NCBI GenBank assembly: GCA_018333865.1
Contig: JAGXSE010000009.1
Coordinates: 201,460 to 265,459 of the forward strand
Direction of reading: 5' to 3'
Source of the DNA: Syntrophomonadaceae bacterium
Lineage (GTDB): Bacteria; Bacillota; PH28-bin88
Length of the DNA: 64,000 nucleotides
In this document: in pieces, positions 1 through 64,000 of the stretch
How positions within the stretch are numbered: position 1 is the first letter of the stretch
How the letters are laid out: every line of letters starts with the position of its first letter
Translations under genes and position numbers: made by a program
The notes under the pieces: generated by a model
What the model was told of the DNA's origin: nothing
The model's input: the letters and a program-made list of their open reading frames with translations, nothing else
Database searches by the model: none

Positions 1-719
1 CGGTCAGCGGTGGAAAAGGCCACTGTCTGAGCCAACCTTTCCACCAGCATGGCCGTGTAAAAGTCGGTGTTGCTGCCCACATTAATCGCCGCTTTAGCTA
101 AACTTACCGCTACAGGCCCTTTGGCCAAGATCTTTTCGGCCATCTCCCGGGCAGCAACCATTAATTGTTCCGGCTCCACCACTTTGTTAACCAAGCCGAT
201 CCGCTGGGCTTCGGCAGCATCCAGGATCTCGCCGGTAAAGATCAGTTCTTTCGCCTTCCCTATTCCCACCAGCCGCTGCAAGCGAAGTGTGCCGCCAGCC
301 CCAGGAATAATCCCCAGGCCGGCTTCGGGCTGGCCAAACTTGGAGCGGGTGGTGGCAATCCGGATATCACAAGCCATAGCAACCTCACAGCCTCCACCCA
401 GGGCAAAGCCGTCGATGGCCGCCAGCACCGGCTTGTTTAAATACTCAATCTCGTTTAAGGTCTCACTGGCTTCGCTTTTTAAGACATCCAAGGTTTTTCG
501 CTCTTTCAGTGACCCGATATCCGCCCCGGAGGCAAAGGCCTTTCCACCGGCCCCGGTGAGGATGACCACCTTTACTTCATCGTCGAATTTCATCTCCCGA
601 AAAGCCGCCCTTAGCTCAGCCCAGGTCTTTGGGTCCAGGGCATTCCTGACTTCCGGCCGGTTGATGGTGATCACCGCCAGCGGGCCTTCCCTGGAAATCA
701 ACAGGTTCTGATACGACAC
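1..719 (-). CDS. enoyl-CoA hydratase / crotonase (C-terminus cut by window edge)
   Basis: Crotonase-fold enzyme that would hydrate crotonyl-CoA (or a related enoyl-CoA) to the 3-hydroxyacyl-CoA in the cytoplasm. About 239 residues are visible and the family is usually about 260, so only the last 20 or so are missing beyond base 1. The oxyanion-hole segment FALGGGCEVAMACD lies near residues 105-118. The two catalytic acids match E112 (in GGGCEVAM) and E132 (in FGQPEAGLG), and both are present. The GTG at 719 is chosen because GGGAGG lies just upstream and the protein then begins VSYQNLLISREG; the nearby ATG is in another frame. It is last in a run of beta-oxidation-type genes and follows an hbd gene by 16 bases. 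The family is certain; the exact substrate is inferred from the neighbours. Confidence 0.93.
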   Translation of the reverse strand, partial: MSYQNLLISREGPLAVITINRPEVRNALDPKTWAELRAAFREMKFDDEVKVVILTGAGGKAFASGADIGSLKERKTLDVLKSEASETLNEIEYLNKPVLAAIDGFALGGGCEVAMACDIRIATTRSKFGQPEAGLGIIPGAGGTLRLQRLVGIGKAKELIFTGEILDAAEAQRIGLVNKVVEPEQLMVAAREMAEKILAKGPVAVSLAKAAINVGSNTDFYTAMLVERLAQTVAFSTAD

Positions 720-735
720 GCCATCTCCTCCCTTA

Positions 736-1596
736 CTAAGTATGATCCCGGTAATCGTAAACACCCACGCCCACCTTCCGGCCCAGCCGACCGGCCTTTA
801 CATACTTGATCAGTAACGGACAGGGCCGGAATTTTTCGCCCAGGCTGGCATGCAAATACTCCAGAACCTTCAGCCTGGTGTCCCAGCCCACCAGATCCCC
901 CATTTCGAAGGGTCCCATCGGGTGATTGAGCCCCAGCTTCAAAGCCTTATCGATATCCCGAGCCGAGGCCACTCCTTCCATTAGCATGTAAAATGCTTCG
1001 TTGCCAATCATGGCATTGATGCGGCTGGTGGCAAAACCAGGAAACTCATTGATCTCGACTGTCTCTTTACCCATGCGGGCAGCAACTTCTTTTGTAATGG
1101 CTACGGCCAAGTCGCAAGTTTCCAGGCCCCGCACAATCTCCACCAACTTCATGATGTGGGCCGGGTTGAAAAAATGCATCCCCACCACCATCTGCGGCCG
1201 TTTGGTTACAGCGGCAATTTCCGTGATGCTTTTAGCCGAGGTATTTGTGCTCAACACTACATGGGGTTGGCAAAGCCGGTCCAGTTCCATAAAAACCTGG
1301 TGTTTTAGCGGGAGGTCTTCCGGTACTGCCTCAATCACGAAATCCGCCGCTTCTACCGCCGCCGGCAAACTCGTCGCCGGGTTAATCCTGTTCAGGGCCT
1401 CTTCCTTGGCCTGGCTTGATAGCTTGCCGATTTCCACTCCTTTTTCCAGGTTTTTTGTGATTGCGCCAATTGCCTTTGTTAAAATTTCCTCGCTGATGTC
1501 CTGCAGGCTTACCTGATAACCCCCCAAGGCAGCCATATGGGCGATACCCCGACCCATTAACCCTGCTCCCAGCACGGCCACTTTCTTAATTGTCAT
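736..1596 (-). CDS. hbd: 3-hydroxyacyl-CoA (3-hydroxybutyryl-CoA) dehydrogenase, copy 1
   Basis: NAD(P)-dependent oxidation of 3-hydroxybutyryl-CoA to acetoacetyl-CoA. The 286-residue length is normal for the stand-alone short HBD family. The N-terminal Rossmann motif GAGLMG covers residues 10-15. The catalytic His is H141 in GMHFFNPAH, paired with E153. The C-terminal domain has the family segment LGLNHPMGPFEMGDL. It lies between a crotonase gene and a second hbd gene, as expected for a crotonyl-CoA to acetyl-CoA module. Translation is set by AAGGA seven bases before the ATG; that site is partly inside a small hairpin (see 1605-1620). Two dissimilar HBDs side by side suggest different stereochemistry, chain length or cofactor, but the sequence alone does not say which. 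Confidence 0.93.
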   Translation of the reverse strand: MTIKKVAVLGAGLMGRGIAHMAALGGYQVSLQDISEEILTKAIGAITKNLEKGVEIGKLSSQAKEEALNRINPATSLPAAVEAADFVIEAVPEDLPLKHQVFMELDRLCQPHVVLSTNTSAKSITEIAAVTKRPQMVVGMHFFNPAHIMKLVEIVRGLETCDLAVAITKEVAARMGKETVEINEFPGFATSRINAMIGNEAFYMLMEGVASARDIDKALKLGLNHPMGPFEMGDLVGWDTRLKVLEYLHASLGEKFRPCPLLIKYVKAGRLGRKVGVGVYDYRDHT

Positions 1597-1604
1597 CGCT
1601 GTTC

Positions 1605-1620
1605 CTTGCCCGAAGGCAAG
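1605..1620 (-). promoter_or_regulatory. UUCG hairpin over the hbd ribosome binding site
   Basis: On the minus strand the leader reads CTTGCC-TTCG-GGCAAG, a six-pair stem closed by the very stable C(UUCG)G tetraloop. Its 3' arm overlaps the AAGGA that serves hbd copy 1, while a stronger AAAGGAGGGG lies just upstream of the hairpin, too far from the ATG unless the hairpin brings it near. It could tune hbd translation within the operon. The structure is read directly; the effect is inferred. Confidence 0.5.
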
Positions 1621-1656
1621 CTCCCCTCCTTTACCTGTGACAGGTTTTTACTGCTA

Positions 1657-2523
1657 TCAAGTATAATCATAGAAACCCTTGCCCGTCTTTTTTCCCCACT
1701 CGCCTTTTTTATACTTTTCCTCAATCACCCTGGGCGGGCGGTCCTCCTCCAGGCCTGTTTCACTGAAGCGTTGTGCCCGCACCAGGTACGAAACATCGAT
1801 ACCATTCAGATCCATCAGCCGGAAAGGTCCCAACGGGTAACGCAAGGCCTTTTCTACGGCCAGATCGATCTCCTCATGGTTAGCAATCCCCTGTTCCAAC
1901 AAGGAGCAGGCTTCCCTGACCACTGCCCCCAAAATCCTGTTGGCCACAAACCCGGAAATCTCTTTTTTTAGTAAAATAGGAATTTTCCCCGTCCGGCGGG
2001 ACAGCTCCATAATTAACTGGGCGCTTTCTTCCGAGGTGTGAGGACCCTGAACTACCTCCACCAGCTCCATCACCAGGGCCGGGTTAAAGTAATGCATGTT
2101 CAAGACTTTGGCCGGACGATTGGTTGCGTCAGCGATTTTGGAGCTGACAATGGTGGAGCTGTTGGAAGCAAGGATGGTGCGGGCTGGGCAGATACTGTCC
2201 AGCGCGGCGAAAAGCTGCCTTTTAACGTCCAGTTTTTCCACCACTGCTTCAATCACCACATCCGCATCCCTGGCAGCGGTTTCCAGATCGGCTGCAAAAA
2301 CAATGGCCGCTTTAGCTTCCTCTGCTTTTTCCCCAGTCATTTTCCCCTTTGCTACTCGTGATGCCAGGTATTCCGCCGCCCAGTCCCGCGCTTTTTGCAA
2401 GACCTCCGGAGCAGTGTCCGTCAATGCTACCTGGTACCCATACAGTGCGGTATGCAGGGCAATCTGGGAGCCCATGGTCCCGGCACCAACTATGCAGACC
2501 TTTTTTACGTCTTCAATCCGCAT
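1657..2523 (-). CDS. hbd: 3-hydroxyacyl-CoA dehydrogenase, copy 2
   Basis: Second NAD-dependent 3-hydroxyacyl-CoA dehydrogenase, 288 residues, clearly diverged from copy 1. The Rossmann motif GAGTMG is at 13-18, the catalytic His is H144 in NMHYFNPAL and its partner is E156. The C-terminal domain holds EISGFVANRI and RYPLGPFRLMDLNG. The ATG is preceded by GGAGGAG with good spacing. It lies 60 bases upstream of copy 1 and 22 bases downstream of the CoA-transferase gene, so it is co-transcribed. The family is certain; why two copies are kept is unknown. Confidence 0.93.
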   Translation of the reverse strand: MRIEDVKKVCIVGAGTMGSQIALHTALYGYQVALTDTAPEVLQKARDWAAEYLASRVAKGKMTGEKAEEAKAAIVFAADLETAARDADVVIEAVVEKLDVKRQLFAALDSICPARTILASNSSTIVSSKIADATNRPAKVLNMHYFNPALVMELVEVVQGPHTSEESAQLIMELSRRTGKIPILLKKEISGFVANRILGAVVREACSLLEQGIANHEEIDLAVEKALRYPLGPFRLMDLNGIDVSYLVRAQRFSETGLEEDRPPRVIEEKYKKGEWGKKTGKGFYDYT

Positions 2524-2545
2524 CTTTTTTGCTCCTCCTCTTTGG

Positions 2546-3733
2546 CTAAATTACCCCCTCCTGCCGGAGGGCTGCCAGTTCTTCTTCCGTCATGTCAAGT
2601 AACTCTCTATACACCTCCTGGTTATGCTGCCCCAGGGTAGCAGGGGGCAGCCTGACAGTGCCAGGAGTCGCGGACAGCTTGACCGGGAAGCCCAGCAGGG
2701 GCAAAATACCCATGACAGGATGCTCCACTTCCAGGATCATCTCCCTGGCCTTAAGATGGGGGTCCTTAGCTACCTGGGCGATGGAATTGACCGGGCCGCT
2801 GGGAATCCCGGCTTTGTCCAGCTCATTGACGGCCTCTGTCACTGATCTGGCGGCTACCCAGAGGCTGATCGCCTGGTCTAGCTCCGCTTCGTTTTGTTTA
2901 CGGGAGTATGCACCGGCAAACCGGGGATCTGCGCTCAGATCGGGCCGCCCGATTAGATGCATCAAACGGTGAAAAAGGTTGTCGGCATTGGCCGATATGT
3001 AAAGGTATCCGTCTTTTGCTTGATAAGCGTTGCTCGGGGCAGTCAAGGGACGGTTGTTTCCGGCTCTTTTAATCTCCGTGCCCAGCAGGAGATAGACTGT
3101 GATGGCATTTTCCAGCAAGGTGACCAGCCCATCCAGCAAGGCCACATCCACATGCTGGCCGATGCCGTATCTTTCCCGGGCAAACAAGGCCAGCATCGTG
3201 CCCAAGGCGCCGTAAATCCCCGTCGTGATATCGGCTATCACTGGGCCGGCCTTGACAGGGGGGCCTTCCGGAAAACCGGTCAAATCCATCATCCCTCCCA
3301 TAGCCTGGATCACCATGTCCAGGGCCTGCCGGTCCCGGTAGGGGCCATACTGGCCAAACCCGGAGATGGAGGTTAGGATGAGGCGGGGGTTGAGCTGGCT
3401 TAAGTCGCGATAACCCAAGCCCATCCGGTCCAGCACGCCTGGCCGCAGGTTTTCGATCACCACATCGGCCTCTCTTGCCATCTGTTTAAACATCTCCCGG
3501 CCTTTTTCGGATTGCAGATTAAGGGTGACCGCCCTTTTATTCAGGTTGAAGGCGGTATAGTAGAGGCTTTCCCCTTTGTAATGGGGTCCGAGCTGCCGCC
3601 CGACCTCCCCTTCCCCTGGCCGTTCGATTTTAATCACATCTGCCCCCATGCCGGCCAAGATCTGGCCGCAAAAAGGACCGGCAATAAAATGGGTCAGCTC
3701 CAAAATCTTGATACCTTCCAGACATGTGCGCAC
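2546..3733 (-). CDS. CaiB/BaiF-type class III CoA-transferase
   Basis: Family III CoA-transferase moving CoA between acyl-CoA and a free acid through an aspartyl-CoA thioester. About 395 residues, typical length. The N-terminus LEGIKILELTHFIAGPF and the segment GPVIADITTGIYGALG, whose Asp is the expected nucleophile, are family hallmarks. The more upstream start would give eight extra residues; the GTG at 3733 is preferred because AAAAGGAGGG lies nine bases before it. It lies between the acyl-CoA synthetase gene and hbd copy 2, so it probably activates the transported acid using a product CoA-ester. The substrate cannot be read from sequence. Confidence 0.9.
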   Translation of the reverse strand: MRTCLEGIKILELTHFIAGPFCGQILAGMGADVIKIERPGEGEVGRQLGPHYKGESLYYTAFNLNKRAVTLNLQSEKGREMFKQMAREADVVIENLRPGVLDRMGLGYRDLSQLNPRLILTSISGFGQYGPYRDRQALDMVIQAMGGMMDLTGFPEGPPVKAGPVIADITTGIYGALGTMLALFARERYGIGQHVDVALLDGLVTLLENAITVYLLLGTEIKRAGNNRPLTAPSNAYQAKDGYLYISANADNLFHRLMHLIGRPDLSADPRFAGAYSRKQNEAELDQAISLWVAARSVTEAVNELDKAGIPSGPVNSIAQVAKDPHLKAREMILEVEHPVMGILPLLGFPVKLSATPGTVRLPPATLGQHNQEVYRELLDMTEEELAALRQEGVI

Positions 3734-3765
3734 CTGTAGTTCCCTCCTTTTCGCCACTTCCAGGA

Positions 3766-5919
3766 CTAGTTTTTGATCACCAGCGCGTCAGCCACTTTTA
3801 CCCCCTGCCCCCGGGGCAAGACGATTAAGGGATTGATATCCAGCTCCTTAATTTCTCCCCGCAGGTCAACCGCCAGCTCGCACAGCCTGAGCAGGGTGTC
3901 TACCAAGGCATCTACATCTGCCGGCGGCGCTCCCCGCACACCCTGCAAGAGGGGATAACCCTTGATTTCGCTAATCATCTCTTCTGCGTCCTCCCTGGTT
4001 AACGGCGCTATCCGGCAGGAAACGTCCTTTAACACCTCCACAAAGATGCCGCCCAGCCCGAACATGACCACAGGACCAAAGGGGCTGTCGTTATTGACGC
4101 CCAGGATGACTTCAATCCCTTTGCCCACCATTTCCTGAACCACGGCGCCCCTGATCTCAGCTGCCGGTGCGTAAGCCCTGGCATTGGCCATCACTTCCCG
4201 GAAAGCCGCTTCCACCTCTTCCCGGGTGGTTAGGTTCAAACGAATAGCCCTGGCTTCTGTCTTATGGGCAATATCCTTAGATTCTATCTTCACACAAACG
4301 GGAAAGCCCAGCTTTTCCGTCAGGTCCCCCGCCTCCTTGGCAGTAGTGGCCAAGTCTTCCCTGGTTACCGGAATCCCGTAAGACTGCAGCAATTTTTTGG
4401 ACTGGCGTTCCGTCAGGGTCCTGGAGGGGATTTCTTGCAGCCATCCGGTGTCCCCTGGGGATTGCCGGATCCGGTCGGCGGATGCTGCCGCACCACCACT
4501 TTTTTTGCGCATAAACTGCCCGTAGCGGACCAAGGCTCCCAAGGCCTGGGCAGTCTGGCCCGGGGTGTCGTAACAGGGGACCCCCTGGTCTTTCAGCAGT
4601 TGGCGCGCCTCCGGAGCCAGCCCCTTGGCGCCGCTCCAGGTGACCACCACCGGCTTATCCGTGCTTGCCGCCACCGCCGCGATATCGGTAACCAGCTGGT
4701 GGGCCAGTTGCCCGGTGGCGGTGCTTAACATCACTGTCACCATCTGAATGGAGGGGTCTGCCAGGAGGATGTGCATGGCCCGGCGGAACAGGGTGGTGTC
4801 CTGCAATACCTGGCCGGTCACATCCACCGGGTTCATGGCGCTGCCAAAAGGAGGAATGATCTTTAACAGCTCTTCCCTGGTGGTGCCGCTGAGTTCCGGC
4901 AACTTCAGCCCATGGTCTTCCGCGTGGTCGGCCATCAGGATACCGGCCCCGCCGGAAGCTGTGACCACCGCCAGACCATTGCCGGTGGGGATCTTGCCCG
5001 GGACAACAGCAAGGGCCATATCCACCAGGTCTGACATGTCATTGGCCAGCAAAACGCCGGTTTGGCGGAAAAGAGCGGTATAGACGGCGTGGCTACCGGT
5101 CATTGAGGCGGTATGAGAAATGGCTGCTCTGGCGCCGACCTCAGTCCGCCCGACCTTTAACACCAGAATCGGCTTATTCTGCAGGGAGGCTTGCCGGGCC
5201 AGATTAAAAAACTCCGCTCCATCGCGCCATCCCTCCAGGTAGACCAGGATGACCCGCGTAACCGGATCCTCGATCATGAAGCGCAGGTAATCGGCGACAG
5301 TCAGGTCTACTTCATTGCCGGAACTGATAACATAGGAAAAGCCCAGGCCCGCCTCTGCCGCAAAGGTGAATAAGCCATGGCCCAGCGCGCCGCTCTGGGA
5401 CACCAGGCCCACCGGTCCGGGCTTGTAGCCGTTTTTCTCGAAGACCGGGCTGAAGGTGGCCACCACCTGCCCAGGGAGGTTAACTGTGCCGAAGCAGTTT
5501 GGACCGCAAATCCGCATCCCGCTGGACCGGGCCAGGCTAGCCAGGCGCTCCTGCAGTTGTTTCCCTTCTTCTCCCACCTCGGCAAAGCCAGAGGTAAAAA
5601 TAACCGCATTTTTAACTCCCTTTGCCCCGCACTCTGCCAGGGAAGCCAACAGCCGCTCGGCGGAAACGGCGACGATGGCCAGATCCACCTCGCCAGGGAT
5701 ATCCGCTACACTGGGGTAGCAGCGGAAGCCGGCAATCTCGCCATACTTCGGGTTAACCGGGTATATATATCCTTGATAACCATTGCCAGCCAGGTACTTG
5801 ATCGGCCGGCCGCCGATGCTGTCCGGATTGTTGGACGCACCGATTATGGCCACACTGCGGGGGTAGAAAAATGATCTCAATTCTTCGGCGGTGGCTTGCA
5901 CCCGCTTCCTCCTCCTCAT
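3766..5919 (-). CDS. acetate/acyl-CoA ligase (ADP-forming), fused alpha-beta subunits
   Basis: NDP-forming acyl-CoA synthetase that converts acyl-CoA + ADP + Pi to acid + CoA + ATP, the usual ATP-yielding last step in anaerobes that make acetate from acetyl-CoA. From the ATG it is about 717 residues in one chain: CoA-binding Rossmann domain (FFYPRSVAIIGASNNP near the start), succinyl-CoA ligase-like domains carrying the phospho-His motif SHTASMTG, then a C-terminal ATP-grasp domain with GLGGIFVEVLKDV. The first possible start overlaps the thiolase gene. The ATG at 5919 has AAGGA, inside the thiolase stop region, at good spacing. A GTG at 5901 is also credible because the codons between are themselves a run of AGGAGG. 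It follows the thiolase gene, matching thiolase, then acetyl-CoA, then acetate + ATP. Confidence 0.93.
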   Translation of the reverse strand: MRRRKRVQATAEELRSFFYPRSVAIIGASNNPDSIGGRPIKYLAGNGYQGYIYPVNPKYGEIAGFRCYPSVADIPGEVDLAIVAVSAERLLASLAECGAKGVKNAVIFTSGFAEVGEEGKQLQERLASLARSSGMRICGPNCFGTVNLPGQVVATFSPVFEKNGYKPGPVGLVSQSGALGHGLFTFAAEAGLGFSYVISSGNEVDLTVADYLRFMIEDPVTRVILVYLEGWRDGAEFFNLARQASLQNKPILVLKVGRTEVGARAAISHTASMTGSHAVYTALFRQTGVLLANDMSDLVDMALAVVPGKIPTGNGLAVVTASGGAGILMADHAEDHGLKLPELSGTTREELLKIIPPFGSAMNPVDVTGQVLQDTTLFRRAMHILLADPSIQMVTVMLSTATGQLAHQLVTDIAAVAASTDKPVVVTWSGAKGLAPEARQLLKDQGVPCYDTPGQTAQALGALVRYGQFMRKKSGGAAASADRIRQSPGDTGWLQEIPSRTLTERQSKKLLQSYGIPVTREDLATTAKEAGDLTEKLGFPVCVKIESKDIAHKTEARAIRLNLTTREEVEAAFREVMANARAYAPAAEIRGAVVQEMVGKGIEVILGVNNDSPFGPVVMFGLGGIFVEVLKDVSCRIAPLTREDAEEMISEIKGYPLLQGVRGAPPADVDALVDTLLRLCELAVDLRGEIKELDINPLIVLPRGQGVKVADALVIKN

Positions 5920-5930
5920 AGTTAATATCC

Positions 5931-7118
5931 TTAGACCATTTCCACTATAGTGGCCATACCCTGGCCTCCGCCCACGCAAAGGGTAGCCAATCCATAACGG
6001 CTTTGCCGCCTGGCCATTTCATGGAGCAGGGTGACGATTAGGCGGGTGCCTGTGCTGCCCAGGGGATGCCCTAAGGCTATCGCGCCACCGTTGACATTGA
6101 TTTTTTCGAGGTCAAGACTTAATTCTCTGATTACGGCCAGGGCTTGCGCAGCAAAGGCCTCGTTTAATTCGATCAGGTCGATGTCAGCCAAGGTAAGCCC
6201 GGTTTTGTCCAAAACCTTGGCCACTGCCGGCACCGGGCCAATACCCATCACCCGGGGGGAAACCCCAGCAACAGCGATACCGACGACCCGGGCCAGGGGT
6301 TTAACCCCTAAGGATTTCACTTTGTCCCCCGACATCACCACCATCGCCGAGGCCCCGTCGTTACGGCCGCAGGAATTCCCCGCTGTCACCGATCCTCCCG
6401 GCTTGAAAGCCGGTTTTAGTTTGGCCAAGGCAACCAAAGAAGTGTCGGGCCGGGGGAATTCATCCACAGCAAACTGTACGCTGCCCTTTTTCCCCATCAC
6501 ATCGACCGGTACGATCTCAGCTTGAAATTTCCCTTCGGCGATGGCCCTGGCAGCCAGCTCCTGGCTTCTTAAAGCGAACAGGTCCTGGTCTTCCCGGCTA
6601 ATGTGAAACTCCTCGGCCACATTCTCCGCAGTCTGGCCCATGCCCAGATTGGACCCGTAGGTTTCCACCGGCTGGGCCCGGGAACCACCTTCGATATTGG
6701 GATCGATCAGCTGCAGTTCTTCATCGCCAAAACGCCCGTTCCGGAGATAATGGGGCGAGCGGCTCATGTTCTCCGTGCCCCCCACCACCACGATCCCGCT
6801 TTCTCCCAGCATGATCTGCTGGCAGCCGCAGTTTAAAGCCTGCATGGCAGAAGCGCACAGGCGGTTGATGGTGTAGGCCGGCACTTCCTCCGGGATGCCG
6901 GTAGCCAAGGCTGCTACCCGGGCCACATTGGCGTTTTCGGTGCTCTGCCTGGCTTCGCCCATGATTACCTCGTCGACCTGGTCCGGCTTAAGCCCGGCCT
7001 TTTCCAACGCCGCAAGGATCGCCGCTTTGGCCAGGTCCCTTGCGGAAACTGTCCTTAAGGTGCCGCCAAACCTTCCGATCGCCGTCCTGGCTGCGCTGAC
7101 AATAAATACTTCGCGCAT
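5931..7118 (-). CDS. acetyl-CoA C-acetyltransferase (thiolase)
   Basis: Degradative/biosynthetic thiolase splitting acetoacetyl-CoA with CoA to two acetyl-CoA. The 395 residues match the family. The nucleophile is C88 in [12 protein letters not shown], the catalytic His is H351 in [10 protein letters not shown], and the second Cys is C381 in CVGGGQGM; all are intact. The ATG is preceded by GGAAGGGG. The stop codon overlaps the AAGGA of the acyl-CoA synthetase start, so the two are tightly linked. It lies directly downstream of the 4-hydroxybutyryl-CoA dehydratase-type gene. Confidence in the family is very high; acetoacetyl-CoA as substrate is inferred. Confidence 0.95.
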
Positions 7119-7138
7119 TGTTTTTTTCCCCTTCCCGG

Positions 7139-8566
7139 TTAATCTGCTATACCTGCAAGGTATTTGGCAATTTTTTTCTTGGCCTCCAGGTCATACATGG
7201 CCCTGATGGCGATCTTTTCCATGATGGGCGAGCCGCCACCGTGGATGCCGCTGATTTGCGATGCCGCCCCCGGCGCCGAGGCAATCAGGTTTTCAATCAG
7301 CCGGTAGCATCGATGCACCTTTTCCGGCGGTACGTCAGCCTTGCGCATGATGTATTTATCTAAAAACCCCTTGGTTTTTGGGTTAATAAAGTCCTCTTCC
7401 TGGGGCAAGGTGGCGGCAAGGCCCCCGGCGATGTCGGCCAGGACTTCAAACTCATGGTAGATATTAACTCCGGCATGATAGCGGGCCACATTGGTATAGA
7501 CCACATCCGGGACACAGGTGCCGGAGGCCGTTTTCCGCCCGCAGACCGAGGCCGCGATCCCTGCGGCATAGACCAGTTCGGCAACAGTGATCATCTCGGC
7601 CAGTTTATCCCGCACATGGGAAGCCTTTTCGATGCCGTTATACTCTGCTACCAGGGCTGTGGCCCCCAGCAGGATGTCGGTCATCGCCGGTTTGCACCCG
7701 GAATAGCTGTGGCGGTGGTAGGTAGCGAACAGAGCCGCCAGTTGCCCGGCCTGCTTGGTCTCCCCGCAGAGGAAGACCCGTTCCCAGGGCACGAAAACGT
7801 CATCGAAAACAGTAATGGAGTGGGCAGCGCCGGTGTTTTCAATCGGGGCATGAAATTTTTTTCGTTTGCGCTGGTTATGGGCCACGCTGATCAGATAGAG
7901 CCCCTCGGCATCTGCCGGGATCGAAAAGGCAACCGCATAATCCCCGTCGTCCTTGGTCATCGCCCTGGTGGGGACAGCAATGATCTCGTCCGTATAAGGC
8001 GCAATGGTATTATGAGCCTTCGCCCCCCGGACCACAATCCCGTCGGCCCGCTTTCCCACTACCCTTAAGTACTGGTCCGGGTCCTTTTGCTCGAAGGGAC
8101 GCAAGCCGCGATCACCCTTGACATCGGTCTGAGCACAGTTGGCAACCAAGTCCCCGGCTTGAAAATAGTGCAGGAATTTTAAAAAGCGCTCATGGTAGCT
8201 AGTACCGTGTTCCAGATCGGCGTCTTTGGTCACCACCGAGAGGGCGCTCATGGCGTCAATCCCCATGCAACGCTGGATACAGCGGCCAGCCCTGTGACAC
8301 AAGAGGCGGGTCAATTTTTGCTTCTGCAAAAGATCATCAGTGTTCTGATGGATGTGGTTAAAACGGTTGATTTTCTCTCCTGTTAGGTGAGAAGTAGTGA
8401 TTAAAAGGCCTGCAAATTCCGGCTCCTGCACCAGGTTATAGGTCAGGCCGATAGTATGGATGCCGGGCATGAACTGGGGGTCGTCCCGGGGAACCAGTTT
8501 TCCCCCCAGGTAAACATTGGGACGCATCCCCCGCAGCTTGGTCAAATACTCTTCAAAGGTCCGCAT
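7139..8566 (-). CDS. abfD: 4-hydroxybutyryl-CoA dehydratase / vinylacetyl-CoA Delta-isomerase
   Basis: Member of the HpaB/4-hydroxyphenylacetate hydroxylase fold, 475 residues. The radical dehydratase branch binds one [4Fe-4S] cluster through three Cys and one His (C99, C103, H292, C299 in Clostridium aminobutyricum). Here the same pattern is present as C96 and C100 in GRCIQRCMG and H284 and C291 in [11 protein letters not shown], with spacings of 4 and 7 conserved. This argues for a true FAD/Fe-S dehydratase converting 4-hydroxybutyryl-CoA to crotonyl-CoA, not an oxygen-dependent hydroxylase. Crotonase, HBD, thiolase and ADP-forming ligase genes follow downstream, completing a route to acetate. 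Vinylacetyl-CoA isomerisation is the alternative activity of the same enzyme. Confidence 0.9.
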
Positions 8567-8674
8567 TGGTTTTCCCCTCCTCCTTTGCTTAAATTATCGT
8601 AACTACACAGAAGTCAGACCCCCATGCCGCCAGCGGCGCCATCGGGAAGATGAAAAAGTTAGTGTGGGATGCCG

Positions 8675-9307
8675 TTAAACTACCCGGCCTAACTCCATTG
8701 GCCTGGCTGCTGCCAGCCCCATCTGGAAGGCTTTAAAATTGAGGCTGGCTGCTTCCCCTTTGAACTGGGCGGCAATAACCGGACTAAAGTCTCCTTCCCC
8801 CAAGGGAATTAACCGGGACCCAACAAGTGCCCCAACCATTACCATGTTAGCCACTACCGGATTGCCGGCCTCTATTGCCAGGTGAGAGGCCTCAATGGTC
8901 TGCACCAGCCGGCTCTGACGGCGGATTGCTTCCACCAGGACTTCCAGGGAGGGATACTGCATCTCGCCCCTGAGCACCCCCAGCGGATATACCGGGCGGG
9001 TATTCATCAAGACCATCGTCTCCGGATTACCGTATTCCCGTAAAATGCGCAAGGTCTCCAGGGGTTCCAAGCCCAGGACGATATCAGCCCGGCCCCTGGG
9101 AATCAGTGGTCCAAGACAAGCCTGCCGCCCCAGCCGCACATGGCTCATAACGGATCCCCCCCGCTGGGAAGCGCCAAAAGTCTCGCCCACCGTCACCTGA
9201 AAGCCCTGCCCGGCAGCGGCATGAGCCAGGACCTGAGAAGCCAGCACGTTTCCCTGGCCGCCAACGCCGGTAATCACGATATTGATCAGGCCTTGAATTG
9301 CTAACAT
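8675..9307 (-). CDS. iorB: indolepyruvate ferredoxin oxidoreductase, beta (gamma-domain) subunit
   Basis: Small subunit of a 2-oxoacid:ferredoxin oxidoreductase, about 210 residues from the ATG at 9307. It starts MLAIQGLINIVITGVGGQG, and the GVGGQG loop is diagnostic of the POR/KOR gamma domain. GETFGASQRGGSVMSHVR is the IorB-type signature. The longer frame upstream is a false extension that reads through a decayed copy of the iorA 3' end. The ATG has GGGAGG nine bases upstream. iorA ends 555 bases upstream instead of directly abutting, because extra DNA lies between them (see 9312-9862). A sigma-54 promoter at 9521-9536 gives iorB its own likely start of transcription. Confidence 0.92.
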   Translation of the reverse strand: MLAIQGLINIVITGVGGQGNVLASQVLAHAAAGQGFQVTVGETFGASQRGGSVMSHVRLGRQACLGPLIPRGRADIVLGLEPLETLRILREYGNPETMVLMNTRPVYPLGVLRGEMQYPSLEVLVEAIRRQSRLVQTIEASHLAIEAGNPVVANMVMVGALVGSRLIPLGEGDFSPVIAAQFKGEAASLNFKAFQMGLAAARPMELGRVV

Positions 9308-9311
9308 ATGA

Positions 9312-9406
9312 TCATACCTCCCTTTCCACCATGATCGCCTGCCGGGGACAAAGAGACGCGCAAACCCCGTAGCCGTTGCATATTGCGGCATCGATCCGGG
9401 CCTTGC
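9312..9406 (-). pseudogene. decayed duplicate of the 3' end of iorA
   Basis: This stretch matches the last part of iorA (9863-9961) at roughly nine of ten positions, including the stop codon. Read in the iorA frame it gives the C-terminal ferredoxin-like segment, but the first Cys pair is changed from CNGCGVC to CNGYGVC, so one cluster ligand is lost. It ends eight bases before the iorB ATG. This is probably the original iorA end that abutted iorB before extra DNA was inserted. It now forms part of the iorB leader. Confidence 0.85.
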
Positions 9407-9520
9407 CACAACTTACCGTGACTAGCTTTACGGGATGCCAGCTCTCCTGACCCTGAAGGGATTTTCAGGATAGGTTGCTGTTTGGATTGCAATTAGGATG
9501 CAGTAGATGCAGTTATATAT

Positions 9521-9536
9521 AGCAAATTTTGTGCCA
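9521..9536 (-). promoter_or_regulatory. sigma-54 promoter upstream of iorB
   Basis: On the minus strand the sequence is TGGCACAAAATTTGCT, which fits the -24/-12 pattern TGGCA-N6-TTGC with GG and GC exactly 10 bases apart. Transcription would start about 12 bases downstream of the GC and run through the decayed iorA tail into iorB and the genes after it. The same type of site occurs at 16596-16611 and 25770-25785. Confidence 0.75.
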
Positions 9537-9664
9537 CATGAAAACATCTGAATTCTCGGATTATTACGAAAAAATACGCCTCACTTTCAATGCAAAAGTT
9601 TATTGAGAATGCAATTGCGCATTGAAAGGCTGCCCCGAGCAGCTTCTGGTTTAATTCCAATACT
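9521..9664 (-). repeat. structured promoter repeat, copy A
   Basis: About 140 bases that recur at 16596-16740. From the promoter-distal end, on the minus strand, both copies have a short GC hairpin (9629-9643 here), a longer stem (9584-9593 with 9619-9628, ten pairs here), the palindromic core around GCAATTGC, a 21-base identical block (9540-9560), and then the sigma-54 box. Stem sequences differ between copies but pairing is kept. It is a duplicated control region, and may include activator-binding sites. Confidence 0.75.
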
Positions 9665-9678
9665 AGGCAGTAGAATAC

Positions 9679-9795
9679 ATGGATGAGTTTAATAAATATT
9701 ATGCCGCTCCCAACAGAAAACCTCATTTTCCTTATATCATGCGGGTGCTAATCCAGAAAAATGATGATGCAGTAAGAGGTTTGCTTGATGCCTAG
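9679..9795 (+). CDS. small ORF of unknown function in the iorA-iorB insertion
   Basis: A 38-codon plus-strand frame from an ATG at 9679 to TAG at 9793, ending in VLIQKNDDAVRGLLDA. Its end overlaps the start of a toxin-like fragment at 9788 in the way two-gene toxin-antitoxin operons overlap. No strong ribosome site is visible, and the N-terminal side runs into the promoter repeat. I do not recognise the protein. It may be the surviving end of a longer gene. It is AT-richer than the surrounding catabolic genes. Confidence 0.3.
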   Translation: MDEFNKYYAAPNRKPHFPYIMRVLIQKNDDAVRGLLDA

Positions 9796-9862
9796 TTGGA
9801 GAGAATTAAAGCGATTCTGTGAACGGGATGGATGGGAACTATATAAAAATACAGATACCTGA
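9788..9862 (+). pseudogene. truncated HicA-like toxin N-terminus
   Basis: Twenty-four codons beginning MPSWRELKRFCERDGWELYK, then NTDT and a stop. The ELKRF-x-ERDGWELYKNTD pattern resembles the N-terminus of a small HicA-type mRNA interferase family in which about 50 further residues should follow. The frame breaks exactly where iorA-tail sequence (TGATCATACC) begins, so the toxin was cut by the rearrangement that joined it to iorA. It is transcribed against the iorAB operon. The HicA assignment is from memory of the family and is tentative. Confidence 0.45.
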
Positions 9863-11785
9863 TCATACCCCCCTCTCCACCATGATCGCCTGCCGGGGAC
9901 AAAGAGACGCGCAGACACCGCAGCCGTTGCATATCGCGGCATCGATCCGGGCCTTGCCGGCGGCCTCGTCCCAGATATTGGCAGGGCAGGAGTATATCCG
10001 GTTACAAAAACGGGCACAGCCACAAGATTCGGCAACGCAGCGTTCCTGATCCACATACACCCTGGGCTGCAGCTTTTCCTTGGCTGCCACCAGGGCACAT
10101 GCCCGGCGCAGGATCAGGACTTTGGCTCCCGGCTCCTGTAGCAGGCGGTAAACCAGGTTGGTGGTTGATTCCACCTCAAAAGGGTCTTGCACATACACCG
10201 GCAGCCCCACCCCTTGCACCACCTCTTCAATACTTAACCTGGGTGCCGGATGACCGAAAACATCGATGGCAGACCCCGGATGGGGCTGGTGGCCAGTCAT
10301 GGCCGTGGTTTCATTGTCCAACACAATACTGAGGAAATCCGCTCGGCTACGCCTGGCATTGATCAGGGCCGGCACCACAGCATGATAAAAGGTAGAGTCC
10401 CCGACTACCGAGATGGTAGGCTGGCTATACATGAACTGGCCTAGCTTCCCGAAACCGCAGGCCAGGCCTGCGCCGGATCCCATGGAGTGGAGGGTATGCA
10501 GCAAGAAATGGCCGGTCTTGCCCCTGCCGATGGCATAACAGCCGATATCCCCCAACACTAACCCTTCCCGGGCATCAAGTTGCAGGGAGGTCTTGATCGC
10601 CCAAAGGGAGGCCCGGTGCGGGCACCCGGCACAGAAGGCCCGGTCCCTTTCCGGTAGGGCAGCAGGCAAATCCTCCGCGGCTAAACGATGATACTCATCC
10701 GGCCTTGTCTGATAGACTATACCGGCAACCCAGCTGAGCACCTGGAGCATGATGTCCACGTCCATTTCCCCGATGCCGGGACCTTTGTCCCCAGCCACCC
10801 GGCCGTTCTTTTTGCCGAAGATCTCCTGCACCGGCAAGCTGTCCCGGTGGTAGGCCATCAGGCTGGTGACCAATTCCTCGATGAAGGGTTCTACTTCCTC
10901 GCAAAAAACCGCCTTTGCAGCATTCTTAAGGTGCTTTAAGATCAACCCCTCAGGCAGAGGCCAGGTCATTCCCAGTTTGAGCAGACCAATCCTGTCCGAA
11001 AGGCCAAGCATCTCTAGTGCCTCTTTAGTGTAAAAATAGCCCGGCCCTGCCGTGATCACCACTATTTCCGCCTCCAAAGGCCCTTCATAGTGGTTATAGG
11101 GGCTCTTTTCCGCCCAGGCGGCCGCCCGTGCCAGCTTCCTTTCTAATTCAGGATGGGCCTGGGGCGTGGTCAGAAATTTCTCCGTCCTCCCAATGCGGGC
11201 AACCGGCCCTGGGCCGGGAAGATCGCCGAGAATCACATTACCACTGGCGTGGCAAACCCGCGTTACATTCCTCACGATAATTGGCAATCTTAATTCTTCC
11301 GACAATTGAAAGGCTGTTTTCACCATCTCCTTGGCCTCCTGGGGGCTGGCTGGCTCCATCACCGGCAGGTGCGAAACCCTGGCCAGATACCGGGAATCCT
11401 CTTCCTTGATGCTAGAATGAGCAGCAGGGTCATCCCCGAGCAGGATCACCATTCCTCCCTTGCAGCCGGAAAGAGAGACGCTGGTGAGAAAATCCAGCGC
11501 TACGTTCATGCCGTCAGGCTTCATCACACTGATAGAGCGCAGCCCGGCAAAGGAAGCCGCCGCCGCTGCCTCGGTAGCCACCTTTTCATTGATGGACCAT
11601 TCGGCGTACAGCCCAAATTCCCCGGCTACCTTTGCCAATACCTCGATCACTTCTGCCGTGGGCGACCCCGGGTAGGAAGCAGCAAACCGGACTCCGGCCT
11701 CGATGGCACCTCTGGCCGCCGCCTCATTTCCTGTCAGCACCACAGAGCGCCCGGATTCCCTTAAACCCACTGCCGTCTCTCTCAT
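9863..11785 (-). CDS. iorA: indolepyruvate ferredoxin oxidoreductase, alpha subunit
   Basis: Large subunit of an arylpyruvate (or related 2-oxoacid):ferredoxin oxidoreductase, oxidatively decarboxylating the oxoacid to acyl-CoA and reducing ferredoxin. At 640 residues it is full length. It has the N-terminal POR pyrimidine-binding domain (GNEAAARGAIEAG, YPGSPTAEV), then the ThDP-binding domain with GDIGCYAIG and a GDSTFYHA...LDNETTAM pair near residues 415-520, and a C-terminal two-cluster ferredoxin domain ending CNGCGVCASLCP (C619, C622, C625, C629). The start overlaps the frhB-like stop by four bases (ATGA). Its companion iorB is separated by an insertion. Context with CoA-thioester genes suggests its ferredoxin and acyl-CoA feed the same pathway; the true oxoacid is unknown. 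Confidence 0.94.
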   Translation of the reverse strand: MRETAVGLRESGRSVVLTGNEAAARGAIEAGVRFAASYPGSPTAEVIEVLAKVAGEFGLYAEWSINEKVATEAAAAASFAGLRSISVMKPDGMNVALDFLTSVSLSGCKGGMVILLGDDPAAHSSIKEEDSRYLARVSHLPVMEPASPQEAKEMVKTAFQLSEELRLPIIVRNVTRVCHASGNVILGDLPGPGPVARIGRTEKFLTTPQAHPELERKLARAAAWAEKSPYNHYEGPLEAEIVVITAGPGYFYTKEALEMLGLSDRIGLLKLGMTWPLPEGLILKHLKNAAKAVFCEEVEPFIEELVTSLMAYHRDSLPVQEIFGKKNGRVAGDKGPGIGEMDVDIMLQVLSWVAGIVYQTRPDEYHRLAAEDLPAALPERDRAFCAGCPHRASLWAIKTSLQLDAREGLVLGDIGCYAIGRGKTGHFLLHTLHSMGSGAGLACGFGKLGQFMYSQPTISVVGDSTFYHAVVPALINARRSRADFLSIVLDNETTAMTGHQPHPGSAIDVFGHPAPRLSIEEVVQGVGLPVYVQDPFEVESTTNLVYRLLQEPGAKVLILRRACALVAAKEKLQPRVYVDQERCVAESCGCARFCNRIYSCPANIWDEAAGKARIDAAICNGCGVCASLCPRQAIMVERGV

Positions 11786-12885
11786 TCTACCTGCACCCCC
11801 AGAGATCTGACTTGCTTTTGATAGGAATCCGACATCGAAAGATATGTGATTTCTCCTTTTTCCATGCCCTGCAGCACCCGCAGTTTTTTGTTCAGGGCCG
11901 CCCGGCGCAAGAGTGGCTCACGCTCCGATGGGTATGGCTTAACCTCCAGCACTCCGGCCCGCTTAGCCTCTTCTACCAGTTTAGCTCCCTGCTGGGTGCG
12001 CACTACCAGGGTATTCCAGTCAAGGTCCCATTCTGTTGAGCCCACGGAAATATCGGCAAACTCAGCGGTACAGTCAAAGCACTGCAGACATGCCGGCCTG
12101 ATTAAGGGCCGCACCTGGTCTACCGGCCAGCGGACTATTCCGCTTGCAGTCTCAATCTCCAATCCTTCCTGGGGGATATCCATCCCGGTTACCTGCTCAG
12201 GATCAACCTGGCCGGCAAGCCAGGGGTAGAACTGAGGTGACAAGGCCCAAAAGCAAAAAAGACCGATGACCAGGGATGGATTGCCCTGAGGCAGGTGTGG
12301 CGCCTGGTTTCCAGCAGTTAGGCCTTGTAATTTGCGGACAGCGATAACCTGGCACGGCCGGCCAACTACTCCCGTTCGCCGGCTGCCCTCTCTCACTGCT
12401 TGGTGAAAGTTCATTAATGTGGGGCAGGCCGAGTATTTTGACCTGCCGCAGGCCAGCACTTCTTCCCTGGAACGGGCAACCATGGGGACAGGGAAGCCGG
12501 CCCCCTTTCCCTGCGCGCAAACAACTGCATCCACATACCCCTGCTCCAAGGCAAAAATATTTAAGGCACTCACTGTTCCGCCATACTGGCTTTTACTGGC
12601 GATCTCCCTGTCCACCGCCCGGGAAAAAGACAAAGCCAGATGATGGCCTAGGGCCGGGTCTCGCCGCTTCTCGCCAAAGACCTGGCAGTCAAGCTGGTCT
12701 AAATCGATCAGGCCACGGGGACAGACCAGGTAGCAATTTCCTTCTTCCAACCCGCAGGGGTGGATTACCGCCACCTTCTCCTCAATGGTTTTAAGGTACG
12801 GACACATACCCACACACATCCCGCACCCGGCGCACAGGTTCCGATCCAGCACTTCCGCCTGCAATTCCCGTACTCCCCTTGGCAT
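11782..12885 (-). CDS. coenzyme F420 hydrogenase/dehydrogenase beta-subunit (FrhB/FdhB) family protein
   Basis: A 367-residue Fe-S flavoprotein of the FrhB/FdhB family, whose members pass electrons between ferredoxin-type clusters, FAD and F420 or another carrier. The N-terminal ferredoxin motif CAGCGMCVGMCP has C18, C21, C24 and C28. The middle holds ALNIFALEQGYVDAVV and GRPCQVIAVRKLQGL, typical of the FrhB core, and further Cys pairs lie in RPACLQCFDCTAEFAD. AAAGGAGGGAG precedes the ATG and its stop overlaps iorA by four bases, so the two are translationally coupled. It may link IorAB ferredoxin electrons to another acceptor. F420 itself need not be involved, since the family is broad in Firmicutes. 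Confidence 0.85.
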   Translation of the reverse strand: MPRGVRELQAEVLDRNLCAGCGMCVGMCPYLKTIEEKVAVIHPCGLEEGNCYLVCPRGLIDLDQLDCQVFGEKRRDPALGHHLALSFSRAVDREIASKSQYGGTVSALNIFALEQGYVDAVVCAQGKGAGFPVPMVARSREEVLACGRSKYSACPTLMNFHQAVREGSRRTGVVGRPCQVIAVRKLQGLTAGNQAPHLPQGNPSLVIGLFCFWALSPQFYPWLAGQVDPEQVTGMDIPQEGLEIETASGIVRWPVDQVRPLIRPACLQCFDCTAEFADISVGSTEWDLDWNTLVVRTQQGAKLVEEAKRAGVLEVKPYPSEREPLLRRAALNKKLRVLQGMEKGEITYLSMSDSYQKQVRSLGVQVE

Positions 12886-12915
12886 TAGCTCCCTCCTTTG
12901 TCGTTGAACCGTCCG

Positions 12916-12972
12916 GACCAGGTACTTCGAAAAAAGTACGGTCCCGCAACATACCGGGATCAGTATTGCGGG
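12916..12972 (-). promoter_or_regulatory. paired hairpins between TAXI permease and frhB-like gene
   Basis: Two adjacent stems on the minus strand. The first (12943-12972) is CCCGCAA/TTGCGGG with extra pairs, and includes the permease stop codon. The second (12916-12943) is GACC..GTACTT/AAGTAC..GGTC. Six T residues lie in the 5' arm and loop of the second stem, seven bases after the first, so the first could act as a weak terminator. They may set different mRNA levels for the transporter and the enzyme part of the operon. Function is inferred. Confidence 0.5.
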
Positions 12973-14852
12973 ATGCCTGAGCTCCTGCTCTTGTTGGGGA
13001 ACAACTGGGGGACCACCACCAGCAGGCCAAGCAACAGGCCTATTAAATCGGTAAATTCGCCTGTCTCAATTAAGAAAAGGGCTCCTCCCAGCAACACTAC
13101 CCTTTGCAACACGTTAATCCGCCGGAAAACATACCCCTGCACCCCTCCAACCAGCAGCCAGACCCCCAATAGGGCCGTAACGATGGCTCTGATCACCGCC
13201 AGCGGCTCCCCGATCAACAACAACTCTGGCCCGTAGGCAAACATAAAGGGCACCACGAAAGCAATTATGCCGAACTTGGTGGCATAAAAGCCTGTCTGGA
13301 TTGGGGGCGACTGGGCCAGCCCAGATGCGGCATAGGCCGCTATGGCAACAGGAGGGGTAATGGCTGAAATGCAGGCGTAGTACAACACAAACAGATGGGC
13401 AGCAATTGGTGTCAGCCCCAGCTGGACCAGCACCGGCGCTCCTAAGGTGGCAGTGATGATGTAGGCGGCTGAGGTCGGCAAACCCATCCCCAAAACCAAA
13501 CAAGCTACTGCAGTCAACAGGAGAGCCAACAACAAGTGCCCCCCGGATGCGGTTACAATCAAACTGGAAAAACGCAAGCCCAAACCGGTCATGGTGACGA
13601 TCCCGATGATGATGCCAGCTGTCGCACAAGCCGCAACCACCACCAAACTGGCCTTGGCTCCGGACTCCAGGGCATCCAGGATGCGCCGCAAGGTCATCCT
13701 GCTTTGCCGGCTGAAATAACTGACCACTACTGTAACTATAATAGCCAAGAGAGCTGCCCTGGTAGGCGAATAAAAGAGGACTACCAGGGTGTAGATAATG
13801 GTAATTAGTGGGATCAGGTAAAAAAAGCCCTGCTTAAGCACTACCCACAGCACGGGCAGCTGTTCTTTAGGCATGCCCTTCATGCCCGCCTTCACCGCTT
13901 CCAGGTGCACCATTAAGCCCACAGAAACAAAATAGAGCACGGCCGGCAGGATGGCGGCAATGACCACCTGCCCATAGGCAATCCCCAGTATTTCCGCCAT
14001 GATAAAAGCAGCGGCACCCATCACCGGCGGCAAAATCTGGCCCCCGGTGGAGGCTACGGCCTCAATAGCCCCGGCCACCGTTGGATGGTATCCCACCCGT
14101 TTCATCAGCGGAATGGTAAAAGTGCCGGTTGTAACTACATTGGCGGCCGCAGAACCGGAGATGGTTCCCATCAAGGAACTGGATAATACGGCAGTCATGG
14201 CTGGCCCGCTCCTGCTCTTGCCGGCTATGGCATAAGCCATGTTGACAAAAAACTCCCCTGCGCCAGATTTCTCCAGAAAGGCTCCGAATAAAATAAATAA
14301 AATGATGAAGGTTGCCGATACCCCCAAGGGAATACCATAGATCCCTTCGGTAGTAAATGCCACTTGTTCGATAATTTGGACAGGCCCATAACCCCGGTGA
14401 GCCAGCAATGAAGGCAGGTCGCGGCCAAAATAGGCATAGCAGATAAATACAAGGGCCAGGATGACCAGTCCGTTACCACAAACCCGCCTGGTTGCCTCTA
14501 ACAGCAACAGCACTAAGAGGGCGCCGATGGCCAGATCCAAAGGGCTTAGCCCTACCAATGCTCTCTCAGTTAGCTTTGCGGGGGAAGCATAGATTGCCAT
14601 GTAAAAACCCACCAGCAGGGCCAAGCCCACAAACAACGCATCCAAAACCCTTCCCCACCGCCAATTTGGTTTAAAGGGATAGAGCATGAATATCAGGACC
14701 AGGGCAAAGGTCAGATGCACACCTCTTTGCAGCATGGCTGTCAACAAACCAAATCCAGCGGTATAAATGTGGAATAGCCCCATTGCCCAAGCAATAACAC
14801 TCGCTAAACCTATGCCGGCAAACAATTTAGTCCCCAGAAGATCACCTCCCAT
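12960..14852 (-). CDS. TAXI-family TRAP transporter fused permease (DctQM-like)
   Basis: A 630-residue fused 4TM/12TM permease of the TAXI branch of TRAP transporters, working with the extracytoplasmic binding protein encoded just upstream to import an organic acid using an ion gradient. Many long hydrophobic segments run throughout. The DctM-type core includes GAFLEKSGAGEFFVNMAYA, GSAAANVVTTGTFTIPLMK and LGMGLPTSAAYIITAT. The first codon is doubtful: the ATG at 14852 has a poor ribosome site, while ATGGGAGGTGATC itself contains a near-perfect Shine-Dalgarno sequence that would suit a rare CTG start at 14837. It is in an operon with a DUF1850 gene and the binding-protein gene, the usual TAXI trio. 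Confidence 0.92.
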   Translation of the reverse strand: MGGDLLGTKLFAGIGLASVIAWAMGLFHIYTAGFGLLTAMLQRGVHLTFALVLIFMLYPFKPNWRWGRVLDALFVGLALLVGFYMAIYASPAKLTERALVGLSPLDLAIGALLVLLLLEATRRVCGNGLVILALVFICYAYFGRDLPSLLAHRGYGPVQIIEQVAFTTEGIYGIPLGVSATFIILFILFGAFLEKSGAGEFFVNMAYAIAGKSRSGPAMTAVLSSSLMGTISGSAAANVVTTGTFTIPLMKRVGYHPTVAGAIEAVASTGGQILPPVMGAAAFIMAEILGIAYGQVVIAAILPAVLYFVSVGLMVHLEAVKAGMKGMPKEQLPVLWVVLKQGFFYLIPLITIIYTLVVLFYSPTRAALLAIIVTVVVSYFSRQSRMTLRRILDALESGAKASLVVVAACATAGIIIGIVTMTGLGLRFSSLIVTASGGHLLLALLLTAVACLVLGMGLPTSAAYIITATLGAPVLVQLGLTPIAAHLFVLYYACISAITPPVAIAAYAASGLAQSPPIQTGFYATKFGIIAFVVPFMFAYGPELLLIGEPLAVIRAIVTALLGVWLLVGGVQGYVFRRINVLQRVVLLGGALFLIETGEFTDLIGLLLGLLVVVPQLFPNKSRSSGIPQY

Positions 14853-14879
14853 GAGGCTATTAATTTCGCGTTTCTTCTG

Positions 14880-15422
14880 CTATGGCCGCAGATCGTAGAT
14901 CTTTAAAATCCGGGGAATCGGCACAATTTTTAGCACAAGCAGGTATCCTCCCGGTACCAGTTCCCCCAAGGCTATGCTGGACCCTTCCGTCTCCAGGTAC
15001 TGCGGAACGATGGAGGCTACCCTGACCAGAAGGTTGGAAAATATAACTTCCTGGTACCTGGCGATATTAGTTATCCGGACAAAACCCTCCTGATCGAGGC
15101 TAAAATCACCCGGATATGTCTGGTCTCTGGCATCATAGCTAACTACCTGAAAACGATGGGCGGATAAAACAAACCTCCGGTGATCCTTAACTTGATAAGT
15201 CTCCTCAACCCATCCCTGATCATAAGAATGGAGGAAACGAAGCGTAAATTCCCGCCCAACTCGTGTGTCCTGCCGGTAGACAACCTTCCCCGACTCCCTC
15301 TCAACCAGAACTATCGCAGGGATTAGCCAGAGATAATATCCGATGATCCCGATCAAAGCCGTGATCAGTCCTAGTTTTGCCAACAACCGAAATTCCTTTC
15401 GAACAAGCCCATCCCGGCTCAC
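14880..15422 (-). CDS. DUF1850 domain-containing protein
   Basis: A 180-residue protein with one N-terminal membrane segment (about residues 15-37) and an extracytoplasmic DUF1850 domain (FLHSYDQGWVEETYQV, then SYDARDQTYPGDF). DUF1850 proteins are encoded between TAXI binding proteins and TAXI permeases in many bacteria; their role is not established, possibly accessory to transport. The GTG start shares one base with the stop of the upstream gene and lies only two bases after AGGAGG, so a slightly downstream TTG (preceded by AAAGGA) is an alternative. Its neighbours fit the standard gene order. Confidence 0.82.
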   Translation of the reverse strand: MSRDGLVRKEFRLLAKLGLITALIGIIGYYLWLIPAIVLVERESGKVVYRQDTRVGREFTLRFLHSYDQGWVEETYQVKDHRRFVLSAHRFQVVSYDARDQTYPGDFSLDQEGFVRITNIARYQEVIFSNLLVRVASIVPQYLETEGSSIALGELVPGGYLLVLKIVPIPRILKIYDLRP

Positions 15423-16468
15423 TACCTCCTCAGCTCCGGCGGAAGCAGTTCAGCGGGGATCGTCATCCCTTTTTCCCGGTAATACCTTACTGCCCCAGGG
15501 TGCAAGGGCACGGGTATTCCATCAAGCGCAGTGTTTAAAGTCATATCTGCAGTCACAGCGTGAGCATCCTTCCACTCATCTCTTTTTTCCCAAATAGCTC
15601 TGGTAATCTGGTAGGCATCCTCTTCCGTCATGTCCGCCCTGGTTATAATAATCCCGCGCCAACTCATGGTAGAAATGTCCTGCTGCTGGCCCGAATAGGT
15701 GCCTGCCTTGATAGTATCGGCCAACCAGCCGGGGAGTTCTTTAACCAGCTGATCGACAACCTCTTTGTCCATTGGAATTAGCCTCATCCCTTTAGTCAGA
15801 GCAAATTCCATAAAGACACCAGTAGGCACAGGCATCAGGGATATGGACAGATCAAGATTGCCGTCCCCCATCGCGGTTACCTGTTCCGGCACTGACAGGA
15901 ACTGTTCCTCGACATGATCATAGGTAAAGCCATATTTTGAAAGCACATTTTTCGCATAAACTTCCGTGCCGCTGCCTGGAGCGCCAACACCTATCCTGCG
16001 TCCCTTGACATCTTTCAGGCTCTTTATTGGGCTATCTTTGGGGGCGATAAAGTGGGCCACAGATCGGTTGGTAGACGTCAGCGCCCGTATGGTATCGAAT
16101 TTTTTCCCCTCGTACAAACCTGTGCCGGTATATGCCCTATGAACAATATCAGGCTGCGCAAAAGCCATATCCACCTTTTTATCCTGCAAATTGCGCAGGT
16201 TTTCCAAGGTCGCCCCACTTGTTTCCACATTTGCCTGGATGTGCGGCACATGTTTTGTTATTACCGCGGCTATCCCACCGCCTACCACATACCACGCACC
16301 CACCGTTGAAGCAGTGGCAATAGATACCCATTTTCGCTCCACCTTTTTCTCCTCTGGCTTGGGCGCTTCTTTCCCAGTTTTAGCCCCGCACCCCGCCATT
16401 ACCGTAGAAAGCATTAAGACCACCACAAGCAAAATTATCAGCCCATGTTTTTTTCTATGGATTGCCAT
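15422..16468 (-). CDS. TAXI-family TRAP transporter solute-binding lipoprotein
   Basis: Extracytoplasmic substrate-binding subunit, about 348 residues from the ATG at 16468, which has GGGGAGGGG just upstream; a longer frame adds only 11 unlikely residues. It has a lipoprotein signal: basic MAIHRKKHG, a hydrophobic stretch and lipobox VMAGC. The mature protein has TAXI hallmarks: WVSIATASTVGAWYVVGGGIA near the start and RRIGVGAPGSGTEVYAKNVL in the middle. It binds an organic or amino acid whose identity cannot be read. It is first in the operon and lies downstream of a sigma-54 promoter at 16596-16611. Confidence 0.92.
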   Translation of the reverse strand: MAIHRKKHGLIILLVVVLMLSTVMAGCGAKTGKEAPKPEEKKVERKWVSIATASTVGAWYVVGGGIAAVITKHVPHIQANVETSGATLENLRNLQDKKVDMAFAQPDIVHRAYTGTGLYEGKKFDTIRALTSTNRSVAHFIAPKDSPIKSLKDVKGRRIGVGAPGSGTEVYAKNVLSKYGFTYDHVEEQFLSVPEQVTAMGDGNLDLSISLMPVPTGVFMEFALTKGMRLIPMDKEVVDQLVKELPGWLADTIKAGTYSGQQQDISTMSWRGIIITRADMTEEDAYQITRAIWEKRDEWKDAHAVTADMTLNTALDGIPVPLHPGAVRYYREKGMTIPAELLPPELRR

Positions 16469-16595
16469 CCTTACCCCTCCCCCTGAAACAAAATTTTGCA
16501 TAGTTACCCAATCTAAGACAGATCCCCCCTCCCGTTACTTGATAGATCACGAGACAATCTGGCAATACTTGTCTGAGGCAGATGATTTTGCTCTT

Positions 16596-16611
16596 TGCAA
16601 GTTCCATGCCA
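16596..16611 (-). promoter_or_regulatory. sigma-54 promoter upstream of the TAXI operon
   Basis: The minus-strand sequence TGGCATGGAACTTGCA matches TGGCA-N6-TTGCA with GG and GC ten bases apart. The start of transcription would be near 16585, giving a leader of about 117 bases to the lipoprotein ATG. No strong terminator is seen before the insertion at 9.4-9.9 kb, so it could drive at least the TAXI genes, the frhB-like gene and iorA. Confidence 0.78.
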
Positions 16612-16696
16612 GCCGAAAACATCTGAATTCTCGGATAATTACGATTATTTATCCCTTGCTGTTAATGCAGAAGTTGATTCTCGATGCAATTGCGCA

Positions 16697-16720
16697 TTAA
16701 AAAGCCGCCTTTTGGGCGGC
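16697..16720 (-). terminator. terminator of the 16820-17185 gene
   Basis: On the minus strand GCCGCC-CAAAA-GGCGGC is followed by TTTTT, a good intrinsic terminator about 100 bases beyond the stop of the small membrane-protein gene. It forms the distal stem of promoter repeat copy B. Confidence 0.75.
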
Positions 16721-16819
16721 ATTAGATTTAATTCCTATTGAGGCCTGCGCCATAGCGGACCAAACTAGACCCTTGCAGGCGATTTTAACTAGTCGACTAA
16801 ATACCCTGCAATTTCACCA

Positions 16820-17185
16820 CTATTGCTGAAACAGCAAGGATCGCAAATGTGTGAGTTCCTCGACGGAAAGTTTATCGCGTAAGATAACCAGGGCTTGCTG
16901 CACTTCTTCGGCAGTAACCCCGCCTGCAGCCAGCTCATTGATTTGCCCCAGCGTTTCAATGCCTAAGGTTTGCAGGACTGGTAACAGAGCTATCAGTCCG
17001 CCAATCCCCTCAATTCCCTCTACTGGCACAGCCGGCAAAGCCCCCGAAACACTCTCAAGTGCCGGCTGCAATACAGTGCTCACAGCATTCAGGTATTGCA
17101 AGGCCAGCGGCCAGATGATAAAGTAAACGGCACCAACGATTATGGTCAGGCAAAGAAAAAGTAAAATTATCAATGTTTTGATCAT
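16820..17185 (-). CDS. small membrane-anchored protein of unknown function
   Basis: A 121-residue protein with a hydrophobic N-terminus (residues 3-27, no lipobox), a Gly/Ala/Leu-rich middle and a charged, helical C-terminal part (TAEEVQQALVILRDKLSVEE). It is probably anchored in the membrane with the rest outside or lying along it. The ATG follows AGGAGGTAGCAC, a strong site. It lies 28 bases downstream of an FCD-type regulator gene and may be co-transcribed with it, ending at the terminator near 16700. I do not recognise the family. Confidence 0.7.
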   Translation of the reverse strand: MIKTLIILLFLCLTIIVGAVYFIIWPLALQYLNAVSTVLQPALESVSGALPAVPVEGIEGIGGLIALLPVLQTLGIETLGQINELAAGGVTAEEVQQALVILRDKLSVEELTHLRSLLFQQ

Positions 17186-17213
17186 GTGCTACCTCCTGCT
17201 CAAAATAGGTGGA

Positions 17214-17939
17214 TTATTTGCTTCGCAAACGGGCCGGAATTTGTTTAGCCAGTTCACCCTCAGAAAAAATAAGGTGTTGATACATCGACCTTTCCGCATC
17301 ATCAGTCCTGCCCTCTTTGATCGCCTCGTAAATTGCCCTGTGCTGATCCAAGAGCTTTTTTGCGTTACCGGGTGTCTCATACAGTTTTTTTCTTGCCGAC
17401 TGGACTACCTGGTGAATAGCATCGGCAATAGTATGCCTTAAGGACAGCAAAAAGGGATTATGGGTAGCTGCCGCCACAGCTAGATGGAACTGGTTGTCAG
17501 CTACTTCCCCCAGCCGGTTATTATTCAGATCCTGCTCCATTTGCACCAGGGCTTCCCGCATTTGTTCTATCTCATCCAGGGTAGCCCTTTCAGCAGCCAG
17601 ATAAGCCGCAGCACACTCCATGATTCGCCTGACTTCATAGATCTGATGGAAAGTTCCCCGCTCAAGGGCCAGCATGGCAGCCAGTGGTTGGATCACCGCA
17701 TCGGGAGATGCTTCCCGCACGAAGGCCCCTTCACCCGACCGGATCTCGACCAATCCCATCAGTTCCAATGCCCGCAAGGCTTCCCGGACCGAGGACCTTG
17801 CTACTCCTAGCTTGTCGGCCAATTCTCTCTCGGGAAGCAGCCGGTCACCGGGGTTTAGGCCGCCCTGGTTAATGAGGCTTTTAATTTGGGCGACTATTTC
17901 TTCGTAGATTTTTTTTGTTTTAATCGGTCTTAAATCCAC
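17214..17939 (-). CDS. FadR/GntR-family regulator with FCD domain
   Basis: A 241-residue transcription factor. N-terminal winged helix (about 10-75) with LLPERELADKLGVARSSVREALRAL, then an all-helical FCD ligand domain containing the usual metal-binding His residues (QFHLAVAAATHNPF, and DQHRAIYEAI near residue 210). FCD regulators near lut genes usually sense lactate or a related hydroxy-acid. The GTG start has AGAGGA upstream. A perfect 14-bp palindrome lies over its probable -10 (18009-18022), suggesting autoregulation. It adjoins lutB-lutC and a TRAP transporter, its likely targets. Confidence 0.9.
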   Translation of the reverse strand: MDLRPIKTKKIYEEIVAQIKSLINQGGLNPGDRLLPERELADKLGVARSSVREALRALELMGLVEIRSGEGAFVREASPDAVIQPLAAMLALERGTFHQIYEVRRIMECAAAYLAAERATLDEIEQMREALVQMEQDLNNNRLGEVADNQFHLAVAAATHNPFLLSLRHTIADAIHQVVQSARKKLYETPGNAKKLLDQHRAIYEAIKEGRTDDAERSMYQHLIFSEGELAKQIPARLRSK

Positions 17940-18008
17940 CTCAGCCGTCCTCTCTTAAGCTATCCACTCAGCTAAGCTCACCTTACCGGCAAAAACTTTT
18001 ACTTGATC

Positions 18009-18022
18009 TATTATATATAATA
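18009..18022. promoter_or_regulatory. palindromic operator candidate before the FCD regulator
   Basis: TATTATATATAATA is a perfect 14-bp palindrome that includes a TATAAT for minus-strand transcription, with a weak -35 (GTGAAA) 17 bases upstream. A dimeric regulator bound here would block its own promoter. It is AT-only, so a chance palindrome is possible. Confidence 0.4.
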
Positions 18023-18088
18023 CGGGGAGCTTTTTCACTGACATTTTTTCGCCTATGCCATTTTTTCGTCGACAGGGGGTTTTTATAG

Positions 18089-18118
18089 CCAAGCCCCGGA
18101 TGTTTTTCCGGGGCTTGG
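18089..18118 (-). terminator. hairpin downstream of lutB-lutA
   Basis: A twelve-pair stem CCAAGCCCCGGA/TCCGGGGCTTGG lies just after the lutB stop. The minus-strand flank has no U-run, so it is either a weak terminator or an mRNA-end protector. The stem is certain; the role is not. Confidence 0.45.
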
Positions 18119-18131
18119 GCAGGGTTTTTCT

Positions 18132-20279
18132 CTATTTTTGATGGTCTGCCAGGAGTTCAGCCGTGTGCTTGGACCTGATCAAGCTCTGTCGCTGATCAAG
18201 ACCGCCCCGGATTTGCATCAAGCAGCCGGGGCAATCCGTGGCTATCACTTCAGCCCCACTTTCTGCTATGCTTTTTAGCTTACGCTGCAAAATGCGTAAA
18301 GACAGATCCGGAAACTTGAAAGCATAAGACCCTCCCATTCCGCAGCAGTGGTCCGCATTGGCCATTTCCACCAGTTCCATGCCTGTGGAAACTAACAGTT
18401 CTCGCGGCTCCCGGAATATTCCCAGACTGCGTTTCAAGTGGCAGGAATCGTGATAAGCTACTTTTAATGGAGTTTTCAACCCTGGCTTCTTTTCTTCTAT
18501 TCCCAGTCCTAGCTCATAGACATACTGGGAAAAATCTTTCACTTTGGCAGCTACTTCTTTGGCTTTTGCCAACCAGAATGTATCACCGGCCAGTACCTGG
18601 AGAAAATGTTCCTTCAGCGCCACAGTACAGGTGGGACAGGCTGAAATGACTACCTCCGCCTGACTGTCCAGCAAAGCCTTAATGTTTTCCCTGGCCAATC
18701 TGGCGGCTACTCCGGTTACGCCGCTGTAACGGGCTGGGGCTCCACAACAAGTTTGCCCAGGCGGAAACACCACGTCTACCCCTCTGGCATGCAACACTTT
18801 GGCAACTGCCTCGCCTATCTCGGGGTAGGCAAAATCGATCAGACAGCCGCCAAATAAGACAGCCGTCACCCGGTTAGAAGCTATTTTCTGAACACCAGCC
18901 AAACGGTCCCTGAGAGGCAGATCGGCAATCGCCGGCAAGCTCCGAAAACCAGCCAGGCCGGAGAAAAAGAGGGGTAGATGCCGGATCATGCTCCCTCCCT
19001 TGCTGAACGGGCGCTGGGCCTTGGCCGCAGCCCGCAGGAGGCCGTGGAAGCGGCGGCGGTCTGCCAAGACGCTTTCAAATATAATCCGTTGGGTAAAAGG
19101 AAGCCCCTTTTCCTTGGTTAAGCGAGTCCGCAGCTCCAGGATCAGCCCTGGAATATCTATTTTGCCGGGACAGATCTCCTTGCAGCGGCAACACTGGACA
19201 CAAAGCCCCTGGATATCTTCCGAGTGCTTCATCTCGTTGAAAAAGGCCGTTAGAATTGTGCCGATACCTCCGGCATAGACATGGCCAAAGACATGGCCGC
19301 CAACAATCCGGTAAACCGGGCACACATTTAAACAGGAGGCGCAGCGGATACATTGCAGGGCCTGTTTAAACATGGGGTCATCCCGCATCTTTGTACGGTT
19401 ATTATCCATGAGGATAATATGCAGCTCTTTCGGCCTTACCCCCTGTGCAGTTATTGCAGGCACCGCCCCTGTAATCATGGACACATAACTGGTAATCGGC
19501 TGAGCTGTGGCGCTTTTGGGCAGGGCTTTAATAATAGGTGTTACATCAGCCAGCTTGGCCACCAGCTTTTCCATCCCCACCAAGGCAACGTGAATGGGAG
19601 GCATGGTAGTGACCAGGCACTCATTGCCTTCATTGGTGAGCATCACCAGAGTGCCGGTTTCGGCCACTGCTATGTTAGCCCCGGTTATGCCCATGTCTGC
19701 TGCCAAAAAAGAAGGGCGCAGTTCTTGCCGGGCCAGTTTGACCAACCGGGGGATATCGCTTTGAAGCCTCTTATTTACCTCTTTACTGAAAATATCGGCT
19801 ACTTCCTCTTTTGTTAAATGGATGGCGGGCAAAACCATGTGGGAAGGACGCTGGCCCGCCAGTTGAATAATCCATTCACCCAGATCAGTTTCCCGCACCC
19901 TAAACCCTTGCGCGGCCAAATAGCTGTTCAAATGAATCTCTTCTGAGGCCATGGACTTGGACTTTACTATCAGCTTAACTCCCCGGGCCAGAGCAAGGCC
20001 GGCAATGTACTTTTTTACCTCTTCGCCGGACTTGGCTATCTGTACTATGGCCCCGCGCTTGCCGGCTTCCCTGGCAAACTCTTGGGCCAGTTCCTCCATG
20101 CGCTTTGCTGCCCCCGCCTTGGCGGAGGCTATCTCCTCCCGCAAAGCTTCGAAATTTATGTTTTCAAACGCCTTGGCGCGGGTTAAGGAGTAGGCATCGG
20201 CAAAATTGCCCAGGGCATTGGCCAGGTTGCGGTTGTCTAGAGCTTTTTGAATCTCCTCTTTAAAAATACCCGTGCTCAT
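18132..20279 (-). CDS. lutB: LutB-LutA fusion: LUD-domain Fe-S protein with C-terminal cysteine-rich (CCG) domains
   Basis: Cytoplasmic/peripheral iron-sulfur protein of the L-lactate utilisation type, 715 residues. The N-terminal LUD domain (about 1-290) has ITGANIAVAETGTLVM. It is followed by two [4Fe-4S] motifs with C310, C313, C316, C320 and C360, C363, C366, C370, then two CCG domains (GQTCCGAPARYSG and DHCCGMGGSYAFKFP) as in LutA or heterodisulfide-reductase subunits. Bacillus has LutA and LutB as separate proteins; here one chain holds both. The start overlaps lutC by four bases. It probably oxidises lactate or another 2-hydroxyacid, with electrons passed to membrane carriers. Confidence 0.9.
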   Translation of the reverse strand: MSTGIFKEEIQKALDNRNLANALGNFADAYSLTRAKAFENINFEALREEIASAKAGAAKRMEELAQEFAREAGKRGAIVQIAKSGEEVKKYIAGLALARGVKLIVKSKSMASEEIHLNSYLAAQGFRVRETDLGEWIIQLAGQRPSHMVLPAIHLTKEEVADIFSKEVNKRLQSDIPRLVKLARQELRPSFLAADMGITGANIAVAETGTLVMLTNEGNECLVTTMPPIHVALVGMEKLVAKLADVTPIIKALPKSATAQPITSYVSMITGAVPAITAQGVRPKELHIILMDNNRTKMRDDPMFKQALQCIRCASCLNVCPVYRIVGGHVFGHVYAGGIGTILTAFFNEMKHSEDIQGLCVQCCRCKEICPGKIDIPGLILELRTRLTKEKGLPFTQRIIFESVLADRRRFHGLLRAAAKAQRPFSKGGSMIRHLPLFFSGLAGFRSLPAIADLPLRDRLAGVQKIASNRVTAVLFGGCLIDFAYPEIGEAVAKVLHARGVDVVFPPGQTCCGAPARYSGVTGVAARLARENIKALLDSQAEVVISACPTCTVALKEHFLQVLAGDTFWLAKAKEVAAKVKDFSQYVYELGLGIEEKKPGLKTPLKVAYHDSCHLKRSLGIFREPRELLVSTGMELVEMANADHCCGMGGSYAFKFPDLSLRILQRKLKSIAESGAEVIATDCPGCLMQIRGGLDQRQSLIRSKHTAELLADHQK

Positions 20280-20845
20280 CCTCCGCCCCCTTCTTCCCTG
20301 TCTACGAAGATCGCGATCAACCGTTCAGGACCATGCACACCTATGGTCAAGACCCGTTCAATGTCCGCAGTACGGCTGGGGCCGGTAATAAAGGTCAGGT
20401 ACCCGGGCATGGCGCCCGCATACCGGTTCAGAGCCGAATTCAGATCCGGCACAAGGGAAGCAGTGCTTGCAAAGATAATGCTTATTAATGGCAAGCTTAT
20501 TACCATCCGGAGACAAACATCGGTAGCGTCCTGGACCAAGGTGCCGGTTTCGGCAATGGCCCAATCTGCTCCGGCAATCCCGATCAAGGCCTTTTCGCCT
20601 TCCCCGGAGATATTGGCCAGGATTTCTCCCCCTCCGGCTGTAACCGCCGCGGCAAGTTGATCCCGCTCCAGCCACGGAGGGCAAACAACAGCTGTTTTCA
20701 GTGGACCTCCATAACAAAGGCCAAACTGGTGATACAGCCCTGCCAGCAAACCAAAGGCCTGGGCAAATGAGGTCATCCGGTACACTTCAGCCGACAGCAA
20801 CTCGGCCTTTTCCTTAAACCGTACATAAAGCTGCTCTTGATCCAT
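20276..20845 (-). CDS. lutC: LutC-type LUD-domain protein
   Basis: A 189-residue LUD-domain protein, the third component of the LutABC lactate oxidation complex. It has the shared LUD signature GADWAIAETGTLVQDA near residue 90, followed by ISLPLISIIFASTASLVPDL and a GPSRTADIERVLTIGVHGP segment typical of LutC. The ATG has GAGGG upstream and its stop overlaps the lutB start by four bases. The TRAP genes dctPQM lie just upstream, suggesting the complex uses an imported hydroxyacid. Confidence 0.88.
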   Translation of the reverse strand: MDQEQLYVRFKEKAELLSAEVYRMTSFAQAFGLLAGLYHQFGLCYGGPLKTAVVCPPWLERDQLAAAVTAGGGEILANISGEGEKALIGIAGADWAIAETGTLVQDATDVCLRMVISLPLISIIFASTASLVPDLNSALNRYAGAMPGYLTFITGPSRTADIERVLTIGVHGPERLIAIFVDREEGGGG

Positions 20846-20906
20846 GTGATCCCTCTTTTTCCTAGTCGGTATGTTGCTTGCCGGCCTGGTGAGCTAAAAA
20901 AGAGGA

Positions 20907-22229
20907 CTATCGTTCCATCAGGCTGGGCAGCCATAAAATCAGCTGCGGGAAGATGGCACAAAGGGCAATGCCTAATAGCTGCAGCATAATAAACGGTATG
21001 ATCCCACGGTAAATATGCATGGTTTCCACTTCCGGAGGGGCAATCCCTTTCAGGTAAAAAATAGCGTAGGCAAAGGGCGGCGTCAAGAAAGAAGTTTGCA
21101 TGACCACAACCAGCATCATTCCAAACCAGAGGGGATTAAGTCCAAGGCCAGCCGCAATCGGCGTAAACAGAGGCACGGCAATCATCAAGACCCCGATCCA
21201 GTCAATAAAAGCACCCATGATAAAGACGATAATGAACATGGCCAAAACGATTCCCCAGTCCGGAAGCGGCAAGCCGAGCACCAGATTGGTAACTACACCG
21301 CCGCCGCCGAGGCGGAGAAAAACTGTACTAAAAAAACTGGCCCCCATCATTACCAGGTAAATCATACAGGTAATGGTCATCGTGCTGTAGACAATGGTTT
21401 TCAGGTTTTCCCGGTTTAGCGACTTATACGCCAAAGCCAAAAGCAGCGAGGCAAAAGCGCCGATACCGGCTGCTTCTGTGGGAGCGGCCAGACCAAAGAA
21501 AATGGAGCCCAACACCGCCAGGATCAGAACAGTGACCGGTAATACGGAGGTAGCTAGCATGGTCAGTTTTCTGCCAAGAGTGTATCCCGCCAGCTCTTTT
21601 GCAGGCATGGCCGGGCCATCTTGCGGCCTGAGAAAGCACCGGACAGCAATATAGATCAGATAAAGCACGGACAACAGGATACCAGGGATAAATGCAGCCA
21701 TGTACATCTCGCCCACGGAGAGCCCAGCCAGCGGCGCGTAGATCAGAATTAAAACCGAGGGCGGAATCAGGATGCCAAGTGTGCCGGCGGCACAGATGGA
21801 ACCGGTTGCCAGTGACTTGTCATACTTATATTTCAGCATTGCCGGCAGGGCCAAAAGGCCCATGGTTACCACGGAGGCACCGATCACGCCAGTGGCAGCG
21901 GCAAAAATTGTGCAGGCAATTACTGTTGCCAGAGCCAACCCGCCGCGCAGCCCACCCAATATCACATGCATTGCTTCATAGAGGCGCGTAGCCAGGCCCG
22001 ACTTTTCAATCACAACTCCCATGAAGACAAATAGGGGAATAGCGATGAGGATATAGTCGGAGGCAATGCCAAAAACGCGCAACATAAACATGCTTCCTAT
22101 CTGCGGACCGATAAAAATAAGCCCGAAGATGGTCGCGAGCCCCCCGAGCACGAAGGCGATCGGGTAACCCATAATTATAAAGGTAATCAGCAAACCCACC
22201 ATCAAAAAGGCGATCATTTCGGCGCTCAT
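20907..22229 (-). CDS. dctM: TRAP transporter large permease DctM
   Basis: A 440-residue, 12-segment large membrane subunit of a DctP-type TRAP transporter. Hallmarks include the DctM pattern GVVIEKSGLATRLYEAM, GASVVTMGLLALPAMLKYKYDK and GTLGILIPPSVLILIYAPL. The start overlaps the dctQ stop by four bases (ATGA). With DctQ and DctP it imports an organic acid driven by a sodium or proton gradient. It lies between dctQ and lutC. Confidence 0.95.
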   Translation of the reverse strand: MSAEMIAFLMVGLLITFIIMGYPIAFVLGGLATIFGLIFIGPQIGSMFMLRVFGIASDYILIAIPLFVFMGVVIEKSGLATRLYEAMHVILGGLRGGLALATVIACTIFAAATGVIGASVVTMGLLALPAMLKYKYDKSLATGSICAAGTLGILIPPSVLILIYAPLAGLSVGEMYMAAFIPGILLSVLYLIYIAVRCFLRPQDGPAMPAKELAGYTLGRKLTMLATSVLPVTVLILAVLGSIFFGLAAPTEAAGIGAFASLLLALAYKSLNRENLKTIVYSTMTITCMIYLVMMGASFFSTVFLRLGGGGVVTNLVLGLPLPDWGIVLAMFIIVFIMGAFIDWIGVLMIAVPLFTPIAAGLGLNPLWFGMMLVVVMQTSFLTPPFAYAIFYLKGIAPPEVETMHIYRGIIPFIMLQLLGIALCAIFPQLILWLPSLMER

Positions 22230-22744
22230 GGACGATCCCCCCCGGTAATTACAACGTATAAGTCGCGGAGAAATTCAACAGTCCCCTGGACAAAAAGCAG
22301 GACAGCGCCCACCGTAACCCATGTCTTATAAGGATAAATAATGGGCAGCCAGGTGCCGACCCAGCTCCTTTCTTCCTGCGCCCAGGAAAACATGACATGG
22401 GGGATCATGGCTGCTATCATCAGGTATAACAGCGGGAAAAAAAAGATCAGGGTAAAAATCACATCAGTCAACGCTTTCAACCTGGCAGAAAATTTGTTAT
22501 AAAAAATATCGATGCGGACGTGTCCCTTAATGCGGAGGGTATAGGCCATCCCCATCATAACCATCAAGCTGGACAGAAAATAGCTGACATCATAGCTCCA
22601 GAGAGTCGGGCGGCCAAAACCGTAGCGGGAAACAACCTCGTAGGTCATGGTAAGAACCAAAAGAAACAACGCCCAGGCAAACAGCTTGGCGAAAAATTCA
22701 TTCACTTTGTCAACTGCATTGAAAAAAACCTTCGCAATTCGCAA
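22226..22744 (-). CDS. dctQ: TRAP transporter small permease DctQ
   Basis: Small four-segment membrane subunit. The TTG at 22744 is chosen because AAAGGAG lies eight bases upstream and the protein then starts LRIAKVFFNAVDKVNEFF, giving about 172 residues, the usual DctQ length; a longer frame would add 21 unlikely residues. The family features are the hydrophobic segments at 25-45 and 60-80 and the conserved WSYDVSYFLSSLMVMMG. It pairs with DctM, whose start overlaps its stop. A long hairpin separates it from dctP. Confidence 0.9.
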   Translation of the reverse strand: MRIAKVFFNAVDKVNEFFAKLFAWALFLLVLTMTYEVVSRYGFGRPTLWSYDVSYFLSSLMVMMGMAYTLRIKGHVRIDIFYNKFSARLKALTDVIFTLIFFFPLLYLMIAAMIPHVMFSWAQEERSWVGTWLPIIYPYKTWVTVGAVLLFVQGTVEFLRDLYVVITGGDRP

Positions 22745-22784
22745 CCGAACAACTCCTTTCACTAATATTTGCCTCGGGGAGAAA

Positions 22785-22828
22785 GCAAAGCCCTGACCCG
22801 TAAGCACAAGCGGATGGCAGGGCTTTGC
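22785..22828 (-). promoter_or_regulatory. dctP-dctQ intercistronic hairpin
   Basis: GCAAAGCCCTG pairs perfectly with CAGGGCTTTGC (11 pairs, 22-base loop). It lies after the dctP stop and before the dctQ ribosome site. Hairpins in this position often protect or end part of the message so that binding protein exceeds permease. Confidence 0.6.
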
Positions 22829-22845
22829 GGTTCTAATCCGAAGTC

Positions 22846-23946
22846 TTACTTAACGCGTACAGGCATCATTAACTCCTCGTACTGGATAAATCTGGCCCGG
22901 AAGTCCTTAACCGAATTCCAGATGTCCGCAAAGATGCCGCCTCGTTCAGCAGCCCTCTTCTCCAACATTGCGTACGTATCTTCTTTCAGCTTTTTTTGGA
23001 CAGACTCGTCAACTTTAACAACCTGGATGCCTTTTCCTTTGAAATAGTCGATGGCAGCCATACTTTCCTTAAAGTCTTTCGCCCAGCTCCACAATGTGGT
23101 GGACCGGGCCGACGTTTCCATCAGAGCCTGCAGGTCTGCGGGGAGGGCGTTCCAGGAATCTTTATTGATGCCTACATAGAAAAGAACGCTAGGCTGGTGC
23201 ATGCCGGGACCGGTGAGATACTTGGCAACCTGGTAAAAGGCCAGCACTTTATCGTTGTAAGGGCTGCTGAATTCAAGGGCGTCAAGAAGGCCACGCTCAA
23301 GAGCAGGATACAACTCGGCAGCCGGCAAGGAAGTTACGGCAACACCGCTACCCCTCAAAATTTCCGCCCACCAGCCAACAGTCCTGTATTTCAGTCCCTG
23401 CCAGTCTGCAATTTTTGATAAAGGCTTGTTGGACCAAGCCAGTGTTTCAGGATGTTGGATGCCAAGGGGAATAATCTTAACATTGTAGCCGGCTTCATCG
23501 TACAGGCGCTGCCACAATTCAAGGCCGCCGCCTTCGTACACCCAGACCAAATGCATAAAGGGCTCCATTGTCATCGGTACCGATGAGAAGAATGGGGAGG
23601 CTGGTATTTTCCCGATCCAGTAGCCAGAGAAGGTGTGGTATGCATCAATAGTTTTAGCGTTGGTGGCATCGAGAACTTCGGGAGCGGGAACTACGGCGCC
23701 GGCAGGGTGAACTTCAATTTGCAAACGGCCCCCGCTGGCCGCCTTGATTTCTTCGGCCCACTTGACAGGCATCTGGTGAATCATGATGGCGCTGGGCCAG
23801 GTAGTCGCGAGTTGCAGCTTGTAAGTCTTTTGAGCTTGTTGTTCTCCGCCGGGAGCAGGAGCCGCTGTTTTGGCACCGCCACAACCAGCTGTGACTACTA
23901 ACATCAGAAGCAGCATCACCATGGCAATTAATACGGTCTTTCTCAC
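22846..23946 (-). CDS. dctP: TRAP transporter solute-binding lipoprotein DctP
   Basis: Extracytoplasmic binding protein of about 366 residues from the GTG at 23946, which has GGAGG seven bases upstream; the longer frame adds 22 residues before the signal. Signal peptide VRKTVLIAMVMLLLMLVV leads into a lipobox VTAGC. The mature protein has TRAP-DctP features: LQLATTWPSAIMIHQMP, then the region GLKYRTVGWWAEILRGSG holding the conserved Arg that salt-bridges a carboxylate ligand. It heads the dctPQM operon. The 234 bases upstream, up to the CoA-transferase gene, are AT-rich and hold no gene. The ligand is likely an organic acid. Confidence 0.92.
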   Translation of the reverse strand: MRKTVLIAMVMLLLMLVVTAGCGGAKTAAPAPGGEQQAQKTYKLQLATTWPSAIMIHQMPVKWAEEIKAASGGRLQIEVHPAGAVVPAPEVLDATNAKTIDAYHTFSGYWIGKIPASPFFSSVPMTMEPFMHLVWVYEGGGLELWQRLYDEAGYNVKIIPLGIQHPETLAWSNKPLSKIADWQGLKYRTVGWWAEILRGSGVAVTSLPAAELYPALERGLLDALEFSSPYNDKVLAFYQVAKYLTGPGMHQPSVLFYVGINKDSWNALPADLQALMETSARSTTLWSWAKDFKESMAAIDYFKGKGIQVVKVDESVQKKLKEDTYAMLEKRAAERGGIFADIWNSVKDFRARFIQYEELMMPVRVK

Positions 23947-24180
23947 AATCTTTCCTCCTTGTGTACTTTTTTTAAACATTCGAACCAGTGCCGCTTGCGC
24001 TTTTCCTATCACCCCCCAACCAAAAACATTTCCTCGGCCTTATGGCCTGACCATCATACCTATAACCATTTGACACATTATATTAAATTCCTCTTATATT
24101 TTGATTTTTCAAAATATTTTTTTACGTCTTTGTTGCAGCAGGAGCTTGCCTATCCCTGCTGAAACTTGGAGCCTGCATAT

Positions 24181-25722
24181 CTAAAACATTTTTTTCCGGC
24201 CAAAGATTTTCACTTCCATGGTGCCTATATTTTCAGCCAACAGCGGACAAAACTCCATCTGCGCCATAATATCGCGCTCCAAATCCGCACCCGGCGCAAT
24301 CTCTACCAGTGTCAGGCCTTGCGGACGCAGTTCAAACACAGCCCTTTCGGTGATATAGAGAACTTTTTGCCCTCTCTCCCGCGCGTAATCGCCACTGAAG
24401 GTAACCTGGTTTACCGCATGGACAAACTTCTTTTGCCGCCCTTCCTCTACAATACGGATTCCGTTTTCATCTATGGCAACTTTCAGGCCATCTGTGGTGA
24501 AAGTACCAAGGTAAGCCACCTTCTTGGCGTTTTGACTGATGTTAATAAAACCGCCGGCACCTGCAATCCTGGCCCCGAATTTACTCACATTCACGTTGCC
24601 GAATGCATCCACCTGAGCGCAACCGAGAAAAGCCAGGTCAATACCGCCGCCATCGTAAAAATCAAACTGGTTGGGCTGGTCAATAATGCATTCCGGGTTG
24701 TATGCCGCGCCGAAGGCAAGCCCGCCGGCGGGCATGCCGCCAATCGGCCCGGACTCCAGCGTAAGTTTCATAAACGAACTTAATCCTTCTTCCGCTGCCA
24801 CTGAAGAGACGCCTTCGGGCAAGCCAATTCCCAGGTTAACAACCATGCCGTGCCCTAATTCCATCACCGCCCGCCGGGCAATAACCTTGCGGATATCAAG
24901 GGGCATTGGCGGAAGTGCTGCCAATGGAATTCTTATTTCTCCGCTGAAAGACGGTTCATACTGGCAAGCAAAAGACTGCATGTGATTTTCCGGACGTGAC
25001 ACCACCACGGCATCTACAAGAATACCAGGGATTTTTACCAGCTTGGGGTTAAGTGTATTTGCTTCCACAACCCGCTCTACCTGAACAATGACTTTGCCGC
25101 CGCAGTTTTTTGCCGCCTGGGCCACAGAGAGGACTTCCAGCGTCAGCGCTTCTTTCTCCAGGGAAATATTGCCGTTCATATCGGCGGTTGTCCCGCGCAA
25201 GAGAGCCACATTAATTGGAAACCCACGGTAGAACAGCCATTCGCGGCCGGCCAGTTCAATCAGTTCCACCAGGTCTTCTGTGGTGATTTCATTTAATTTG
25301 CCTCCCTGAAGACGGGGGTCCACAAATGACCTCAGGCCGACATGAGTGATGGTTCCGGGCTTGCCGGCGGCGATATCCCTGAAAAGGTGAGTAATTACAC
25401 CCTGAGGAAAGTTGTATCCCTCCACTTTATTTTCTACCACCATCCGGCCCAGCTTAGGCGCCAGGTTCCAGTGACCGCCGATAACCCGTTTTACTAGCCC
25501 GTCGTAGGCCAAATGGTTCATCCCCCGCTCTTTGCCGTCCCCCTGGCCGGCGGCGTAAACAATCGTCAGGGCCTGCGGCCTGTTTTCGCTTTTAAAACGC
25601 TCTTCTATGGCAAGGGTTATTTCTTCAGGGTGGCCAAAGCCAACAAATCCGTCAATCGCTACCGTATCACCATTTTGGAGCAACCCTGCTGCGTCTTTGG
25701 CTGTGATAACCTGCATTTTCAT
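24181..25722 (-). CDS. acyl-CoA:acetate CoA-transferase, fused alpha-beta (class I)
   Basis: Class I CoA-transferase in one chain, about 513 residues. It transfers CoA between acyl-CoA and acetate or a 3-ketoacid through a glutamyl-CoA intermediate. The catalytic Glu lies in [15 protein letters not shown] in the beta half. The alpha half begins [21 protein letters not shown] and has the glycine-rich [11 protein letters not shown]. The ATG at 25722 has AAGGA at good spacing; the longer frame is spurious. It is like the YdiF/propionate-CoA transferase group. It stands alone downstream of a clear sigma-54 promoter and next to a sigma-54 activator gene, so it is the likely primary target of that activator. 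Confidence 0.92.
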
Positions 25723-25769
25723 GCCTTCTTTCCTTATTTGTCTGGCTGCGCCTCTCTTCTGATACATAT

Positions 25770-25785
25770 TGCAAGATTGTTGCCA
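25770..25785 (-). promoter_or_regulatory. sigma-54 promoter of the CoA-transferase gene
   Basis: The minus strand reads TGGCAACAATCTTGCA, an excellent match to TGGCA-N6-TTGCA. Transcription would begin near 25759, leaving a leader of under 40 bases. The sigma-54 activator gene lies directly upstream. Confidence 0.82.
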
Positions 25786-25799
25786 GGATTGTTACCAAG

Positions 25800-25827
25800 A
25801 AAAAAGCCCGAAATTTCGGGCTTTTTT
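25800..25827 (-). terminator. terminator of the sigma-54 activator gene
   Basis: AAAAAAGCCCGAAA/TTTCGGGCTTTTTT is a near-perfect hairpin flanked by T-runs on either strand. It ends minus-strand transcription from the activator before the CoA-transferase promoter. Confidence 0.85.
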
Positions 25828-25859
25828 GTTAATTGTTATGAATTGCTCCGGACAACTTT

Positions 25860-25877
25860 TGTCTAGCATTTTAGACA
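25860..25877. promoter_or_regulatory. candidate activator-binding site (UAS)
   Basis: TGTCTA-GCATTT-TAGACA is a perfect six-base inverted repeat about 75 bp upstream of the -24 box. More TAGACA half-sites follow near 25943 and 25964. This is a normal distance for a sigma-54 enhancer. Binding by the neighbouring activator is inferred. Confidence 0.5.
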
Positions 25878-25956
25878 TCTGCAGCCTGAATATGCTGTCT
25901 GCTATTTATATACAAGGGAGGAGCGCCTATGTGCATAACAATAGACATGTACAAAT

Positions 25957-27568
25957 CTATAGACACCTAGCTTCCAGTTGGTGTTTTTTCAGTTTTTGAT
26001 AAAGGGCAGAGCGGTGAATGCCCAGAAGATGAGCCGCCTGCCGCTTATTGTTGTTTGTCATGGCCAGCGTTTTAAGGATTATCTCCTTTTCCGCTTCTTG
26101 CAAGAGCAACTCTAATTTCCCAGGTAGATCTTCTTTCAGCTGCAACAAATCATCCAGCAGGTGCAATTTATTTTGCACCAAATAGAGGGGAAGTTGGCTT
26201 TTTTGGATTTCACCGTGCCGATTAATAATTAAGGTCCGCTCCAACACGTTACGCAATTCCCGTATGTTGCCAGGCCAGGTGTATTTTTGGAAAATCCGGA
26301 TCGCTTCATCATTAATCCCCTTCACAGCAGTGCCCAAGGACTCGTTCAGTTCGGCAACCAGGTGCCTGGCTATCATGGGGATATCTTTAGGGATGTCTCT
26401 TAGTGGCGGCAATTCAATCCGAAATATATTCAGCCGGTAAAACAGGTCTTCCCGAAACTTTTTCTCTTTCACCAACTCCTCCAGCGGTTTGTTGGAGGCT
26501 GCAATTACCCGCGTATTGAGCGGAAGCAATTTTGTGCCGCCCACACGTTCGATTTCCTTCTCCTGCAGCACCCGCAAGAGCTTAACCTGCATGTCCAGGG
26601 GCATTTCGCCAATTTCATCCAAAAAAATAGTCCCGCTGCTGGCCAGTTCAAATTTGCCGGGTTTGCCGCCTTTTTGGGCGCCGGTGAAGGCTCCCCCTCT
26701 CGTAACCAAACAGTTCTGACTCAAATAGTGTCCCGGGGATAGCGCCACAGTTTACACGGACAAAAGGACCAAAGCGACGGCAACTATAATTATGGATGGC
26801 ATGGGCAAAGATTTCTTTCCCTGTACCGCTTTCCCCGTAAATCAGCACCGTAGAATCGGAAGCCGCTGCTTGCTTTGCCAATTGTTTAGCCATGGAAATT
26901 TTTTCACTGTTGCCGATAATGTTTTCAAACGAATACTTCGCGCCTTTTAAGCGGTGCAGTTCTGTCTTGTAGTACTTCAGTTCACTTTCAATCAGATTAA
27001 GGTTTTCCGCCAGCGTTTTCAGTTCACGCACATCCCGGAACATCACCTTGCCCACGGCACCAACTACCTCGCCGTCTTTGAGGATCGGGAGGCGCATCAC
27101 AACCGTATCTTTGCCGCGAATTCTTTGGGCATGGCCGATTTCGGCCTTTCCTGTTTCTACTACTATATGCATCCGTGAGTTCTCCACAACATCGGTGACA
27201 TGCTTTCCCAAAGCATCCTCTTCACTGATGCCGAGAAAATCCAGGTAGGCCCTGTTTATTTTTGTGATAATTCCTTTTTTGTCCACCAGAATAATCCCGT
27301 CATAGGTGTTGTTGAGGATTGTTTCCAGCACTCCCACAGTTGATTTATATTTCTCCAGGAGATAACGCAACGTGGAAACCTTATCCATCACACCGATGAT
27401 TTTCGCCTCTTTGTCCAGCACAGGCAAGCTCTTTTGCCCGGAATGCAAAAACTGCTCCAAAACAGTATCATCCGGCTCGTCTTCTCGCAGCATCAGCATG
27501 TTCTTATCTGTGCCGTCAGGGAACAGGTCGCCAAACTGTGCCTCCATGTAGTTTTTAAGCTTAATCAT
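25957..27568 (-). pseudogene. sigma-54-dependent transcriptional activator, one-base frameshift
   Basis: About 536 residues when the frames are joined. It has an N-terminal CBS-like segment (about 1-60), a PAS sensor (about 75-190; ILNNTYDGIILVDKKGIIT), an AAA+ core with Walker A GESGTGKE and Walker [13 protein letters not shown], and a Fis-type HTH at the end ([18 protein letters not shown]). The first frame stops 14 codons after residue 292; the second resumes with [10 protein letters not shown]. The break is a run of five G on the coding strand (26693-26697); four would restore ER-GAFTGA, the sigma-54 contact loop. As written, no full protein is made. It could be a true mutation, a switchable tract, or a sequencing error in a homopolymer. 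Confidence 0.85.
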
Positions 27569-27624
27569 CGCATCCTATGCTCCTTAAAGTCCGGCTAATT
27601 GATTGGGGACATTACTGGCCCGTT

Positions 27625-27718
27625 CAAGAGGCAGGAAGCAAGAGGCAGGAAGCAGGATGGATAAGCGGCTTTTAAACCCTAAGCATCTGGCTCTTGCCTC
27701 CTGCATCCTGCGTCCTGA
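27625..27718. repeat. GCAGGA-type short repeats in inverted arrangement
   Basis: The left part has AGAGGCAGGAAGCA twice in tandem, then AGGAT. The right part carries the opposite-strand version (CTCTTGCCTCCTGCATCCTG, then CGTCCTG). The two halves could fold together. It lies in the gap between the MaoC-type gene and the activator and holds no gene. It resembles small non-coding repeat elements common in Clostridia. Confidence 0.55.
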
Positions 27719-27761
27719 TTTCTGGCAGGTGTGTTCCTATTCCTGATGACAAATCCGGCAC

Positions 27762-28184
27762 TTACCCGTCCTGCTTCATAACTTTGGCCTGTCCCGTCAG
27801 AACCTGTTTGCCATGCTGATTCACAACAGTTGTCTCTAAAACAAGAATCCGCTTCGCCGGCAAAATTTCCGCCACCTTAACCATAGCTGTCAGTGTGTCG
27901 CCAAAAAAAACGGGCGCTACAAAGCGGAGGTCTTGCGAAAGATAAATCGTGTTTTTTCCCGGCAACGCCGTGCCAATCACTGTGGAGACAAGGCTGGCGG
28001 TTAAAATGCCGTGGGCTATCCGCTGCCCAAACCTTGTACCGCGGGCAAACTCCGCATCCACATGAATCGGGTTAAAGTCACCGCTGATGCCGGCAAACGC
28101 GTAGACATCGGCCTCGCTCACCGTCTTGCTGAAACTGGCCGTATCGCCAACCTTAATCTCCTCAAACTTTAAATCTGCAACCAT
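27762..28184 (-). CDS. MaoC-type (R)-specific enoyl-CoA hydratase
   Basis: Hot-dog fold hydratase of about 140 residues that adds water to trans-2-enoyl-CoA giving the (R)-3-hydroxyacyl-CoA. It carries the hydratase-2 motif FAGISGDFNPIHVDAEFA, including catalytic Asp and His, and a second family stretch RIAHGILTASLVSTVIG. The ATG at 28184 is set by GGGAGG eight bases upstream; the longer frame adds 17 unlikely residues. It lies upstream of the activator gene. Together with the (S)-specific crotonase at the left end, the region could interconvert (R)- and (S)-3-hydroxybutyryl-CoA, though other acyl-CoAs are possible. Confidence 0.88.
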   Translation of the reverse strand: MVADLKFEEIKVGDTASFSKTVSEADVYAFAGISGDFNPIHVDAEFARGTRFGQRIAHGILTASLVSTVIGTALPGKNTIYLSQDLRFVAPVFFGDTLTAMVKVAEILPAKRILVLETTVVNQHGKQVLTGQAKVMKQDG

Positions 28185-28368
28185 ATTTTCAACCTCCCTA
28201 AAAATTCTCCCCGGCCTGCTAAATATTGCCTGCAACGCGCCTGGTTGTAAAGGGCAGATGATGCCTAAATCACACCGGACGGCGTTGGAGATGCCGTGCA
28301 GCCATCCTTTTCGCTAAAACAAGACTAAAATCCTGCCAGGAAGCTGAGGTGCGCTATTGCGATTTCAT

Positions 28369-28806
28369 TCAACCCTCTTGAAAAGGATTTATTATTTTCA
28401 TATTGCGAACAATCTGATTGTGCTGCATATCCTCAGTAAAAACTGTAGCACATCCTGAAAATAAAGAAGATGACAGGATAAGCGAGTCATAGAAACTGTA
28501 CTGTGTGCTTTCGCTGATCTCCAGTGCCGAACTGAACAGTTCAATGCCGGGAAAAACGGAACACAAGGGAAAAAGATACCTGGTGACAAAAGAACTACAA
28601 TCACCTGGAGTCATAGGTGCCTTGAATTTTTTAAGCGCAACGTTACAAAATTCCTGAATAACCTGAAAACTGATCACACCTTTGCCCGATTCAAGAGCTT
28701 CTTTGACAATACTTATGGCTGTTTCCCTTTTTCGAGGATGATCCTTATCAAACATGTAGATGATTATATTTGTATCAATAAAATATCTATCTTTCGTTAA
28801 GTTCAT
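28369..28806 (-). CDS. PIN-domain ribonuclease (VapC-like toxin)
   Basis: A 145-residue PIN-domain protein from the ATG at 28806. Acidic metal-binding residues are in place: D in YFIDTNIIIYMFD, E in VIQEFCNVALKK, D in FYDSLILSSS and D in TEDMQHNQ. Such proteins cleave RNA when free of their antitoxin. The start lies inside the end of the upstream antitoxin-like gene (20-base overlap), the usual layout. A longer frame starting at 28860 is possible but lies almost wholly in the upstream gene. It is not in the conserved core, so it is probably acquired. Confidence 0.85.
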   Translation of the reverse strand: MNLTKDRYFIDTNIIIYMFDKDHPRKRETAISIVKEALESGKGVISFQVIQEFCNVALKKFKAPMTPGDCSSFVTRYLFPLCSVFPGIELFSSALEISESTQYSFYDSLILSSSLFSGCATVFTEDMQHNQIVRNMKIINPFQEG

Positions 28807-29008
28807 CCCTTGTAAAGCTCCTTCCACTGGAAACATACTCTGTTTTTGATAAGAATACATCCAATTTGTCTGTCAGATTTTTTTCTCTTGAATACCCAGC
28901 AAGCCAATGTCGGAACAAGTCATTCAAAGTCGTATTATTTAACTTCGCCTTTTTTCTGGCATCTTCAATCAATTTTTCTTCAGCGCTCAGGGTTATATTT
29001 TTAAGCAC
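28787..29008 (-). CDS. antitoxin-like protein paired with PIN toxin
   Basis: A 73-residue protein starting at the GTG at 29008, preceded by GAGGTGA at good spacing. It reads VLKNITLSAEEKLIEDARKK, then AKLNNTTLNDLFRHWLAGY; the first part has a ribbon-helix-helix look (short strand, then two helices), consistent with DNA binding, and the charged C-terminus would wrap the toxin. Its end overlaps the toxin start. The promoter at 29028-29056 contains palindromes fit for autoregulation. The antitoxin role comes mainly from position. Confidence 0.7.
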   Translation of the reverse strand: MLKNITLSAEEKLIEDARKKAKLNNTTLNDLFRHWLAGYSREKNLTDKLDVFLSKTEYVSSGRSFTRDELNER

Positions 29009-29027
29009 AATAATCACCTCATATTGT

Positions 29028-29056
29028 AGTGTACACGATATTAGTGCGAATATCAA
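29028..29056 (-). promoter_or_regulatory. sigma-A promoter and operator of the toxin-antitoxin pair
   Basis: -35 TTGATA, 17-base spacer, -10 TACACT on the minus strand. Inside lie GTGTACAC (29029-29036) and GATATT-N6-AATATC (29037-29054), two palindromes overlapping the -10 and the spacer, likely autoregulatory sites. Confidence 0.65.
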
Positions 29057-29132
29057 GAATTATACGTGCAATATTCCAACTTTTCATCACACACACTGTT
29101 GAGCCGAACCTTACCCATGGTTAAAAATGCAT

Positions 29133-29160
29133 ACAAAAAGAAAGCCGCCTAAAGGCGGCA
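29133..29160 (-). terminator. terminator after the SpoIID-like gene
   Basis: On the minus strand GCCGCC-TTTA-GGCGGC is followed by TTTCTTTTT, just past the stop codon at 29173. Confidence 0.88.
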
Positions 29161-29172
29161 GGGCGGCTCGTT

Positions 29173-30108
29173 TTAGTTCCAGCGTTTTTCGATTCTGACA
29201 CCACGATAAAAGTATTGAACTATTTCTTCAGGGGATTTGCCCTGCTCGGCCAATGCCCGGGCTCCCCACTGGCTCATGCCTACCCCGTGCCCGAACCCTT
29301 TCCCGCTCATCACCAGGGCATTCCCCTGCACCGCAAAACTTTCCAGCAGGGTGGAGCGCATTTCCGTACTGCCCAAGGCCAGGCGCAGGGCTGGAGCACT
29401 CAGGGTGACATTCCCAATTTTGATGGATGTAGCCCGGCCGGAAGGACCGCGAGATACGATTGCAGCGCTGGTGACGGCCCCAGGATCCTTGCCGGCAACC
29501 TCTTTGACTGCCTGGCGGACTTTTTCCAAGGGGAACCTGGCTGTCCAGGATTTGTTTTCCGGCAGTGTGATTGCATAACCAGGGTCCTTCACGCTTTTCA
29601 CGTAAGGGGCCGGTTCTTTCTTAAAAGCAAGCCCCTCCGCGGCAGACGCCGCCGTCCGCCCACCCCCGTCAGCAAAAAACCAGGCGTTTATATACCTATC
29701 ATTGTAAAGGGCCACTTTACCCCTGGTCCGGTTGACTGCTTCCCGCACATGGTCATTAATCCGGGTCCGGTCGTAGGCCTGGAATTCTTCCACATTGGTG
29801 GAAGCATCTGTCCCCCGCTTTTTTACCCCGCCCGCCTGGATCTTATTCAAAGTGTAGGTTCTGGCGAGGATTGCCTGTGCCGCCAAGGCATTGGGGTGCC
29901 AGGCGGGGTCCATTTCCGCCGCAACTACTCCCTGCAGGTATTCCTCCAGCTTAATCTTCTTTACTGCTCCAGTCTCATGGAGATAGAGGCTGATGGTCGG
30001 TTCCTGCCGCATCTCAGGGCGCCTGGCGGGAGGCGGACACCCGGTGGATGAAATAACAAAAATCAGCAACAACAACATCAGCAACCAGGTTTTCTTTCGC
30101 ATAGCCAT
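29173..30108 (-). CDS. SpoIID/LytB-domain protein
   Basis: A 311-residue exported protein of the SpoIID/LytB family, lytic transglycosylases that strip peptidoglycan, in SpoIID's case during engulfment. The signal region MRKKTWLLMLLLLIFVISST is followed by GCPP, a probable lipobox, so it may be a lipoprotein. The SpoIID domain covers about 45-305, with LQGVVAAEMDPAWHPNALAA near the start (the family's catalytic Glu lies in this stretch) and GKGFGHGVGMSQWGARALAE near the end. It follows rqcP in the core block, where Bacillus has yabP. Which SpoIID paralogue it is cannot be decided. Confidence 0.88.
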   Translation of the reverse strand: MAMRKKTWLLMLLLLIFVISSTGCPPPARRPEMRQEPTISLYLHETGAVKKIKLEEYLQGVVAAEMDPAWHPNALAAQAILARTYTLNKIQAGGVKKRGTDASTNVEEFQAYDRTRINDHVREAVNRTRGKVALYNDRYINAWFFADGGGRTAASAAEGLAFKKEPAPYVKSVKDPGYAITLPENKSWTARFPLEKVRQAVKEVAGKDPGAVTSAAIVSRGPSGRATSIKIGNVTLSAPALRLALGSTEMRSTLLESFAVQGNALVMSGKGFGHGVGMSQWGARALAEQGKSPEEIVQYFYRGVRIEKRWN

Positions 30109-30215
30109 GCCATTTTCCCCCTTTTCCGTTATCGCAGGTCACTGGGAATTACCCGATGACGGTATGTTATTATTCTTTTCCGTGGAAAAAGGGTTTATGA
30201 GCAAAAGCTTTTTCT

Positions 30216-30461
30216 TTAATTTTCCATTAACCGGTATAGTTCCCTGGCGGCTTCCGCCCTGACAGTTTCGGGTACTGCCAGAACCTCTACTTTCATCTTT
30301 TTGACCCCAAAATCTATCTCCAATATATCTCCCGGTTTTACCTCCGTCCCAGCTTTAGCTACCCGGCCGGCGACTGTGACCCTTCCCCCATCGCAAACCT
30401 CCTTGGCCAAGGTGCGCCGTTTAATAATTCTGGAGATTTTGAGCCATTTATCCAGACGCAT
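30216..30461 (-). CDS. rqcP: RNA-binding S4-domain protein RqcP (YabO/HslR-like)
   Basis: An 81-residue S4-domain protein that in Bacillus stabilises the P-site tRNA on stalled 50S subunits during RqcH-driven alanine tailing. The whole chain is the S4 fold: MRLDKWLKISRIIKRRTLAK, then GGRVTVAGRVAKAGTEVKPG. The ATG at 30461 has GGGGAGG seven bases before it; the upstream extension is not coding. It lies between hup and a spoIID-like gene, in the reverse of Bacillus order. Confidence 0.93.
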   Translation of the reverse strand: MRLDKWLKISRIIKRRTLAKEVCDGGRVTVAGRVAKAGTEVKPGDILEIDFGVKKMKVEVLAVPETVRAEAARELYRLMEN

Positions 30462-30571
30462 TCTAAAGCCTCCCCTCGCAGCAATATAAGCGGCCGATTG
30501 AAATAACAACCATATGTTTTTCAGGCGGCTGCTCATAATCCCCCGCCTCGTTATTCAACTGTTTAAAACCG

Positions 30572-30598
30572 AAAAATCAGGCTGTTTACCTGATTTTT
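30572..30598 (-). terminator. hup terminator
   Basis: AAAAATCAGG and CCTGATTTTT form a 10-pair stem with a 7-base loop; the 3' arm ends in five T, about 30 bases beyond the hup stop. Confidence 0.85.
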
Positions 30599-30628
30599 CC
30601 ACTTAAGCTTATTTTCAGCACAGCAGAA

Positions 30629-30904
30629 TTATTTGCCGACGTTTTCTTTCAGGGATTTGCCCGGCTTAAATGAGGGAACTCTGGTTGCTGGGATCTCGAT
30701 TTCTTCTCCGGTTTTCGGGTTGCGCCCAGTCCGGGCTGCTCTTTCTTTAACTTCAAAGGTGCCAAAGCCTACTAACTGCACCTTTTCACCCTTTGCCAGG
30801 GCCTCTTCCACACTGGCAAACACCGCGCTTACGACTTTTTCCGCCTCTTTTTTTGTAATTTCGGCTTTTTCCGCCACACTGCTAACCAATTCAGTTTTAT
30901 TCAA
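30629..30904 (-). CDS. hup: HU-family DNA-binding protein
   Basis: Histone-like HU of 91 residues, normal length. It starts [20 protein letters not shown], and the beta-arm signature [20 protein letters not shown] is intact, followed by the Pro-containing arm tip region. It bends and compacts DNA and could also serve as the architectural protein at the sigma-54 promoters seen here. It has its own terminator, and is separated from mazG by about 100 bases. Confidence 0.96.
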
Positions 30905-31006
30905 TTACTATCCCCCCTGTGGAAAATTATTCGTTTTAAAGCTATTCGCTAGACCAGTTGAATTTCCTTCCTGCCCGCAAAATTTGACATAATTATTTCC
31001 AGCAAA

Positions 31007-32530
31007 TTATTCATTTTCTTTAGCTTTGTCCCACCATAAGTCTAATTCGGCCAGGGTCATTGCGCTCAACTGCCGCCGCTCATGCCCGGCTAAAGCCTCC
31101 ATATAACGAAACCGGCGGGTAAACTTTTTTACTGCCTGATCCAGGGCTTCCTCGGCATTAATCCGCAAAAGCCTGGCGACATTGACAATGCCAAAAATCA
31201 GGTCTCCTATTTCTGCTTTAATTTTTTGCTGGTCTTCGTCCTGTACCGCCTCCTGTACCTCCCGCAATTCTTCCGCCACCTTGTCCCAGGCCCCGCTTGA
31301 ATCCGGCCAGTCAAAACCTACCTTGGCAGCAGCAAGCTGGACCTTCTCTGCCCGCATCAATGCCGGCATAGCCAACGGGACATCCATTAAAGACCGGGTT
31401 GGGGCCTTAATTCCTGCCTGCTCTTTTTCGGCTGCCTTGATCTTGTCCCAGTTTGCCTTACCCTGGGCCGGGGTTTCTGCCTTGGCCTCGCTGAAGACAT
31501 GCGGATGCCTGCGGACCATTTTACTGGTAATTCCCCGGATTATGTCATTTATATCAAACTGTCGGCTCTCTGAGGCCAATTTGGCATGAAACACCACTTG
31601 CAGTAATAAGTCTCCCAGTTCCTCACATAAATTATGCATCTCGCCGGCTTCAATAGCTTCCGCCACTTCATAGGCCTCTTCCAGGAGGTATTTTTTCAGG
31701 CTGGCATGGGTCTGCAGGCGGTCCCAAGGGCAGCCGTGTTCACCACGCAGGATATCCATCAGCTCCACCATGGGATCCAGCGGAAACCGGCAGTTAAAGC
31801 CAGAATTGCCTGGAATGGCAAACAGCTCTTTATCAAGGGGGGGGACGTAAAGGGTTGTTAAGTGGTCAATCCATTCCACTCTGTCTAACTCAAAAAGAGG
31901 CAGTTCTTGCACTTTTTCACCGTTTGGGATGCCAGCGCCTCTAACCAGGAATACCTGGTGCTCATCAGGATAGCTGTCCATTAAGGTCAGTTTCACATCT
32001 GAGGCTATGGCGCGGCTATAGACCTGGGTGACTAACAAGCCTAGATTAGTTGCCAATGGCTGCCCTTCCAGTTCCATCGCATCAAGTATGACCAGACCTC
32101 CGGCAGGGTCGAGTTCGAGGGCGGTATAAACCGCCTCTAGGCAGCTCATGGCAGGACAGATGGCAAAAAAGATCCCTGCCACCCGCGCTTTTTCCAATAT
32201 CCATTTAACAGTTGTCTCCGCCACCTGGGGATGGCCTGGCACGGCGTAAACCACCTGCCGGCCGGACGGAATTTCCTCCCTGGTCTTTTTGATCACATAG
32301 TTCAAGATCAGATGGTAAACCTCTTCGAAGGTCTTGCCCTCTTCATAAAACCTATCCAGGGCCTCGTAACTGATGCCTCTTTGTTCAAGCCCTATTACTG
32401 ACGGATGCCGGCAGGTGCGCAAGAGGACCAAATCTGCATCTTGCATCGCCCGCCAGTTTCGCTCCGGCACCATGGCGGGATCCCCAGGTCCCAGTCCGAC
32501 AATAACAAGGGATGGCCTTTTCAAACTCAT
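31007..32530 (-). CDS. mazG: YabN-type fused SAM methylase / MazG nucleotide pyrophosphohydrolase
   Basis: About 507 residues from the ATG at 32530, which overlaps the spoVB stop by four bases and is preceded by GAGGTGG. The N-terminal tetrapyrrole-methylase-like domain (residues 1-220; VIVGLGPGDPAMV, VYAVPGHPQVAE) is joined to two MazG domains in the C-terminal half, with CPWDRLQTHASLKKYLLEEA and ELGDLLLQVVFHAKLA. MazG hydrolyses non-canonical NTPs to NMPs; what the methylase part does is unclear. The frame is open upstream for 59 more codons, but these lie over spoVB. Gene order spoVB-mazG-hup is as in Bacillus yabM-yabN-hupA region. Confidence 0.93.
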   Translation of the reverse strand: MSLKRPSLVIVGLGPGDPAMVPERNWRAMQDADLVLLRTCRHPSVIGLEQRGISYEALDRFYEEGKTFEEVYHLILNYVIKKTREEIPSGRQVVYAVPGHPQVAETTVKWILEKARVAGIFFAICPAMSCLEAVYTALELDPAGGLVILDAMELEGQPLATNLGLLVTQVYSRAIASDVKLTLMDSYPDEHQVFLVRGAGIPNGEKVQELPLFELDRVEWIDHLTTLYVPPLDKELFAIPGNSGFNCRFPLDPMVELMDILRGEHGCPWDRLQTHASLKKYLLEEAYEVAEAIEAGEMHNLCEELGDLLLQVVFHAKLASESRQFDINDIIRGITSKMVRRHPHVFSEAKAETPAQGKANWDKIKAAEKEQAGIKAPTRSLMDVPLAMPALMRAEKVQLAAAKVGFDWPDSSGAWDKVAEELREVQEAVQDEDQQKIKAEIGDLIFGIVNVARLLRINAEEALDQAVKKFTRRFRYMEALAGHERRQLSAMTLAELDLWWDKAKENE

Positions 32531-34134
32531 TTTATCCACCTCAAACGAATAATCAACTTGCGGCCTAAATGCCCCAAACCAGGCAGCAGGAGCAGGTCTT
32601 CCCGACGCAAAGCCCCTAGCAAGAACAGGGAAACGGGATAGACTAAAATACCCATAGCCACCCCGGCCAGGGCCCCAACTGACTGCCCCATGTTTAAGCT
32701 TATCCATCCATGGGTATATTCTACCAGCAAAGCCATAATTAATACAGCCCCGCCGGGTTTCAGCAGAACATCGCGCCAGGGAAACCGGTATCCTACCCGG
32801 CGCTGCAGGGAAAAGTAGTTGAGCAAGAAGGCAACAAAAAAGGCCAGGACAGTGGCTGCGGCAGCACCCTTGATGCCCAGGGAAGGAATAGCGGTAAGCT
32901 GGTAGGTAAAACCTGCTTTCACCACTGCTCCTACCAGGAGGTGGCGGACAGGCAGGTAAGTTAAGCCCATTCCCTGCAAAACCCCTGATGTCACCTGGTA
33001 CAGGCCGACAAAGAGCACCCCCGGGGCCAGAACTTTTAAGGGCACTCCTACCTCTGCCAAGTTAAATAACAAGATACATATCGGCTCGGCTAAGATAAAA
33101 AGGCCTACGGCAGCAGGCAAAACCAGCATCACTGTCATCCGGAAGGCCTGGTTCAGGCGCAGCCAAAGCCCCTCGATATCCCTCCTGGCCATAACTTCGG
33201 CAACTGCCGGGACCAGACTGACAGATAAAGAAACTGTGATAATGGCAGGCAGATTGATCAAGGTTCCAGCCATACCGGTTAATTGCCCGAACAGCTCTGT
33301 CGCCCTCAACTGAGTTATTCCAGCCGCCTGCAGCCTTAATGGCACCAGGGTGACGTCTATCGTTTGCAGGAGCGGAATCACCAGTCCGCCCAGGGATAGG
33401 GGCAACGCAATTACAATTATCCGCCACATAACTGCCGGAGTGGACGGGGCATTCCAGAGTTTCACCGGTTTTTCGCGTCTTACTCCCCGGTTTTTCCACC
33501 TCTCCCGCAAAAACAACAGGGTCAAAAATAAAAGCCCGGCAGCACTCCCTGCTACAGCGCCAAAAGTCCCGCCTGCGGCCCCAAACTGAACTCCAAAGGG
33601 CAGCAAGATGAGCGCTGCGAACAATATTGTTGGCACTCGCACCAGTTGTTCAATAACCTGCGAGACCCCGGTAGGAGTCATAATTTGCTGACCCTGGAAA
33701 TACCCTCTGAAAGCCGACATAACCGCAGCAAAGAAGATGGCCGGAGATAATGCCACCAGGGGGTAAAAGGCTCTGGGCTCATTCAACAGCATTGAAATAG
33801 GATAGGCACCAAAAAACAGCAGCAAGGAAAACAACAGCCCGGTAACTAGCAGCATGAAAAATGCAATGCGAAAAACCCGGAAAGCCTGCTCCGTATTTCC
33901 TTTGGCCTGGTGTTCAGCTACCAAAATAGAAATTGCAACCGGGATGCCGGCAGTGGACAATGCCAGCATGGCTGTATAAATGGGATAGGCCATCTGGTAA
34001 AGACCTATTCCTTCAGCGCCGATGAGGTGAGCCAGGGGAATCCTGTAAAGGGGACCGAGAATCTTGCTGATCAAGCCTGCTATTGTAAGAATAAGTGCTC
34101 CATGAAGGAAATGCTGCTTGACCACCGCCATCAC
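32527..34134 (-). CDS. spoVB: SpoVB-type polysaccharide/lipid flippase (YabM family)
   Basis: A 535-residue membrane protein of the MOP/MVF superfamily (SpoVB, MurJ-like), about 14 hydrophobic segments. It starts MMAVVKQHFLHGALILTIAG and has the family stretch GPLYRIPLAHLIGAEGIGLYQ. Members flip lipid-linked precursors; SpoVB is needed for cortex synthesis. It lies between spoVT and mazG, as yabM does in Bacillus, so YabM might be the closer equivalent. Confidence 0.88.
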   Translation of the reverse strand: MMAVVKQHFLHGALILTIAGLISKILGPLYRIPLAHLIGAEGIGLYQMAYPIYTAMLALSTAGIPVAISILVAEHQAKGNTEQAFRVFRIAFFMLLVTGLLFSLLLFFGAYPISMLLNEPRAFYPLVALSPAIFFAAVMSAFRGYFQGQQIMTPTGVSQVIEQLVRVPTILFAALILLPFGVQFGAAGGTFGAVAGSAAGLLFLTLLFLRERWKNRGVRREKPVKLWNAPSTPAVMWRIIVIALPLSLGGLVIPLLQTIDVTLVPLRLQAAGITQLRATELFGQLTGMAGTLINLPAIITVSLSVSLVPAVAEVMARRDIEGLWLRLNQAFRMTVMLVLPAAVGLFILAEPICILLFNLAEVGVPLKVLAPGVLFVGLYQVTSGVLQGMGLTYLPVRHLLVGAVVKAGFTYQLTAIPSLGIKGAAAATVLAFFVAFLLNYFSLQRRVGYRFPWRDVLLKPGGAVLIMALLVEYTHGWISLNMGQSVGALAGVAMGILVYPVSLFLLGALRREDLLLLPGLGHLGRKLIIRLRWIK

Positions 34135-34222
34135 CCTTTCTTCGGTTCCTCTTCTATCTTATACCAGCAGTGGCAGTGGTAGTCCAGCATTATTGCAGCT
34201 GATTTAAAAAGATCTTCCTAAA

Positions 34223-34250
34223 CAAAAATGGCGCCTCTGCGCCACTTTTT
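34223..34250 (-). terminator. spoVT terminator
   Basis: On the minus strand TGGCGC-AGAG-GCGCCA then TTTTT, immediately after the spoVT stop codon at 34252. Confidence 0.9.
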
Positions 34251-34251
34251 G

Positions 34252-34818
34252 TCACTGCTCTAATTGCTTTGCCAGAAAACCGGCTGCGGTTTCGGCCAGC
34301 TTTAGTTCCATTTCACCCATTTTTATTCCCGGCTCCTTGGAGCAGAGGATCACCGCCCCAATCGGGTCGCCTTCTGCAATGATCGGAGCAATTACCTCAG
34401 CGGTAAACTTGCACTGCTCCTCATCATCCACATCAATGGGACAATCTTTACAGGATATGTGCTCCCCAGGATTATTAATTAATACCGATTTGCGTTCCTC
34501 CATCACTCGCTCTACAGCTTGCCCGATAGGTTTATTTAAAAATTCTTTTTTGGGGGCGCCGGCTACAGCAATGATTGTGTCCCGATCGGCTATGCAGGCA
34601 ATATGCCCGATAGCCTCGTACAAGGAATCTGCATACTCTTTAGCAAAATCGCCAAGTTCACCAATAGGTGAATATTTTTTTAGTATTACTTCTCCTTCGC
34701 GGTCAACGAAGATTTCGAGAGGATCTCCCTCGCGAATGCGCAACGTGCGCCGGATCTCTTTTGGGATTACAACCCGACCCAGGTCATCAATGCGCCGTAC
34801 AATCCCTGTTGCCTTCAT
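34252..34818 (-). CDS. spoVT: stage V sporulation transcription factor SpoVT
   Basis: A 188-residue AbrB-type regulator of the forespore late sporulation programme. The N-terminal swapped-hairpin DNA-binding domain (1-50) reads MKATGIVRRIDDLGRVVIPK, then EIRRTLRIREGDPLEIFVD, essentially as in Bacillus. The C-terminal GAF-like domain (about 56-180) contains AVILCSKEPGIKMGEMELKL. A sigma-F/G-type promoter lies 50-80 bases upstream, matching the known SigG control of Bacillus spoVT. Confidence 0.96.
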   Translation of the reverse strand: MKATGIVRRIDDLGRVVIPKEIRRTLRIREGDPLEIFVDREGEVILKKYSPIGELGDFAKEYADSLYEAIGHIACIADRDTIIAVAGAPKKEFLNKPIGQAVERVMEERKSVLINNPGEHISCKDCPIDVDDEEQCKFTAEVIAPIIAEGDPIGAVILCSKEPGIKMGEMELKLAETAAGFLAKQLEQ

Positions 34819-34868
34819 CTCTTCGGTTTTCCCTCCTTTTCAGGGCATTTCAGGCCGACTCTCAATGT

Positions 34869-34899
34869 TAGTATATAACTCCGGGCAGCCATTTATTCA
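34869..34899 (-). promoter_or_regulatory. sigma-G/F-type promoter of spoVT
   Basis: The minus strand has TGAATA, an 18-base spacer and TATACTA. This fits the forespore consensus (GHATR and CATnnTA) closely and matches established SigG control of spoVT. Confidence 0.65.
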
Positions 34900-35012
34900 T
34901 TTTTTTCCATAGGGCCTTAAAATTCTTGATGTAACCCCTCTTGCCTTCTTGTACCACTAATAGCATCCCCTGACAGCCCAACTCTATGCATGGCGCAATT
35001 TTTTTCGAGCAA

Positions 35013-35042
35013 TAAAAAAACGCCCCCATCGAATGGAGGCGT
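35013..35042 (-). terminator. prsA-like gene terminator
   Basis: On the minus strand ACGCCTCCAT-TCG-ATGGGGGCGT (one mismatch) is followed by TTTTTTT, just beyond the stop at 35049. Confidence 0.88.
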
Positions 35043-35048
35043 GACAGG

Positions 35049-36035
35049 CTATTTTTTTTCGATCACGGCTTCCGACTTTAACTTCTCATAATAATCGCTG
35101 AACACCTGGTTCTTTTTGTTGGCAAGGAGCATTCCTTCAACCTGGCCTTTCAGGTCGTCAAAGGAATCTCGCTTATCCTCAACCTTAATAATGTGATAGC
35201 CGAAGGAAGACTTAACCGGTGTCTGACTGAAGGCACCCTTCTCCAATAAAAAGGCCCCGGCCACAAATTCCGGCACAAAATTAGGATCATCCCTGGTGAA
35301 AAAATGGTCCAGCAAACCGCCGGCAGCCGCCGAACCCGGATCTTCAGATTTTTCTTTGGCCATTGCCGCAAAATCGGCGCCTTTTTTCAGTTCTTGAATT
35401 GCTTTATTAGCTTTATCCAAGGCTTGTTTTATTTCTTCCTCAGTAGCTAATCCTTCCCGGGCCATAAACAGGATATGCCTGACTCTGATCTGGGTTAACC
35501 TGTCCCGGTTTTGCTCAAAGTACTCCTTTACTTCCTGCGGAGCAACAACGACAGGATCAGTGATCTTCTTGTACAGGGCATCCTGCCAAAGCACCATCCG
35601 GATTTTTTCCTTCAATTTTTCCTCTGTCAGGTTCTGGGCTTTTAAAGCCTCCTGGTAGACTTCGGGCGGCATTCCAGCTTTAATGGATTTGAGTTGTTCC
35701 TCCACATCCTGATCAGCTACGGCAAGCCCTTCTTTCTTGGCTGCCTGGAGGAATAAGGCTTCCTCAATCAACTGGTCAAGAGCGTCTTTTCGTATTTCCT
35801 CTAAAATAGGCTGATGCGCTGGACTGGTTAGATCAAGACCTTGCCTTGTTGCATAGTTCTTAAATTCCTCCATCCTTTCAGCCAACTGCCCCTCAGTTAT
35901 AGCAACACCGTTTACAGTTGCTACTGCTCCCTTAGATCCGGTATTATTTGCCCTATGCCAGCTGTAGCCTATTGCCGCCAGGGAAACTAAAAGCACAACA
36001 ATTAGTATAATAGCCACTTTTTTGTACTTACCCAC
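35049..36035 (-). CDS. prsA: PrsA/SurA-type peptidyl-prolyl isomerase (foldase)
   Basis: Extracytoplasmic foldase of about 328 residues from the GTG at 36035. It has an N-terminal membrane anchor (KYKKVAIILIVVLLVSLAAI), no lipobox Cys, a SurA-like chaperone region (about 40-170; VNGVAITEGQLAERMEEF) and a parvulin PPIase domain (about 185-290) with VRHILFMAREG and SSFGYHIIKVEDK. Unlike Bacillus PrsA it seems to be a membrane-anchored protein rather than a lipoprotein. It lies between mfd and spoVT, a common position in Peptococcaceae. The frame is open 25 codons farther upstream; GTG is chosen for its purine-rich site and for the anchor. Confidence 0.88.
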   Translation of the reverse strand: MGKYKKVAIILIVVLLVSLAAIGYSWHRANNTGSKGAVATVNGVAITEGQLAERMEEFKNYATRQGLDLTSPAHQPILEEIRKDALDQLIEEALFLQAAKKEGLAVADQDVEEQLKSIKAGMPPEVYQEALKAQNLTEEKLKEKIRMVLWQDALYKKITDPVVVAPQEVKEYFEQNRDRLTQIRVRHILFMAREGLATEEEIKQALDKANKAIQELKKGADFAAMAKEKSEDPGSAAAGGLLDHFFTRDDPNFVPEFVAGAFLLEKGAFSQTPVKSSFGYHIIKVEDKRDSFDDLKGQVEGMLLANKKNQVFSDYYEKLKSEAVIEKK

Positions 36036-36131
36036 AAGACCCCGCCTTCCTAATATTAAAAAACCTTGATCACAGTGAGCTACCTTTGCATTATTTGGCT
36101 CTAAGCTCATCCCATTATAACAGCACTGCCG

Positions 36132-39100
36132 CTAGCCGGCAAGGAGATTTATCTCTTTGAGAACACTTTCCACCAGCAGTAACAGTTCCAGCTGTGGGAT
36201 GCCGGCTGTTCTGATGGAAACAATTAGCCCCCCGGCAGTAGAAAAGGATAAGCGTTTAGGAAACAAAGCCGCAAGCCGCATCAGCTTATCTCCCCTAAGC
36301 TTAGATGAAGGACCGAATACCAGCTGGACCTCCCCTTTTTGCTGCTCCACCCGGGCTATTTCGATCGCCTTAGCCAAAGCCTTGACGCGGCCCATAGCCA
36401 TCAAATTGCGCACTTCCTTGGGAGCAGGACCAAAGCGATCCTCGGTTTCAGCCTCCAGGAACACCACCTCTTCCAGATTCTCTGCAGCCATCAAGCGCTG
36501 GTACACTTCGATTTTCAGCTGGGATTCCCGAATATACCCATCGGGGATATAGGCACTTACGCTGAGCTCCACTACCGGACCGGCAGGCTCCTGGCCGTGC
36601 TTAGGCTCTGTCGCCAGACCCTTGGCCTGCCGCAGCTCTTTGACGGCCTCCTCCAGGAGCTGGCAGTAAAGTTCAAACCCGACGGCCATCATATGGCCGT
36701 GTTGTTCCGAACCTAAAATATTGCCGGCACCCCGGATTTCCAGGTCCCGCATGGCTAACTTAAAACCGGAACCAAATTCGGTAAATTCCCGGATCGCCGA
36801 CAGCCGCTTCTCGGCCTGTTCGCTTAATACCCGATCCTTCCGGTAAGTAAAATAGGCGTAAGCCAACCGGTTGGTCCGGCCTACCCGCCCCCTGAGCTGA
36901 TAAAGCTGGGACAGGCCAAGGTGGTCTGCTTCGTCGACAATCAGGGTGTTGACATTGCTGATGTCCAGACCGTTTTCCACAATGGAGGTGCAGACCAGGA
37001 CATCAATATGGCCATCCATAAAGTCCAGCATTACCCGCTCAAGAAGCTCCTCTTTCATCTGTCCATGAGCCACCGCAATCCGGGCATCCGGCAGCAGCTC
37101 TTGCAGGTGCCTGGCCACCCGTTCCATGTCCAGGATCCGGTTATGGACAAAGAAAACCTGGCCTCCTCTGGCCAATTCCCGGCGGATGGCCTCTCGCACC
37201 AATTCGGGGCTGTATTCCACCACATAGGTCTGCACCGGAAACCGATCTTCCGGCGGGGTTTCGATCACGCTGATGTCCCGCACCCCGATCATGGACATAT
37301 AGAGGGTCCGGGGGATAGGAGTAGCTGTCAGAGTAAGCACATCAACATGATGGCAAAGCTGTTTCAACCGTTCTTTATGGGCAACGCCAAACCGCTGTTC
37401 CTCGTCCACTACCACTAAGCCAAGGTTTTTAAATTTTACATCGGCAGATAAAAGACGATGGGTGCCGATAACAATATCAATAGTGCCCAACTTCAGTCCT
37501 TTGACGGTTTCTTCCTGCTCCTTTTGGCTCCGAAAGCGGGATAACAGCCCCAAAGAAACAGGGAAGGCTTCCATTCGCTCTTTAAAGGTATGATAGTGCT
37601 GTTGGGCCAGGATTGTGGTTGGGACAAGCAGTGCTACCTGTTTACCGTCCATCACTGCTTTGAAAGCCGCCCGCAGGGCCACTTCTGTTTTGCCATACCC
37701 CACATCACCGCATAGAAGGCGGTCCATAGCCCGGGAAGATTCCATGTCTTTTTTTGCTGCTTCAATAGCCCGCAGCTGATCGGGAGTTTCGGTATAGGGA
37801 AACATGGCCTCAAAATCCCGCTGCCAGACCGTGTCCGGTGAAAATCTGTAACCAACAGCAGCCTCCCGGGCGGCATATAGAGCAAGAAGGTCATTCGCCA
37901 TAGCCTGAACCGATTCTTTTACCTTTTTCTTAGTCCTGGCCCACTCATTGCCTCCCAGCCGGTTTAACTTGGGACCATGGCCCTCTCCCCCGATATACTT
38001 TTGAATTGAAGAGATCTGCTCTGTCGGCACATAAAGGCGGTCTTCCCCCGCATACTGCACCACCAGATAGTCCTTGTCTATACCGCCGGCCTCCAGCTTT
38101 TCGATGCCCCGGTAACGCCCAATGCCGTGCTGGACATGGACCACATAGTCTCCCACCTTAAGGTCGGCAAAAGCAGCGATGCGGGAACCTTCTTTAAAGG
38201 ACCGGCGGGGCCTTTGGCGCTTTTGGCGGCCGAACATCTCGCTGTCGCTGATCATGACCAGTTTCCAAGGGGAAATTTCAAAGCCCTTGGATAGAGTATC
38301 CCAAAGAATAATTACCTGGCCCGGCAAGGGGCGGGCAGCCAGGTTCTCGACAACTGAGGCTTCCACGCCGTAATCCCACAAGGTATCTCGCAGCAAGGCC
38401 GCCCGCTTTTCATCGCCGGCAAGCAAGAGCACTGAATTCTTTGCCTGCCGCCAGTTTTTCAGTTCTTCCGCCAGCAATTCTGTTTTTCCCATAAATGGGT
38501 GCATTGCCTTGACGCTCATGCCGAGAGTATTCTGGGGGTTTAAGCCGGGAACCGCTTTAGGAAGAACTGAAAAACAGATCAAGGGCCGGCCTCTGACCAT
38601 ATCCATCATCTGAGAAAAATCGAGCCGGTGTTCAGCTTGAAGAGGCAGGGCGGCGCCTGTTTCCAGCAGATGACTGAAAAACTCCCCCGCTTCCATAGCA
38701 GACTGAGTTAAGGCTTCCTTGACCCGCCCCGGTTCCTCCACTGCGACTACCGGGCGGGAAGAAAAGTAGTCCCACAGGTCCGCAGGCTGAGGGTATAACA
38801 AATGCCGGAATTGGTCCAGTCCCTCATTCCAGACCCCTGCCGCAAGCTGCTCAAGGTACCCGGCAGTCTTTTCTTCCAGCCGCCAGGCTGCTTCCTGGGA
38901 GCCTCTTTTGAGGAGCCGTTTAACCTGCTGGGCTGCATCTTGAGCTAAACGGGCCCGGCACCGGGTGATCGCTTCGGGAGTCAGGAATACCTCCCGAGCA
39001 GGGTTAATAGCAGCCTCGCGCAGGTTTTCCATAGAACACTGGGAAACAGGGTCAAATACACGGATAGATTCGACCTCGTCATCAAAGAACTCGATCCGGT

Positions 39101-39653
39101 AGGGGTGGGGGCTGGTAAAAGGAAAGACATCAATAATGCCGCCCCGTACGCTGAAGCACCCCGGAATCTCCACCACCTCTGCCCGCTGGTACCCCAGGAA
39201 TACCAGTCCGGCTAGAAGAGAATCCCATTCCATCCTTTGGTTTAAGGCAAGCTGCAGAACTGCTTCTTTCCACTGAACAGGAGGCATTAAGGGCTGCATC
39301 AGGGCTGCGGCCGGCAAGGCCAGAAACCTGACCCGGCCGGCTAACACCCCTTCTAAAACCGAAATTCGCTGGGCAGCCAGGTCTGAACTTTTGGCATATA
39401 CCTCGCATGGCAGAATTTCATAAGGCGGCAGGTAGCCGGACTCTCCGTTGGACAGAAAAAAATTCATATCCAAAGATAACCTTTTTGCCTCTTCCAGCCC
39501 GGGGGTAATGGCTACCAGAGGCGCACCGGTCACCTCCATAATTCCCGCTAACCAAAGGGCGATCTGGGAACCGGAAAGGCCGGATACAGACTGAGTGTAG
39601 TTCCTGTCAATCCCCTCCTGGAGAGAAGCGAAAGCCGGAGTTCCTATTATCAA
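36132..39653 (-). CDS. mfd: transcription-repair coupling factor Mfd
   Basis: Removes stalled RNA polymerase from damaged DNA and recruits UvrA. 1,173 residues, full length. The N-terminal UvrB-like region (PPYEILPCEVYA) precedes the RNA-polymerase interaction domain (KVGDYVVHVQHGIGRYRGIE near residue 500). The translocase motor has Walker A CGDVGYGKTEVALRA, DEEQ box VVDEEQRFGVAHKE and motif VI region QLRGRVGRTNRLAYAYFT. The C-terminal TRCF domain is complete. The start is TTG in the frame given; a weak AGGGA precedes it. A good sigma-A promoter lies at 39804-39832, leaving a leader of about 145 bases. Confidence 0.96.
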   Translation of the reverse strand: MIIGTPAFASLQEGIDRNYTQSVSGLSGSQIALWLAGIMEVTGAPLVAITPGLEEAKRLSLDMNFFLSNGESGYLPPYEILPCEVYAKSSDLAAQRISVLEGVLAGRVRFLALPAAALMQPLMPPVQWKEAVLQLALNQRMEWDSLLAGLVFLGYQRAEVVEIPGCFSVRGGIIDVFPFTSPHPYRIEFFDDEVESIRVFDPVSQCSMENLREAAINPAREVFLTPEAITRCRARLAQDAAQQVKRLLKRGSQEAAWRLEEKTAGYLEQLAAGVWNEGLDQFRHLLYPQPADLWDYFSSRPVVAVEEPGRVKEALTQSAMEAGEFFSHLLETGAALPLQAEHRLDFSQMMDMVRGRPLICFSVLPKAVPGLNPQNTLGMSVKAMHPFMGKTELLAEELKNWRQAKNSVLLLAGDEKRAALLRDTLWDYGVEASVVENLAARPLPGQVIILWDTLSKGFEISPWKLVMISDSEMFGRQKRQRPRRSFKEGSRIAAFADLKVGDYVVHVQHGIGRYRGIEKLEAGGIDKDYLVVQYAGEDRLYVPTEQISSIQKYIGGEGHGPKLNRLGGNEWARTKKKVKESVQAMANDLLALYAAREAAVGYRFSPDTVWQRDFEAMFPYTETPDQLRAIEAAKKDMESSRAMDRLLCGDVGYGKTEVALRAAFKAVMDGKQVALLVPTTILAQQHYHTFKERMEAFPVSLGLLSRFRSQKEQEETVKGLKLGTIDIVIGTHRLLSADVKFKNLGLVVVDEEQRFGVAHKERLKQLCHHVDVLTLTATPIPRTLYMSMIGVRDISVIETPPEDRFPVQTYVVEYSPELVREAIRRELARGGQVFFVHNRILDMERVARHLQELLPDARIAVAHGQMKEELLERVMLDFMDGHIDVLVCTSIVENGLDISNVNTLIVDEADHLGLSQLYQLRGRVGRTNRLAYAYFTYRKDRVLSEQAEKRLSAIREFTEFGSGFKLAMRDLEIRGAGNILGSEQHGHMMAVGFELYCQLLEEAVKELRQAKGLATEPKHGQEPAGPVVELSVSAYIPDGYIRESQLKIEVYQRLMAAENLEEVVFLEAETEDRFGPAPKEVRNLMAMGRVKALAKAIEIARVEQQKGEVQLVFGPSSKLRGDKLMRLAALFPKRLSFSTAGGLIVSIRTAGIPQLELLLLVESVLKEINLLAG

Positions 39654-39803
39654 TTGAATCAGTCCCTGATGGCGGATTTAAGTCACCCCCAAAAATTTAA
39701 AAATCATATAAATAATCAGACAAACCCAAATAACGGGCGCCCGGGTAGGACCCCCACATCAAGGGTTTTTTAATATAAAACAGAAAGCCGGATAGCTGTA
39801 TAA

Positions 39804-39832
39804 ATTATATGCCTGTCATATAGTTCAGTCAA
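39804..39832 (-). promoter_or_regulatory. sigma-A promoter upstream of mfd
   Basis: The minus strand has TTGACT, a 17-base spacer and TATAAT, the best housekeeping promoter seen in the window. It lies between the PrsW-like gene and mfd and would serve mfd. Confidence 0.75.
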
Positions 39833-39894
39833 CCTCAAGGTTTAAAAATACATCATAATTACCTTTAATATTCTTCCGCAACATGGAAGCTATT

Positions 39895-40284
39895 TCATAT
39901 TCTCCCCGTCTGCGCCAGCACCCAGCGGTTCCAAGCCAGGTGAGCAGCTGTTGCGGCTGCCCATCCTCCCGGCCAAAAGCCGGTAATTCCGGTAACATAC
40001 AAAGCTACGGCGCCGAAGGCCGCATGGCCGGCTACTGCAACTAACCCGGCAGTCAATCCCGGCAGCCTTACCCCGCTCCTGAGTTCATAAGCCATTTCCA
40101 TCAGACCGAAGACAAGATGCACCGGCCAGATCGGTACTGCCGCTGCAACAGCAAGGCCGGTCTTTAGCATTTCTTCCACTGCAGGCACCAAAAAAAGGAT
40201 CGCCCGGTTGCCAAAGCGGCTGATCAGCCAGCGGTTAACCGCAAAAGCCAGAGCCGCCGCTAAACTTCCAACTAATATCAGCAT
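39895..40284 (-). CDS. very short PrsW-like intramembrane protease candidate
   Basis: A 129-residue, strongly hydrophobic protein with about four membrane segments. It carries, in order, the four motifs of the PrsW glutamic-type family: EExxK (VEEMLKT, residues about 36-42), FxxxE (FGLMEMAYE, about 59-67), HxxFG (GHAAFGAVALYVTG) and HxxWN (AAHLAWNRW). PrsW enzymes cut membrane anti-sigma factors, but are usually over 200 residues, so this is a minimal version. The start has GGAGGG nine bases upstream. It sits between pth and mfd, where Bacillus has the small anti-sigma gene fin. Assignment is by motif only; activity and target are unknown. Confidence 0.6.
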   Translation of the reverse strand: MLILVGSLAAALAFAVNRWLISRFGNRAILFLVPAVEEMLKTGLAVAAAVPIWPVHLVFGLMEMAYELRSGVRLPGLTAGLVAVAGHAAFGAVALYVTGITGFWPGGWAAATAAHLAWNRWVLAQTGRI

Positions 40285-40367
40285 TGAAACGCTCCCTCCG
40301 CCCCCAAAAGACCCCTTAACCCGGAAGAAATTCAGGCCGAAGGACCTCGCAATGACTCACTGCGATC

Positions 40368-40952
40368 TTATTTTCCTTGTTGGTCAGGCCGCCACGGGTT
40401 ATACTTATTCATAACCTCATCAACATCCTTTTGCAGCAGTTCATTCAGGGCGTCCACGGCCACCGGCAGAACCTGGCGCATAATCCCCCATTCTTCTTGG
40501 CTGAAGTCAGCGAGAACATAATCCGCCACAGCCCATTTTGCCGGAGGCCTGCCAATGCCCAACTTCAGGCGAATAAAATTACCAGCACCCAAATGCTCAA
40601 TAATCGAAGCAATTCCCCGGTGGCCGCCGGCCCCGCCTTTTGGCCTTATTCTCAACCGCCCTGGTTCTAAGTCCAGGTCGTCGGAAACCACTATTAATGA
40701 GCCCGGTTCCACCCCATACCATCTGAGCAGGGGAGCTACTGCTGTTCCGCTTAAGTTCATGAAAGTTTGGGGCTTGCAGAGCACCACCCTGATCCCCTCC
40801 AGCCGGCCCTCACCGATCAAGGCCCCGTGTTTTGTCCGGCTAACAGGGATACTTAGCCGGTCTGCCAGAAGATCCAGGGCCATAAAGCCCACATTGTGTT
40901 TGCTCGTCTCATAACGGGACCCAGGGTTGCCCAGGCCAACTACCATCTTCAT
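40368..40952 (-). CDS. pth: peptidyl-tRNA hydrolase
   Basis: Releases tRNA from peptidyl-tRNA that drops off the ribosome. At 194 residues it is normal. It starts MKMVVGLGNPGSRYETSKHN, which includes the catalytic His20 and conserved N10; the later signature KPQTFMNLSGTAVAPL and the catalytic Asp in VVSDDLDLEPG are present. GGGGGAGG precedes the ATG. It lies between a small membrane-protein gene and the PrsW-like gene, in the Bacillus-type prs-pth-mfd order but with a ger operon inserted after prs. Confidence 0.95.
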   Translation of the reverse strand: MKMVVGLGNPGSRYETSKHNVGFMALDLLADRLSIPVSRTKHGALIGEGRLEGIRVVLCKPQTFMNLSGTAVAPLLRWYGVEPGSLIVVSDDLDLEPGRLRIRPKGGAGGHRGIASIIEHLGAGNFIRLKLGIGRPPAKWAVADYVLADFSQEEWGIMRQVLPVAVDALNELLQKDVDEVMNKYNPWRPDQQGK

Positions 40953-41026
40953 CCAGGCCTCCCCCTATCTTCCTCATTTTTCTTCCTCATTATACAATAG
41001 GAGGCCGTGGGAATCAGTAAATTGCC

Positions 41027-41293
41027 CTAGAAAAGAATAAAATAATAGGCCTGCACTGTCAGGTAGCCCAGGGCTCCGATGCCCAGGTAAACCCATCCGC
41101 CAAGGCGGGCGATTTTGGCTTCCCGCTCTAACTGGCGTTCCGCCAACCCCCGGGCTACCATAAAGGTTGACCAGAGCCAGACAATTACCAGCAGCCCTAA
41201 AAAAGTCCAATCGAACCTGGCTTCCAAAACCCGCATCACTGCATCTGCCGGTGGCAGGGATAAATTAAGATTAAAAGGCAAAGCCTCCACCAC
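41027..41293 (-). CDS. small two-segment membrane protein, unknown function
   Basis: An 88-residue protein with two hydrophobic segments (about 30-48 and 66-87) joined by a charged turn, ARGLAERQLEREAKIARLGG. The layout resembles a family of tiny membrane proteins (CLC_0170 type) often found next to germination genes; this likeness is from memory and tentative. The start is uncertain: the GTG at 41293 has no clear ribosome site, and the inverted-repeat element at 41302-41482 ends only eight bases before it, so the original leader was probably displaced. Confidence 0.55.
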   Translation of the reverse strand: MVEALPFNLNLSLPPADAVMRVLEARFDWTFLGLLVIVWLWSTFMVARGLAERQLEREAKIARLGGWVYLGIGALGYLTVQAYYFILF

Positions 41294-41301
41294 CTTTAGG
41301 T

Positions 41302-41482
41302 AGACAAGGGGACGGTTCTCCTGTCTTCAGATTGATCTGAATGATCCTAATTAAATACTATCAAGGCACGAGGTACTCAAGATAGTTCACAGCCACGTAG
41401 TGTTTTTAAACTATAGCTTGGATAAGTCTTCGAGAGCGCAATGCCTCAGACAAGAGCAGACAAGAGAACCGTCCCCTTGTCT
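41302..41482. mobile_element. MITE-like inverted-repeat element, copy 1
   Basis: 181 bp bounded by AGACAAGGGGACGGTTCTC and its exact reverse complement. The interior (for example ATACTATCAAGGCACGAGGT) matches copy 2 at 42014-42196 almost base for base. It encodes nothing. The GGGGACGGTTCTC end motif is common in short non-autonomous repeats of Clostridia. It lies precisely between the stop codon of one gene and the start of the next. Confidence 0.85.
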
Positions 41483-41485
41483 TCC

Positions 41486-41953
41486 TTAGCGCCCGCCGGC
41501 AGCAATCCTGCCGGCATGCATCACCCGGTAAAGGACAACCACCAGGCCAAAGTAGGCTAACCCCAGGAAAAAGGTAAAAAGCAGGTCCCAGCCGGTAAAG
41601 GTGACCAGACCCAAAAAAAGCAAACCCCAGTCGATCAGGAGCAATAACCCTGCAAAAGCACTGACATAAAAGGCCCGTTCGCCGGCTCCCCCAGGCAAAT
41701 ACTGGGCAAAAAGGATCACCAGGGCGGTATAGGCTACCGGCAGGAACAGTGGAATTCCGGCAATAGAAGGAAAAACAGGTGCGAACCGCCATAAGTCAAG
41801 GAAAGTTGAACCAACCAACTGGATTCCAAAACTCAAGGCCAGCCCTCCGGCCAGGCCAAGGGGAAAAAACTTTTTAATATTGTCCCGGGAAACGAAATAA
41901 TAAGCTGCCAGCCAGACCAGAAGAGCTATAGCCGGCCAAATTATCCACATCAT
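41486..41953 (-). CDS. integral membrane protein of unknown function
   Basis: A 155-residue protein with about five hydrophobic segments and a short charged loop (YYFVSRDNIKKFFPLGLAGG). The RDNIKKFFP loop followed by a LWRFAP segment recalls small membrane proteins (CBO0543-like) encoded near ger operons; this is tentative. The start MMWIIWPAIALLVW is preceded by GGAGTTGACCTGA, only a modest site. It lies between the two copies of the MITE-like element and downstream of gerC on the same strand. Confidence 0.55.
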   Translation of the reverse strand: MMWIIWPAIALLVWLAAYYFVSRDNIKKFFPLGLAGGLALSFGIQLVGSTFLDLWRFAPVFPSIAGIPLFLPVAYTALVILFAQYLPGGAGERAFYVSAFAGLLLLIDWGLLFLGLVTFTGWDLLFTFFLGLAYFGLVVVLYRVMHAGRIAAGGR

Positions 41954-42013
41954 TCAGGTCAACTCCTTAACAACATTTGCGCATTTTGTCAACCGCGCTA
42001 GCAAGTCACGGGG

Positions 42014-42196
42014 AGACATGGGGACGGTTCTCCTGTCTTTCTCCTGTCTTTAGATTGTTCAGAATGACCCTAAATTAAATACTATCAAGGCACGAGGTAC
42101 TCCAGATAGTTCACAGCCACGTAGTGTTTTTACACTATAGCTTGGATAAGTCTTCGAGAGCACAATGCCTCAGACAAGAGAACCGTCCCCTTGTCT
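42014..42196. mobile_element. MITE-like inverted-repeat element, copy 2
   Basis: Second copy of the element at 41302-41482, also about 180 bp, with one end slightly changed (AGACATGGGG) and a partial duplication of CTCCTGTCTTT. Its gerC-side edge carries an extra TAGACAAGGG, and the TAG of this extra unit is the gerC stop codon (42205-42207). The near identity of the two copies suggests recent spread or gene conversion. Confidence 0.85.
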
Positions 42197-42204
42197 ACCC
42201 TTGT

Positions 42205-43392
42205 CTATTTGCCGCTGCGCCTGATAAAGGCCTGGACATTGATGTCGACTGGCACATGGGGGAAGAGTTCTTCCTCCCACTCGTCCTTTACTTCTTGCCA
42301 CCAGTCCGGGTAGCGTTTTTCCACCTGGCGGCCAAAGCCCACAACATCCGCCCGGTACTCCCGCTGCAGTTTTACCAGAGCGGCTTCCATCCAAGTTTTA
42401 ACCTTGGCAGCCACTCTTTCTTCAATCTCCTGCAGGTAGCCGATTTCCATCGCCCGCTGCCGGCTCTGGTCTTCCGCCAGATCTCCTTCCAGCCAAACAT
42501 TGATGGCAAACCGCAGCTCTCCGTTCACCACCCGGGGCCAGCAATTGACCCGCACTCCGGCAATCCTGAAGATATGGCCTTCCTGCCTCAGGGTAACCGC
42601 CACAGCTCCCCCGCGCACCTCTCCCGTCAGGAAGCGGAGGCCGCTGGTCTCAAACTCGTCCAGCCAGCCCACGAGCCGGCTTCTTTTAAACACCCCGGCC
42701 CCGGCCAGTTTGGCCTCCTTTTCTGATCCCTCAATCCGTGCCAGGACGAAGGATTTACCTGTTTTCAGGGCTGGGTCGGCATCTCCCAGGTTGGAACGGG
42801 GAGGAAAGTGGGTAATATGGTGATCGTTTTCTGCCAGCCGGCTCAAATAAATTGATGTAATTGGCTCCTGGATTTGATTAATCGCAATAATTTCTCTTGC
42901 TTCTCCGGATGTTACAAAAAGGCGCACATTCCAGCGGAGGCGGGGGTTCCGCAGAAAAAAGTCGAGCGGCTTTTGCAGATCACGGCGGGCTAAATCTTCT
43001 CCCACCACAATTATCAGTAGTTTGTCCATGAAAGGCTGCCGGTAAACCCTGGTGGCAACTTCCCGGATGCCGGCAAAAATCGAGGGATTAAGAGTAGTGA
43101 TGTTATAGACCGGCTCCCCCTGCCCGCCACCCCCTTGTCCCCTCGCACCAAAACCGGCCTGCCCCGGGAGGACCTTCTGCAGGGTAATGGCATAGACGGG
43201 TTCCGCCTCTGGCCGCTCCTTGGCCAGATCCAGCCCGACACCCATGATAAATCCCCGTTCCTCGATCTCCCATCGGTCCCAGCACCCCGCCAGAAACAGG
43301 AGGGCTAAACAGGAAACCAGCAATAAGTATCTTAACCTGCTCTTTTTATCACTTCTTTCCGTTAGCCCTTTCGTCTGTCTCCTCTTTTGCAT
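42205..43392 (-). CDS. Ger(x)C-family spore germination lipoprotein
   Basis: C subunit of a GerA-type germinant receptor, about 395 residues. It is a lipoprotein: basic N-terminus, hydrophobic LRYLLLVSCLALLFLAG and lipobox Cys in AGCWDRWEIEERGF, where CWD is the classic GerAC start of the mature chain. Three-domain GerAC body follows (for example VYNITTLNPSIFAGIREVA). The ATG at 43392 has AAGGGGGG at good spacing; the frame also allows a GTG three codons upstream. It overlaps the gerB-type gene by 44 bases. The stop codon lies in an end-repeat of a MITE-like element, so the last residues may have been changed by insertion. Confidence 0.93.
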   Translation of the reverse strand: MQKRRQTKGLTERSDKKSRLRYLLLVSCLALLFLAGCWDRWEIEERGFIMGVGLDLAKERPEAEPVYAITLQKVLPGQAGFGARGQGGGGQGEPVYNITTLNPSIFAGIREVATRVYRQPFMDKLLIIVVGEDLARRDLQKPLDFFLRNPRLRWNVRLFVTSGEAREIIAINQIQEPITSIYLSRLAENDHHITHFPPRSNLGDADPALKTGKSFVLARIEGSEKEAKLAGAGVFKRSRLVGWLDEFETSGLRFLTGEVRGGAVAVTLRQEGHIFRIAGVRVNCWPRVVNGELRFAINVWLEGDLAEDQSRQRAMEIGYLQEIEERVAAKVKTWMEAALVKLQREYRADVVGFGRQVEKRYPDWWQEVKDEWEEELFPHVPVDINVQAFIRRSGK

Positions 43393-44479
43393 TCTTCCCA
43401 CCCCCCTTCCGCAGCAAGGTCACCAGGGCCAACACTACCGCCAACAGCAAGGTGCCCAAAGCGGCATAGCCCGCGATAGACCCGATTAAAACCGTTTCCC
43501 CAAAATTGCGCGGGAGCATGGCCACCTGGTAGATCACCGGGATGAACAGGAAGACCAGGCCCCGGTGCTCCTTTAACCCCAATATCTGTGCCAGACTCAA
43601 AGTGCCGAAATAAAGGCTCGGAGCCATGGTGGTAAAGGCGGTTAACACCCACAGGGCCAACAAGGGGGCCTCCAGCTTTTCCACGAAAGCCCCCGGAACC
43701 TCTACCCGCCGGGCCAGATCCACCACCGGGTAGAGGGACCAGTTCAAAGTAGTTACTCCCAGGGAGCCCAGGGTGACAACGAAAATCATAATGTAGGTGA
43801 TGATGACCCCGGCAATCCCGATGGCACTGGCCTTGAGAGCTTTCTTAGGCTGCTGCATGAAGGCCGCTAAGAAGGCGAGGATGATAAACCCGGCATAAAC
43901 CTGGAACGAGTGGCTTACTCCTGTAAGGACCGGGAGGACGCCTTCAGCTAAAAGCGGCAAGACCTCCGAATAGTCGATTTCCATCTGCGCCAGACCCAAG
44001 ATTAAAAAGATCGGGATCAGCAACAGGGGGAACATCGCCTCGCTTAGCCGGGCCAGTGGGTTTAAACCGTGACCGGCCAGATAGGCCCCGGTGAGAAAAA
44101 AAGATATCAAGATCACCTCCAGCGGAGTGTGTTCCAGGAGGTAAACTTTTAACACTTCTCCGAACAGGCGGGATGAGGCTCCCGCCATCAGCACAAAGTT
44201 GAGCAGCAGCAAGATGTTTACCGCCTGCCCCAGGGGGCGCCCCAGGATAGCCTGGCTGTACTGAATAATGGTCTGGCCAGGGTGCTTCTGGCCGAGCCAG
44301 GCCAGGAGGACCATGGCCAACATCACCAGCAGGCCGCCCAGGATCAGGCTGATCCAGCCATCCCGGCCGGCGGTTTCAGCCAGGAGGCGGGGCATGCTGA
44401 GGTAACCTACTCCGACCAAAGTGGTATACATCAACAGGGCGACCTGAATTGTAGTTATGCGGTCTTTCATCTGGTTCAT
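43349..44479 (-). CDS. GerAB-type endospore germination permease
   Basis: B subunit of a germinant receptor, about 376 residues, about ten membrane segments, in the amino-acid/polyamine transporter superfamily. It begins MNQMKDRITTIQVALLMY and has VGVGYLSMPRLLAETAGRDG, which is typical of GerAB. It is thought to bind the germinant in the inner spore membrane. The ATG follows the gerA-type stop by one base and uses GGAGGGG within the gerA end as its ribosome site. The next gene overlaps. Confidence 0.93.
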   Translation of the reverse strand: MNQMKDRITTIQVALLMYTTLVGVGYLSMPRLLAETAGRDGWISLILGGLLVMLAMVLLAWLGQKHPGQTIIQYSQAILGRPLGQAVNILLLLNFVLMAGASSRLFGEVLKVYLLEHTPLEVILISFFLTGAYLAGHGLNPLARLSEAMFPLLLIPIFLILGLAQMEIDYSEVLPLLAEGVLPVLTGVSHSFQVYAGFIILAFLAAFMQQPKKALKASAIGIAGVIITYIMIFVVTLGSLGVTTLNWSLYPVVDLARRVEVPGAFVEKLEAPLLALWVLTAFTTMAPSLYFGTLSLAQILGLKEHRGLVFLFIPVIYQVAMLPRNFGETVLIGSIAGYAALGTLLLAVVLALVTLLRKGGGKNAKEETDERANGKK

Positions 44480-44480
44480 T

Positions 44481-46205
44481 TTACCACCCCTCCGGTTTAT
44501 CACTGTTTTCCCGCTTGGGCTGCCGGGCGCGGGTGATTGCCGGGCGAGTGACCATGGCCCTGGCCGGGGCGCGGATGAGGATGTCCTTCCAATCCCTGAA
44601 GCGGTAAGGGGCCAGCGGCGACAAGTAGGTTACCCCGAAACTCCGGAGGGAGACCATATGGATGTTGATGATTATAAAGCCCAGCATCACCCCGTACAGC
44701 CCGAGGGTAGCAGCCAGGATTGTCAAAGGAAAGCGCACCAGCCGAAAGCCGATGGCCATGTTGTAGGCGGGTATGCTAAACCCCGCCAGGGCCGTCAGAG
44801 CCACCACGATGACCATCCCCGGGCTGGCCAGGTTAGCCGCTACGGCTGCCTCGCCCACGATGAGGCCGCCGACAATGCCGACGGTCTGACCGATGGGGCC
44901 GGGCAGGCGGGCGCCGGCCTCCCGGAACAGCTCAAAAGCCACCTCCATAATCAGGGCCTCCACCACCGCCGGGAAAGGAATACCCTCCCTTGTTGCGGCA
45001 ACAGCCAGGGCCAGGTTGGTGGGCAATAACCCCGGGTGAAAGGAAAGGACAGCCACGTACAAGGCCGGGGTGAAGGTGGCCACATAGGAGGCAAAAATCC
45101 GGAGCATTCTGACCACAGAGGCAATCAGCCAGCGCTCATAATAATCCTCGCCGGCCTGGAAGAACTGCAGGAAAGTAGCCGGCACCAGCAAGGCAAAAGG
45201 AGTGCCGTCCACCAGGATGGCCACCCGCCCCTCCAGGACCGCGGCGATCACCTTGTCGGGCCGCTCGGTAGATTGAACCTGGGGAAAGGGGGACAACCAG
45301 CTGTCCTCGATTAACTGCTCAATGTTGCCGCTTTCCAGGATCAGATCGCAGTCAATGTTGGCCAGGCGCTGCTGCACCTCTGACAACAGGTCCGGGTCCA
45401 CCAGGTCCTGCACATAGGCCAAAACACAGTCGGTATGTGTGCGCCGCCCCAGGCGCATGCTGATCATCTTAAAGTTGGGGTCCCGCAAGCGCCGCCGCAG
45501 CAACGCAGTATTAATCCTGAGGCCCTCTACAAAACCCTCCCGGGGTCCGCGGATCATGTTTTCGGTGCCAGGCTCGGCAATCCCCCGGACAGGAAAGCCG
45601 CGGACTGCCAGGACCAGTCCCTGACTATAACCGTCCAGCAAAAATACGGCGTCAGCTGAATGAAAGGCCAGGACAGCCTGGTCCACAGTGCTGATTTCCC
45701 CGGCGCCGGCAACAGAGAGAAGTTTGTCTTTTATTGCCTTAAAGGCATCTTCTCCCTGCAGGCAAACTTCCTGCGTCCCTCTCATTTCACCGCATTCCGG
45801 GGCCTCTTCTTGCTCCGATACCCGCATGGCGGCACTGCCGGCCATCAGGCCGCGCAGAACATGGACATGAACCAGCTCATTGTTGACCAGGCCGTCGAGA
45901 TAGATCACCGCTGCCCGGATTTTATAAAGAAAAACCTCGAATTCCCTGATTATCAGGTCACTGTTTTCTCCTGTGCGGTTCCTGATGGCCGCCAGGTTTT
46001 CAGCCAGAGAAGTCGACAGGGGTTGCCGTTTTTCCAAAGAGGTGCCTTCGCCGGTGCCGCCGCCGGGAAAAATATCGTTGGATTTGGTCTGGGGCTGGGC
46101 TATGGATCCGCTCACCTGGTCCGCCATGCCAGGAACTGTTTTTTGATGCTGTTTCTGCCCCGTCGGAAAGGGTTTGCGATGGGGTTTCTTGGGTATGCGA
46201 AACAT
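44481..46205 (-). CDS. GerAA-type spore germination protein
   Basis: A subunit of a germinant receptor, about 574 residues. A hydrophilic N-terminal region with low complexity (residues 1-60) is followed by the two-part soluble domain, then a membrane region. Family signatures are VYLDGLVNNELVHVHVLRGL, VLEGRVAILVDGTPFALLVP and PFPAVVEALIMEVAFELFREA. GerAA subunits form the oligomeric cation channel opened on germinant binding. The ATG at 46205 has GGAGG five bases upstream. It is first in the three-gene ger operon, divergent from a PRC-barrel gene. Confidence 0.94.
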   Translation of the reverse strand: MFRIPKKPHRKPFPTGQKQHQKTVPGMADQVSGSIAQPQTKSNDIFPGGGTGEGTSLEKRQPLSTSLAENLAAIRNRTGENSDLIIREFEVFLYKIRAAVIYLDGLVNNELVHVHVLRGLMAGSAAMRVSEQEEAPECGEMRGTQEVCLQGEDAFKAIKDKLLSVAGAGEISTVDQAVLAFHSADAVFLLDGYSQGLVLAVRGFPVRGIAEPGTENMIRGPREGFVEGLRINTALLRRRLRDPNFKMISMRLGRRTHTDCVLAYVQDLVDPDLLSEVQQRLANIDCDLILESGNIEQLIEDSWLSPFPQVQSTERPDKVIAAVLEGRVAILVDGTPFALLVPATFLQFFQAGEDYYERWLIASVVRMLRIFASYVATFTPALYVAVLSFHPGLLPTNLALAVAATREGIPFPAVVEALIMEVAFELFREAGARLPGPIGQTVGIVGGLIVGEAAVAANLASPGMVIVVALTALAGFSIPAYNMAIGFRLVRFPLTILAATLGLYGVMLGFIIINIHMVSLRSFGVTYLSPLAPYRFRDWKDILIRAPARAMVTRPAITRARQPKRENSDKPEGW

Positions 46206-46378
46206 GAATACCTCCACCAGGTACTATTAAACACTGATGTTATTTATTTCTCTGAACAGGCAGTTTCATGCAGGCATGACAACCTTTGCCGTTAAAAAAG
46301 TGTACCCGGAAATTGGCATCTTAACTCTTAACCCGGCATATTTATTTAAAAGAAAGAAGTACTGGGAGGTGTTAAAAC

Positions 46379-47152
46379 TTGAGGAATTCCCGCAAAATGC
46401 AGTCCATGCCGGTGGTCAGCCTGGAGGACGGAAGCCAGGTCGGCAAGGTTAAAAACCTCTTGCTGGATGCCGCAGGCAAAAAAGTAGCCGGACTGGTGCT
46501 GGATCAAAAAGGACTGTTTAAAGATAGCCGGGTGGTCCCCTTTGACCAAATCCAAAACATTGGCGAACATGCGATCACAATCGACAAAAGCACCCGGGCA
46601 GAACGGTTCGCCAATCTACCCCACCTGGCCAAACTAATGAAGGAACAGGTGCATTTGATCGGCACCCAGGTGATCACGGAAGATGGCAATGTTTTAGGAA
46701 CAGTAGAAGAATACTATTTTGACAGTTGCACGGGGAAGATTACCCTCCTGCTCCTGGGAGGAGGCAATTTCGTTGGTAATTTGTTGAAGGGGAGGGCTAG
46801 CCTGCCTGCCAGCGCTCTGGTCACCTTGGGGAAAAGTACCGTCATTGCCCGGCGAGGAGCGGAGGAACTCCTGGAAAAGGAAGAAGGGGCCGTGCAGGAA
46901 ACCATGAAGTCAGTAAAAGAAACCAGCGCCAAGGCATGGGATTCTACCGTTAAAGCCACCAAAAAGCTGGGAGAAACCTTGCATAAGTCGATGGAGAGGT
47001 TTTCGCCGGAAGAACAGGAAAAACCCCGGCAGGCCGAACAGCCCACCGGGGTTAACCGGAATCGGGAAATAATCCAGGATGAGCCGCAAGCAACGCCTGT
47101 CCCGCCAGCGGAAGAGCCTTTCCGGGATCAGGAGCCGCGCAAGACTAACTGA
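46379..47152 (+). CDS. PRC-barrel domain protein
   Basis: A 257-residue plus-strand protein with a TTG start preceded by GGGAGG. It has two PRC-barrel domains (about 7-75 with [20 protein letters not shown]; about 90-160 with [20 protein letters not shown]), then a helical, Lys/Glu-rich stretch and a Pro-rich, probably disordered tail. PRC-barrels bind RNA or act as protein-interaction modules; YlmC-like proteins of sporulators have one. It overlaps the end of prs by eight bases, tail to tail. Function is unknown; it may be sporulation-linked by position. Confidence 0.85.
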
Positions 47153-48092
47153 AGAGTTTGCTGACCGACATATCCTTGTGAATACGAATAATCGCTTCCC
47201 CCAGCAAAGGCGCCACCGAAAGGACCTTGATCTGGGGGCTCATTTTTTCCGGGGGGATCGGAATGGTATTGGTGACGACCAGTTCTTTGATCGGCGCCTC
47301 CGCTAAGTTCTGAAAGGCTGGACCGGATAAGACCGGGTGGGTACAGCAGGCATATACTTCCCGGGCGCCTCTTTCCATCAGAGCTGCAGCTCCATTGGCA
47401 ACAGTACCGGCAGTATCAATAATGTCGTCGGTCATGACCACGTTTTTGCCCTTGACATCGCCGATTATATGCATGATTTCCGAAACATTGGGGGCCGGGC
47501 GGCGCTTATCAATAATGGCAATCTGGGCATGGAGCCTTTCGCCCAGATCCCGTGCCCTGGTCACCCCCCCAATATCAGGGGACACCACGACCAGGTCCTC
47601 CAGGCCTTTTAGCTTAAAATACTCGGCTAAAATAGGCACAACTACCAGGTGGTCTACCGGGATATCGAAGAAACCCTGGATGGCCCCGGCATGAAGGTCC
47701 ATGGCCACTACCCGCCGGACACCGGCAGCCGTAATCAGGTTTGCCACCAGTTTGGCCGAGATGGGATCCCTGGCCCGGGTTTTGCGTTCCTGGCGGGCAT
47801 AGCCGTAGTAGGGAATAACGGCGGTAATCCGGCGGGCAGAAGCCCGGCGCATCCCGTCGATCATGATTAAAAGCTCCATCAGGTTATCATTAACCGGGTA
47901 GCAGGTGGGCTGGATGATAAAGACATCAGCCCCCCGGACGCTCTCATCAATGGCGATAGCAATCTCCCCATCGCTAAAGCGTTTGACCTTGACGTCTCCC
48001 AAAGGGATCTCAATGTACTCGGCGATCTCCTCGGCCAAAGCGGGGTTGGCGTTGCCGGTAAAGATCTTAATATTGCCTAAGTTGCTGGGCAT
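47145..48092 (-). CDS. prs: ribose-phosphate pyrophosphokinase
   Basis: Makes PRPP from ribose 5-phosphate and ATP. 315 residues, class I. Motifs: [20 protein letters not shown], the flexible-loop/ATP region [20 protein letters not shown], and the PRPP-binding loop [19 protein letters not shown]. It follows glmU in conserved order. Its last codons overlap the end of the convergent PRC-barrel gene by eight bases. Confidence 0.97.
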
Positions 48093-48230
48093 GCGTGGTC
48101 CTCCTAATCAGCTCTCACTGTATATTGGATACAATACATGTTTCGTCCCAGAACCCGGTTTTCCTGCTTGTTTCGAGTGATTATGACAACATATTCGTGT
48201 GTGGAGCCTTCAAGCTTTTTGGCTGCAGAC

Positions 48231-49619
48231 TTATTTTTGCTTCTGTTCATTGATCCGTAACTTCTTTTTAGCCCAGCCTTCAATGTTGACCTGACGGCTG
48301 CGGGCAACTCCCAAGGCTTCCGGCGGGATATCTTTAGTAATGGTCGAGCCGGCGCCGGTTACTGCAAAAGCCCCTATCTTCACCGGGGCTACCAGATTGG
48401 TGTTGCTGCCAATAAACGCGCCATCATGGATCACTGTTTCCCATTTGTTGATGCCGTCATAATTGCAGGTAATCGTTCCGGCGCCAATATTGACACCCCG
48501 CCCCAAGGTTGTGTCCCCAATATAGGAAAGATGGGGAACCTTGCTGCCGGGCCCAATATCGCTGTTTTTTATTTCGACAAAATCCCCGACCTTAACCCCT
48601 TCCCGCAACAGGGCTCCGGGCCTCAAGTAGGCAAAGGGGCCCACCTGGCACCCGGCCTCCATCATAGCATGATCTGCAACGCTGTGACGAAAAACAACCC
48701 CTTCCCCAAGGCGGCAGTCGGTAAGGGTTGCATAAGGTCCGATCTGGCAGCCGGAACCAATAACAGTATTTCCTTTAATAAAGGTAAAGGGGAAAATTAC
48801 TGTGTCCTGTCCGATCACAACACCTTTTTCAATAAAAGTGCTCTCCGGGTGCAGGATAGTTACCCCTGCCAGCATCAGCTCTTCATTGATGCGCTGGCGA
48901 AAGACCTGTTCTGCCCCGGCCAGCTGCACCCTGTTATTGATCCCCTGAAATTCTCTGGGATCAGCTGCAGCCACAGCCGCCACACTGAGCCCGTCTTTTG
49001 CCAGAATACCGATCACATCGGTCAGATAATACTCCCCCTGGGCATTAGCGGGATTTATCCGTTTAAGGGCTTTGAATAAATGCTGGCGCTCAAAACAATA
49101 AGCCCCGGCATTAACCTCGCGGATCTCCCGCTCCTTTGGTGTTGCATCTTTTTCCTCCACAATGCGGATAACCCGTCCGCCAGCTTCCCGCAGCACCCGC
49201 CCATAGCCGGCAGGATCTTCCGGAAAAGCCGTTAAGATGGTTGCGGCAGTTTCCATTTCGCGATGATAATCCAGGAGGTTTTTCAGGGTAGCGGTAGTTA
49301 ACAGAGGAGTATCCCCGCTTAACACCAGGACCAGATCGATATCTTCCGGGAGTTTGGCCTCTGCTTGCATTACTGCATGGCCAGTTCCCAGCTGCTTTTG
49401 CTGGTACGCATAAAAATAATTGCTGCCTAAACTTTTTTCCACCAGTTCCGCTTCGTGGCCTGTTACAACCACCAGACACTCCACACCCGCTTCCCGGGCA
49501 GCTGCAAGCACATGACTCACCATATACTGGCCTGCTACCTGGTGCAACACTTTTGGCATCCGGGAGCGCATCCTGGTTCCTTTTCCGGCAGCTAGAATAA
49601 TGGCAGCCAGTTTTTCCAT
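48231..49619 (-). CDS. glmU: bifunctional GlmU: GlcN-1-P acetyltransferase / GlcNAc-1-P uridyltransferase
   Basis: Makes UDP-GlcNAc for peptidoglycan. 462 residues. The N-terminal uridyltransferase has LAAGKGTRMRSRMPKVLHQV and the acceptor site GTGHAVMQAE. The C-terminal left-handed beta-helix (from about 255) has hexapeptide repeats ending in SYIGDTTLGRGVNIGAGTIT and NYDG. It lies between spoVG and prs as in Bacillus. Confidence 0.97.
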   Translation of the reverse strand: MEKLAAIILAAGKGTRMRSRMPKVLHQVAGQYMVSHVLAAAREAGVECLVVVTGHEAELVEKSLGSNYFYAYQQKQLGTGHAVMQAEAKLPEDIDLVLVLSGDTPLLTTATLKNLLDYHREMETAATILTAFPEDPAGYGRVLREAGGRVIRIVEEKDATPKEREIREVNAGAYCFERQHLFKALKRINPANAQGEYYLTDVIGILAKDGLSVAAVAAADPREFQGINNRVQLAGAEQVFRQRINEELMLAGVTILHPESTFIEKGVVIGQDTVIFPFTFIKGNTVIGSGCQIGPYATLTDCRLGEGVVFRHSVADHAMMEAGCQVGPFAYLRPGALLREGVKVGDFVEIKNSDIGPGSKVPHLSYIGDTTLGRGVNIGAGTITCNYDGINKWETVIHDGAFIGSNTNLVAPVKIGAFAVTGAGSTITKDIPPEALGVARSRQVNIEGWAKKKLRINEQKQK

Positions 49620-49683
49620 GGATGAGGAACCTCCTTATGACATGATGATCATCAATCCTTAACGATTTCAATTTACAGGAGTT

Positions 49684-49716
49684 TAAAAAAAAAGTAAAGG
49701 AGCCTAAGCTCCGCTA
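49684..49716 (-). terminator. spoVG terminator
   Basis: On the minus strand GGAGC-TTAG-GCTCC is followed by TTTACTTTTTTTTT, 18 bases beyond the spoVG stop. glmU begins about 65 bases on. Confidence 0.85.
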
Positions 49717-49733
49717 TTAGGGTCTTATTTTCC

Positions 49734-49988
49734 TTAGATGGCTTCCTGATAGGCCTTAAGCACAGCAGTTTGAATGGTTTCCCGCGCATTAGCCGATATG
49801 GGATGAGCGATGTCCCGGAAAGCCCCTTCCGGGGTCCTGCGGCTAGGCATAGCCACAAAGAGTCCGTTCTGTCCTTCTACGACCTTGACATCATGAACCA
49901 CAAAGGCATTATCCAGGGTCACCGATACGATAGCCTTCATCTTGCCTTCCAGGCTAATTCTTCTAATTCTAACATCCGTAACATTCAT
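49734..49988 (-). CDS. spoVG: septation/regulatory protein SpoVG
   Basis: Small nucleic-acid-binding regulator, 84 residues from the ATG at 49988 (GAGG six bases upstream). The chain reads [20 protein letters not shown], then [19 protein letters not shown], close to Bacillus SpoVG, including the [17 protein letters not shown] block. A sigma-H-like promoter lies 40-65 bases upstream, in line with known SigH control of spoVG. Flanked by purR and glmU. Confidence 0.96.
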
Positions 49989-50027
49989 TGCAGGCCTCAC
50001 CACCCTTCAATTGTGTCACCACAGATA

Positions 50028-50052
50028 TTTCGCTCCTCGATCAGAAAATCCT
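50028..50052 (-). promoter_or_regulatory. sigma-H-like promoter of spoVG
   Basis: The minus strand has AGGATTT, an 11-base spacer and AGCGAAA. The -35 and spacing equal the Bacillus spoVG promoter; the -10 differs from RnnGAAT at the last base. Confidence 0.65.
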
Positions 50053-50133
50053 TCCATTAATATATTATTTTGCCGAAACTGCCTTATTTTATACCTATTT
50101 GAGGGAGGCTTTTTCAACATCCTGCAATTACGG

Positions 50134-50943
50134 TCAGATCCCGGGGCAAAGGGAAACAACCCGTTGCCGTTCATTGATCTGTTGAAGTTTAAGCAGAGCA
50201 ATAAAGTTGTCCACCATTTTTTCCGCTGGTTCGGCGGTAGCAACCAGTACTCCTGTACCAACCAGCTGGGCCTGAAATTCCCGCATTAAATCCTGCACCC
50301 CCCTGGCCGTGCCCCCGCCTTTCATGAAATCGTCAATCAACAGCACCCTGGCCCCGGCAGGCATTGCCCGGCGAGCCAATGACATGGTGCGGATCCGTCT
50401 GGTTGAACCGGAAACATAATTAATATTCACCGCCGGGCCCTCGGTTACCCTGCCTTCATTTCTGATGATCACCAAGGGCACCGACATCATGCGAGCGGTC
50501 ATCAACGCCAGCGGAATCCCCTTGGTCTCCACTGTTACCACATACTCCGGCTCCAGATCGGGAAAAACCGAGGCGAACACTTCTCCAATTTGCCAGGCCG
50601 TCTCCGGATTAAAGATCATATCGCTCATATAAAGATAGCCTCCGGCCATGATCCGCTCCGGCGCGCCCAGTTCCCGGGCAAGCCCGGCTAAAAAGGACTT
50701 GACCCTCTTTTCACTCAACCTGGGACGGTATCTTACGCCGCCGGCAGCGCCGGAAACTGTCGTCAGCTGACCCAGATCATGTTCTGCCAAGGTATCCTTG
50801 ATTATCGCAAGGTCTTCGCTGATGCTGGACTTGGCTGTCTGGAACAGATCCGCAAAATAGCCCAAAGAGAACAGCCTTCCCGGCTGTCCTGTCAGCACCT
50901 TGGTGATAACGGTTATTCGTTCACCTCTCCGCACCTTATCCAC
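50134..50943 (-). CDS. purR: pur operon repressor PurR
   Basis: PRPP-responsive transcription factor of 269 residues. It has an N-terminal winged helix (about 1-74; VRRGERITVITKVLTGQPGR) and a C-terminal phosphoribosyltransferase-fold domain with the PRPP loop VLLIDDFMKGGGTARG. PurR represses purine genes when PRPP is low. A GTG start with GGAGGAG upstream is used. It precedes spoVG; yabJ, which lies between them in Bacillus, is absent. Confidence 0.96.
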   Translation of the reverse strand: MDKVRRGERITVITKVLTGQPGRLFSLGYFADLFQTAKSSISEDLAIIKDTLAEHDLGQLTTVSGAAGGVRYRPRLSEKRVKSFLAGLARELGAPERIMAGGYLYMSDMIFNPETAWQIGEVFASVFPDLEPEYVVTVETKGIPLALMTARMMSVPLVIIRNEGRVTEGPAVNINYVSGSTRRIRTMSLARRAMPAGARVLLIDDFMKGGGTARGVQDLMREFQAQLVGTGVLVATAEPAEKMVDNFIALLKLQQINERQRVVSLCPGI

Positions 50944-50973
50944 AATAAACTCCTCCGCTGCCCAGGAAAGGTA

Positions 50974-51750
50974 TTATACAGATGCCGCAGGCTTGCCATT
51001 GAGCACGCCCTTCACAAGTTCCAGATCTTCCGGTTTATCCACATCGATACCCAATTCAGGGCAACTGGAAATGATCACCTTGCCCTTGATGCCCAGCATC
51101 TGGCAAACCCTCCGTTCAGCCTCTTTCATCGGCAAGATTTGCAAGAGCAGCTTGACGACTAAAGGCAGCCCCACTACCCAGGCCATTGCCAGAGGGCTCT
51201 TGCGCAAACTGACCAGCCTTTCAGCCTCTGGTAAACACCGGTATACAGTCTCTCCTCTTAAAAGGAAGATGTTCCCGCCGGTAAATGTGCCTTCTCTAAG
51301 TTTTACATATGTCCTTTTGACTCCCGGATATGTGATTTCGCTCAGTTCTTTGCTGACCACCGGATAGTACAAGTCACAGGACCGATCCCCGCATTGCCGG
51401 ATAAACTCCTCGACAGTCTGAGCTGTTATGAGGGGAATATCACTGGTCACGACCAGAACTTGCCCCAAGGTATCCAGCGCCTTCAGTCCCCTCACGACGC
51501 TCTCCATCGCTGTACTACCTGAAGGGGTTAAAATAATGCCGGGGGCAGCGCCGTAAAAGGACGCCAATTCTTCTATCGGCCCAACGATAGCGATTCTATC
51601 CACGGACTGAGCCTCCCGCAGCGCTGAAACCACATAATCCACGATGATTCGCCCGCCTATTTCAATCAGCGCCTCGTTGGTTGCGGAACTGCACCGGGCC
51701 AGTTTGCCGTCATTAGGACTGCCTGCCAGGATAATGGCATCTACCTTCAT
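50974..51750 (-). CDS. MobA-like NTP transferase family protein
   Basis: A 258-residue nucleotidyltransferase of the GT-A/MobA-like fold. It begins MKVDAIILAGSPNDGKLARC, a somewhat relaxed nucleotide loop, with K in NEALIEIGGRIIVDYV, the metal-binding Asp in VVTSDIPLITAQTVEEF, and a C-terminal PELGIDVDKPEDLELVKG typical of such enzymes. The nucleotide and acceptor are not known. Found between an FCD-type regulator and purR; a gene of this kind at this place occurs in Peptococcaceae (from memory). Confidence 0.82.
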   Translation of the reverse strand: MKVDAIILAGSPNDGKLARCSSATNEALIEIGGRIIVDYVVSALREAQSVDRIAIVGPIEELASFYGAAPGIILTPSGSTAMESVVRGLKALDTLGQVLVVTSDIPLITAQTVEEFIRQCGDRSCDLYYPVVSKELSEITYPGVKRTYVKLREGTFTGGNIFLLRGETVYRCLPEAERLVSLRKSPLAMAWVVGLPLVVKLLLQILPMKEAERRVCQMLGIKGKVIISSCPELGIDVDKPEDLELVKGVLNGKPAASV

Positions 51751-51764
51751 GTATTAACCCCCGC

Positions 51765-52463
51765 TTACAGATTGTCCTTTTTCGCGATGCTTTGCAGCCG
51801 TACTGCTTCCAGCATGCGGTTTTCAGCGTTCTCCATATGTTCAATTGCCAAAGCATTGGCCAGGTTGACATTGCGGTCGGCGATAGCGTCTACAATTTTT
51901 CGGTGTTCCTCCAGTGTTTCCCGCATCCTGCCAGGACTGCCCATGGTGGTGCGGCGAAAACGCTGGACCTGTTCCCAAAGAGTGTTAATCATCTGGGCCA
52001 GACGATCATTCCTGCTGGCACGGTATAATACCGCATGGAACTGGGTATCTATATCAACCAGACGATCTAAATCCTGGTCCTCCGCACACTCGGAAACCTG
52101 CACTAAAAGCCGCTCCAATTCCTCCATTTCCCCGGGGCTGATCCGCTCAGCAGCCAATCCAGACGCCAGGGCTTCGAGCGCCCCCCGGATCTCAAACACA
52201 TCTGCGATGTCTTTGATTGACAGGTCAGAAACATATGCCCCCTTTCGCGGGATCATGACCGCAAAACCCTCAAGCTCAAGTTTCCGAATGGCTTCCCGCA
52301 CCGGAGTCCGGCTGACCCCCAATTCTTCGGCCAACTGCACCTCCATCATCCGCTCCCCCGGGCGGAGACGACCGCTCATGATAGCTTCTCTTAAGGCCTC
52401 AAAAACTATTTCCCGCAGTGGCTTATAGCTCTCTAACTTGATCGGCGACAATCTGTCGGGCAT
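51765..52463 (-). CDS. GntR-family regulator with FCD domain (second in window)
   Basis: 232 residues. Winged helix (about 10-75) with LAEELGVSRTPVREAIRKLE, then an FCD domain with DTQFHAVLYRASRNDRL and LEEHRKIVDAI, holding the expected metal His residues. It differs clearly from the regulator at 17214. It lies between ispE and the nucleotidyltransferase gene and may be co-transcribed with the latter, 15 bases away. Ligand and targets are unknown. Confidence 0.9.
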   Translation of the reverse strand: MPDRLSPIKLESYKPLREIVFEALREAIMSGRLRPGERMMEVQLAEELGVSRTPVREAIRKLELEGFAVMIPRKGAYVSDLSIKDIADVFEIRGALEALASGLAAERISPGEMEELERLLVQVSECAEDQDLDRLVDIDTQFHAVLYRASRNDRLAQMINTLWEQVQRFRRTTMGSPGRMRETLEEHRKIVDAIADRNVNLANALAIEHMENAENRMLEAVRLQSIAKKDNL

Positions 52464-52555
52464 CCCAATTCACCCCTTAATTCCAGGTTTCTTTGATTTA
52501 ATTTAAACCAATTGTTCTTCGATTGCAAGCACTCCTGCAGCTGATTGACAAGAAA

Positions 52556-53407
52556 TTACAGGGTTTTGACCACATAGGTCTCTTGATACCGGAGGCCCAG
52601 CCGGTTAGCCATTGACAAGGCATGATGCTCATCCCGGGCCACGCCAAAAACGGTGGGTCCACTCCCGCACATTACTGCCCGCAAGGCCCCCAAGGCATGC
52701 ATTTCCTCCTTTATCTGGCTAACCTCCGGATATTTGGCAGAGGTAACTCCCTCCAGCACATTTCCCAATGAATCAATGAGTCCCGCGCGGTCCCCGTTAG
52801 CCAGGGATGTTAAAGCCTGCTGAACGTCTGGATGTTTCAAGTGTCTTTCCTCATCATACCATTGATAAGCCTGGGCAGTAGATACCCCGAAAGGGGGTTT
52901 TACCAGGACCAGCCATAATAAAGGCGGGGATTTAAGCAAGGTAAGCTGCTCCCCGATGCCCCGTGCCCAGGCGGTGCCTCCTAAAAGGCAAAAGGGAACA
53001 TCCGCCCCTAAACGGGCACCAAAGGCCATCAGCTGAGCAGGAGTATACCCGAGAGCAAACAGATAATTAATGCCCAGGAGAACAGCAGCGGCATCGGAGC
53101 TGCCACCTGCCAAACCAGCCGCGATGGGGATTGATTTTTCCAATGATATATGCACACCCCGGGCAATACCGGCCTCCTCCAAAAGCAGCCGGGCAGCCCG
53201 GTAGGCGAGATTGCCAAAACCGCCCGGCACTTCCGGATTGTCGCAGGAAACCGTTATTCCCTCTGGCTCGTGGCTGATGGTAACCCGGTCAGCCAGGCTG
53301 ACTGACTGCATGATGCTGCTGATTTCATGGTAACCATCCGGCCGTTTGGCCAAGACATCCAAAACCAGGTTTATTTTCGCGTAAGCTCTTACGGTAATTG
53401 ACGACAT
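52556..53407 (-). CDS. ispE: 4-diphosphocytidyl-2-C-methyl-D-erythritol kinase
   Basis: GHMP-family kinase of the MEP isoprenoid pathway, 283 residues. It starts MSSITVRAYAKINLVLDVLA and has the ATP loop PIAAGLAGGSSDAAAVL and the substrate/metal Asp in GARLGADVPFCLLGGTA; the C-terminal GHMP motif is VMCGSGPTVFGVA. It stands upstream of the purR region as in Bacillus. The 150 bases upstream, towards cphA, show an imperfect hairpin over the cphA end but no gene. Confidence 0.95.
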   Translation of the reverse strand: MSSITVRAYAKINLVLDVLAKRPDGYHEISSIMQSVSLADRVTISHEPEGITVSCDNPEVPGGFGNLAYRAARLLLEEAGIARGVHISLEKSIPIAAGLAGGSSDAAAVLLGINYLFALGYTPAQLMAFGARLGADVPFCLLGGTAWARGIGEQLTLLKSPPLLWLVLVKPPFGVSTAQAYQWYDEERHLKHPDVQQALTSLANGDRAGLIDSLGNVLEGVTSAKYPEVSQIKEEMHALGALRAVMCGSGPTVFGVARDEHHALSMANRLGLRYQETYVVKTL

Positions 53408-53561
53408 GGCTTTTACCTCAGATGATCGGTTTATGCCAATTATTATTTAACCTTAATGTTTTTAAATCCTTTTTTTTGCACAAAATCTTCCTGTAATTGG
53501 CGCAGCAAAAGTTTCGCGTTGCTTAAAAACCATGTTTGGCTGAACAGTGTTTTGGCTGGAG

Positions 53562-56210
53562 CTATTCAGCCGCTGCAACCGGAGCGCCGGCAGGAGGTTT
53601 TTCCGCCTCCCGGTGAACTGCCCATCCGGATAGCAATTCCAGGACTGGCTTAAGTTTTTCAAAAAATATTACCACCGTATCACCTGGCTTGGCCTCTTCC
53701 AGGGCAACGGCCAGAGCCTTAATTTCATCCGGCACCTCAACAATTTCTTTCTCAGATTTTCCAGCCGCCAGACAGCCCTTCTTCAGCAAATGGGCAGTCT
53801 CGCCAGGTTGTCTTCCCCGCAGGTCATGATCTTCTTTAATAAAGACGCGGTCACACCATTGACCTGCGACCAGGCCAGCCTCAAAGGCCAACCCGTCTGT
53901 CCGGTCTCCTGGCACACCTATAACCGCCAGGACACGGCAAGGGTTCCAGCGGCGGATCACCCGCAGGGTTGCCTCCAACCCCGCCGGGTTATGACCGTAG
54001 TCCACCACCACCCTGATGCCACTGGTTTCCTGCACTGCCAACCGTCCCGGGTTATGCAAAGGAGAGGTGCCAAACTCCTGCAAACCCCTGGCGATTACCG
54101 CGGGCGGCACGTTCAAAGCCCAGGCGGCGCCGGCAACTGCCAGGAGGTTTTGGATATTATGAAAAGCTGTCCCGTTAAAGGTGAGGGGGATTTTTTTCAA
54201 CAACCCCAGATTAGATACCTGGCTCCCGGTTAATAAGGCCAGTCTCCCGTTTTGCACCACGACCGCCCTGCCTCCCGTCCCCAGGTGCCGGCGAATAATG
54301 GGGTTGTTTTTGTTCTGGCTGAAAAAAATAACTGAGCCCCAAGCCCTGCCGGCCATCTCCGCCACCAGGGGATCGTCGGCGTTTAGCACAGCGTAACCAT
54401 TATGGTGGACAGCCTCCACCAGCAAAGACTTCACATGAGCTAAATCGGCCAGGCTCTCAACTTCTTCCTGGCCCAGATGGTCACCGCTGATATTGGTTAC
54501 AACAGCCACATCTGCCCAGTCAAAGGCTAAGCCTCCCCGCAAGATCCCCCCTCTGGCTGTCTCCAAAACTGCAGCCTGCACCCTGGCATCCCGCAGCACC
54601 ATCCGGGCGCTCAGCGGGCCGGTGGTATCTCCCTCCATCACCAGCTGGTCGCCAATGTATACTCCGTCACTGCTGGTCATCCCTGTCTGAAGCCCCATTT
54701 GTTTTAGTATGAAAGCAATTAACCTGGTAGTGGTTGTTTTACCATTTGTACCTGTAACACACACAATTGGAATGCGACCATTTTTGCCAGCCGGAAACAA
54801 GTAATCCACTATAGCGCCGGCCACATCTCTGGGTACTCCCATAGAAGGATAATGATGCATCCGGATGCCAGGCGCCGCGTTCACTTCAATAATAGCCCCG
54901 GCGCTCATGCTCAGGGGTTTGGCAATATCCTCGGTGACCAGGTCAATACCCGCTACATCCAGCCCGATTACCTGGGCAGCCCGGACAGCCATCTTTGCGT
55001 TTTCCGGATGGACCAGTTCTGTTACGTCTGCGGCTGTCCCACCGGTGCTCAAATTAGCATTTTCCCGCAAATATACTATTTCCCCCGTTTGCGGAACAGT
55101 TTCCGGGGAATAGTTTTTCTTTGCCAGAACCAGCAAGGCAGCACTGTCGATCTTTATTTTAGTAAGGGCTTTTTCGTGATCCTCACCGCGAAGAGGATAC
55201 CGGTTTTCCTGTTCAACTAACTGCCTGACGGTCTTTACACCATCGCCGACAACATGGGCAGGAATCCGCTCTGCGGCCGCAACCAGGCGGCCGTTTACCA
55301 CCAGGATGCGGTACTGTCTTCCTCTAATGTATTCCTCTACCAATACCTGAGGGCAAAAGGTACTGGCCAGGCGAAAAGCAGCCTTCACTTCCGCCACAGT
55401 TGCCAGGTTTAAGGCGACCCCTTTTCCCTGGTTCCCATTCAGTGGCTTTATAGCCACAGGCCGGCCAAACCCAGCAAATACATTAACCGACTCGTTTTCG
55501 GCAGTGACAACATACCCCTGAGGGACCGGGAGCCCTGCCTCCGCCAATAGCTCTTTGGCCAGAGATTTATCCCCGGCAATGTCTGCTGCAATACACCCCG
55601 TAAATTGAGTAATGGTTGCCTGGACCATTTTTTGTGCCGCACCGTAGCCAAGCTGCAACAAGCTGCCCTGGTTTAAGCGCAGCACGGGAATCCCCCGGCT
55701 CCGGCAGACCTCTGCGATAGCCTTCGTGCTGGGCCCAAGCTCAGTCTTAGCTGCCAGAGACCGGATTTCCTCTACGGCCCCTTCCAGGTCAAAAGGCCGC
55801 CCTTCCAGCAAGGCTTCGACAAGACTTACCGCATATTTGCCGGCAATAACCCCGGCCTCCTTTGCCGTATATTCTACAACGATCCGGTATACTCCCGGTT
55901 CAGTGGTCGACAGGGTTTTGCCATAGGACACTTTCCACCCGATCCGGCCCATCAAATCCAGCCAGACATGCTCCACAACATGGCCGAAAAGGGTCCCCTC
56001 TCTCAATCTATCTACAAATCCCCCCGGATATCCCCTGGAACAATGGTGTTCCCTGAGGGATGGCAGTGTGACCAATAGTTTATCAGGAAAGCCAACGATT
56101 TCTGCCGTACTCTTTTCAGCCCACGGGCCCAGATCCAGTTTCATCACCAGGACTGGACGATGGCAGAATACATTCCGCCCCTCGTAGGCCCGCGTTTCCT
56201 TTATCAACAT
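53562..56210 (-). CDS. cphA: cyanophycin synthetase
   Basis: Polymerises L-Asp and L-Arg into cyanophycin (multi-L-arginyl-poly-L-aspartate). 882 residues, full length. The N-terminal domain is followed by an ATP-grasp domain (about 190-460; KPLNGNQGKGVALNLATV, IEVNAAPGIRMHHYPS), then the Mur-ligase-like domain with P-loop VTGTNGKTTTTRLIAFIL and a MurE-like C-terminal region (DYGHNPAGLEATLRVI). The ATG follows CGAAGGGGG at long spacing. The cyanophycinase gene lies 89 bases upstream in the same direction. Could supply a nitrogen/carbon store during sporulation. Confidence 0.95.
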   Translation of the reverse strand: MLIKETRAYEGRNVFCHRPVLVMKLDLGPWAEKSTAEIVGFPDKLLVTLPSLREHHCSRGYPGGFVDRLREGTLFGHVVEHVWLDLMGRIGWKVSYGKTLSTTEPGVYRIVVEYTAKEAGVIAGKYAVSLVEALLEGRPFDLEGAVEEIRSLAAKTELGPSTKAIAEVCRSRGIPVLRLNQGSLLQLGYGAAQKMVQATITQFTGCIAADIAGDKSLAKELLAEAGLPVPQGYVVTAENESVNVFAGFGRPVAIKPLNGNQGKGVALNLATVAEVKAAFRLASTFCPQVLVEEYIRGRQYRILVVNGRLVAAAERIPAHVVGDGVKTVRQLVEQENRYPLRGEDHEKALTKIKIDSAALLVLAKKNYSPETVPQTGEIVYLRENANLSTGGTAADVTELVHPENAKMAVRAAQVIGLDVAGIDLVTEDIAKPLSMSAGAIIEVNAAPGIRMHHYPSMGVPRDVAGAIVDYLFPAGKNGRIPIVCVTGTNGKTTTTRLIAFILKQMGLQTGMTSSDGVYIGDQLVMEGDTTGPLSARMVLRDARVQAAVLETARGGILRGGLAFDWADVAVVTNISGDHLGQEEVESLADLAHVKSLLVEAVHHNGYAVLNADDPLVAEMAGRAWGSVIFFSQNKNNPIIRRHLGTGGRAVVVQNGRLALLTGSQVSNLGLLKKIPLTFNGTAFHNIQNLLAVAGAAWALNVPPAVIARGLQEFGTSPLHNPGRLAVQETSGIRVVVDYGHNPAGLEATLRVIRRWNPCRVLAVIGVPGDRTDGLAFEAGLVAGQWCDRVFIKEDHDLRGRQPGETAHLLKKGCLAAGKSEKEIVEVPDEIKALAVALEEAKPGDTVVIFFEKLKPVLELLSGWAVHREAEKPPAGAPVAAAE

Positions 56211-56299
56211 ATACTGGGCGTTCCCCCTTCGAATTTTGACAGCAATCCCAAACTATAGTTTTCGCTGTTTAACGATAGAATAAACCTGCAAGCCTTATC

Positions 56300-57121
56300 T
56301 TAAGGCCTGCTAGCTCCCGGCAGGGTTGGACGCCGCCTCTTCAAGTCAAAGCCAAAGCCGGCCGGCAAAACGTGTATCCGCACATCCATCAATGCCAAGG
56401 GTTGGGAATAACCGGATTCCGAAACATTGGTGCAGGTGATTGGTTGACCATCGACAACGGTTACGGTTTGGGAACCGATAACCAACAGGTGATCATCCGT
56501 ATCTGTAACCAAAGCTGTGTCCTCATCCAGTCCGAGGCCTAAAACACTGGGGTTTTGCGCTACAGAAGTCAATAATCTCCCGAGGCGCCCCCGCTGGGCA
56601 AAATGCTGATCCACCACGACACCGCTGATCAAGCCCATTCCAGGGGACATTTTTACCGTATTTTTTTTCGGCGCCTCCTCCTCATCACCCTCCACGATCA
56701 TGGTATCGCTCATCATTGAAGCCCCGGCGCTTGTCCCGCCAATAACTACTCCCCGCTGGTAGGCCTGGTGCAATGCATGATCAAAAGCTGTACCGCCAAG
56801 GAGGCTGGTCAGGCGAAGCTGGTCGCCCCCGGTAAAATAAATGCCTGTGGCCCTGGTCAGGGCTGAGTAGCACCTTTTTTCCATGGCCTGTTCCCGTTCT
56901 GAAATATCCGCCGCCTCCACATCACCTGCCCCTAACCTGGCAAATAAACCGATATACTCTTGCCCCACTTTCCCTGCTTCTTGGCTGGCGGCAGTCACCA
57001 CCACAATGCGGCTGTTTTCTCCCCCTGAAAGACGAACAAAACGGGACAGAATTTCGCACTTGCCCTTCTTATCCTCTGCCCCGCCGACAATTACCAATGT
57101 ACCCTGGACATACTTTCCCAT
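56300..57121 (-). CDS. cphB: cyanophycinase
   Basis: Serine peptidase (S51-like) that hydrolyses cyanophycin to beta-Asp-Arg. 273 residues. The nucleophile is Ser in IGGTSAGASMMSD; the start GTLVIVGGAEDKKGKCEIL and the downstream LGLGLDEDTALV, a conserved family segment, fit the family. It is upstream of cphA, forming a cphB-cphA pair for turnover and synthesis, and diverges from the ComFB-like gene. Confidence 0.95.
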   Translation of the reverse strand: MGKYVQGTLVIVGGAEDKKGKCEILSRFVRLSGGENSRIVVVTAASQEAGKVGQEYIGLFARLGAGDVEAADISEREQAMEKRCYSALTRATGIYFTGGDQLRLTSLLGGTAFDHALHQAYQRGVVIGGTSAGASMMSDTMIVEGDEEEAPKKNTVKMSPGMGLISGVVVDQHFAQRGRLGRLLTSVAQNPSVLGLGLDEDTALVTDTDDHLLVIGSQTVTVVDGQPITCTNVSESGYSQPLALMDVRIHVLPAGFGFDLKRRRPTLPGASRP

Positions 57122-57227
57122 TTTATCCCCCTTTGTCTTGCCTCACATGATCATGTTGCCGCAGCACAAGAGGATTTATTCAGTTTGCTTAATCATAAAC
57201 CGGTATTTTAATCTTGTTGACGCGGCA

Positions 57228-57254
57228 GGAGGATTTTGCCGGGAAATAACGAAT
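57228..57254 (+). promoter_or_regulatory. sigma-H promoter of the comFB-like gene
   Basis: GGAGGATTT, an 11-base spacer and AACGAAT match the sigma-H consensus (RnAGGAWWW, RnnGAAT) at every fixed base. A direct repeat of GGAAATAACGAAT places a second identical -10 13 bases downstream. The gene starts at 57323. Confidence 0.65.
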
Positions 57255-57322
57255 GGAAATAACGAATTAAGGTTGGCATCCTGGGATTTAAAGGGCCAAC
57301 CTCAAAAGCCGGAGGGATTTTG

Positions 57323-57598
57323 ATGTCTGAAAATGTTTTTTTAAAGAATATGATGGAAGACCTGGTCTGGCTCCTGATGAAGGATGTGCTGGCCAAGTGG
57401 CCGGAAGCCTGCAATTGCGAAGTCTGTCGGCATGACATGGCTGCTATCGCCTTAAACAGCCTGCGGCCCCGCTATGTGGTCCGCACCAAAGGAGAGGTCC
57501 TCTCCAGGACTTCTGAGCTGGAATCGCAGCATCGGGCTGATGTTTACAGCGCCATAACCCGGGCAGTGTTGCTTGTCAGCGAAAAACCCAGGCATTAA
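57323..57598 (+). CDS. ComFB-family late competence protein
   Basis: A 91-residue ComFB-like protein. It begins MSENVFLKNMMEDLVWLLMK and carries CNCEVCRHDMAAIALNSLRP; the CxCxxCxxD cluster and the NxLxPrY pattern are characteristic of ComFB. GGAGGG lies six bases before the ATG. ComFB is encoded in the Bacillus comF operon but its role is not understood; homologues bind cyclic dinucleotides in some bacteria. Here it stands alone with its own sigma-H promoter and terminator, away from other com genes, suggesting a sporulation or stationary-phase role. Confidence 0.88.
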   Translation: MSENVFLKNMMEDLVWLLMKDVLAKWPEACNCEVCRHDMAAIALNSLRPRYVVRTKGEVLSRTSELESQHRADVYSAITRAVLLVSEKPRH

Positions 57599-57628
57599 CA
57601 GGGGCAGGTTGCCCCTGCCCTGTTTTTT
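57598..57628 (+). terminator. terminator of the comFB-like gene
   Basis: ACAGGGGCAGG pairs with CCTGCCCTGT (one bulge) and is followed by six T. It separates the comFB-like gene from the convergent protease gene. Confidence 0.8.
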
Positions 57629-58637
57629 AAAAGAGGTCGACCTGCAACATATCCATCACATGCTGGATCCTGTTGCACACAGTATTGGTGTTCGAACCTG
57701 CAAATAACAATCCAACGGCATTATTGTTCATATCCAGCACCAGGGATCCGCTGTCTCCCCCTCTGGACATTCCTGTTGTGACAAACTGGTCAGTAAACAT
57801 CCCTCTTTGATTACCGCTGATGGTAACCCTCAGGGTGGCTTGCATGACCTGGACTGTCCCTGATGTTAAGCCGGTAGTCCGGCCACTTTTTTTCACCCGC
57901 ATGCCGGCTTGGGCCTCGGCAATTCCCTTGATTTTTCCGACTTCCATGATTTCAGCCCCTACCGCTGCCATGCTGATCGGCCTGACCAGAGCCGCATCCA
58001 CCAGATTTTCATAAGGGACCCCCTTTTGCAGGGCGATGTGATAATCGCGCCCGGTTAAGCGCAGCATTTGGTTGGCGATTTTTTCAAACGCCCTGGCCGT
58101 CCGGCAGCTGGCCAATGTAAATTCCCGGCGCAAGGGGATGTAGCGTTCCAGGTAACCCACAATTTGGTCCATCGTTCCTCCGTCATGAGCCCCTGGCTGC
58201 AAAACAGGATCGCCAATCCGGGCATTACCGTCATATCCATCCGTAGCATTGGCCACCACATGGTTGTTAGACAGAATTAAAGGCTGGCCTGTACGCCGGT
58301 CCTTAACCAAAGCGCCCAGGGTACCGGCGCTGATTTTATAATGGCCGATACTCATTCCAGGGTAAGCCGGACGCTGATAACCCTTCCGGTTTAACAGCCT
58401 GATTTCCCCAACCTCCAACACATCAGTAGGGATTTCCCCTAGCAGCTTGGGTACCCGCTGTTTCCTCGCCAGTTCTCTCTCAGGCAGTTTTTTTTCCACC
58501 AGCACCACAACGGCTGTCCGGCCGGTATCCTCACCTCTGACTGTTTTAATCCCTTTACCCACACCCACTACATTAGGCAGATTCATCAGGTTAAGAGCAT
58601 GTCTTTGCAGCAGTAAATCCATATTCATCACAGGCAT
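57627..58637 (-). CDS. trypsin-like serine protease family protein
   Basis: A 336-residue protein without a signal peptide or membrane segment. The chymotrypsin-fold triad can be placed: His in LILSNNHVVAN, Asp in LVDAALVRP and Ser in GMSRGGDSGSLVLD. An N-terminal extra domain (residues 1-90; NVVGVGKGIKTVRGEDTG) precedes it. The length between His and Asp is larger than usual, so an insert of about 60 residues is present. Targets are unknown; possibly a spore or forespore protease by location near sleB-ypeB. The start is one of two ATGs three codons apart, both near AGGAGAAGGAG. Confidence 0.75.
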   Translation of the reverse strand: MPVMNMDLLLQRHALNLMNLPNVVGVGKGIKTVRGEDTGRTAVVVLVEKKLPERELARKQRVPKLLGEIPTDVLEVGEIRLLNRKGYQRPAYPGMSIGHYKISAGTLGALVKDRRTGQPLILSNNHVVANATDGYDGNARIGDPVLQPGAHDGGTMDQIVGYLERYIPLRREFTLASCRTARAFEKIANQMLRLTGRDYHIALQKGVPYENLVDAALVRPISMAAVGAEIMEVGKIKGIAEAQAGMRVKKSGRTTGLTSGTVQVMQATLRVTISGNQRGMFTDQFVTTGMSRGGDSGSLVLDMNNNAVGLLFAGSNTNTVCNRIQHVMDMLQVDLF

Positions 58638-58786
58638 CTCCTTCTCCTGAGATTTTTAAAGGAGGGCTTCCTATGATGTTATATTCCAACCCGGATCAAA
58701 GGGTTACGGCCTGCTGCAAATGGCCACAAATTATCCAACAGACTGGCAGCACCTACTAATTGAATAAAATACTAAACCCAGCATAA

Positions 58787-59017
58787 TTATTCCCTAGCCT
58801 TATTTTGCCACTTCATATATTTAACGATATAGACATCCAGCTCACAGCTTTTCCGGTAAACTTCAGGATCCTGCAGGTTTTTTTTGGCCAGCACCAAAAG
58901 GTTCAGTTCTCTTTTTTTGCTGTTAATAATCGCTAATAAACCCTTATTAATCACTTGCTGCTGTTTTATTACATTGCCAGAGCCTCCCCGCAGAGCCGTT
59001 GATGATAAAGAAAGCAT
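58787..59017 (-). CDS. Spo0E-like aspartyl-phosphate phosphatase
   Basis: A 76-residue protein whose C-terminal half fits the Spo0E family: INSKKRELNLLVLAKKNLQD, then a short linker and SCELDVYIVKYMK, matching the key SxxLD...Y pattern (SQELD in Bacillus). Spo0E proteins dephosphorylate Spo0A-P and delay sporulation. AAAGGAGGG precedes the ATG at good spacing. It lies alone, downstream of ypeB on the same strand but beyond a large hairpin, so it likely has its own promoter. Confidence 0.75.
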   Translation of the reverse strand: MLSLSSTALRGGSGNVIKQQQVINKGLLAIINSKKRELNLLVLAKKNLQDPEVYRKSCELDVYIVKYMKWQNKARE

Positions 59018-59076
59018 TTTTAAAACCCTCCTTTTAATTCAACTAACTCAAGATGGGCGTAGCTTGTATTGCCTTG

Positions 59077-59100
59077 CTAAATACTAGTTATTGTATTTAG
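59077..59100. promoter_or_regulatory. inverted repeat upstream of the spo0E-like gene
   Basis: CTAAATAC-N8-GTATTTAG, a perfect eight-base inverted repeat 60-83 bases upstream of the start codon. Possible operator. The gap from 59018 to 59395 otherwise holds only the hairpin at 59303 and no gene. Confidence 0.4.
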
Positions 59101-59302
59101 TGGCTATCTTCGACAGAAATAGAGGATATTCCTTCTTCTGAATCCACTTTTTGCAAATTTTTAGCATTACTTGCGCAATTTGTCATTAATTACTAGGCTA
59201 TCTCCATTTTTTGCCTTCGAAGCCAAAACCCGTTTTCCAGTATTACACAAAAAAGGGTTGGTTGCAAGAAATAATTGCCGGCCGCATCCATTCAACAAGG
59301 AA

Positions 59303-59355
59303 AAGGCCGGGAAACGCCTGCACCGGTTGGGGAACCAGCAGGAAACCCCGGCCTT
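59303..59355 (-). other. three-tier hairpin downstream of ypeB
   Basis: A 53-base fold: AAGGCCGGG/CCCGGCCTT outer stem, GTTT and CGTTT internal bulges, CCTGC/GCAGG middle stem, GGTT/AACC inner stem and a CCCC loop. It lies 40 bases after the ypeB stop and is followed on the minus strand by TTCCTTG, a weak T tract. It may be a strong 3' end or a small structured RNA; I match it to no known family. Confidence 0.6.
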
Positions 59356-59395
59356 GTCTGATTCTGTTCTTAAAGTGAGTGTTCGAACATCATAA

Positions 59396-60742
59396 TTAAA
59401 GAACCAATTGTCCGCCTGGTAGCTCAATCACTTTTTTGATAATCTCCTCTTGCCCTGTATTGGCATTGATATAGATCAGAAAAACATCTCCGCCTAAAGT
59501 GGCCTTAACCTCATAGGTGAGGAGTTCTCTGCCGGTATCCAGGGGAATCAGGGCCTTGCGGACTCTTTCTACCTCCAAATCTCCCCTGACCTTTTTACGG
59601 GCTTCTTCCTCTGTTAATACCGCTTCCGGCAATTCTCGCTCCCGGTGGGACATTAAATAAGGTTTCCCGCCAAATCCCACTACCTGCCCATTATCCAGGG
59701 CTACCTTCACCTTGACCTGATCAGGATACAGTGCTATGTCACCTTCCGTGGCAACAAAGACAATCGTCTGGGCATTATCCTCTTTTATGCTATAGGTCGG
59801 TTCCATTTCTTTGAACCCTCTGCGGGAAAGAAACTCTTTGGCTTTCAGCAGGGCTTCTTCACCCGTCATCCTGGGCTGGCCAATGGCCCGGTCATTCAAA
59901 AACCAGACTACATGGCCTCCTTCTTTGCTGACATCTACTGCAATCCGCTCCCGGTCGCGGCCTACCATTGCGATGGACCAGGCCGGAATTACTCCTGCGG
60001 TCTCGCCGACAGTATCAACCAGGTTAGCCCGGCTATTGCCATGGTCAACAAATTCCCCTGCGATTTTAACAGCCTCATCTCTGCTAACCTGCGGCCCTTT
60101 AAGACCCAGGGGTTTCCTGTCTGCCAAGTGGTCGGAGAAGGGGCCGTCATAAACTAATGTTGGCAGTTCCTGAAAACGCTTATCGATATTGATAAAACCA
60201 TCCAACCCATCAGGAGCGGCAGCTTGAGCAACACTGCCAGGCCGCTGCATCCAGGTATCAATCCAGCGGAACCCTCCGCGGGCCATCCTCGCTTCAATCT
60301 CATGGAGGTCCAGGCCGAACCGGCCCATTTGAGTGTGAAAGCTGGTCAATTGAGCCACATGAGCATCGCTCAGGCCTTCCCCGCTGGCGATGGCCCTGGC
60401 TACACTGTAGCTGTAATCACCGACCTGACTCAAAAACTTTCTGCTGGCAGCCATGTTAATGTTTTTAAAGGGCAGTTGAGCGAGGGTTTCCTGGGCTCCT
60501 ACCGCCCGGTGCCACACTTCTGTTAAATAAATAATGTTCTGCCTTGGCGAGTCGGAGGCCAAGGTCTTTGCCAGCAACACCTCAACCTGCTCTACCGAGT
60601 TTAATGTATCATAAAACTCCCGCTGGTAATTTGCCTCCAACGCAAACGCAAGCCGGGTTTTGTTTTTTCTTTCCCAAAAACCCCAACCCGCAGTCGCCAA
60701 AAGGGCAACCACCAGCACCGCAGCCCACCACCACCGCCGCAT
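59396..60742 (-). CDS. ypeB: germination protein YpeB
   Basis: A 448-residue protein needed to keep SleB in the spore. It has an N-terminal signal-anchor (WWWAAVLVVALLATAGWGFW), a helical YpeB domain (LEANYQREFYDTLNSVEQVE) and about three PepSY-like repeats in the C-terminal half (SRDEAVKIAGEFVDHG, TGEEALLKAKEFLSRRG, TEEEARKKVRGDLEVE). It lies directly downstream of sleB, the conserved operon partner. Confidence 0.94.
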   Translation of the reverse strand: MRRWWWAAVLVVALLATAGWGFWERKNKTRLAFALEANYQREFYDTLNSVEQVEVLLAKTLASDSPRQNIIYLTEVWHRAVGAQETLAQLPFKNINMAASRKFLSQVGDYSYSVARAIASGEGLSDAHVAQLTSFHTQMGRFGLDLHEIEARMARGGFRWIDTWMQRPGSVAQAAAPDGLDGFINIDKRFQELPTLVYDGPFSDHLADRKPLGLKGPQVSRDEAVKIAGEFVDHGNSRANLVDTVGETAGVIPAWSIAMVGRDRERIAVDVSKEGGHVVWFLNDRAIGQPRMTGEEALLKAKEFLSRRGFKEMEPTYSIKEDNAQTIVFVATEGDIALYPDQVKVKVALDNGQVVGFGGKPYLMSHRERELPEAVLTEEEARKKVRGDLEVERVRKALIPLDTGRELLTYEVKATLGGDVFLIYINANTGQEEIIKKVIELPGGQLVL

Positions 60743-60791
60743 GCATGAATTCCTCCTTTATCAATTCTTACCATGTTAATATTTTAAATCT

Positions 60792-61511
60792 TTACCGGGC
60801 AAAAACATGCCGCCCAATTTCGGTGACAATGCTCCGGGTCCAAATCCATGGATTTACCGGCTTGGCCGGATTCCAAAAATATATGGCCCCATAGGTGGGA
60901 TCCCATCCATTCATGGCGTCTTGCACCGCCCGCCTGGCAGAATCCAGTTCGGTTACGCGCCAGATCAGGCCGTTGGAGACACTCTCAAACGCCAGGGGCT
61001 GGTAAATAACACCGGCCAGGCTGTTGGGAAAAGAGGGACTCTCAATCCTGTTCAGGATAACTGCTGCGACTGCAACCTGTCCCGCATAGGGTTCTCCTCC
61101 GGCTTCCGCGGCCACCACCCGGGTCATCAGACTCAAATCATCCCGGTTGGAGACCCCTGTCGTGGGAGTGTATGCGTCAACATCTCTTTCGGCCCTGGCA
61201 GGAGGCGTCCAGATCCCCAATGCCGCCCAGGTTTCAGGTCCCACCAACCCGTCTACGGCAAGACCGTTAGCCCGCTGGAATTGGCGTACTGCAGCAGAAG
61301 TTTCCGGCCCAAAAATGCCGCTGATAGGTCCATCATAATAGTCCCATCGCTGCAGCCTGGTCTGCAATGTAATTACATCACTCCCCCTGCTGCCCCAGAA
61401 AAGAGCCGGCGGATGCTGAGCCTTAACCGGAGACAAAAGCCTGCCGTCAAGCAAAGCAGATGCCGCCAAAACAGCCAGCAATATACAAACAATCACTATC
61501 TTGCGCCCCAT
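60792..61511 (-). CDS. sleB: spore cortex-lytic enzyme SleB
   Basis: Lytic transglycosylase that cleaves cortex peptidoglycan at germination. 239 residues: signal sequence (about 1-25), PG_binding_1 repeat (GSRGSDVITLQTRLQRWDYY, then FGPETSAAVRQFQRANG) and the hydrolase-2 catalytic domain with VVAAEAGGEPYAGQVAVAAV (its first Glu is the catalytic acid) and GAIYFWNPAKPVNPWIWTR. A sigma-G-like promoter lies upstream. The next gene is ypeB. Confidence 0.96.
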   Translation of the reverse strand: MGRKIVIVCILLAVLAASALLDGRLLSPVKAQHPPALFWGSRGSDVITLQTRLQRWDYYDGPISGIFGPETSAAVRQFQRANGLAVDGLVGPETWAALGIWTPPARAERDVDAYTPTTGVSNRDDLSLMTRVVAAEAGGEPYAGQVAVAAVILNRIESPSFPNSLAGVIYQPLAFESVSNGLIWRVTELDSARRAVQDAMNGWDPTYGAIYFWNPAKPVNPWIWTRSIVTEIGRHVFAR

Positions 61512-61545
61512 GTGCTACCCCCCTTAAACTGGTTTTGTTCAACCT

Positions 61546-61576
61546 TATTTTGGTTTCAATGGTCACAATTTATACT
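61546..61576 (-). promoter_or_regulatory. sigma-G-like promoter of sleB-ypeB
   Basis: The minus strand has AGTATA, an 18-base spacer and CAAAATA, close to the forespore consensus apart from one -10 base. It agrees with known SigG control of sleB. Confidence 0.5.
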
Positions 61577-61666
61577 TGGACAGTCTTTTACTTTTGCCGC
61601 ACCATTGCCAGCGCCTCTCCATAAAATAGTATAGACACCACTGCCCAGAAAAAGGAGGAGTTACTC

Positions 61667-62023
61667 TTGTTTAATGTGCTGAGCGATCCCCAAATAATTA
61701 CTGCCCTGCAGGGAATAAGGCCGTTTCTCGGATCCACCGGCAGATCTGTATCAGAAATGATCGAAGCTCTCGGAGAACTTATTGCCTCAGAAAGCAATCA
61801 AAAGGCGGCCAGGGCATTTGCAGTCTTGTTGGGGAAGGAAGACGAAATTTCTACCCAGAAGGATGATCTTACCAGTTTTGCAGCGGCCATCCCTTATCTC
61901 GCTTTAATTGTTCTTCCACTGATCGCCACCCAGGCTGCCACCCAGATTTGGCAGGAGAGTTATGAAAAAAACCCTGGTCCACCTGATGATGGACCTAAAA
62001 CCGGCAAAGTTTACCCAGGTTAA
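61667..62023 (+). CDS. small membrane protein of unknown function
   Basis: A 118-residue protein with a TTG start, preceded by AAGGAGGAG. It has a helical N-terminal part (ALGELIASESNQKAARAFAV), one membrane segment (about 70-90; AAAIPYLALIVLPLIATQAA) and a Pro/Gly-rich hydrophilic tail. It diverges from sleB and ends before a clear terminator (62058). I do not recognise the family. The next gene is also small and starts with TTG, so the two may act together, perhaps in sporulation. Confidence 0.6.
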   Translation: MFNVLSDPQIITALQGIRPFLGSTGRSVSEMIEALGELIASESNQKAARAFAVLLGKEDEISTQKDDLTSFAAAIPYLALIVLPLIATQAATQIWQESYEKNPGPPDDGPKTGKVYPG

Positions 62024-62057
62024 AACCGACTGCCGGGGCCTGACCACATGTAAAGGC

Positions 62058-62088
62058 AAGGCCAAGCCAATCCCTGGCTGGCCTTTTT
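62058..62088 (+). terminator. terminator after the 61667-62023 gene
   Basis: AAGGCCAAGCCA pairs with TGGCTGGCCTT (one bulge) and runs into five T. Confidence 0.85.
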
Positions 62089-62163
62089 CCATAAAATAAA
62101 AGTAGCAGGGAGCCGGCTCATCGCATATACTTTCTTGACTAGCGATTTGGGAGGTGTTTATCG

Positions 62164-62634
62164 TTGGAGGAAAAAAATGAACCGTCCGTCCCCAGGGACT
62201 TGCCCAGAGACTTGCCCAGAGACTTGATGGAGGATTTTTTCAAGCTGTTGGACCGGCAAACGGAAGAAAAGCTGCCTGCAAATATGCTGATGGCCTTTTT
62301 GAGTCTGTATGAACTTGCTCATATCTTAAACGTGGCCAATGGCGCAACACCTATCCGGGATGCGATGCAAAGGTCCCAGCAGGCCTCCTCTTTAAAGGAT
62401 AACCTGTTAAACATGCTGTCTTCCCAGGGGGGGGCTGAACTTCCCCTGGCAGAAATGGCAGGTATGCTGGGAGGGAAAAACCCCGCAGCATTGATCACCT
62501 TATTAAAAATGCTGGCCGGGCCAAATCCCGGCGCCCCCCCATCTGCCCCGGGTCCTCTCCGGCCACTTGCGGGCCATGAGGTAAAAAAACCGGCAGAAGA
62601 TGCCCGGAAAACAGGCAACCAAAACAGCAAATAG
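62164..62634 (+). CDS. unrecognised protein with PRDL repeats
   Basis: A 156-residue soluble protein. The TTG start is preceded by GGGAGG, nine to ten bases upstream. Three tandem 12-base units near the start encode PRDLPRDLPRDLMEDF. A helical middle part (LSLYELAHILNVANG, then GMLGGKNPAALITLLKMLAG) is followed by a Pro-rich tail. No known domain is seen. It follows a terminated small gene and is followed by a repeat-rich gap. Confidence 0.6.
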   Translation: MEEKNEPSVPRDLPRDLPRDLMEDFFKLLDRQTEEKLPANMLMAFLSLYELAHILNVANGATPIRDAMQRSQQASSLKDNLLNMLSSQGGAELPLAEMAGMLGGKNPAALITLLKMLAGPNPGAPPSAPGPLRPLAGHEVKKPAEDARKTGNQNSK

Positions 62635-62662
62635 ACGACCATGCCGCCTGCGGCGCCAGACC

Positions 62663-62764
62663 CAGTACCCAGTACTCAGTACCAAGTACTCAGTACCCAG
62701 TAGCCTGAGAATGGGCTTTGGTTTCCCGGTTTTTTGAGTGCTTAAGTACAGAGTACTGAATACT
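62663..62764. repeat. AGTAC short-repeat element with inverted ends
   Basis: The left end has CAGTACC/CAGTACT-type units about five times (62663-62702); the right end (62745-62764) carries opposite-strand versions (AGTACAGAGTACTGAATACT). Just before it lies GCCGCCTGCGGC, a short stem also seen in nearly the same form at 8626. The gap from 62635 to 63031 holds this repeat and no supportable gene. Confidence 0.6.
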
Positions 62765-63031
62765 TTAAAACATCATTTTCATACCATGAGCATTCGCCTG
62801 ATCATAGAGTTGCTAAGTATAGTAATTCGCCTTCCCCAACCAATGGTCTTGCTTTTTTTTTGCCACTATTTACATAAAGGAATAGTTTCCCCGGCCCCCG
62901 AATCAATATGTCAAAATCTGTCGAACCTGCCAGGACCCGGTGAAATACCCAGACCGCTTTATAACAGCAGATGATCAGTTTTCTGGCATTGAAGTTCTGC
63001 AGCGCACTTAATTTTAAAGGAGGATGATCTA

Positions 63032-64000
63032 GTGCTTCCCTACCGGCTACTCCCTTTTGGCCCTTTACTGACATTGTTATTATGTGTGCTTTCGTTTTTC
63101 GGGATGACCCCTGCTGGGATTGGACAAGCCTTTGCCTCCCCAGTTTCTCAGGCCTACCAGTCTTACCAGATTAACAGCGGCGACACCCTCTGGCTTTTAA
63201 GCCAAAGATACAGCGCTGCTACCGGCGAGATCAGGGCGCTTAACCGCCTGTCCAGCGATACCTTACATAGCAATCAAACCATCACACTGCCAGTACTGCT
63301 GGAAGGGAGCAATATTCTTTACAAGGTACAACAGGGAGACACCCTGTTTTTAATCTCCAGCCGGGTACGGCGCAGTGTAGAGGCCATCAGGGCAGCCAGC
63401 AACCTCAGCAGCGACACAATTTTTTGGGGCCAAACCTTAAGAATTCCTGCCGCCAGAGAAGGGGCCCAGCTTTACGTAGTCAAGGCTGGTGACAGTCTTT
63501 TCAATCTTAGCCAGCGTTTTGGTGTTTCCGTGGACAGGCTGGCAGAATTTAACCGGTTGAACTCAAACCAGCTCCTGGCCGGCCAAATAATAGAGGTTCC
63601 CGGAACGATATCCACCCCTCCCCCGGCAGCTGCTCCCTCCGCCCCGCCACCCCCTCCTGCTACCGGACTGCCGGTGCACCGGGTACAGACAGGAGAAACT
63701 CTATCTTCCATAGCAGCACGGTATCAGACAACAGCCAATGCTATTTATGTCACCAACAGGCTTAATGTTGAATACCTGATGCCTGGACAACCTCTCTATA
63801 TACCGGTAGGAAGGCAGCAGCCGGTTCAGGTAGCGGGTCCAAGAGGAGAACAGCGGCCTGGGTTTGGGGAACTGTTAAATTGGGAATGGGCCAGATGGAT
63901 TTATAACCCTGGAGCAGTGGCTACGGTAACTGATTTACAAACAGGCCTGAGGTGGAGAATTCGCCACCTGGGCGGGTCGAGCCATGCCGATTCTGAACCA
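63032..64000 (+). CDS. LysM-repeat exported protein (C-terminus cut by window edge)
   Basis: The frame is open from GTG 63032 to the window end, 323 codons, with AAAGGAGG upstream. It has a signal peptide (about residues 1-38, hydrophobic PLLTLLLCVLSFFGMT-like), then four LysM domains: SYQINSGDTLWLLSQRYS, YKVQQGDTLFLISSRVRR, YVVKAGDSLFNLSQRFGV and HRVQTGETLSSIAARYQT, with a Pro/Ala-rich linker before the fourth. A different domain begins near residue 275 (GELLNWEWARWIYNPG) and continues beyond the edge. LysM binds peptidoglycan or spore cortex; the C-terminal domain is not identified. Confidence 0.85.
   Translation, partial: MLPYRLLPFGPLLTLLLCVLSFFGMTPAGIGQAFASPVSQAYQSYQINSGDTLWLLSQRYSAATGEIRALNRLSSDTLHSNQTITLPVLLEGSNILYKVQQGDTLFLISSRVRRSVEAIRAASNLSSDTIFWGQTLRIPAAREGAQLYVVKAGDSLFNLSQRFGVSVDRLAEFNRLNSNQLLAGQIIEVPGTISTPPPAAAPSAPPPPPATGLPVHRVQTGETLSSIAARYQTTANAIYVTNRLNVEYLMPGQPLYIPVGRQQPVQVAGPRGEQRPGFGELLNWEWARWIYNPGAVATVTDLQTGLRWRIRHLGGSSHADSEP

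Follow-up and report, generated by a model that had tools for sequence, protein, structure and literature searches.

Origin and extent of the two control regions

How two similar control regions came to stand before unrelated genes in one catabolic island, and whether a single regulator might act through both, are the questions raised by this locus. A sequence-only reading had reported that the stretches 9521-9664 and 16596-16740 of the window (the whole 64,000-nucleotide stretch analysed here) were related and lay on the same strand. This was confirmed, with slightly different limits: a BLAST search of the genome of the host, a spore-forming anaerobe, aligned 9522-9658 (P'; repeat family D2) with 16597-16735 (P), both on the minus strand, with 78% identity over 103 bp (E 4e-17 to 5e-17; 4e-17 for the full unit). 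In an ungapped comparison 86 of 113 positions matched between 9522-9634 and 16597-16709, whereas the second-best position for it anywhere in the 64 kb reached 53 matches, with a mean of 28 (sd 4.7). A gapped alignment extended the homology to GGAATTAAA (9650-9658 in P', 16727-16735 in P). When the boundaries were tested, the likeness past this point, and past the -12 box at the other end, was no better than that of shuffled sequence; the similarity has sharp edges on both sides.

The first genes after the two regions are not homologous to one another, and both gene runs lie on the minus strand. P precedes an operon that begins with a TAXI-family TRAP solute-binding protein (15422-16501; TIGR02122, E 5e-86) and continues with a DUF1850 protein (14880-15422), a fused TRAP permease (DctM; 12960-14852), an FrhB/FdhB-like subunit (11782-12885) and an iorA-like alpha subunit of 2-oxoacid:ferredoxin oxidoreductase (9863-11785; TIGR03336, E 3.6e-160, below the cut-off of that model), which is the last gene before P'. 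The first gene after P' encodes an iorB-like subunit (8675-9307, ATG at 9307-9305), and the remainder of this gene run inside the window (736-8566) encodes a 4-hydroxybutyryl-CoA-dehydratase-like HpaB, a thiolase, an ADP-forming acyl-CoA synthetase, a CaiB-type CoA-transferase and two 3-hydroxyacyl-CoA dehydrogenases. Beyond the window the run continues with an enoyl-CoA hydratase, an acyl-CoA dehydrogenase, MaoC, a second TAXI system and an SDR, and then comes a sigma-54 activator gene. The earlier description of both copies as promoter regions heading transport and catabolic genes is supported, and rpoN is encoded in the same genome.

The sequence-only reading had also proposed a genome-wide search for further copies ending in a sigma-54 box, and had called the region a portable cassette. 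The own genome (3.2 Mb) was queried with the 191-bp P' region, a 23-bp block (3 mismatches) and the palindrome described below (1 mismatch); exactly two places, P and P', were found, and none of these queries returned a third copy. Against 60 relatives P gave just 22-26-bp matches, which is chance level, and copies were absent from two other genomes of the class and from the viral contigs, plasmids and phages searched. As a recurring element, then, the portable cassette was overstated. Another possible origin is a mobile repeat, of MITE, REP or similar type, with a promoter on it by chance; the discrete, sharp-ended form of the unit, its presence in two copies and the position of one of them inside a split operon would fit this. 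However, P and P' have neither the terminal inverted repeats and transposase nor the many copies of an IS, MITE or REP element, the genome having just these two copies and the relatives and collections of mobile DNA yielding none, and the 99-bp duplication flanking the insertion (see below) far exceeds a transposon target duplication, so that this origin is very improbable.

Parts shared by P and P'

Each copy ends, as had been noted, in a sigma-54 box: TGGCACAAAATTTGC(T) in P' (9522-9536) and TGGCATGGAACTTGC(A) in P (16597-16611), the -24 GG and -12 GC elements being correctly spaced in both. Besides rpoN, the own genome gave 13 full or partial matches to sigma-54 activators. Because such boxes arise by chance about 5 times per 64 kb, the context of the box matters. 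In both regions the palindrome ATGCGCAATTGCAT (ATGC-GCAATT-GCAT; 16684-16697 in P, 9609-9622 in P') lies 86 bp upstream of the -24 box, at looping distance, and motif enrichment near one activator subfamily, described below, predicts that it is an enhancer (UAS). The palindrome is spanned by AATGCGCAATTGCAT, the second of the stretches perfectly common to P and P', and this stretch, absent from the earlier reading, is more telling than the identical block emphasised there. That block, ATCCGAGAATTCAGATGTTTTC, does exist (16615-16636 in P, 9540-9561 in P', and nowhere else in the genome), but it is 22 bp long rather than 21 and lies 3 bases before TGGC rather than four to five; taken alone, an identical run of this length is mildly unusual at 76% identity (permutation p 0.03). 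Candidate second half-sites for an activator are present at 16657-16669 in P (TGCATTAACAGCA, degenerate) and at 9584-9596 in P' (TTTGCATTGAAAG).

After the GntR and 121-aa genes, P carries a terminator-like hairpin, GCCGCC-CAAAA-GGCGGC followed by TTTTT (16704-16720), with the stable GC stem and T tract of an intrinsic terminator (folding z -3.6). Its aligned counterpart in P', after iorA, is GCTGC-TCGGG-GCAGC (9629-9643), which has a weak T tract, showed no folding excess and was not scored as a terminator. The two hairpins differ by one compensatory change (T-A/C-G), the covariation thus being that of a single pair.

A predicted activator and its motif

The nearest activator encoded inside the window (25957-27568) sits in the same catabolic island, and its control of both P and P' had to be considered. 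However, the gene loses its reading frame at the GAFTGA loop, the encoded HTH belongs to another type, and the sigma-54 promoter adjoining it (25771-25785, before a CoA-transferase gene) carries another palindrome, TGTC-N10-GACA. Being frameshifted and of a different HTH type, it is probably not the regulator of P and P', and we give its control of both regions hardly any credence. The gene beyond the end of the P'-headed run (G000:C9:193027-195138) encodes a CBS-PAS-PAS-AAA+-HTH activator of 704 aa; it is separated from the preceding gene by 226 bp with a hairpin between, and so may be transcribed separately.

Within 220 bp upstream of sigma-54 boxes near members of this CBS-PAS-PAS-AAA+ subfamily across the phylum, ATGC-N6-GCAT was found in 16 of 27 cases (12 strict), against a random expectation of 0.9-1.7. 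The motif was found downstream of none of the same 27 boxes, and beside other activators at 0/12 boxes, or 0/18 with a looser box; alternative half-site spacings (2-11) gave no matches, bar a single one at spacing 9. When loci of the phylum were chosen by activator identity alone, 8 of 16 had the motif (binomial p 1.6e-6). Members of the subfamily have in common a recognition region (...AxxLxVxQSTVVRK..., with the HTH 'QSTVVRK') unlike that of other activators, and matches to the subfamily (E <= 1e-120) occur in 103 of the 399 sampled genomes of the phylum. Both relatives, G001 and G002, encode 72% orthologues of the 704-aa activator; the G001 TAXI orthologue has a sigma-54 box plus ATGCTGCAGTGCAT at -78, and the G002 activator gene's own promoter carries ATGCAATATTGCAT. 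A TAXI protein search of genome contigs also revealed one locus, in a Dethiobacter MAG, where TAXI is preceded by a sigma-54 box, TGGCATCTCCTTTGC, although the palindrome was not found there. A second member of the subfamily in the own genome (G000:C56, 55% identical) could bind ATGC-N6-GCAT too.

Since related control regions stand before both operons, the two are probably turned on by one and the same activator. The earlier claim of one activator for both finds support by inference, the common palindrome pointing to one activator subfamily. The cytoplasmic 704-aa activator would bind ATGC-N6-GCAT at -86, loop to sigma-54 polymerase poised at the -24/-12 box, and open it once a metabolite or the energy state is sensed through the CBS/PAS part. 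P would then drive the TAXI transporter-FrhB-IorA genes and P' would drive IorB and the beta-oxidation-type enzymes, and the hairpin heading each copy may end transcription coming from the preceding genes.

Probable insertion of P' between iorA and iorB

In G002 the FrhB-iorA-iorB genes are contiguous and lie apart from TAXI. Here iorA and iorB are split by a 450-bp mosaic made up of an antitoxin-toxin fragment, P' and 113 bp (9408-9520) that have no other match in the own genome, after which comes a second iorA tail. The toxin-antitoxin operon fragment (9665-9859, plus strand) contains a PHD-like antitoxin C-terminus at 9679-9795 (PF12910, E 1.3e-10, profile positions 104-139 of 141) and a short ORF (9788-9862), cut off at the iorA junction, which had no match and is probably the toxin start. 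The second tail (9309-9407, minus strand; repeat family D3) is a 94% copy of iorA's last 99 bp, the original 3' end lying at 9860-9958 on the same strand; it ends in the ribosome-binding site of iorB, and one cluster Cys codon in it has been changed to Tyr.

We conclude, with a probability of about 0.75, that P and P' are copies of one activator-driven enhancer-sigma-54 promoter and that P' was inserted later between iorA and iorB. Of the two sites, the one before TAXI (P) is probably the older, a direction of copying that we infer. P' would have reached its place between iorA and iorB through illegitimate insertion of a mosaic, repair-type kind, in the course of which iorA's last 99 bp were duplicated; by virtue of this duplication iorB would have kept its ribosome-binding site and gained a start of its own under the same activator.

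The divergence of the repeats bears on where P' came from. P and P' differ by 24% and the 99-bp iorA copies by 6% (Fisher p 5e-4), so P' may derive from a diverged relative and not directly from P. It might have been acquired horizontally, together with the antitoxin-toxin fragment; the source would be a relative in which an orthologous promoter answers to the same activator, and the event a xenologous regulatory transfer. Such an arrival would fit a P/P' divergence greater than that of the iorA duplicate formed at insertion, an antitoxin fragment and 113 bp without other matches in the own genome, and the 90% identity over 21 bp round the -12 box between P' and the sigma-54 promoter of the G001 acyl-CoA dehydrogenase. 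However, a donor was not found in the two class genomes, the 60 relatives, or the plasmids and phages searched, the upstream likeness to the G001 promoter was not significant (p 0.08), and the homology of P and P' to that promoter is at most suggestive (p 0.03-0.08). We hold this origin to be a tentative one, with odds of roughly one in three.

If the segment reaching from P to iorA had been duplicated in tandem and the inner part then lost, it would be explained at once why P' and the iorA tail lie together before iorB, and experiments in E. coli and B. subtilis have shown that a gene can be given a promoter by illegitimate tandem duplication without long homology (PMC11111574). The repeats should then be of equal age, yet they differ by the amounts given above; moreover, the sequence downstream of P' is unlike that downstream of P, and nothing before P corresponds to the antitoxin-toxin fragment, which leaves this route unlikely. 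The insertion favoured here resembles such promoter capture in that a gene gains a promoter through duplication without long homology, but differs from it in that a mosaic was inserted, made of at least three pieces and containing repeats that are not equally old.

Comparison with known systems

The arrangement is similar to the sigma-54-dependent catabolic operons of Firmicutes described by Nie et al. (2019; PMC6615313) in having a -24/-12 box, an upstream palindrome for an HTH activator, an activator gene nearby and fermentation or beta-oxidation-type targets, and activators with CBS and PAS domains are listed in that study. It differs from fifteen groups of that study, which use the TGT-N10-12-ACA motif of the FhlA/NifA-like class, in carrying ATGC-N6-GCAT in P and P', and also in that the whole promoter region is duplicated. 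PrdR is assigned there to the TGT...ACA class. The PrdR model NF041552 is the best curated model for the 704-aa activator (491 bits, residues 242-697), which nevertheless has an extra N-terminal CBS domain and scores below the 795-bit cut-off for a PrdR equivalog. Literature searches, with the supplementary motifs of Nie et al. outside the comparison, returned no description of the arrangement.

The earlier remark that no named element like these regions was known could not be sustained: they belong to a known kind, that of duplicated or mobile promoters, and two named concepts apply. Putative mobile promoters, reportedly the subject of work by Matus-Garcia et al. in 2012 and van Passel et al. 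in 2014 (both cited in PMC8049555), are short promoter regions that recur in similar form ahead of unrelated genes within a genome. They are recognised by an identity of about 80% or more and by repeated occurrence. P and P' resemble them in that a similar region stands before non-homologous genes (TAXI and iorB) with the likeness ending at the -12 box, but their identity is 76-78%, they occur as two copies, and they are enhancer-dependent with a terminator-like hairpin. Horizontal regulatory transfer, said to have been described by Oren et al. in 2014 (cited in PMC11111574), is the exchange of non-coding control DNA without its genes. Here too control DNA would have moved without its genes, although by insertion into an operon instead of an allelic switch, and with no donor found in the searches described above.

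It is possible, although we consider it doubtful, that an insulated unit of terminator, enhancer, promoter and the 22-bp block as a site for a second shared regulator was moved whole by mosaic repair, leaving the split operon unharmed, and that such promoters spread as units, building a regulon round one activator. The component pieces are of known kinds, and their arrangement would illustrate the extension of a regulatory circuit through promoter copying; the locus offers a readable case of regulon growth in which a whole enhancer-sigma-54 promoter appears to have been copied into an adjacent operon, where the scars can still be seen. The predicted motif ATGC-N6-GCAT may in turn allow an activator to be assigned to many of the catabolic operons found in anaerobic bacteria of the Firmicutes type.

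P and P' as a discrete putative promoter unit

The sequence-only reading had proposed that two stretches, at about 9521-9664 and 16596-16740, were related, and this was borne out by an ungapped scan: P' (9522-9634), the region ahead of iorB, and P (16597-16709), ahead of the TAXI operon, were identical at 86 of 113 positions on the - strand, which carries all the genes of this region (the runner-up placement within the window scored 53; the mean over placements was 28). A search of the organism's own genome (3.2 Mb, 71 contigs) with P and P' retrieved each from the other (78% over 103 bp, E ~4e-17) and gave no close match to a third copy, so that the genome-wide check suggested earlier returned two places, each with a sigma-54 box. 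Likewise, a 23-bp core (≤3 mismatches) and the palindrome described below (≤1 mismatch) occurred in this genome only at the P and P' sites. Gapped alignment extended the homology past a GC hairpin as far as GGAATTAAA (9650-9658 and 16727-16735), while 3' of the -12 box or 5' of GGAATTAAA the likeness of the two loci equalled that of shuffled sequence. Thus, the unit is discrete and spans about 137-139 bp.

Reading 5' to 3' on the - strand, the unit comprises GGAATTAAA, a hairpin, the palindrome, a possible activator half-site (TGCATT), a 22-bp block, 3 bp and the -24/-12 box. The P hairpin (GCCGCC-CAAAA-GGCGGC-TTTTT) scored as a good terminator, and that of P' (GCTGC-TCGGG-GCAGC-CTTTC) was weaker. 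In both copies the palindrome, ATGC-GCAATT-GCAT, lies exactly 86 bp upstream of TGGC, with the half-site about 26 bp beyond it. An identical 21-base block had been placed four to five bases from the box; the block is indeed shared (22 bp), but its spacing is 3 bp. It contains a weak dyad (GAGAA-N8-TTTTC) that might serve as the site of a second regulator.

P heads the run TAXI-DUF1850-TRAP permease-FrhB-IorA, and P' heads IorB and a long series of CoA-type enzymes, including an HpaB whose nearest match is 4-hydroxybutyryl-CoA dehydratase (1u8v). Further genes of the P' run lie beyond the window: enoyl-CoA hydratase, acyl-CoA dehydrogenase, MaoC, a second TAXI system and an SDR. After these come a 226-bp gap and a sigma-54 activator gene (contig C9, 193027-195138) encoding CBS, two PAS, AAA+ and HTH domains (the CBS-PAS activator). 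Between a GntR/FCD regulator and P lies a gene for a 121-aa protein (16820-17185, - strand) without a Pfam match.

A composite insertion between iorA and iorB

History was compared using two other genomes of the class, G001 and G002. In G002, FrhB-iorA-iorB are contiguous, with few bases between them, and lie away from TAXI; the window has about 550 bp of composite DNA separating iorA from iorB. Between the end of the P' homology and the iorA junction is a truncated antitoxin-toxin fragment on the opposite strand (PF12910 profile positions 104-139). P' itself follows, then a 113-bp piece that had no match elsewhere in the organism's own genome, and last a duplicate of the 3' end of iorA (copy 9309-9407, original 9860-9958; 99 bp, 94% identical); the copy is a pseudo-fragment in which one cluster Cys is changed to Tyr, yet it supplies the ribosome-binding site of iorB. 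The arrangement suggests an insertion made by templated, mosaic repair, although an assembly error across 9300-9960 is a possible source of the same mosaic. The iorA copy has diverged by 6% and P/P' by 24% (Fisher p 5e-4), which indicates that P' was already unlike P at insertion or was derived from a relative. Of the two sites, the one ahead of TAXI is probably the older, since G001 has a sigma-54 box and palindrome at the same place. Also in G001, an acyl-CoA dehydrogenase gene is preceded by a sigma-54 promoter (L046 9223-9252) that matches P' at 90% identity across the 21 bp surrounding the -12 box; this promoter may be distantly homologous to the P/P' region.

The palindrome and its activator subfamily

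The CBS-PAS activator has 72% orthologues in both G001 and G002. In G001 the gene orthologous to TAXI (70% identity) is preceded by a sigma-54 box, with ATGCTGCAGTGCAT at -78; in G002 the TAXI-containing operon (box at L049:834) carries ATGCAGAAATGCAT, and the gene of the activator itself (box at L048:7091) has ATGCAATATTGCAT upstream. In a phylum survey of loci around similar activators (27 sigma-54 boxes, each matching the consensus at 10 or more bases), the palindrome, with no more than one outer base changed and no further than 220 bp from the box, was found upstream of 16 boxes and downstream of none, against 0.9 expected from random stretches of the same loci and 1.7 from AT-rich ones; 12 of the 27 had an exact ATGC-N6-GCAT upstream. 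Other half-site spacings from 2 to 11 gave none in the survey, save one occurrence at spacing 9. Where loci were selected by activator identity alone, 8 of 16 boxes had the palindrome, and beside activators of other subfamilies it was found at 0 of 12. The subfamily has the HTH ...TYKxAxxLxVxQSTVVRK..., whereas the controls and the window's frameshifted activator have the usual ...AAxLGIxRxxLYxK.... ATGC-N6-GCAT appears to act as the enhancer for a widespread activator subfamily, marked by the HTH signature QSTVVRK, and from this association we infer that the CBS-PAS activator binds the palindrome of P and P'. A paralogue encoded on contig C56 (55% identical) could share the same predicted site. 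Around the CBS-PAS activator and its relatives (L100-L129, L130-L149) the motif is mostly ATGCA-N4-TGCAT; several ATGC-N6-GCAT sites adjoin TAXI-type transporter genes.

The window's other activator (25957-27568, - strand; CBS-PAS-AAA+-HTH) carries a frameshift in a run of G residues that falls exactly on the GAFTGA loop, and is either a pseudogene or the product of a sequencing error. It adjoins a CoA-transferase gene whose sigma-54 promoter, TGGCAACAATCTTGC (25771-25877, - strand), has a TGTC-N10-GACA palindrome, TGTCTAAAATGCTAGACA, separated from the box by a strong hairpin, AAGCCCGAAATTTCGGGCTTTTTT; a palindrome of this type is the common class in PMC6615313. The different HTH and different palindrome argue for two separable sigma-54 circuits in the window, with P and P' probably belonging to that of the CBS-PAS activator.

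A model for P and P'

The genome encodes rpoN, and the boxes, the palindrome, its link with the activator subfamily and the insertion mosaic can likewise be read from the sequence. Once bound to the palindrome, the CBS-PAS activator would loop and switch on both promoters in concert when its CBS/PAS part senses a metabolite or an energy signal, and the hairpins would stop transcripts arriving from upstream genes. Through the insertion, iorB and the genes for the enzymes would have gained a start of their own, coordinated with transport. The activator might also feed back on its own gene, but this is doubtful given the hairpin-bearing gap ahead of that gene.

At 41298-42206, near germination genes, a 155-aa ORF that matched neither Pfam nor NCBIfam has palindromic repeats (AGACAAGGGGACGGTTCTCCTGTCT and their complements) and two 108-bp copies (97%) on its flanks, a structure that resembles a REP-like element. 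The P/P' unit itself showed none of the features that define a transposon. P/P' also fall short of the identity and copy number usual for mobile promoters. Such promoters were reportedly described by Matus-Garcia in 2012, a work cited in PMC8049555. Both sigma-54 promoters with activator palindromes (PMC6615313) and promoter capture (PMC11111574) are already known. No ingredient is new by itself. We regard P/P' as a clear example of a promoter duplicated through mosaic insertion, with the predicted motif ATGC-N6-GCAT as a useful by-product.

Follow-up and report, generated by a model that had tools for sequence, protein, structure and literature searches.

A putative minimal PrsW/CAAX-type intramembrane protease gene at the pth–mfd locus of spore-forming Firmicutes

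The pth–X–mfd locus

The window analysed here, a 64,000-nucleotide stretch of a Syntrophomonadaceae bacterium genome, carries a small gene between pth and mfd that we refer to as X. Its open reading frame starts with ATG, follows a good ribosome-binding site and encodes a protein of 129 amino acids. A first-pass annotation of this DNA, made from the sequence alone, had claimed that the frame contains four PrsW motifs in order within 129 residues and had named the two neighbouring genes. We found the four-motif order borne out: it was absent from all of 200,000 shuffles of the X protein, and of the 150 open reading frames of 90-250 amino acids in the window it occurred in one, X itself. Both neighbours had also been correctly named, pth being identified by PF01195 and TIGR00447 and mfd by Pfam. 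The features of the locus, in window coordinates, are as follows:

36132..39653, minus strand: mfd, transcription-repair coupling factor, downstream neighbour of X (Pfam)
39804..39832, minus strand: sigma-70-type promoter-like site between X and mfd, TTGACT-17-TATAAT, 11 of 12 positions (consensus match only)
39895..40284, minus strand: X, a 129-residue five-helix membrane protein, putative minimal PrsW/CAAX-type glutamic intramembrane protease (open reading frame, orthologues, model)
39928..39942, minus strand: X motif 4, H115-x-x-W118-N119 (HLAWN, residues 115-119), helix 5; H115 and N119 in 91/91 sequences
40012..40026, minus strand: X motif 3, H87-x-x-x-G91 (HAAFG, residues 87-91), helix 4; invariant in 91/91
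40096..40110, minus strand: X motif 2, F59-G60-x-x-E63 (FGLME, residues 59-63), helix 3; G60 and E63 in 91/91, F59 in 89/91
40162..40176, minus strand: X motif 1, E37-E38-x-x-K41 (EEMLK, residues 37-41), helix 2, predicted catalytic glutamates; invariant in 91/91
40295..40299, minus strand: GGAGG, ribosome-binding site of X (read in the sequence)
40368..40952, minus strand: pth (spoVC), peptidyl-tRNA hydrolase, upstream neighbour of X (PF01195, 5e-66; TIGR00447)

The gap between X and mfd (39654-39894, 240 bp) holds no gene, and it is here that other lineages keep fin. A search of this gap for a remnant of fin found none, either in the minus-strand frames or by profile, and no Fin was detectable in this genome. 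The promoter-like site in the gap, one such site being found against 1.2 expected in shuffled sequence, suggests from its consensus match that mfd may have its own promoter in this window. Because the site lies between X and mfd, X is here more likely read together with pth. A candidate repeat element in the gap between pth and X was rejected, the word in question occurring once in the genome. Upstream of pth lie two small genes (41027-41293 and 41486-41953), one encoding a CLC_0170 family protein (NF042414) and the other a 155-residue membrane-like protein without a curated family match; both are conserved near pth in a second locus (L064), with 44% and 54% identity.

Conservation and family placement of X

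Of 61 related genomes, 36 gave a single match to X, as did 89 of 200 from across the phylum; among the carriers are a Thermanaeromonas bin and Clostridiales bacterium PH28_bin88. For counts of conservation and synteny we collected 91 distinct X loci. The annotation had made its reading depend on conservation of the motif residues in orthologues, and we found E37, E38, K41, G60, E63, H87, G91, H115 and N119 to be invariant in all 91 sequences, with P34, H56, F59 and N17 nearly so, while pairwise identity drops as low as 16%. The X frame is a genuine gene under strong selection. Distances between X proteins are correlated with those between the corresponding Pth proteins (Mantel r 0.68, p 0.001), and because they track Pth at identities down to 16%, X is an old gene whose inheritance is mainly vertical. 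No plasmid match and no viral contig match that would point to a mobile origin was found.

The conservation of the locus in relatives was likewise confirmed, pth–X–mfd being the usual gene order: 84 of the 91 loci have mfd downstream of X and 62 have pth upstream, with some loci ending at contig edges. One X alone (L026:1441-1830) was seen in plainly different surroundings, with neither pth nor mfd within its 1.5 kb flanks; by eye, an enolase-superfamily-like gene lies upstream and a shikimate-dehydrogenase-like gene downstream. In one further locus a gene for a GerM-like lipoprotein with a GerMN repeat, recognised by eye and without a profile search, sits between X and mfd (L019:1927-2835). 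In two orthologues (G085 and G120) an apparent in-frame TGA proved to be merely the terminal stop codon.

We found no significant match between the window protein and any Pfam or NCBIfam model. Membership of X in the PrsW family PF13367 is not supported: the window protein is not matched by this model and does not reach its curated cut-off, and its orthologues match weakly in 8 of 25 cases, with a best E value of 1.3e-3. Weak matches to PF02517, the Rce1-like model, were found for 3 of the 25 orthologues, and the NCBIfam model of CPBP glutamic endopeptidases matched one of them. The genome itself encodes two Rce1-like proteins, and no PF13367 protein was found in it.

Among PrsW family members, the Bacillus subtilis protein cleaves RsiW. 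Compared by hhalign with aligned canonical PrsW proteins of this phylum, the X profile matched over 126 columns with all its motifs in register (E 2.9e-4). A profile built from 91 rows aligned over its full length, and again each of the four motifs was in register (E 5.1e-5, score 35.6; the best of 60 column-shuffled controls scored 17.4). In the alignment to PrsW the EExxK of X, present in one core helix in 91/91 sequences, falls on the EExxK of PrsW; its FxxxE (E63 in 91/91, F59 in 89/91) falls on FAxxEN; H87 (91/91), in the helix preceding the last motif, falls on the PrsW histidine in AHA; and HxxWN falls on HxxYD. The claim that X has all four PrsW motifs thus stands for EExxK, FxxxE and the histidine in the following helix, and fails for the last: X ends in HxxxN in 91/91 sequences, whereas the final motif of canonical PrsW is HxxxD (PMC4602095), found in 8 of the 9 canonical sequences that we examined.

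There are further differences from PrsW. The protein had been described as far below normal family size, and this is indeed so, X spanning 110-162 residues (mostly 122-138) across the 91 loci against 220-248 for most canonical PrsW frames in relatives; X thus lacks the PrsW size feature of about 200 residues or more with extra flanking helices. It lacks the segment E..DG..Y that is invariant between motifs 1 and 2 of PrsW, has the additional conserved residues H56 and N17, and occupies a different locus. Canonical PrsW is encoded separately in 14 of the 61 genomes, of which 11 also carry X, and because the two coexist X is not simply a replacement for PrsW.

The last helix of X resembles a different family. 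This helix alone, with its AHxxWN, matched the CPBP (Rce1-like, PF02517) profile with a score of 32.2, shuffles reaching at most 16.6; PrsW scored 20.0 against CPBP in the same test, weaker than X. X and CPBP have in common the AHxxWN end, HxxxN in the last core helix (91/91 in X), a pair of glutamates in a core helix and a four-helix core. Unlike CPBP, X has EExxK (91/91) in place of EExxxR, has FxxxE, with E63, where CPBP has the histidine of FxxxH, and is half the usual size, most CPBP frames being 200-310 residues long. Because of these profile matches to PrsW and to the last helix of CPBP, X can be described as a combination in which motifs 1-3 are of the PrsW type and motif 4 is of the CAAX type and, judged by its motif content in sequence, sits between the two families. 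By hhalign it also scores above shuffles against both, its core helices with conserved glutamates and histidines being a profile feature of the superfamily (the RCE-1-like H-group of ECOD). X is conserved and unannotated, and for it the label "PrsW" gives way to that of a new branch lying between the PrsW and the CAAX proteases; we read it as a near-minimal branch of the Rce1/PrsW superfamily of glutamic intramembrane proteases, distinct from PrsW orthologues.

AlphaFold models of two X orthologues, made from shallow alignments, gave much the same confident bundle with five main helices (pLDDT 94.1; pTM 0.87 and 0.84), those of the first model at residues 2-24, 27-47, 52-70, 76-101 and 104-126. 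In both models the motif residues sit in helices 2-5. Since their spacing within helices is i/i+4 or i/i+7, the motif residues of each helix can, in the models, share one face. Foldseek returned no significant structural neighbour for these models; the non-significant matches included APH-1 and viral CAAX-like models, both at E > 2. For one model APH-1 ranked first among the PDB fold matches, and it recurred for the second (TMq 0.45), again non-significantly; a search of the PDB with the X sequence gave no relevant match. APH-1, a subunit of gamma-secretase, belongs to the Rce1-like H-group of ECOD and has QExxR instead of EExxxR (PMC6588880). It has no full glutamate pair and is not catalytic by itself, whereas X keeps the full pair.

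Sporulation, fin and promoters at the locus

The annotation had placed X in sporulation-rich surroundings, and this agrees with what we observed: spoVT and a gerA-type germination operon lie in the same stretch as X, and X is nested among spore-formers. SpoIVA, a marker of endospore formers, is encoded in 86 of 89 genomes with X and 86 of 111 without it among the 200 genomes (p 6e-5), and in 36 of 36 with X and 19 of 25 without it in the 61-genome set; these association figures are inflated by shared ancestry. In three genomes with X no SpoIVA was seen, and two of these assemblies are only 72-80% complete. Taken together, X most likely acts during sporulation.

Like X, fin (yabK, PF10955) occupies the intergenic slot at the pth–mfd locus, and it can adjoin X together with sigma F-type promoters. 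Their products are unrelated, fin encoding a small protein with CxxC pairs and X a membrane protein. The first-pass view that X stands in place of fin is not supported: because X lies between pth and fin in 18 of the 91 loci, with fin directly downstream, the two coexist, and the genome studied here is simply one in which Fin was not detected. In the 61-genome set, a Fin match was found in 5 of 36 genomes bearing X, and fin loci of the B. subtilis type, such as L097, lack X. Fin is small and cytosolic and is absent from most X genomes, and it is therefore not an obvious substrate of X.

Upstream of X, matches to the sigma F consensus reached the top score at 10 of 90 loci, where 2.0 would be expected, and control regions showed no clear excess. 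Sigma F-like sites were found at 7 of 17 loci with fin and 5 of 72 others (p 0.001 at the best threshold, which was picked after looking; p 0.005 by rank test). Examples about 30 bases before X are GAATA-N15-GGAGATACT and GTTTA-N15-GGATATACT. Because -10-like words are also in excess within the pth coding sequence, the promoter evidence consists of the full two-box score and the fin contrast; counts of the -10 box alone were discarded, the excess in pth being equal. The σE, σG and σK patterns showed little or no excess upstream of X, with σG giving a thin result of 3 against 0.2 expected, and a de novo motif search of this region returned solely the conserved C-terminal coding sequence of pth. 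In five loci (L004, L005, L011, L067 and L069) X adjoins or overlaps fin, and in most of them a sigma F-like promoter precedes X. These data suggest a two-gene X-fin forespore operon in several lineages, and in lineages that keep fin X appears to be its first gene. The window copy of X has no good sigma F-like promoter (best score 11.5), and for this organism we infer forespore timing.

A proposed activity and its alternatives

The reading that we favour, and hold to be somewhat probable, is that X is a minimal protease that is catalytically active and has a role in sporulation. Its catalysis and the roles of its residues we infer by analogy with Rce1 and PrsW. X would consist of one leading helix and the four-helix catalytic core of the Rce1/PrsW (glutamic-type, CAAX-like) superfamily; E37 and E38, with H87 and E63, would activate a water molecule inside the membrane, and H115 and N119 would stabilise the transition state. 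Such an enzyme would cut a small membrane substrate at a peptide bond within or close to its transmembrane segment. The gene is inherited vertically at the pth–mfd locus of spore-forming Firmicutes. Structural work on Rce1 favours a glutamate over a metal mechanism (PMC6588880).

A broader proposal, which we regard as tentative and somewhat short of an even chance, is that X founds an undescribed family of core-only intramembrane proteases bridging PrsW and the CAAX proteases. In Clostridia-type Firmicutes it would be an enzyme dedicated to the forespore during sporulation and, where the gene for the sigma F inhibitor Fin is kept, would share a transcript with it. If true, X would represent a so far unrecognised proteolytic step in spore formation, one missing from the Bacillus model. 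It would also rank with the smallest known intramembrane proteases and reveal which portion of the Rce1/PrsW fold is enough. The gene family itself is conserved and unannotated; it nests within the spore-formers and lies next to pth, fin and mfd.

Several members of the Rce1/PrsW superfamily act without known proteolysis, and a scaffold role has also been proposed for some Abi-domain proteins. X could likewise keep the fold without being proteolytic and instead partner or scaffold another membrane protein, much like APH-1 within gamma-secretase; the recurrence of APH-1 among the non-significant fold matches, and a size so small that it could suit a subunit, are in keeping with this. However, both glutamates, E63, both histidines and N119 are retained in 91/91 sequences, an active-site pattern, where APH-1 has QExxR, and fin is the only conserved partner gene seen beside X. 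We consider a scaffold role unlikely, though its probability is not negligible. If X instead made the site-1 cut in a membrane anti-sigma factor, as a PrsW-type protease, it could replace the canonical PrsW missing here, and its PrsW-like motifs, together with three zf-HC2 anti-sigma-like proteins in a genome without a PF13367 protein, would fit. This we think improbable, since those three genes are on other contigs (C1, C2 and C13), X and canonical PrsW occur together in 11 of the 61 related genomes, and X is nested in spore-formers beside neighbours that encode no membrane anti-sigma factor. The earlier suggestion that X controls a sigma or anti-sigma factor is thus unsupported, no membrane-bound factor being encoded beside X and Fin being matched in 5 of the 36 X genomes.

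It is very doubtful that X handles Fin or helps to switch off sigma F directly through an X-fin operon, given that most X genomes lack the small, cytosolic Fin and that B. subtilis-type fin loci such as L097 lack X. Speaking for a direct role are the position of X immediately before fin, the two genes being closely spaced or overlapping in many of the 18 loci, and the sigma F-like promoters before X-fin in several of them; deactivation of sigma F in B. subtilis also involves other unidentified mechanisms besides Fin (PMC5942855). We give marginally less credence to the possibility that X has no protease fold and that its likeness to PrsW motifs arose by convergence in an unrelated small membrane protein. 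The want of a significant curated-family or fold match is compatible with convergence, but the full-length alignment of the X and PrsW profiles has every motif in register and scores far above shuffles, and X orthologues match both the PrsW and the Rce1-like models weakly and independently.
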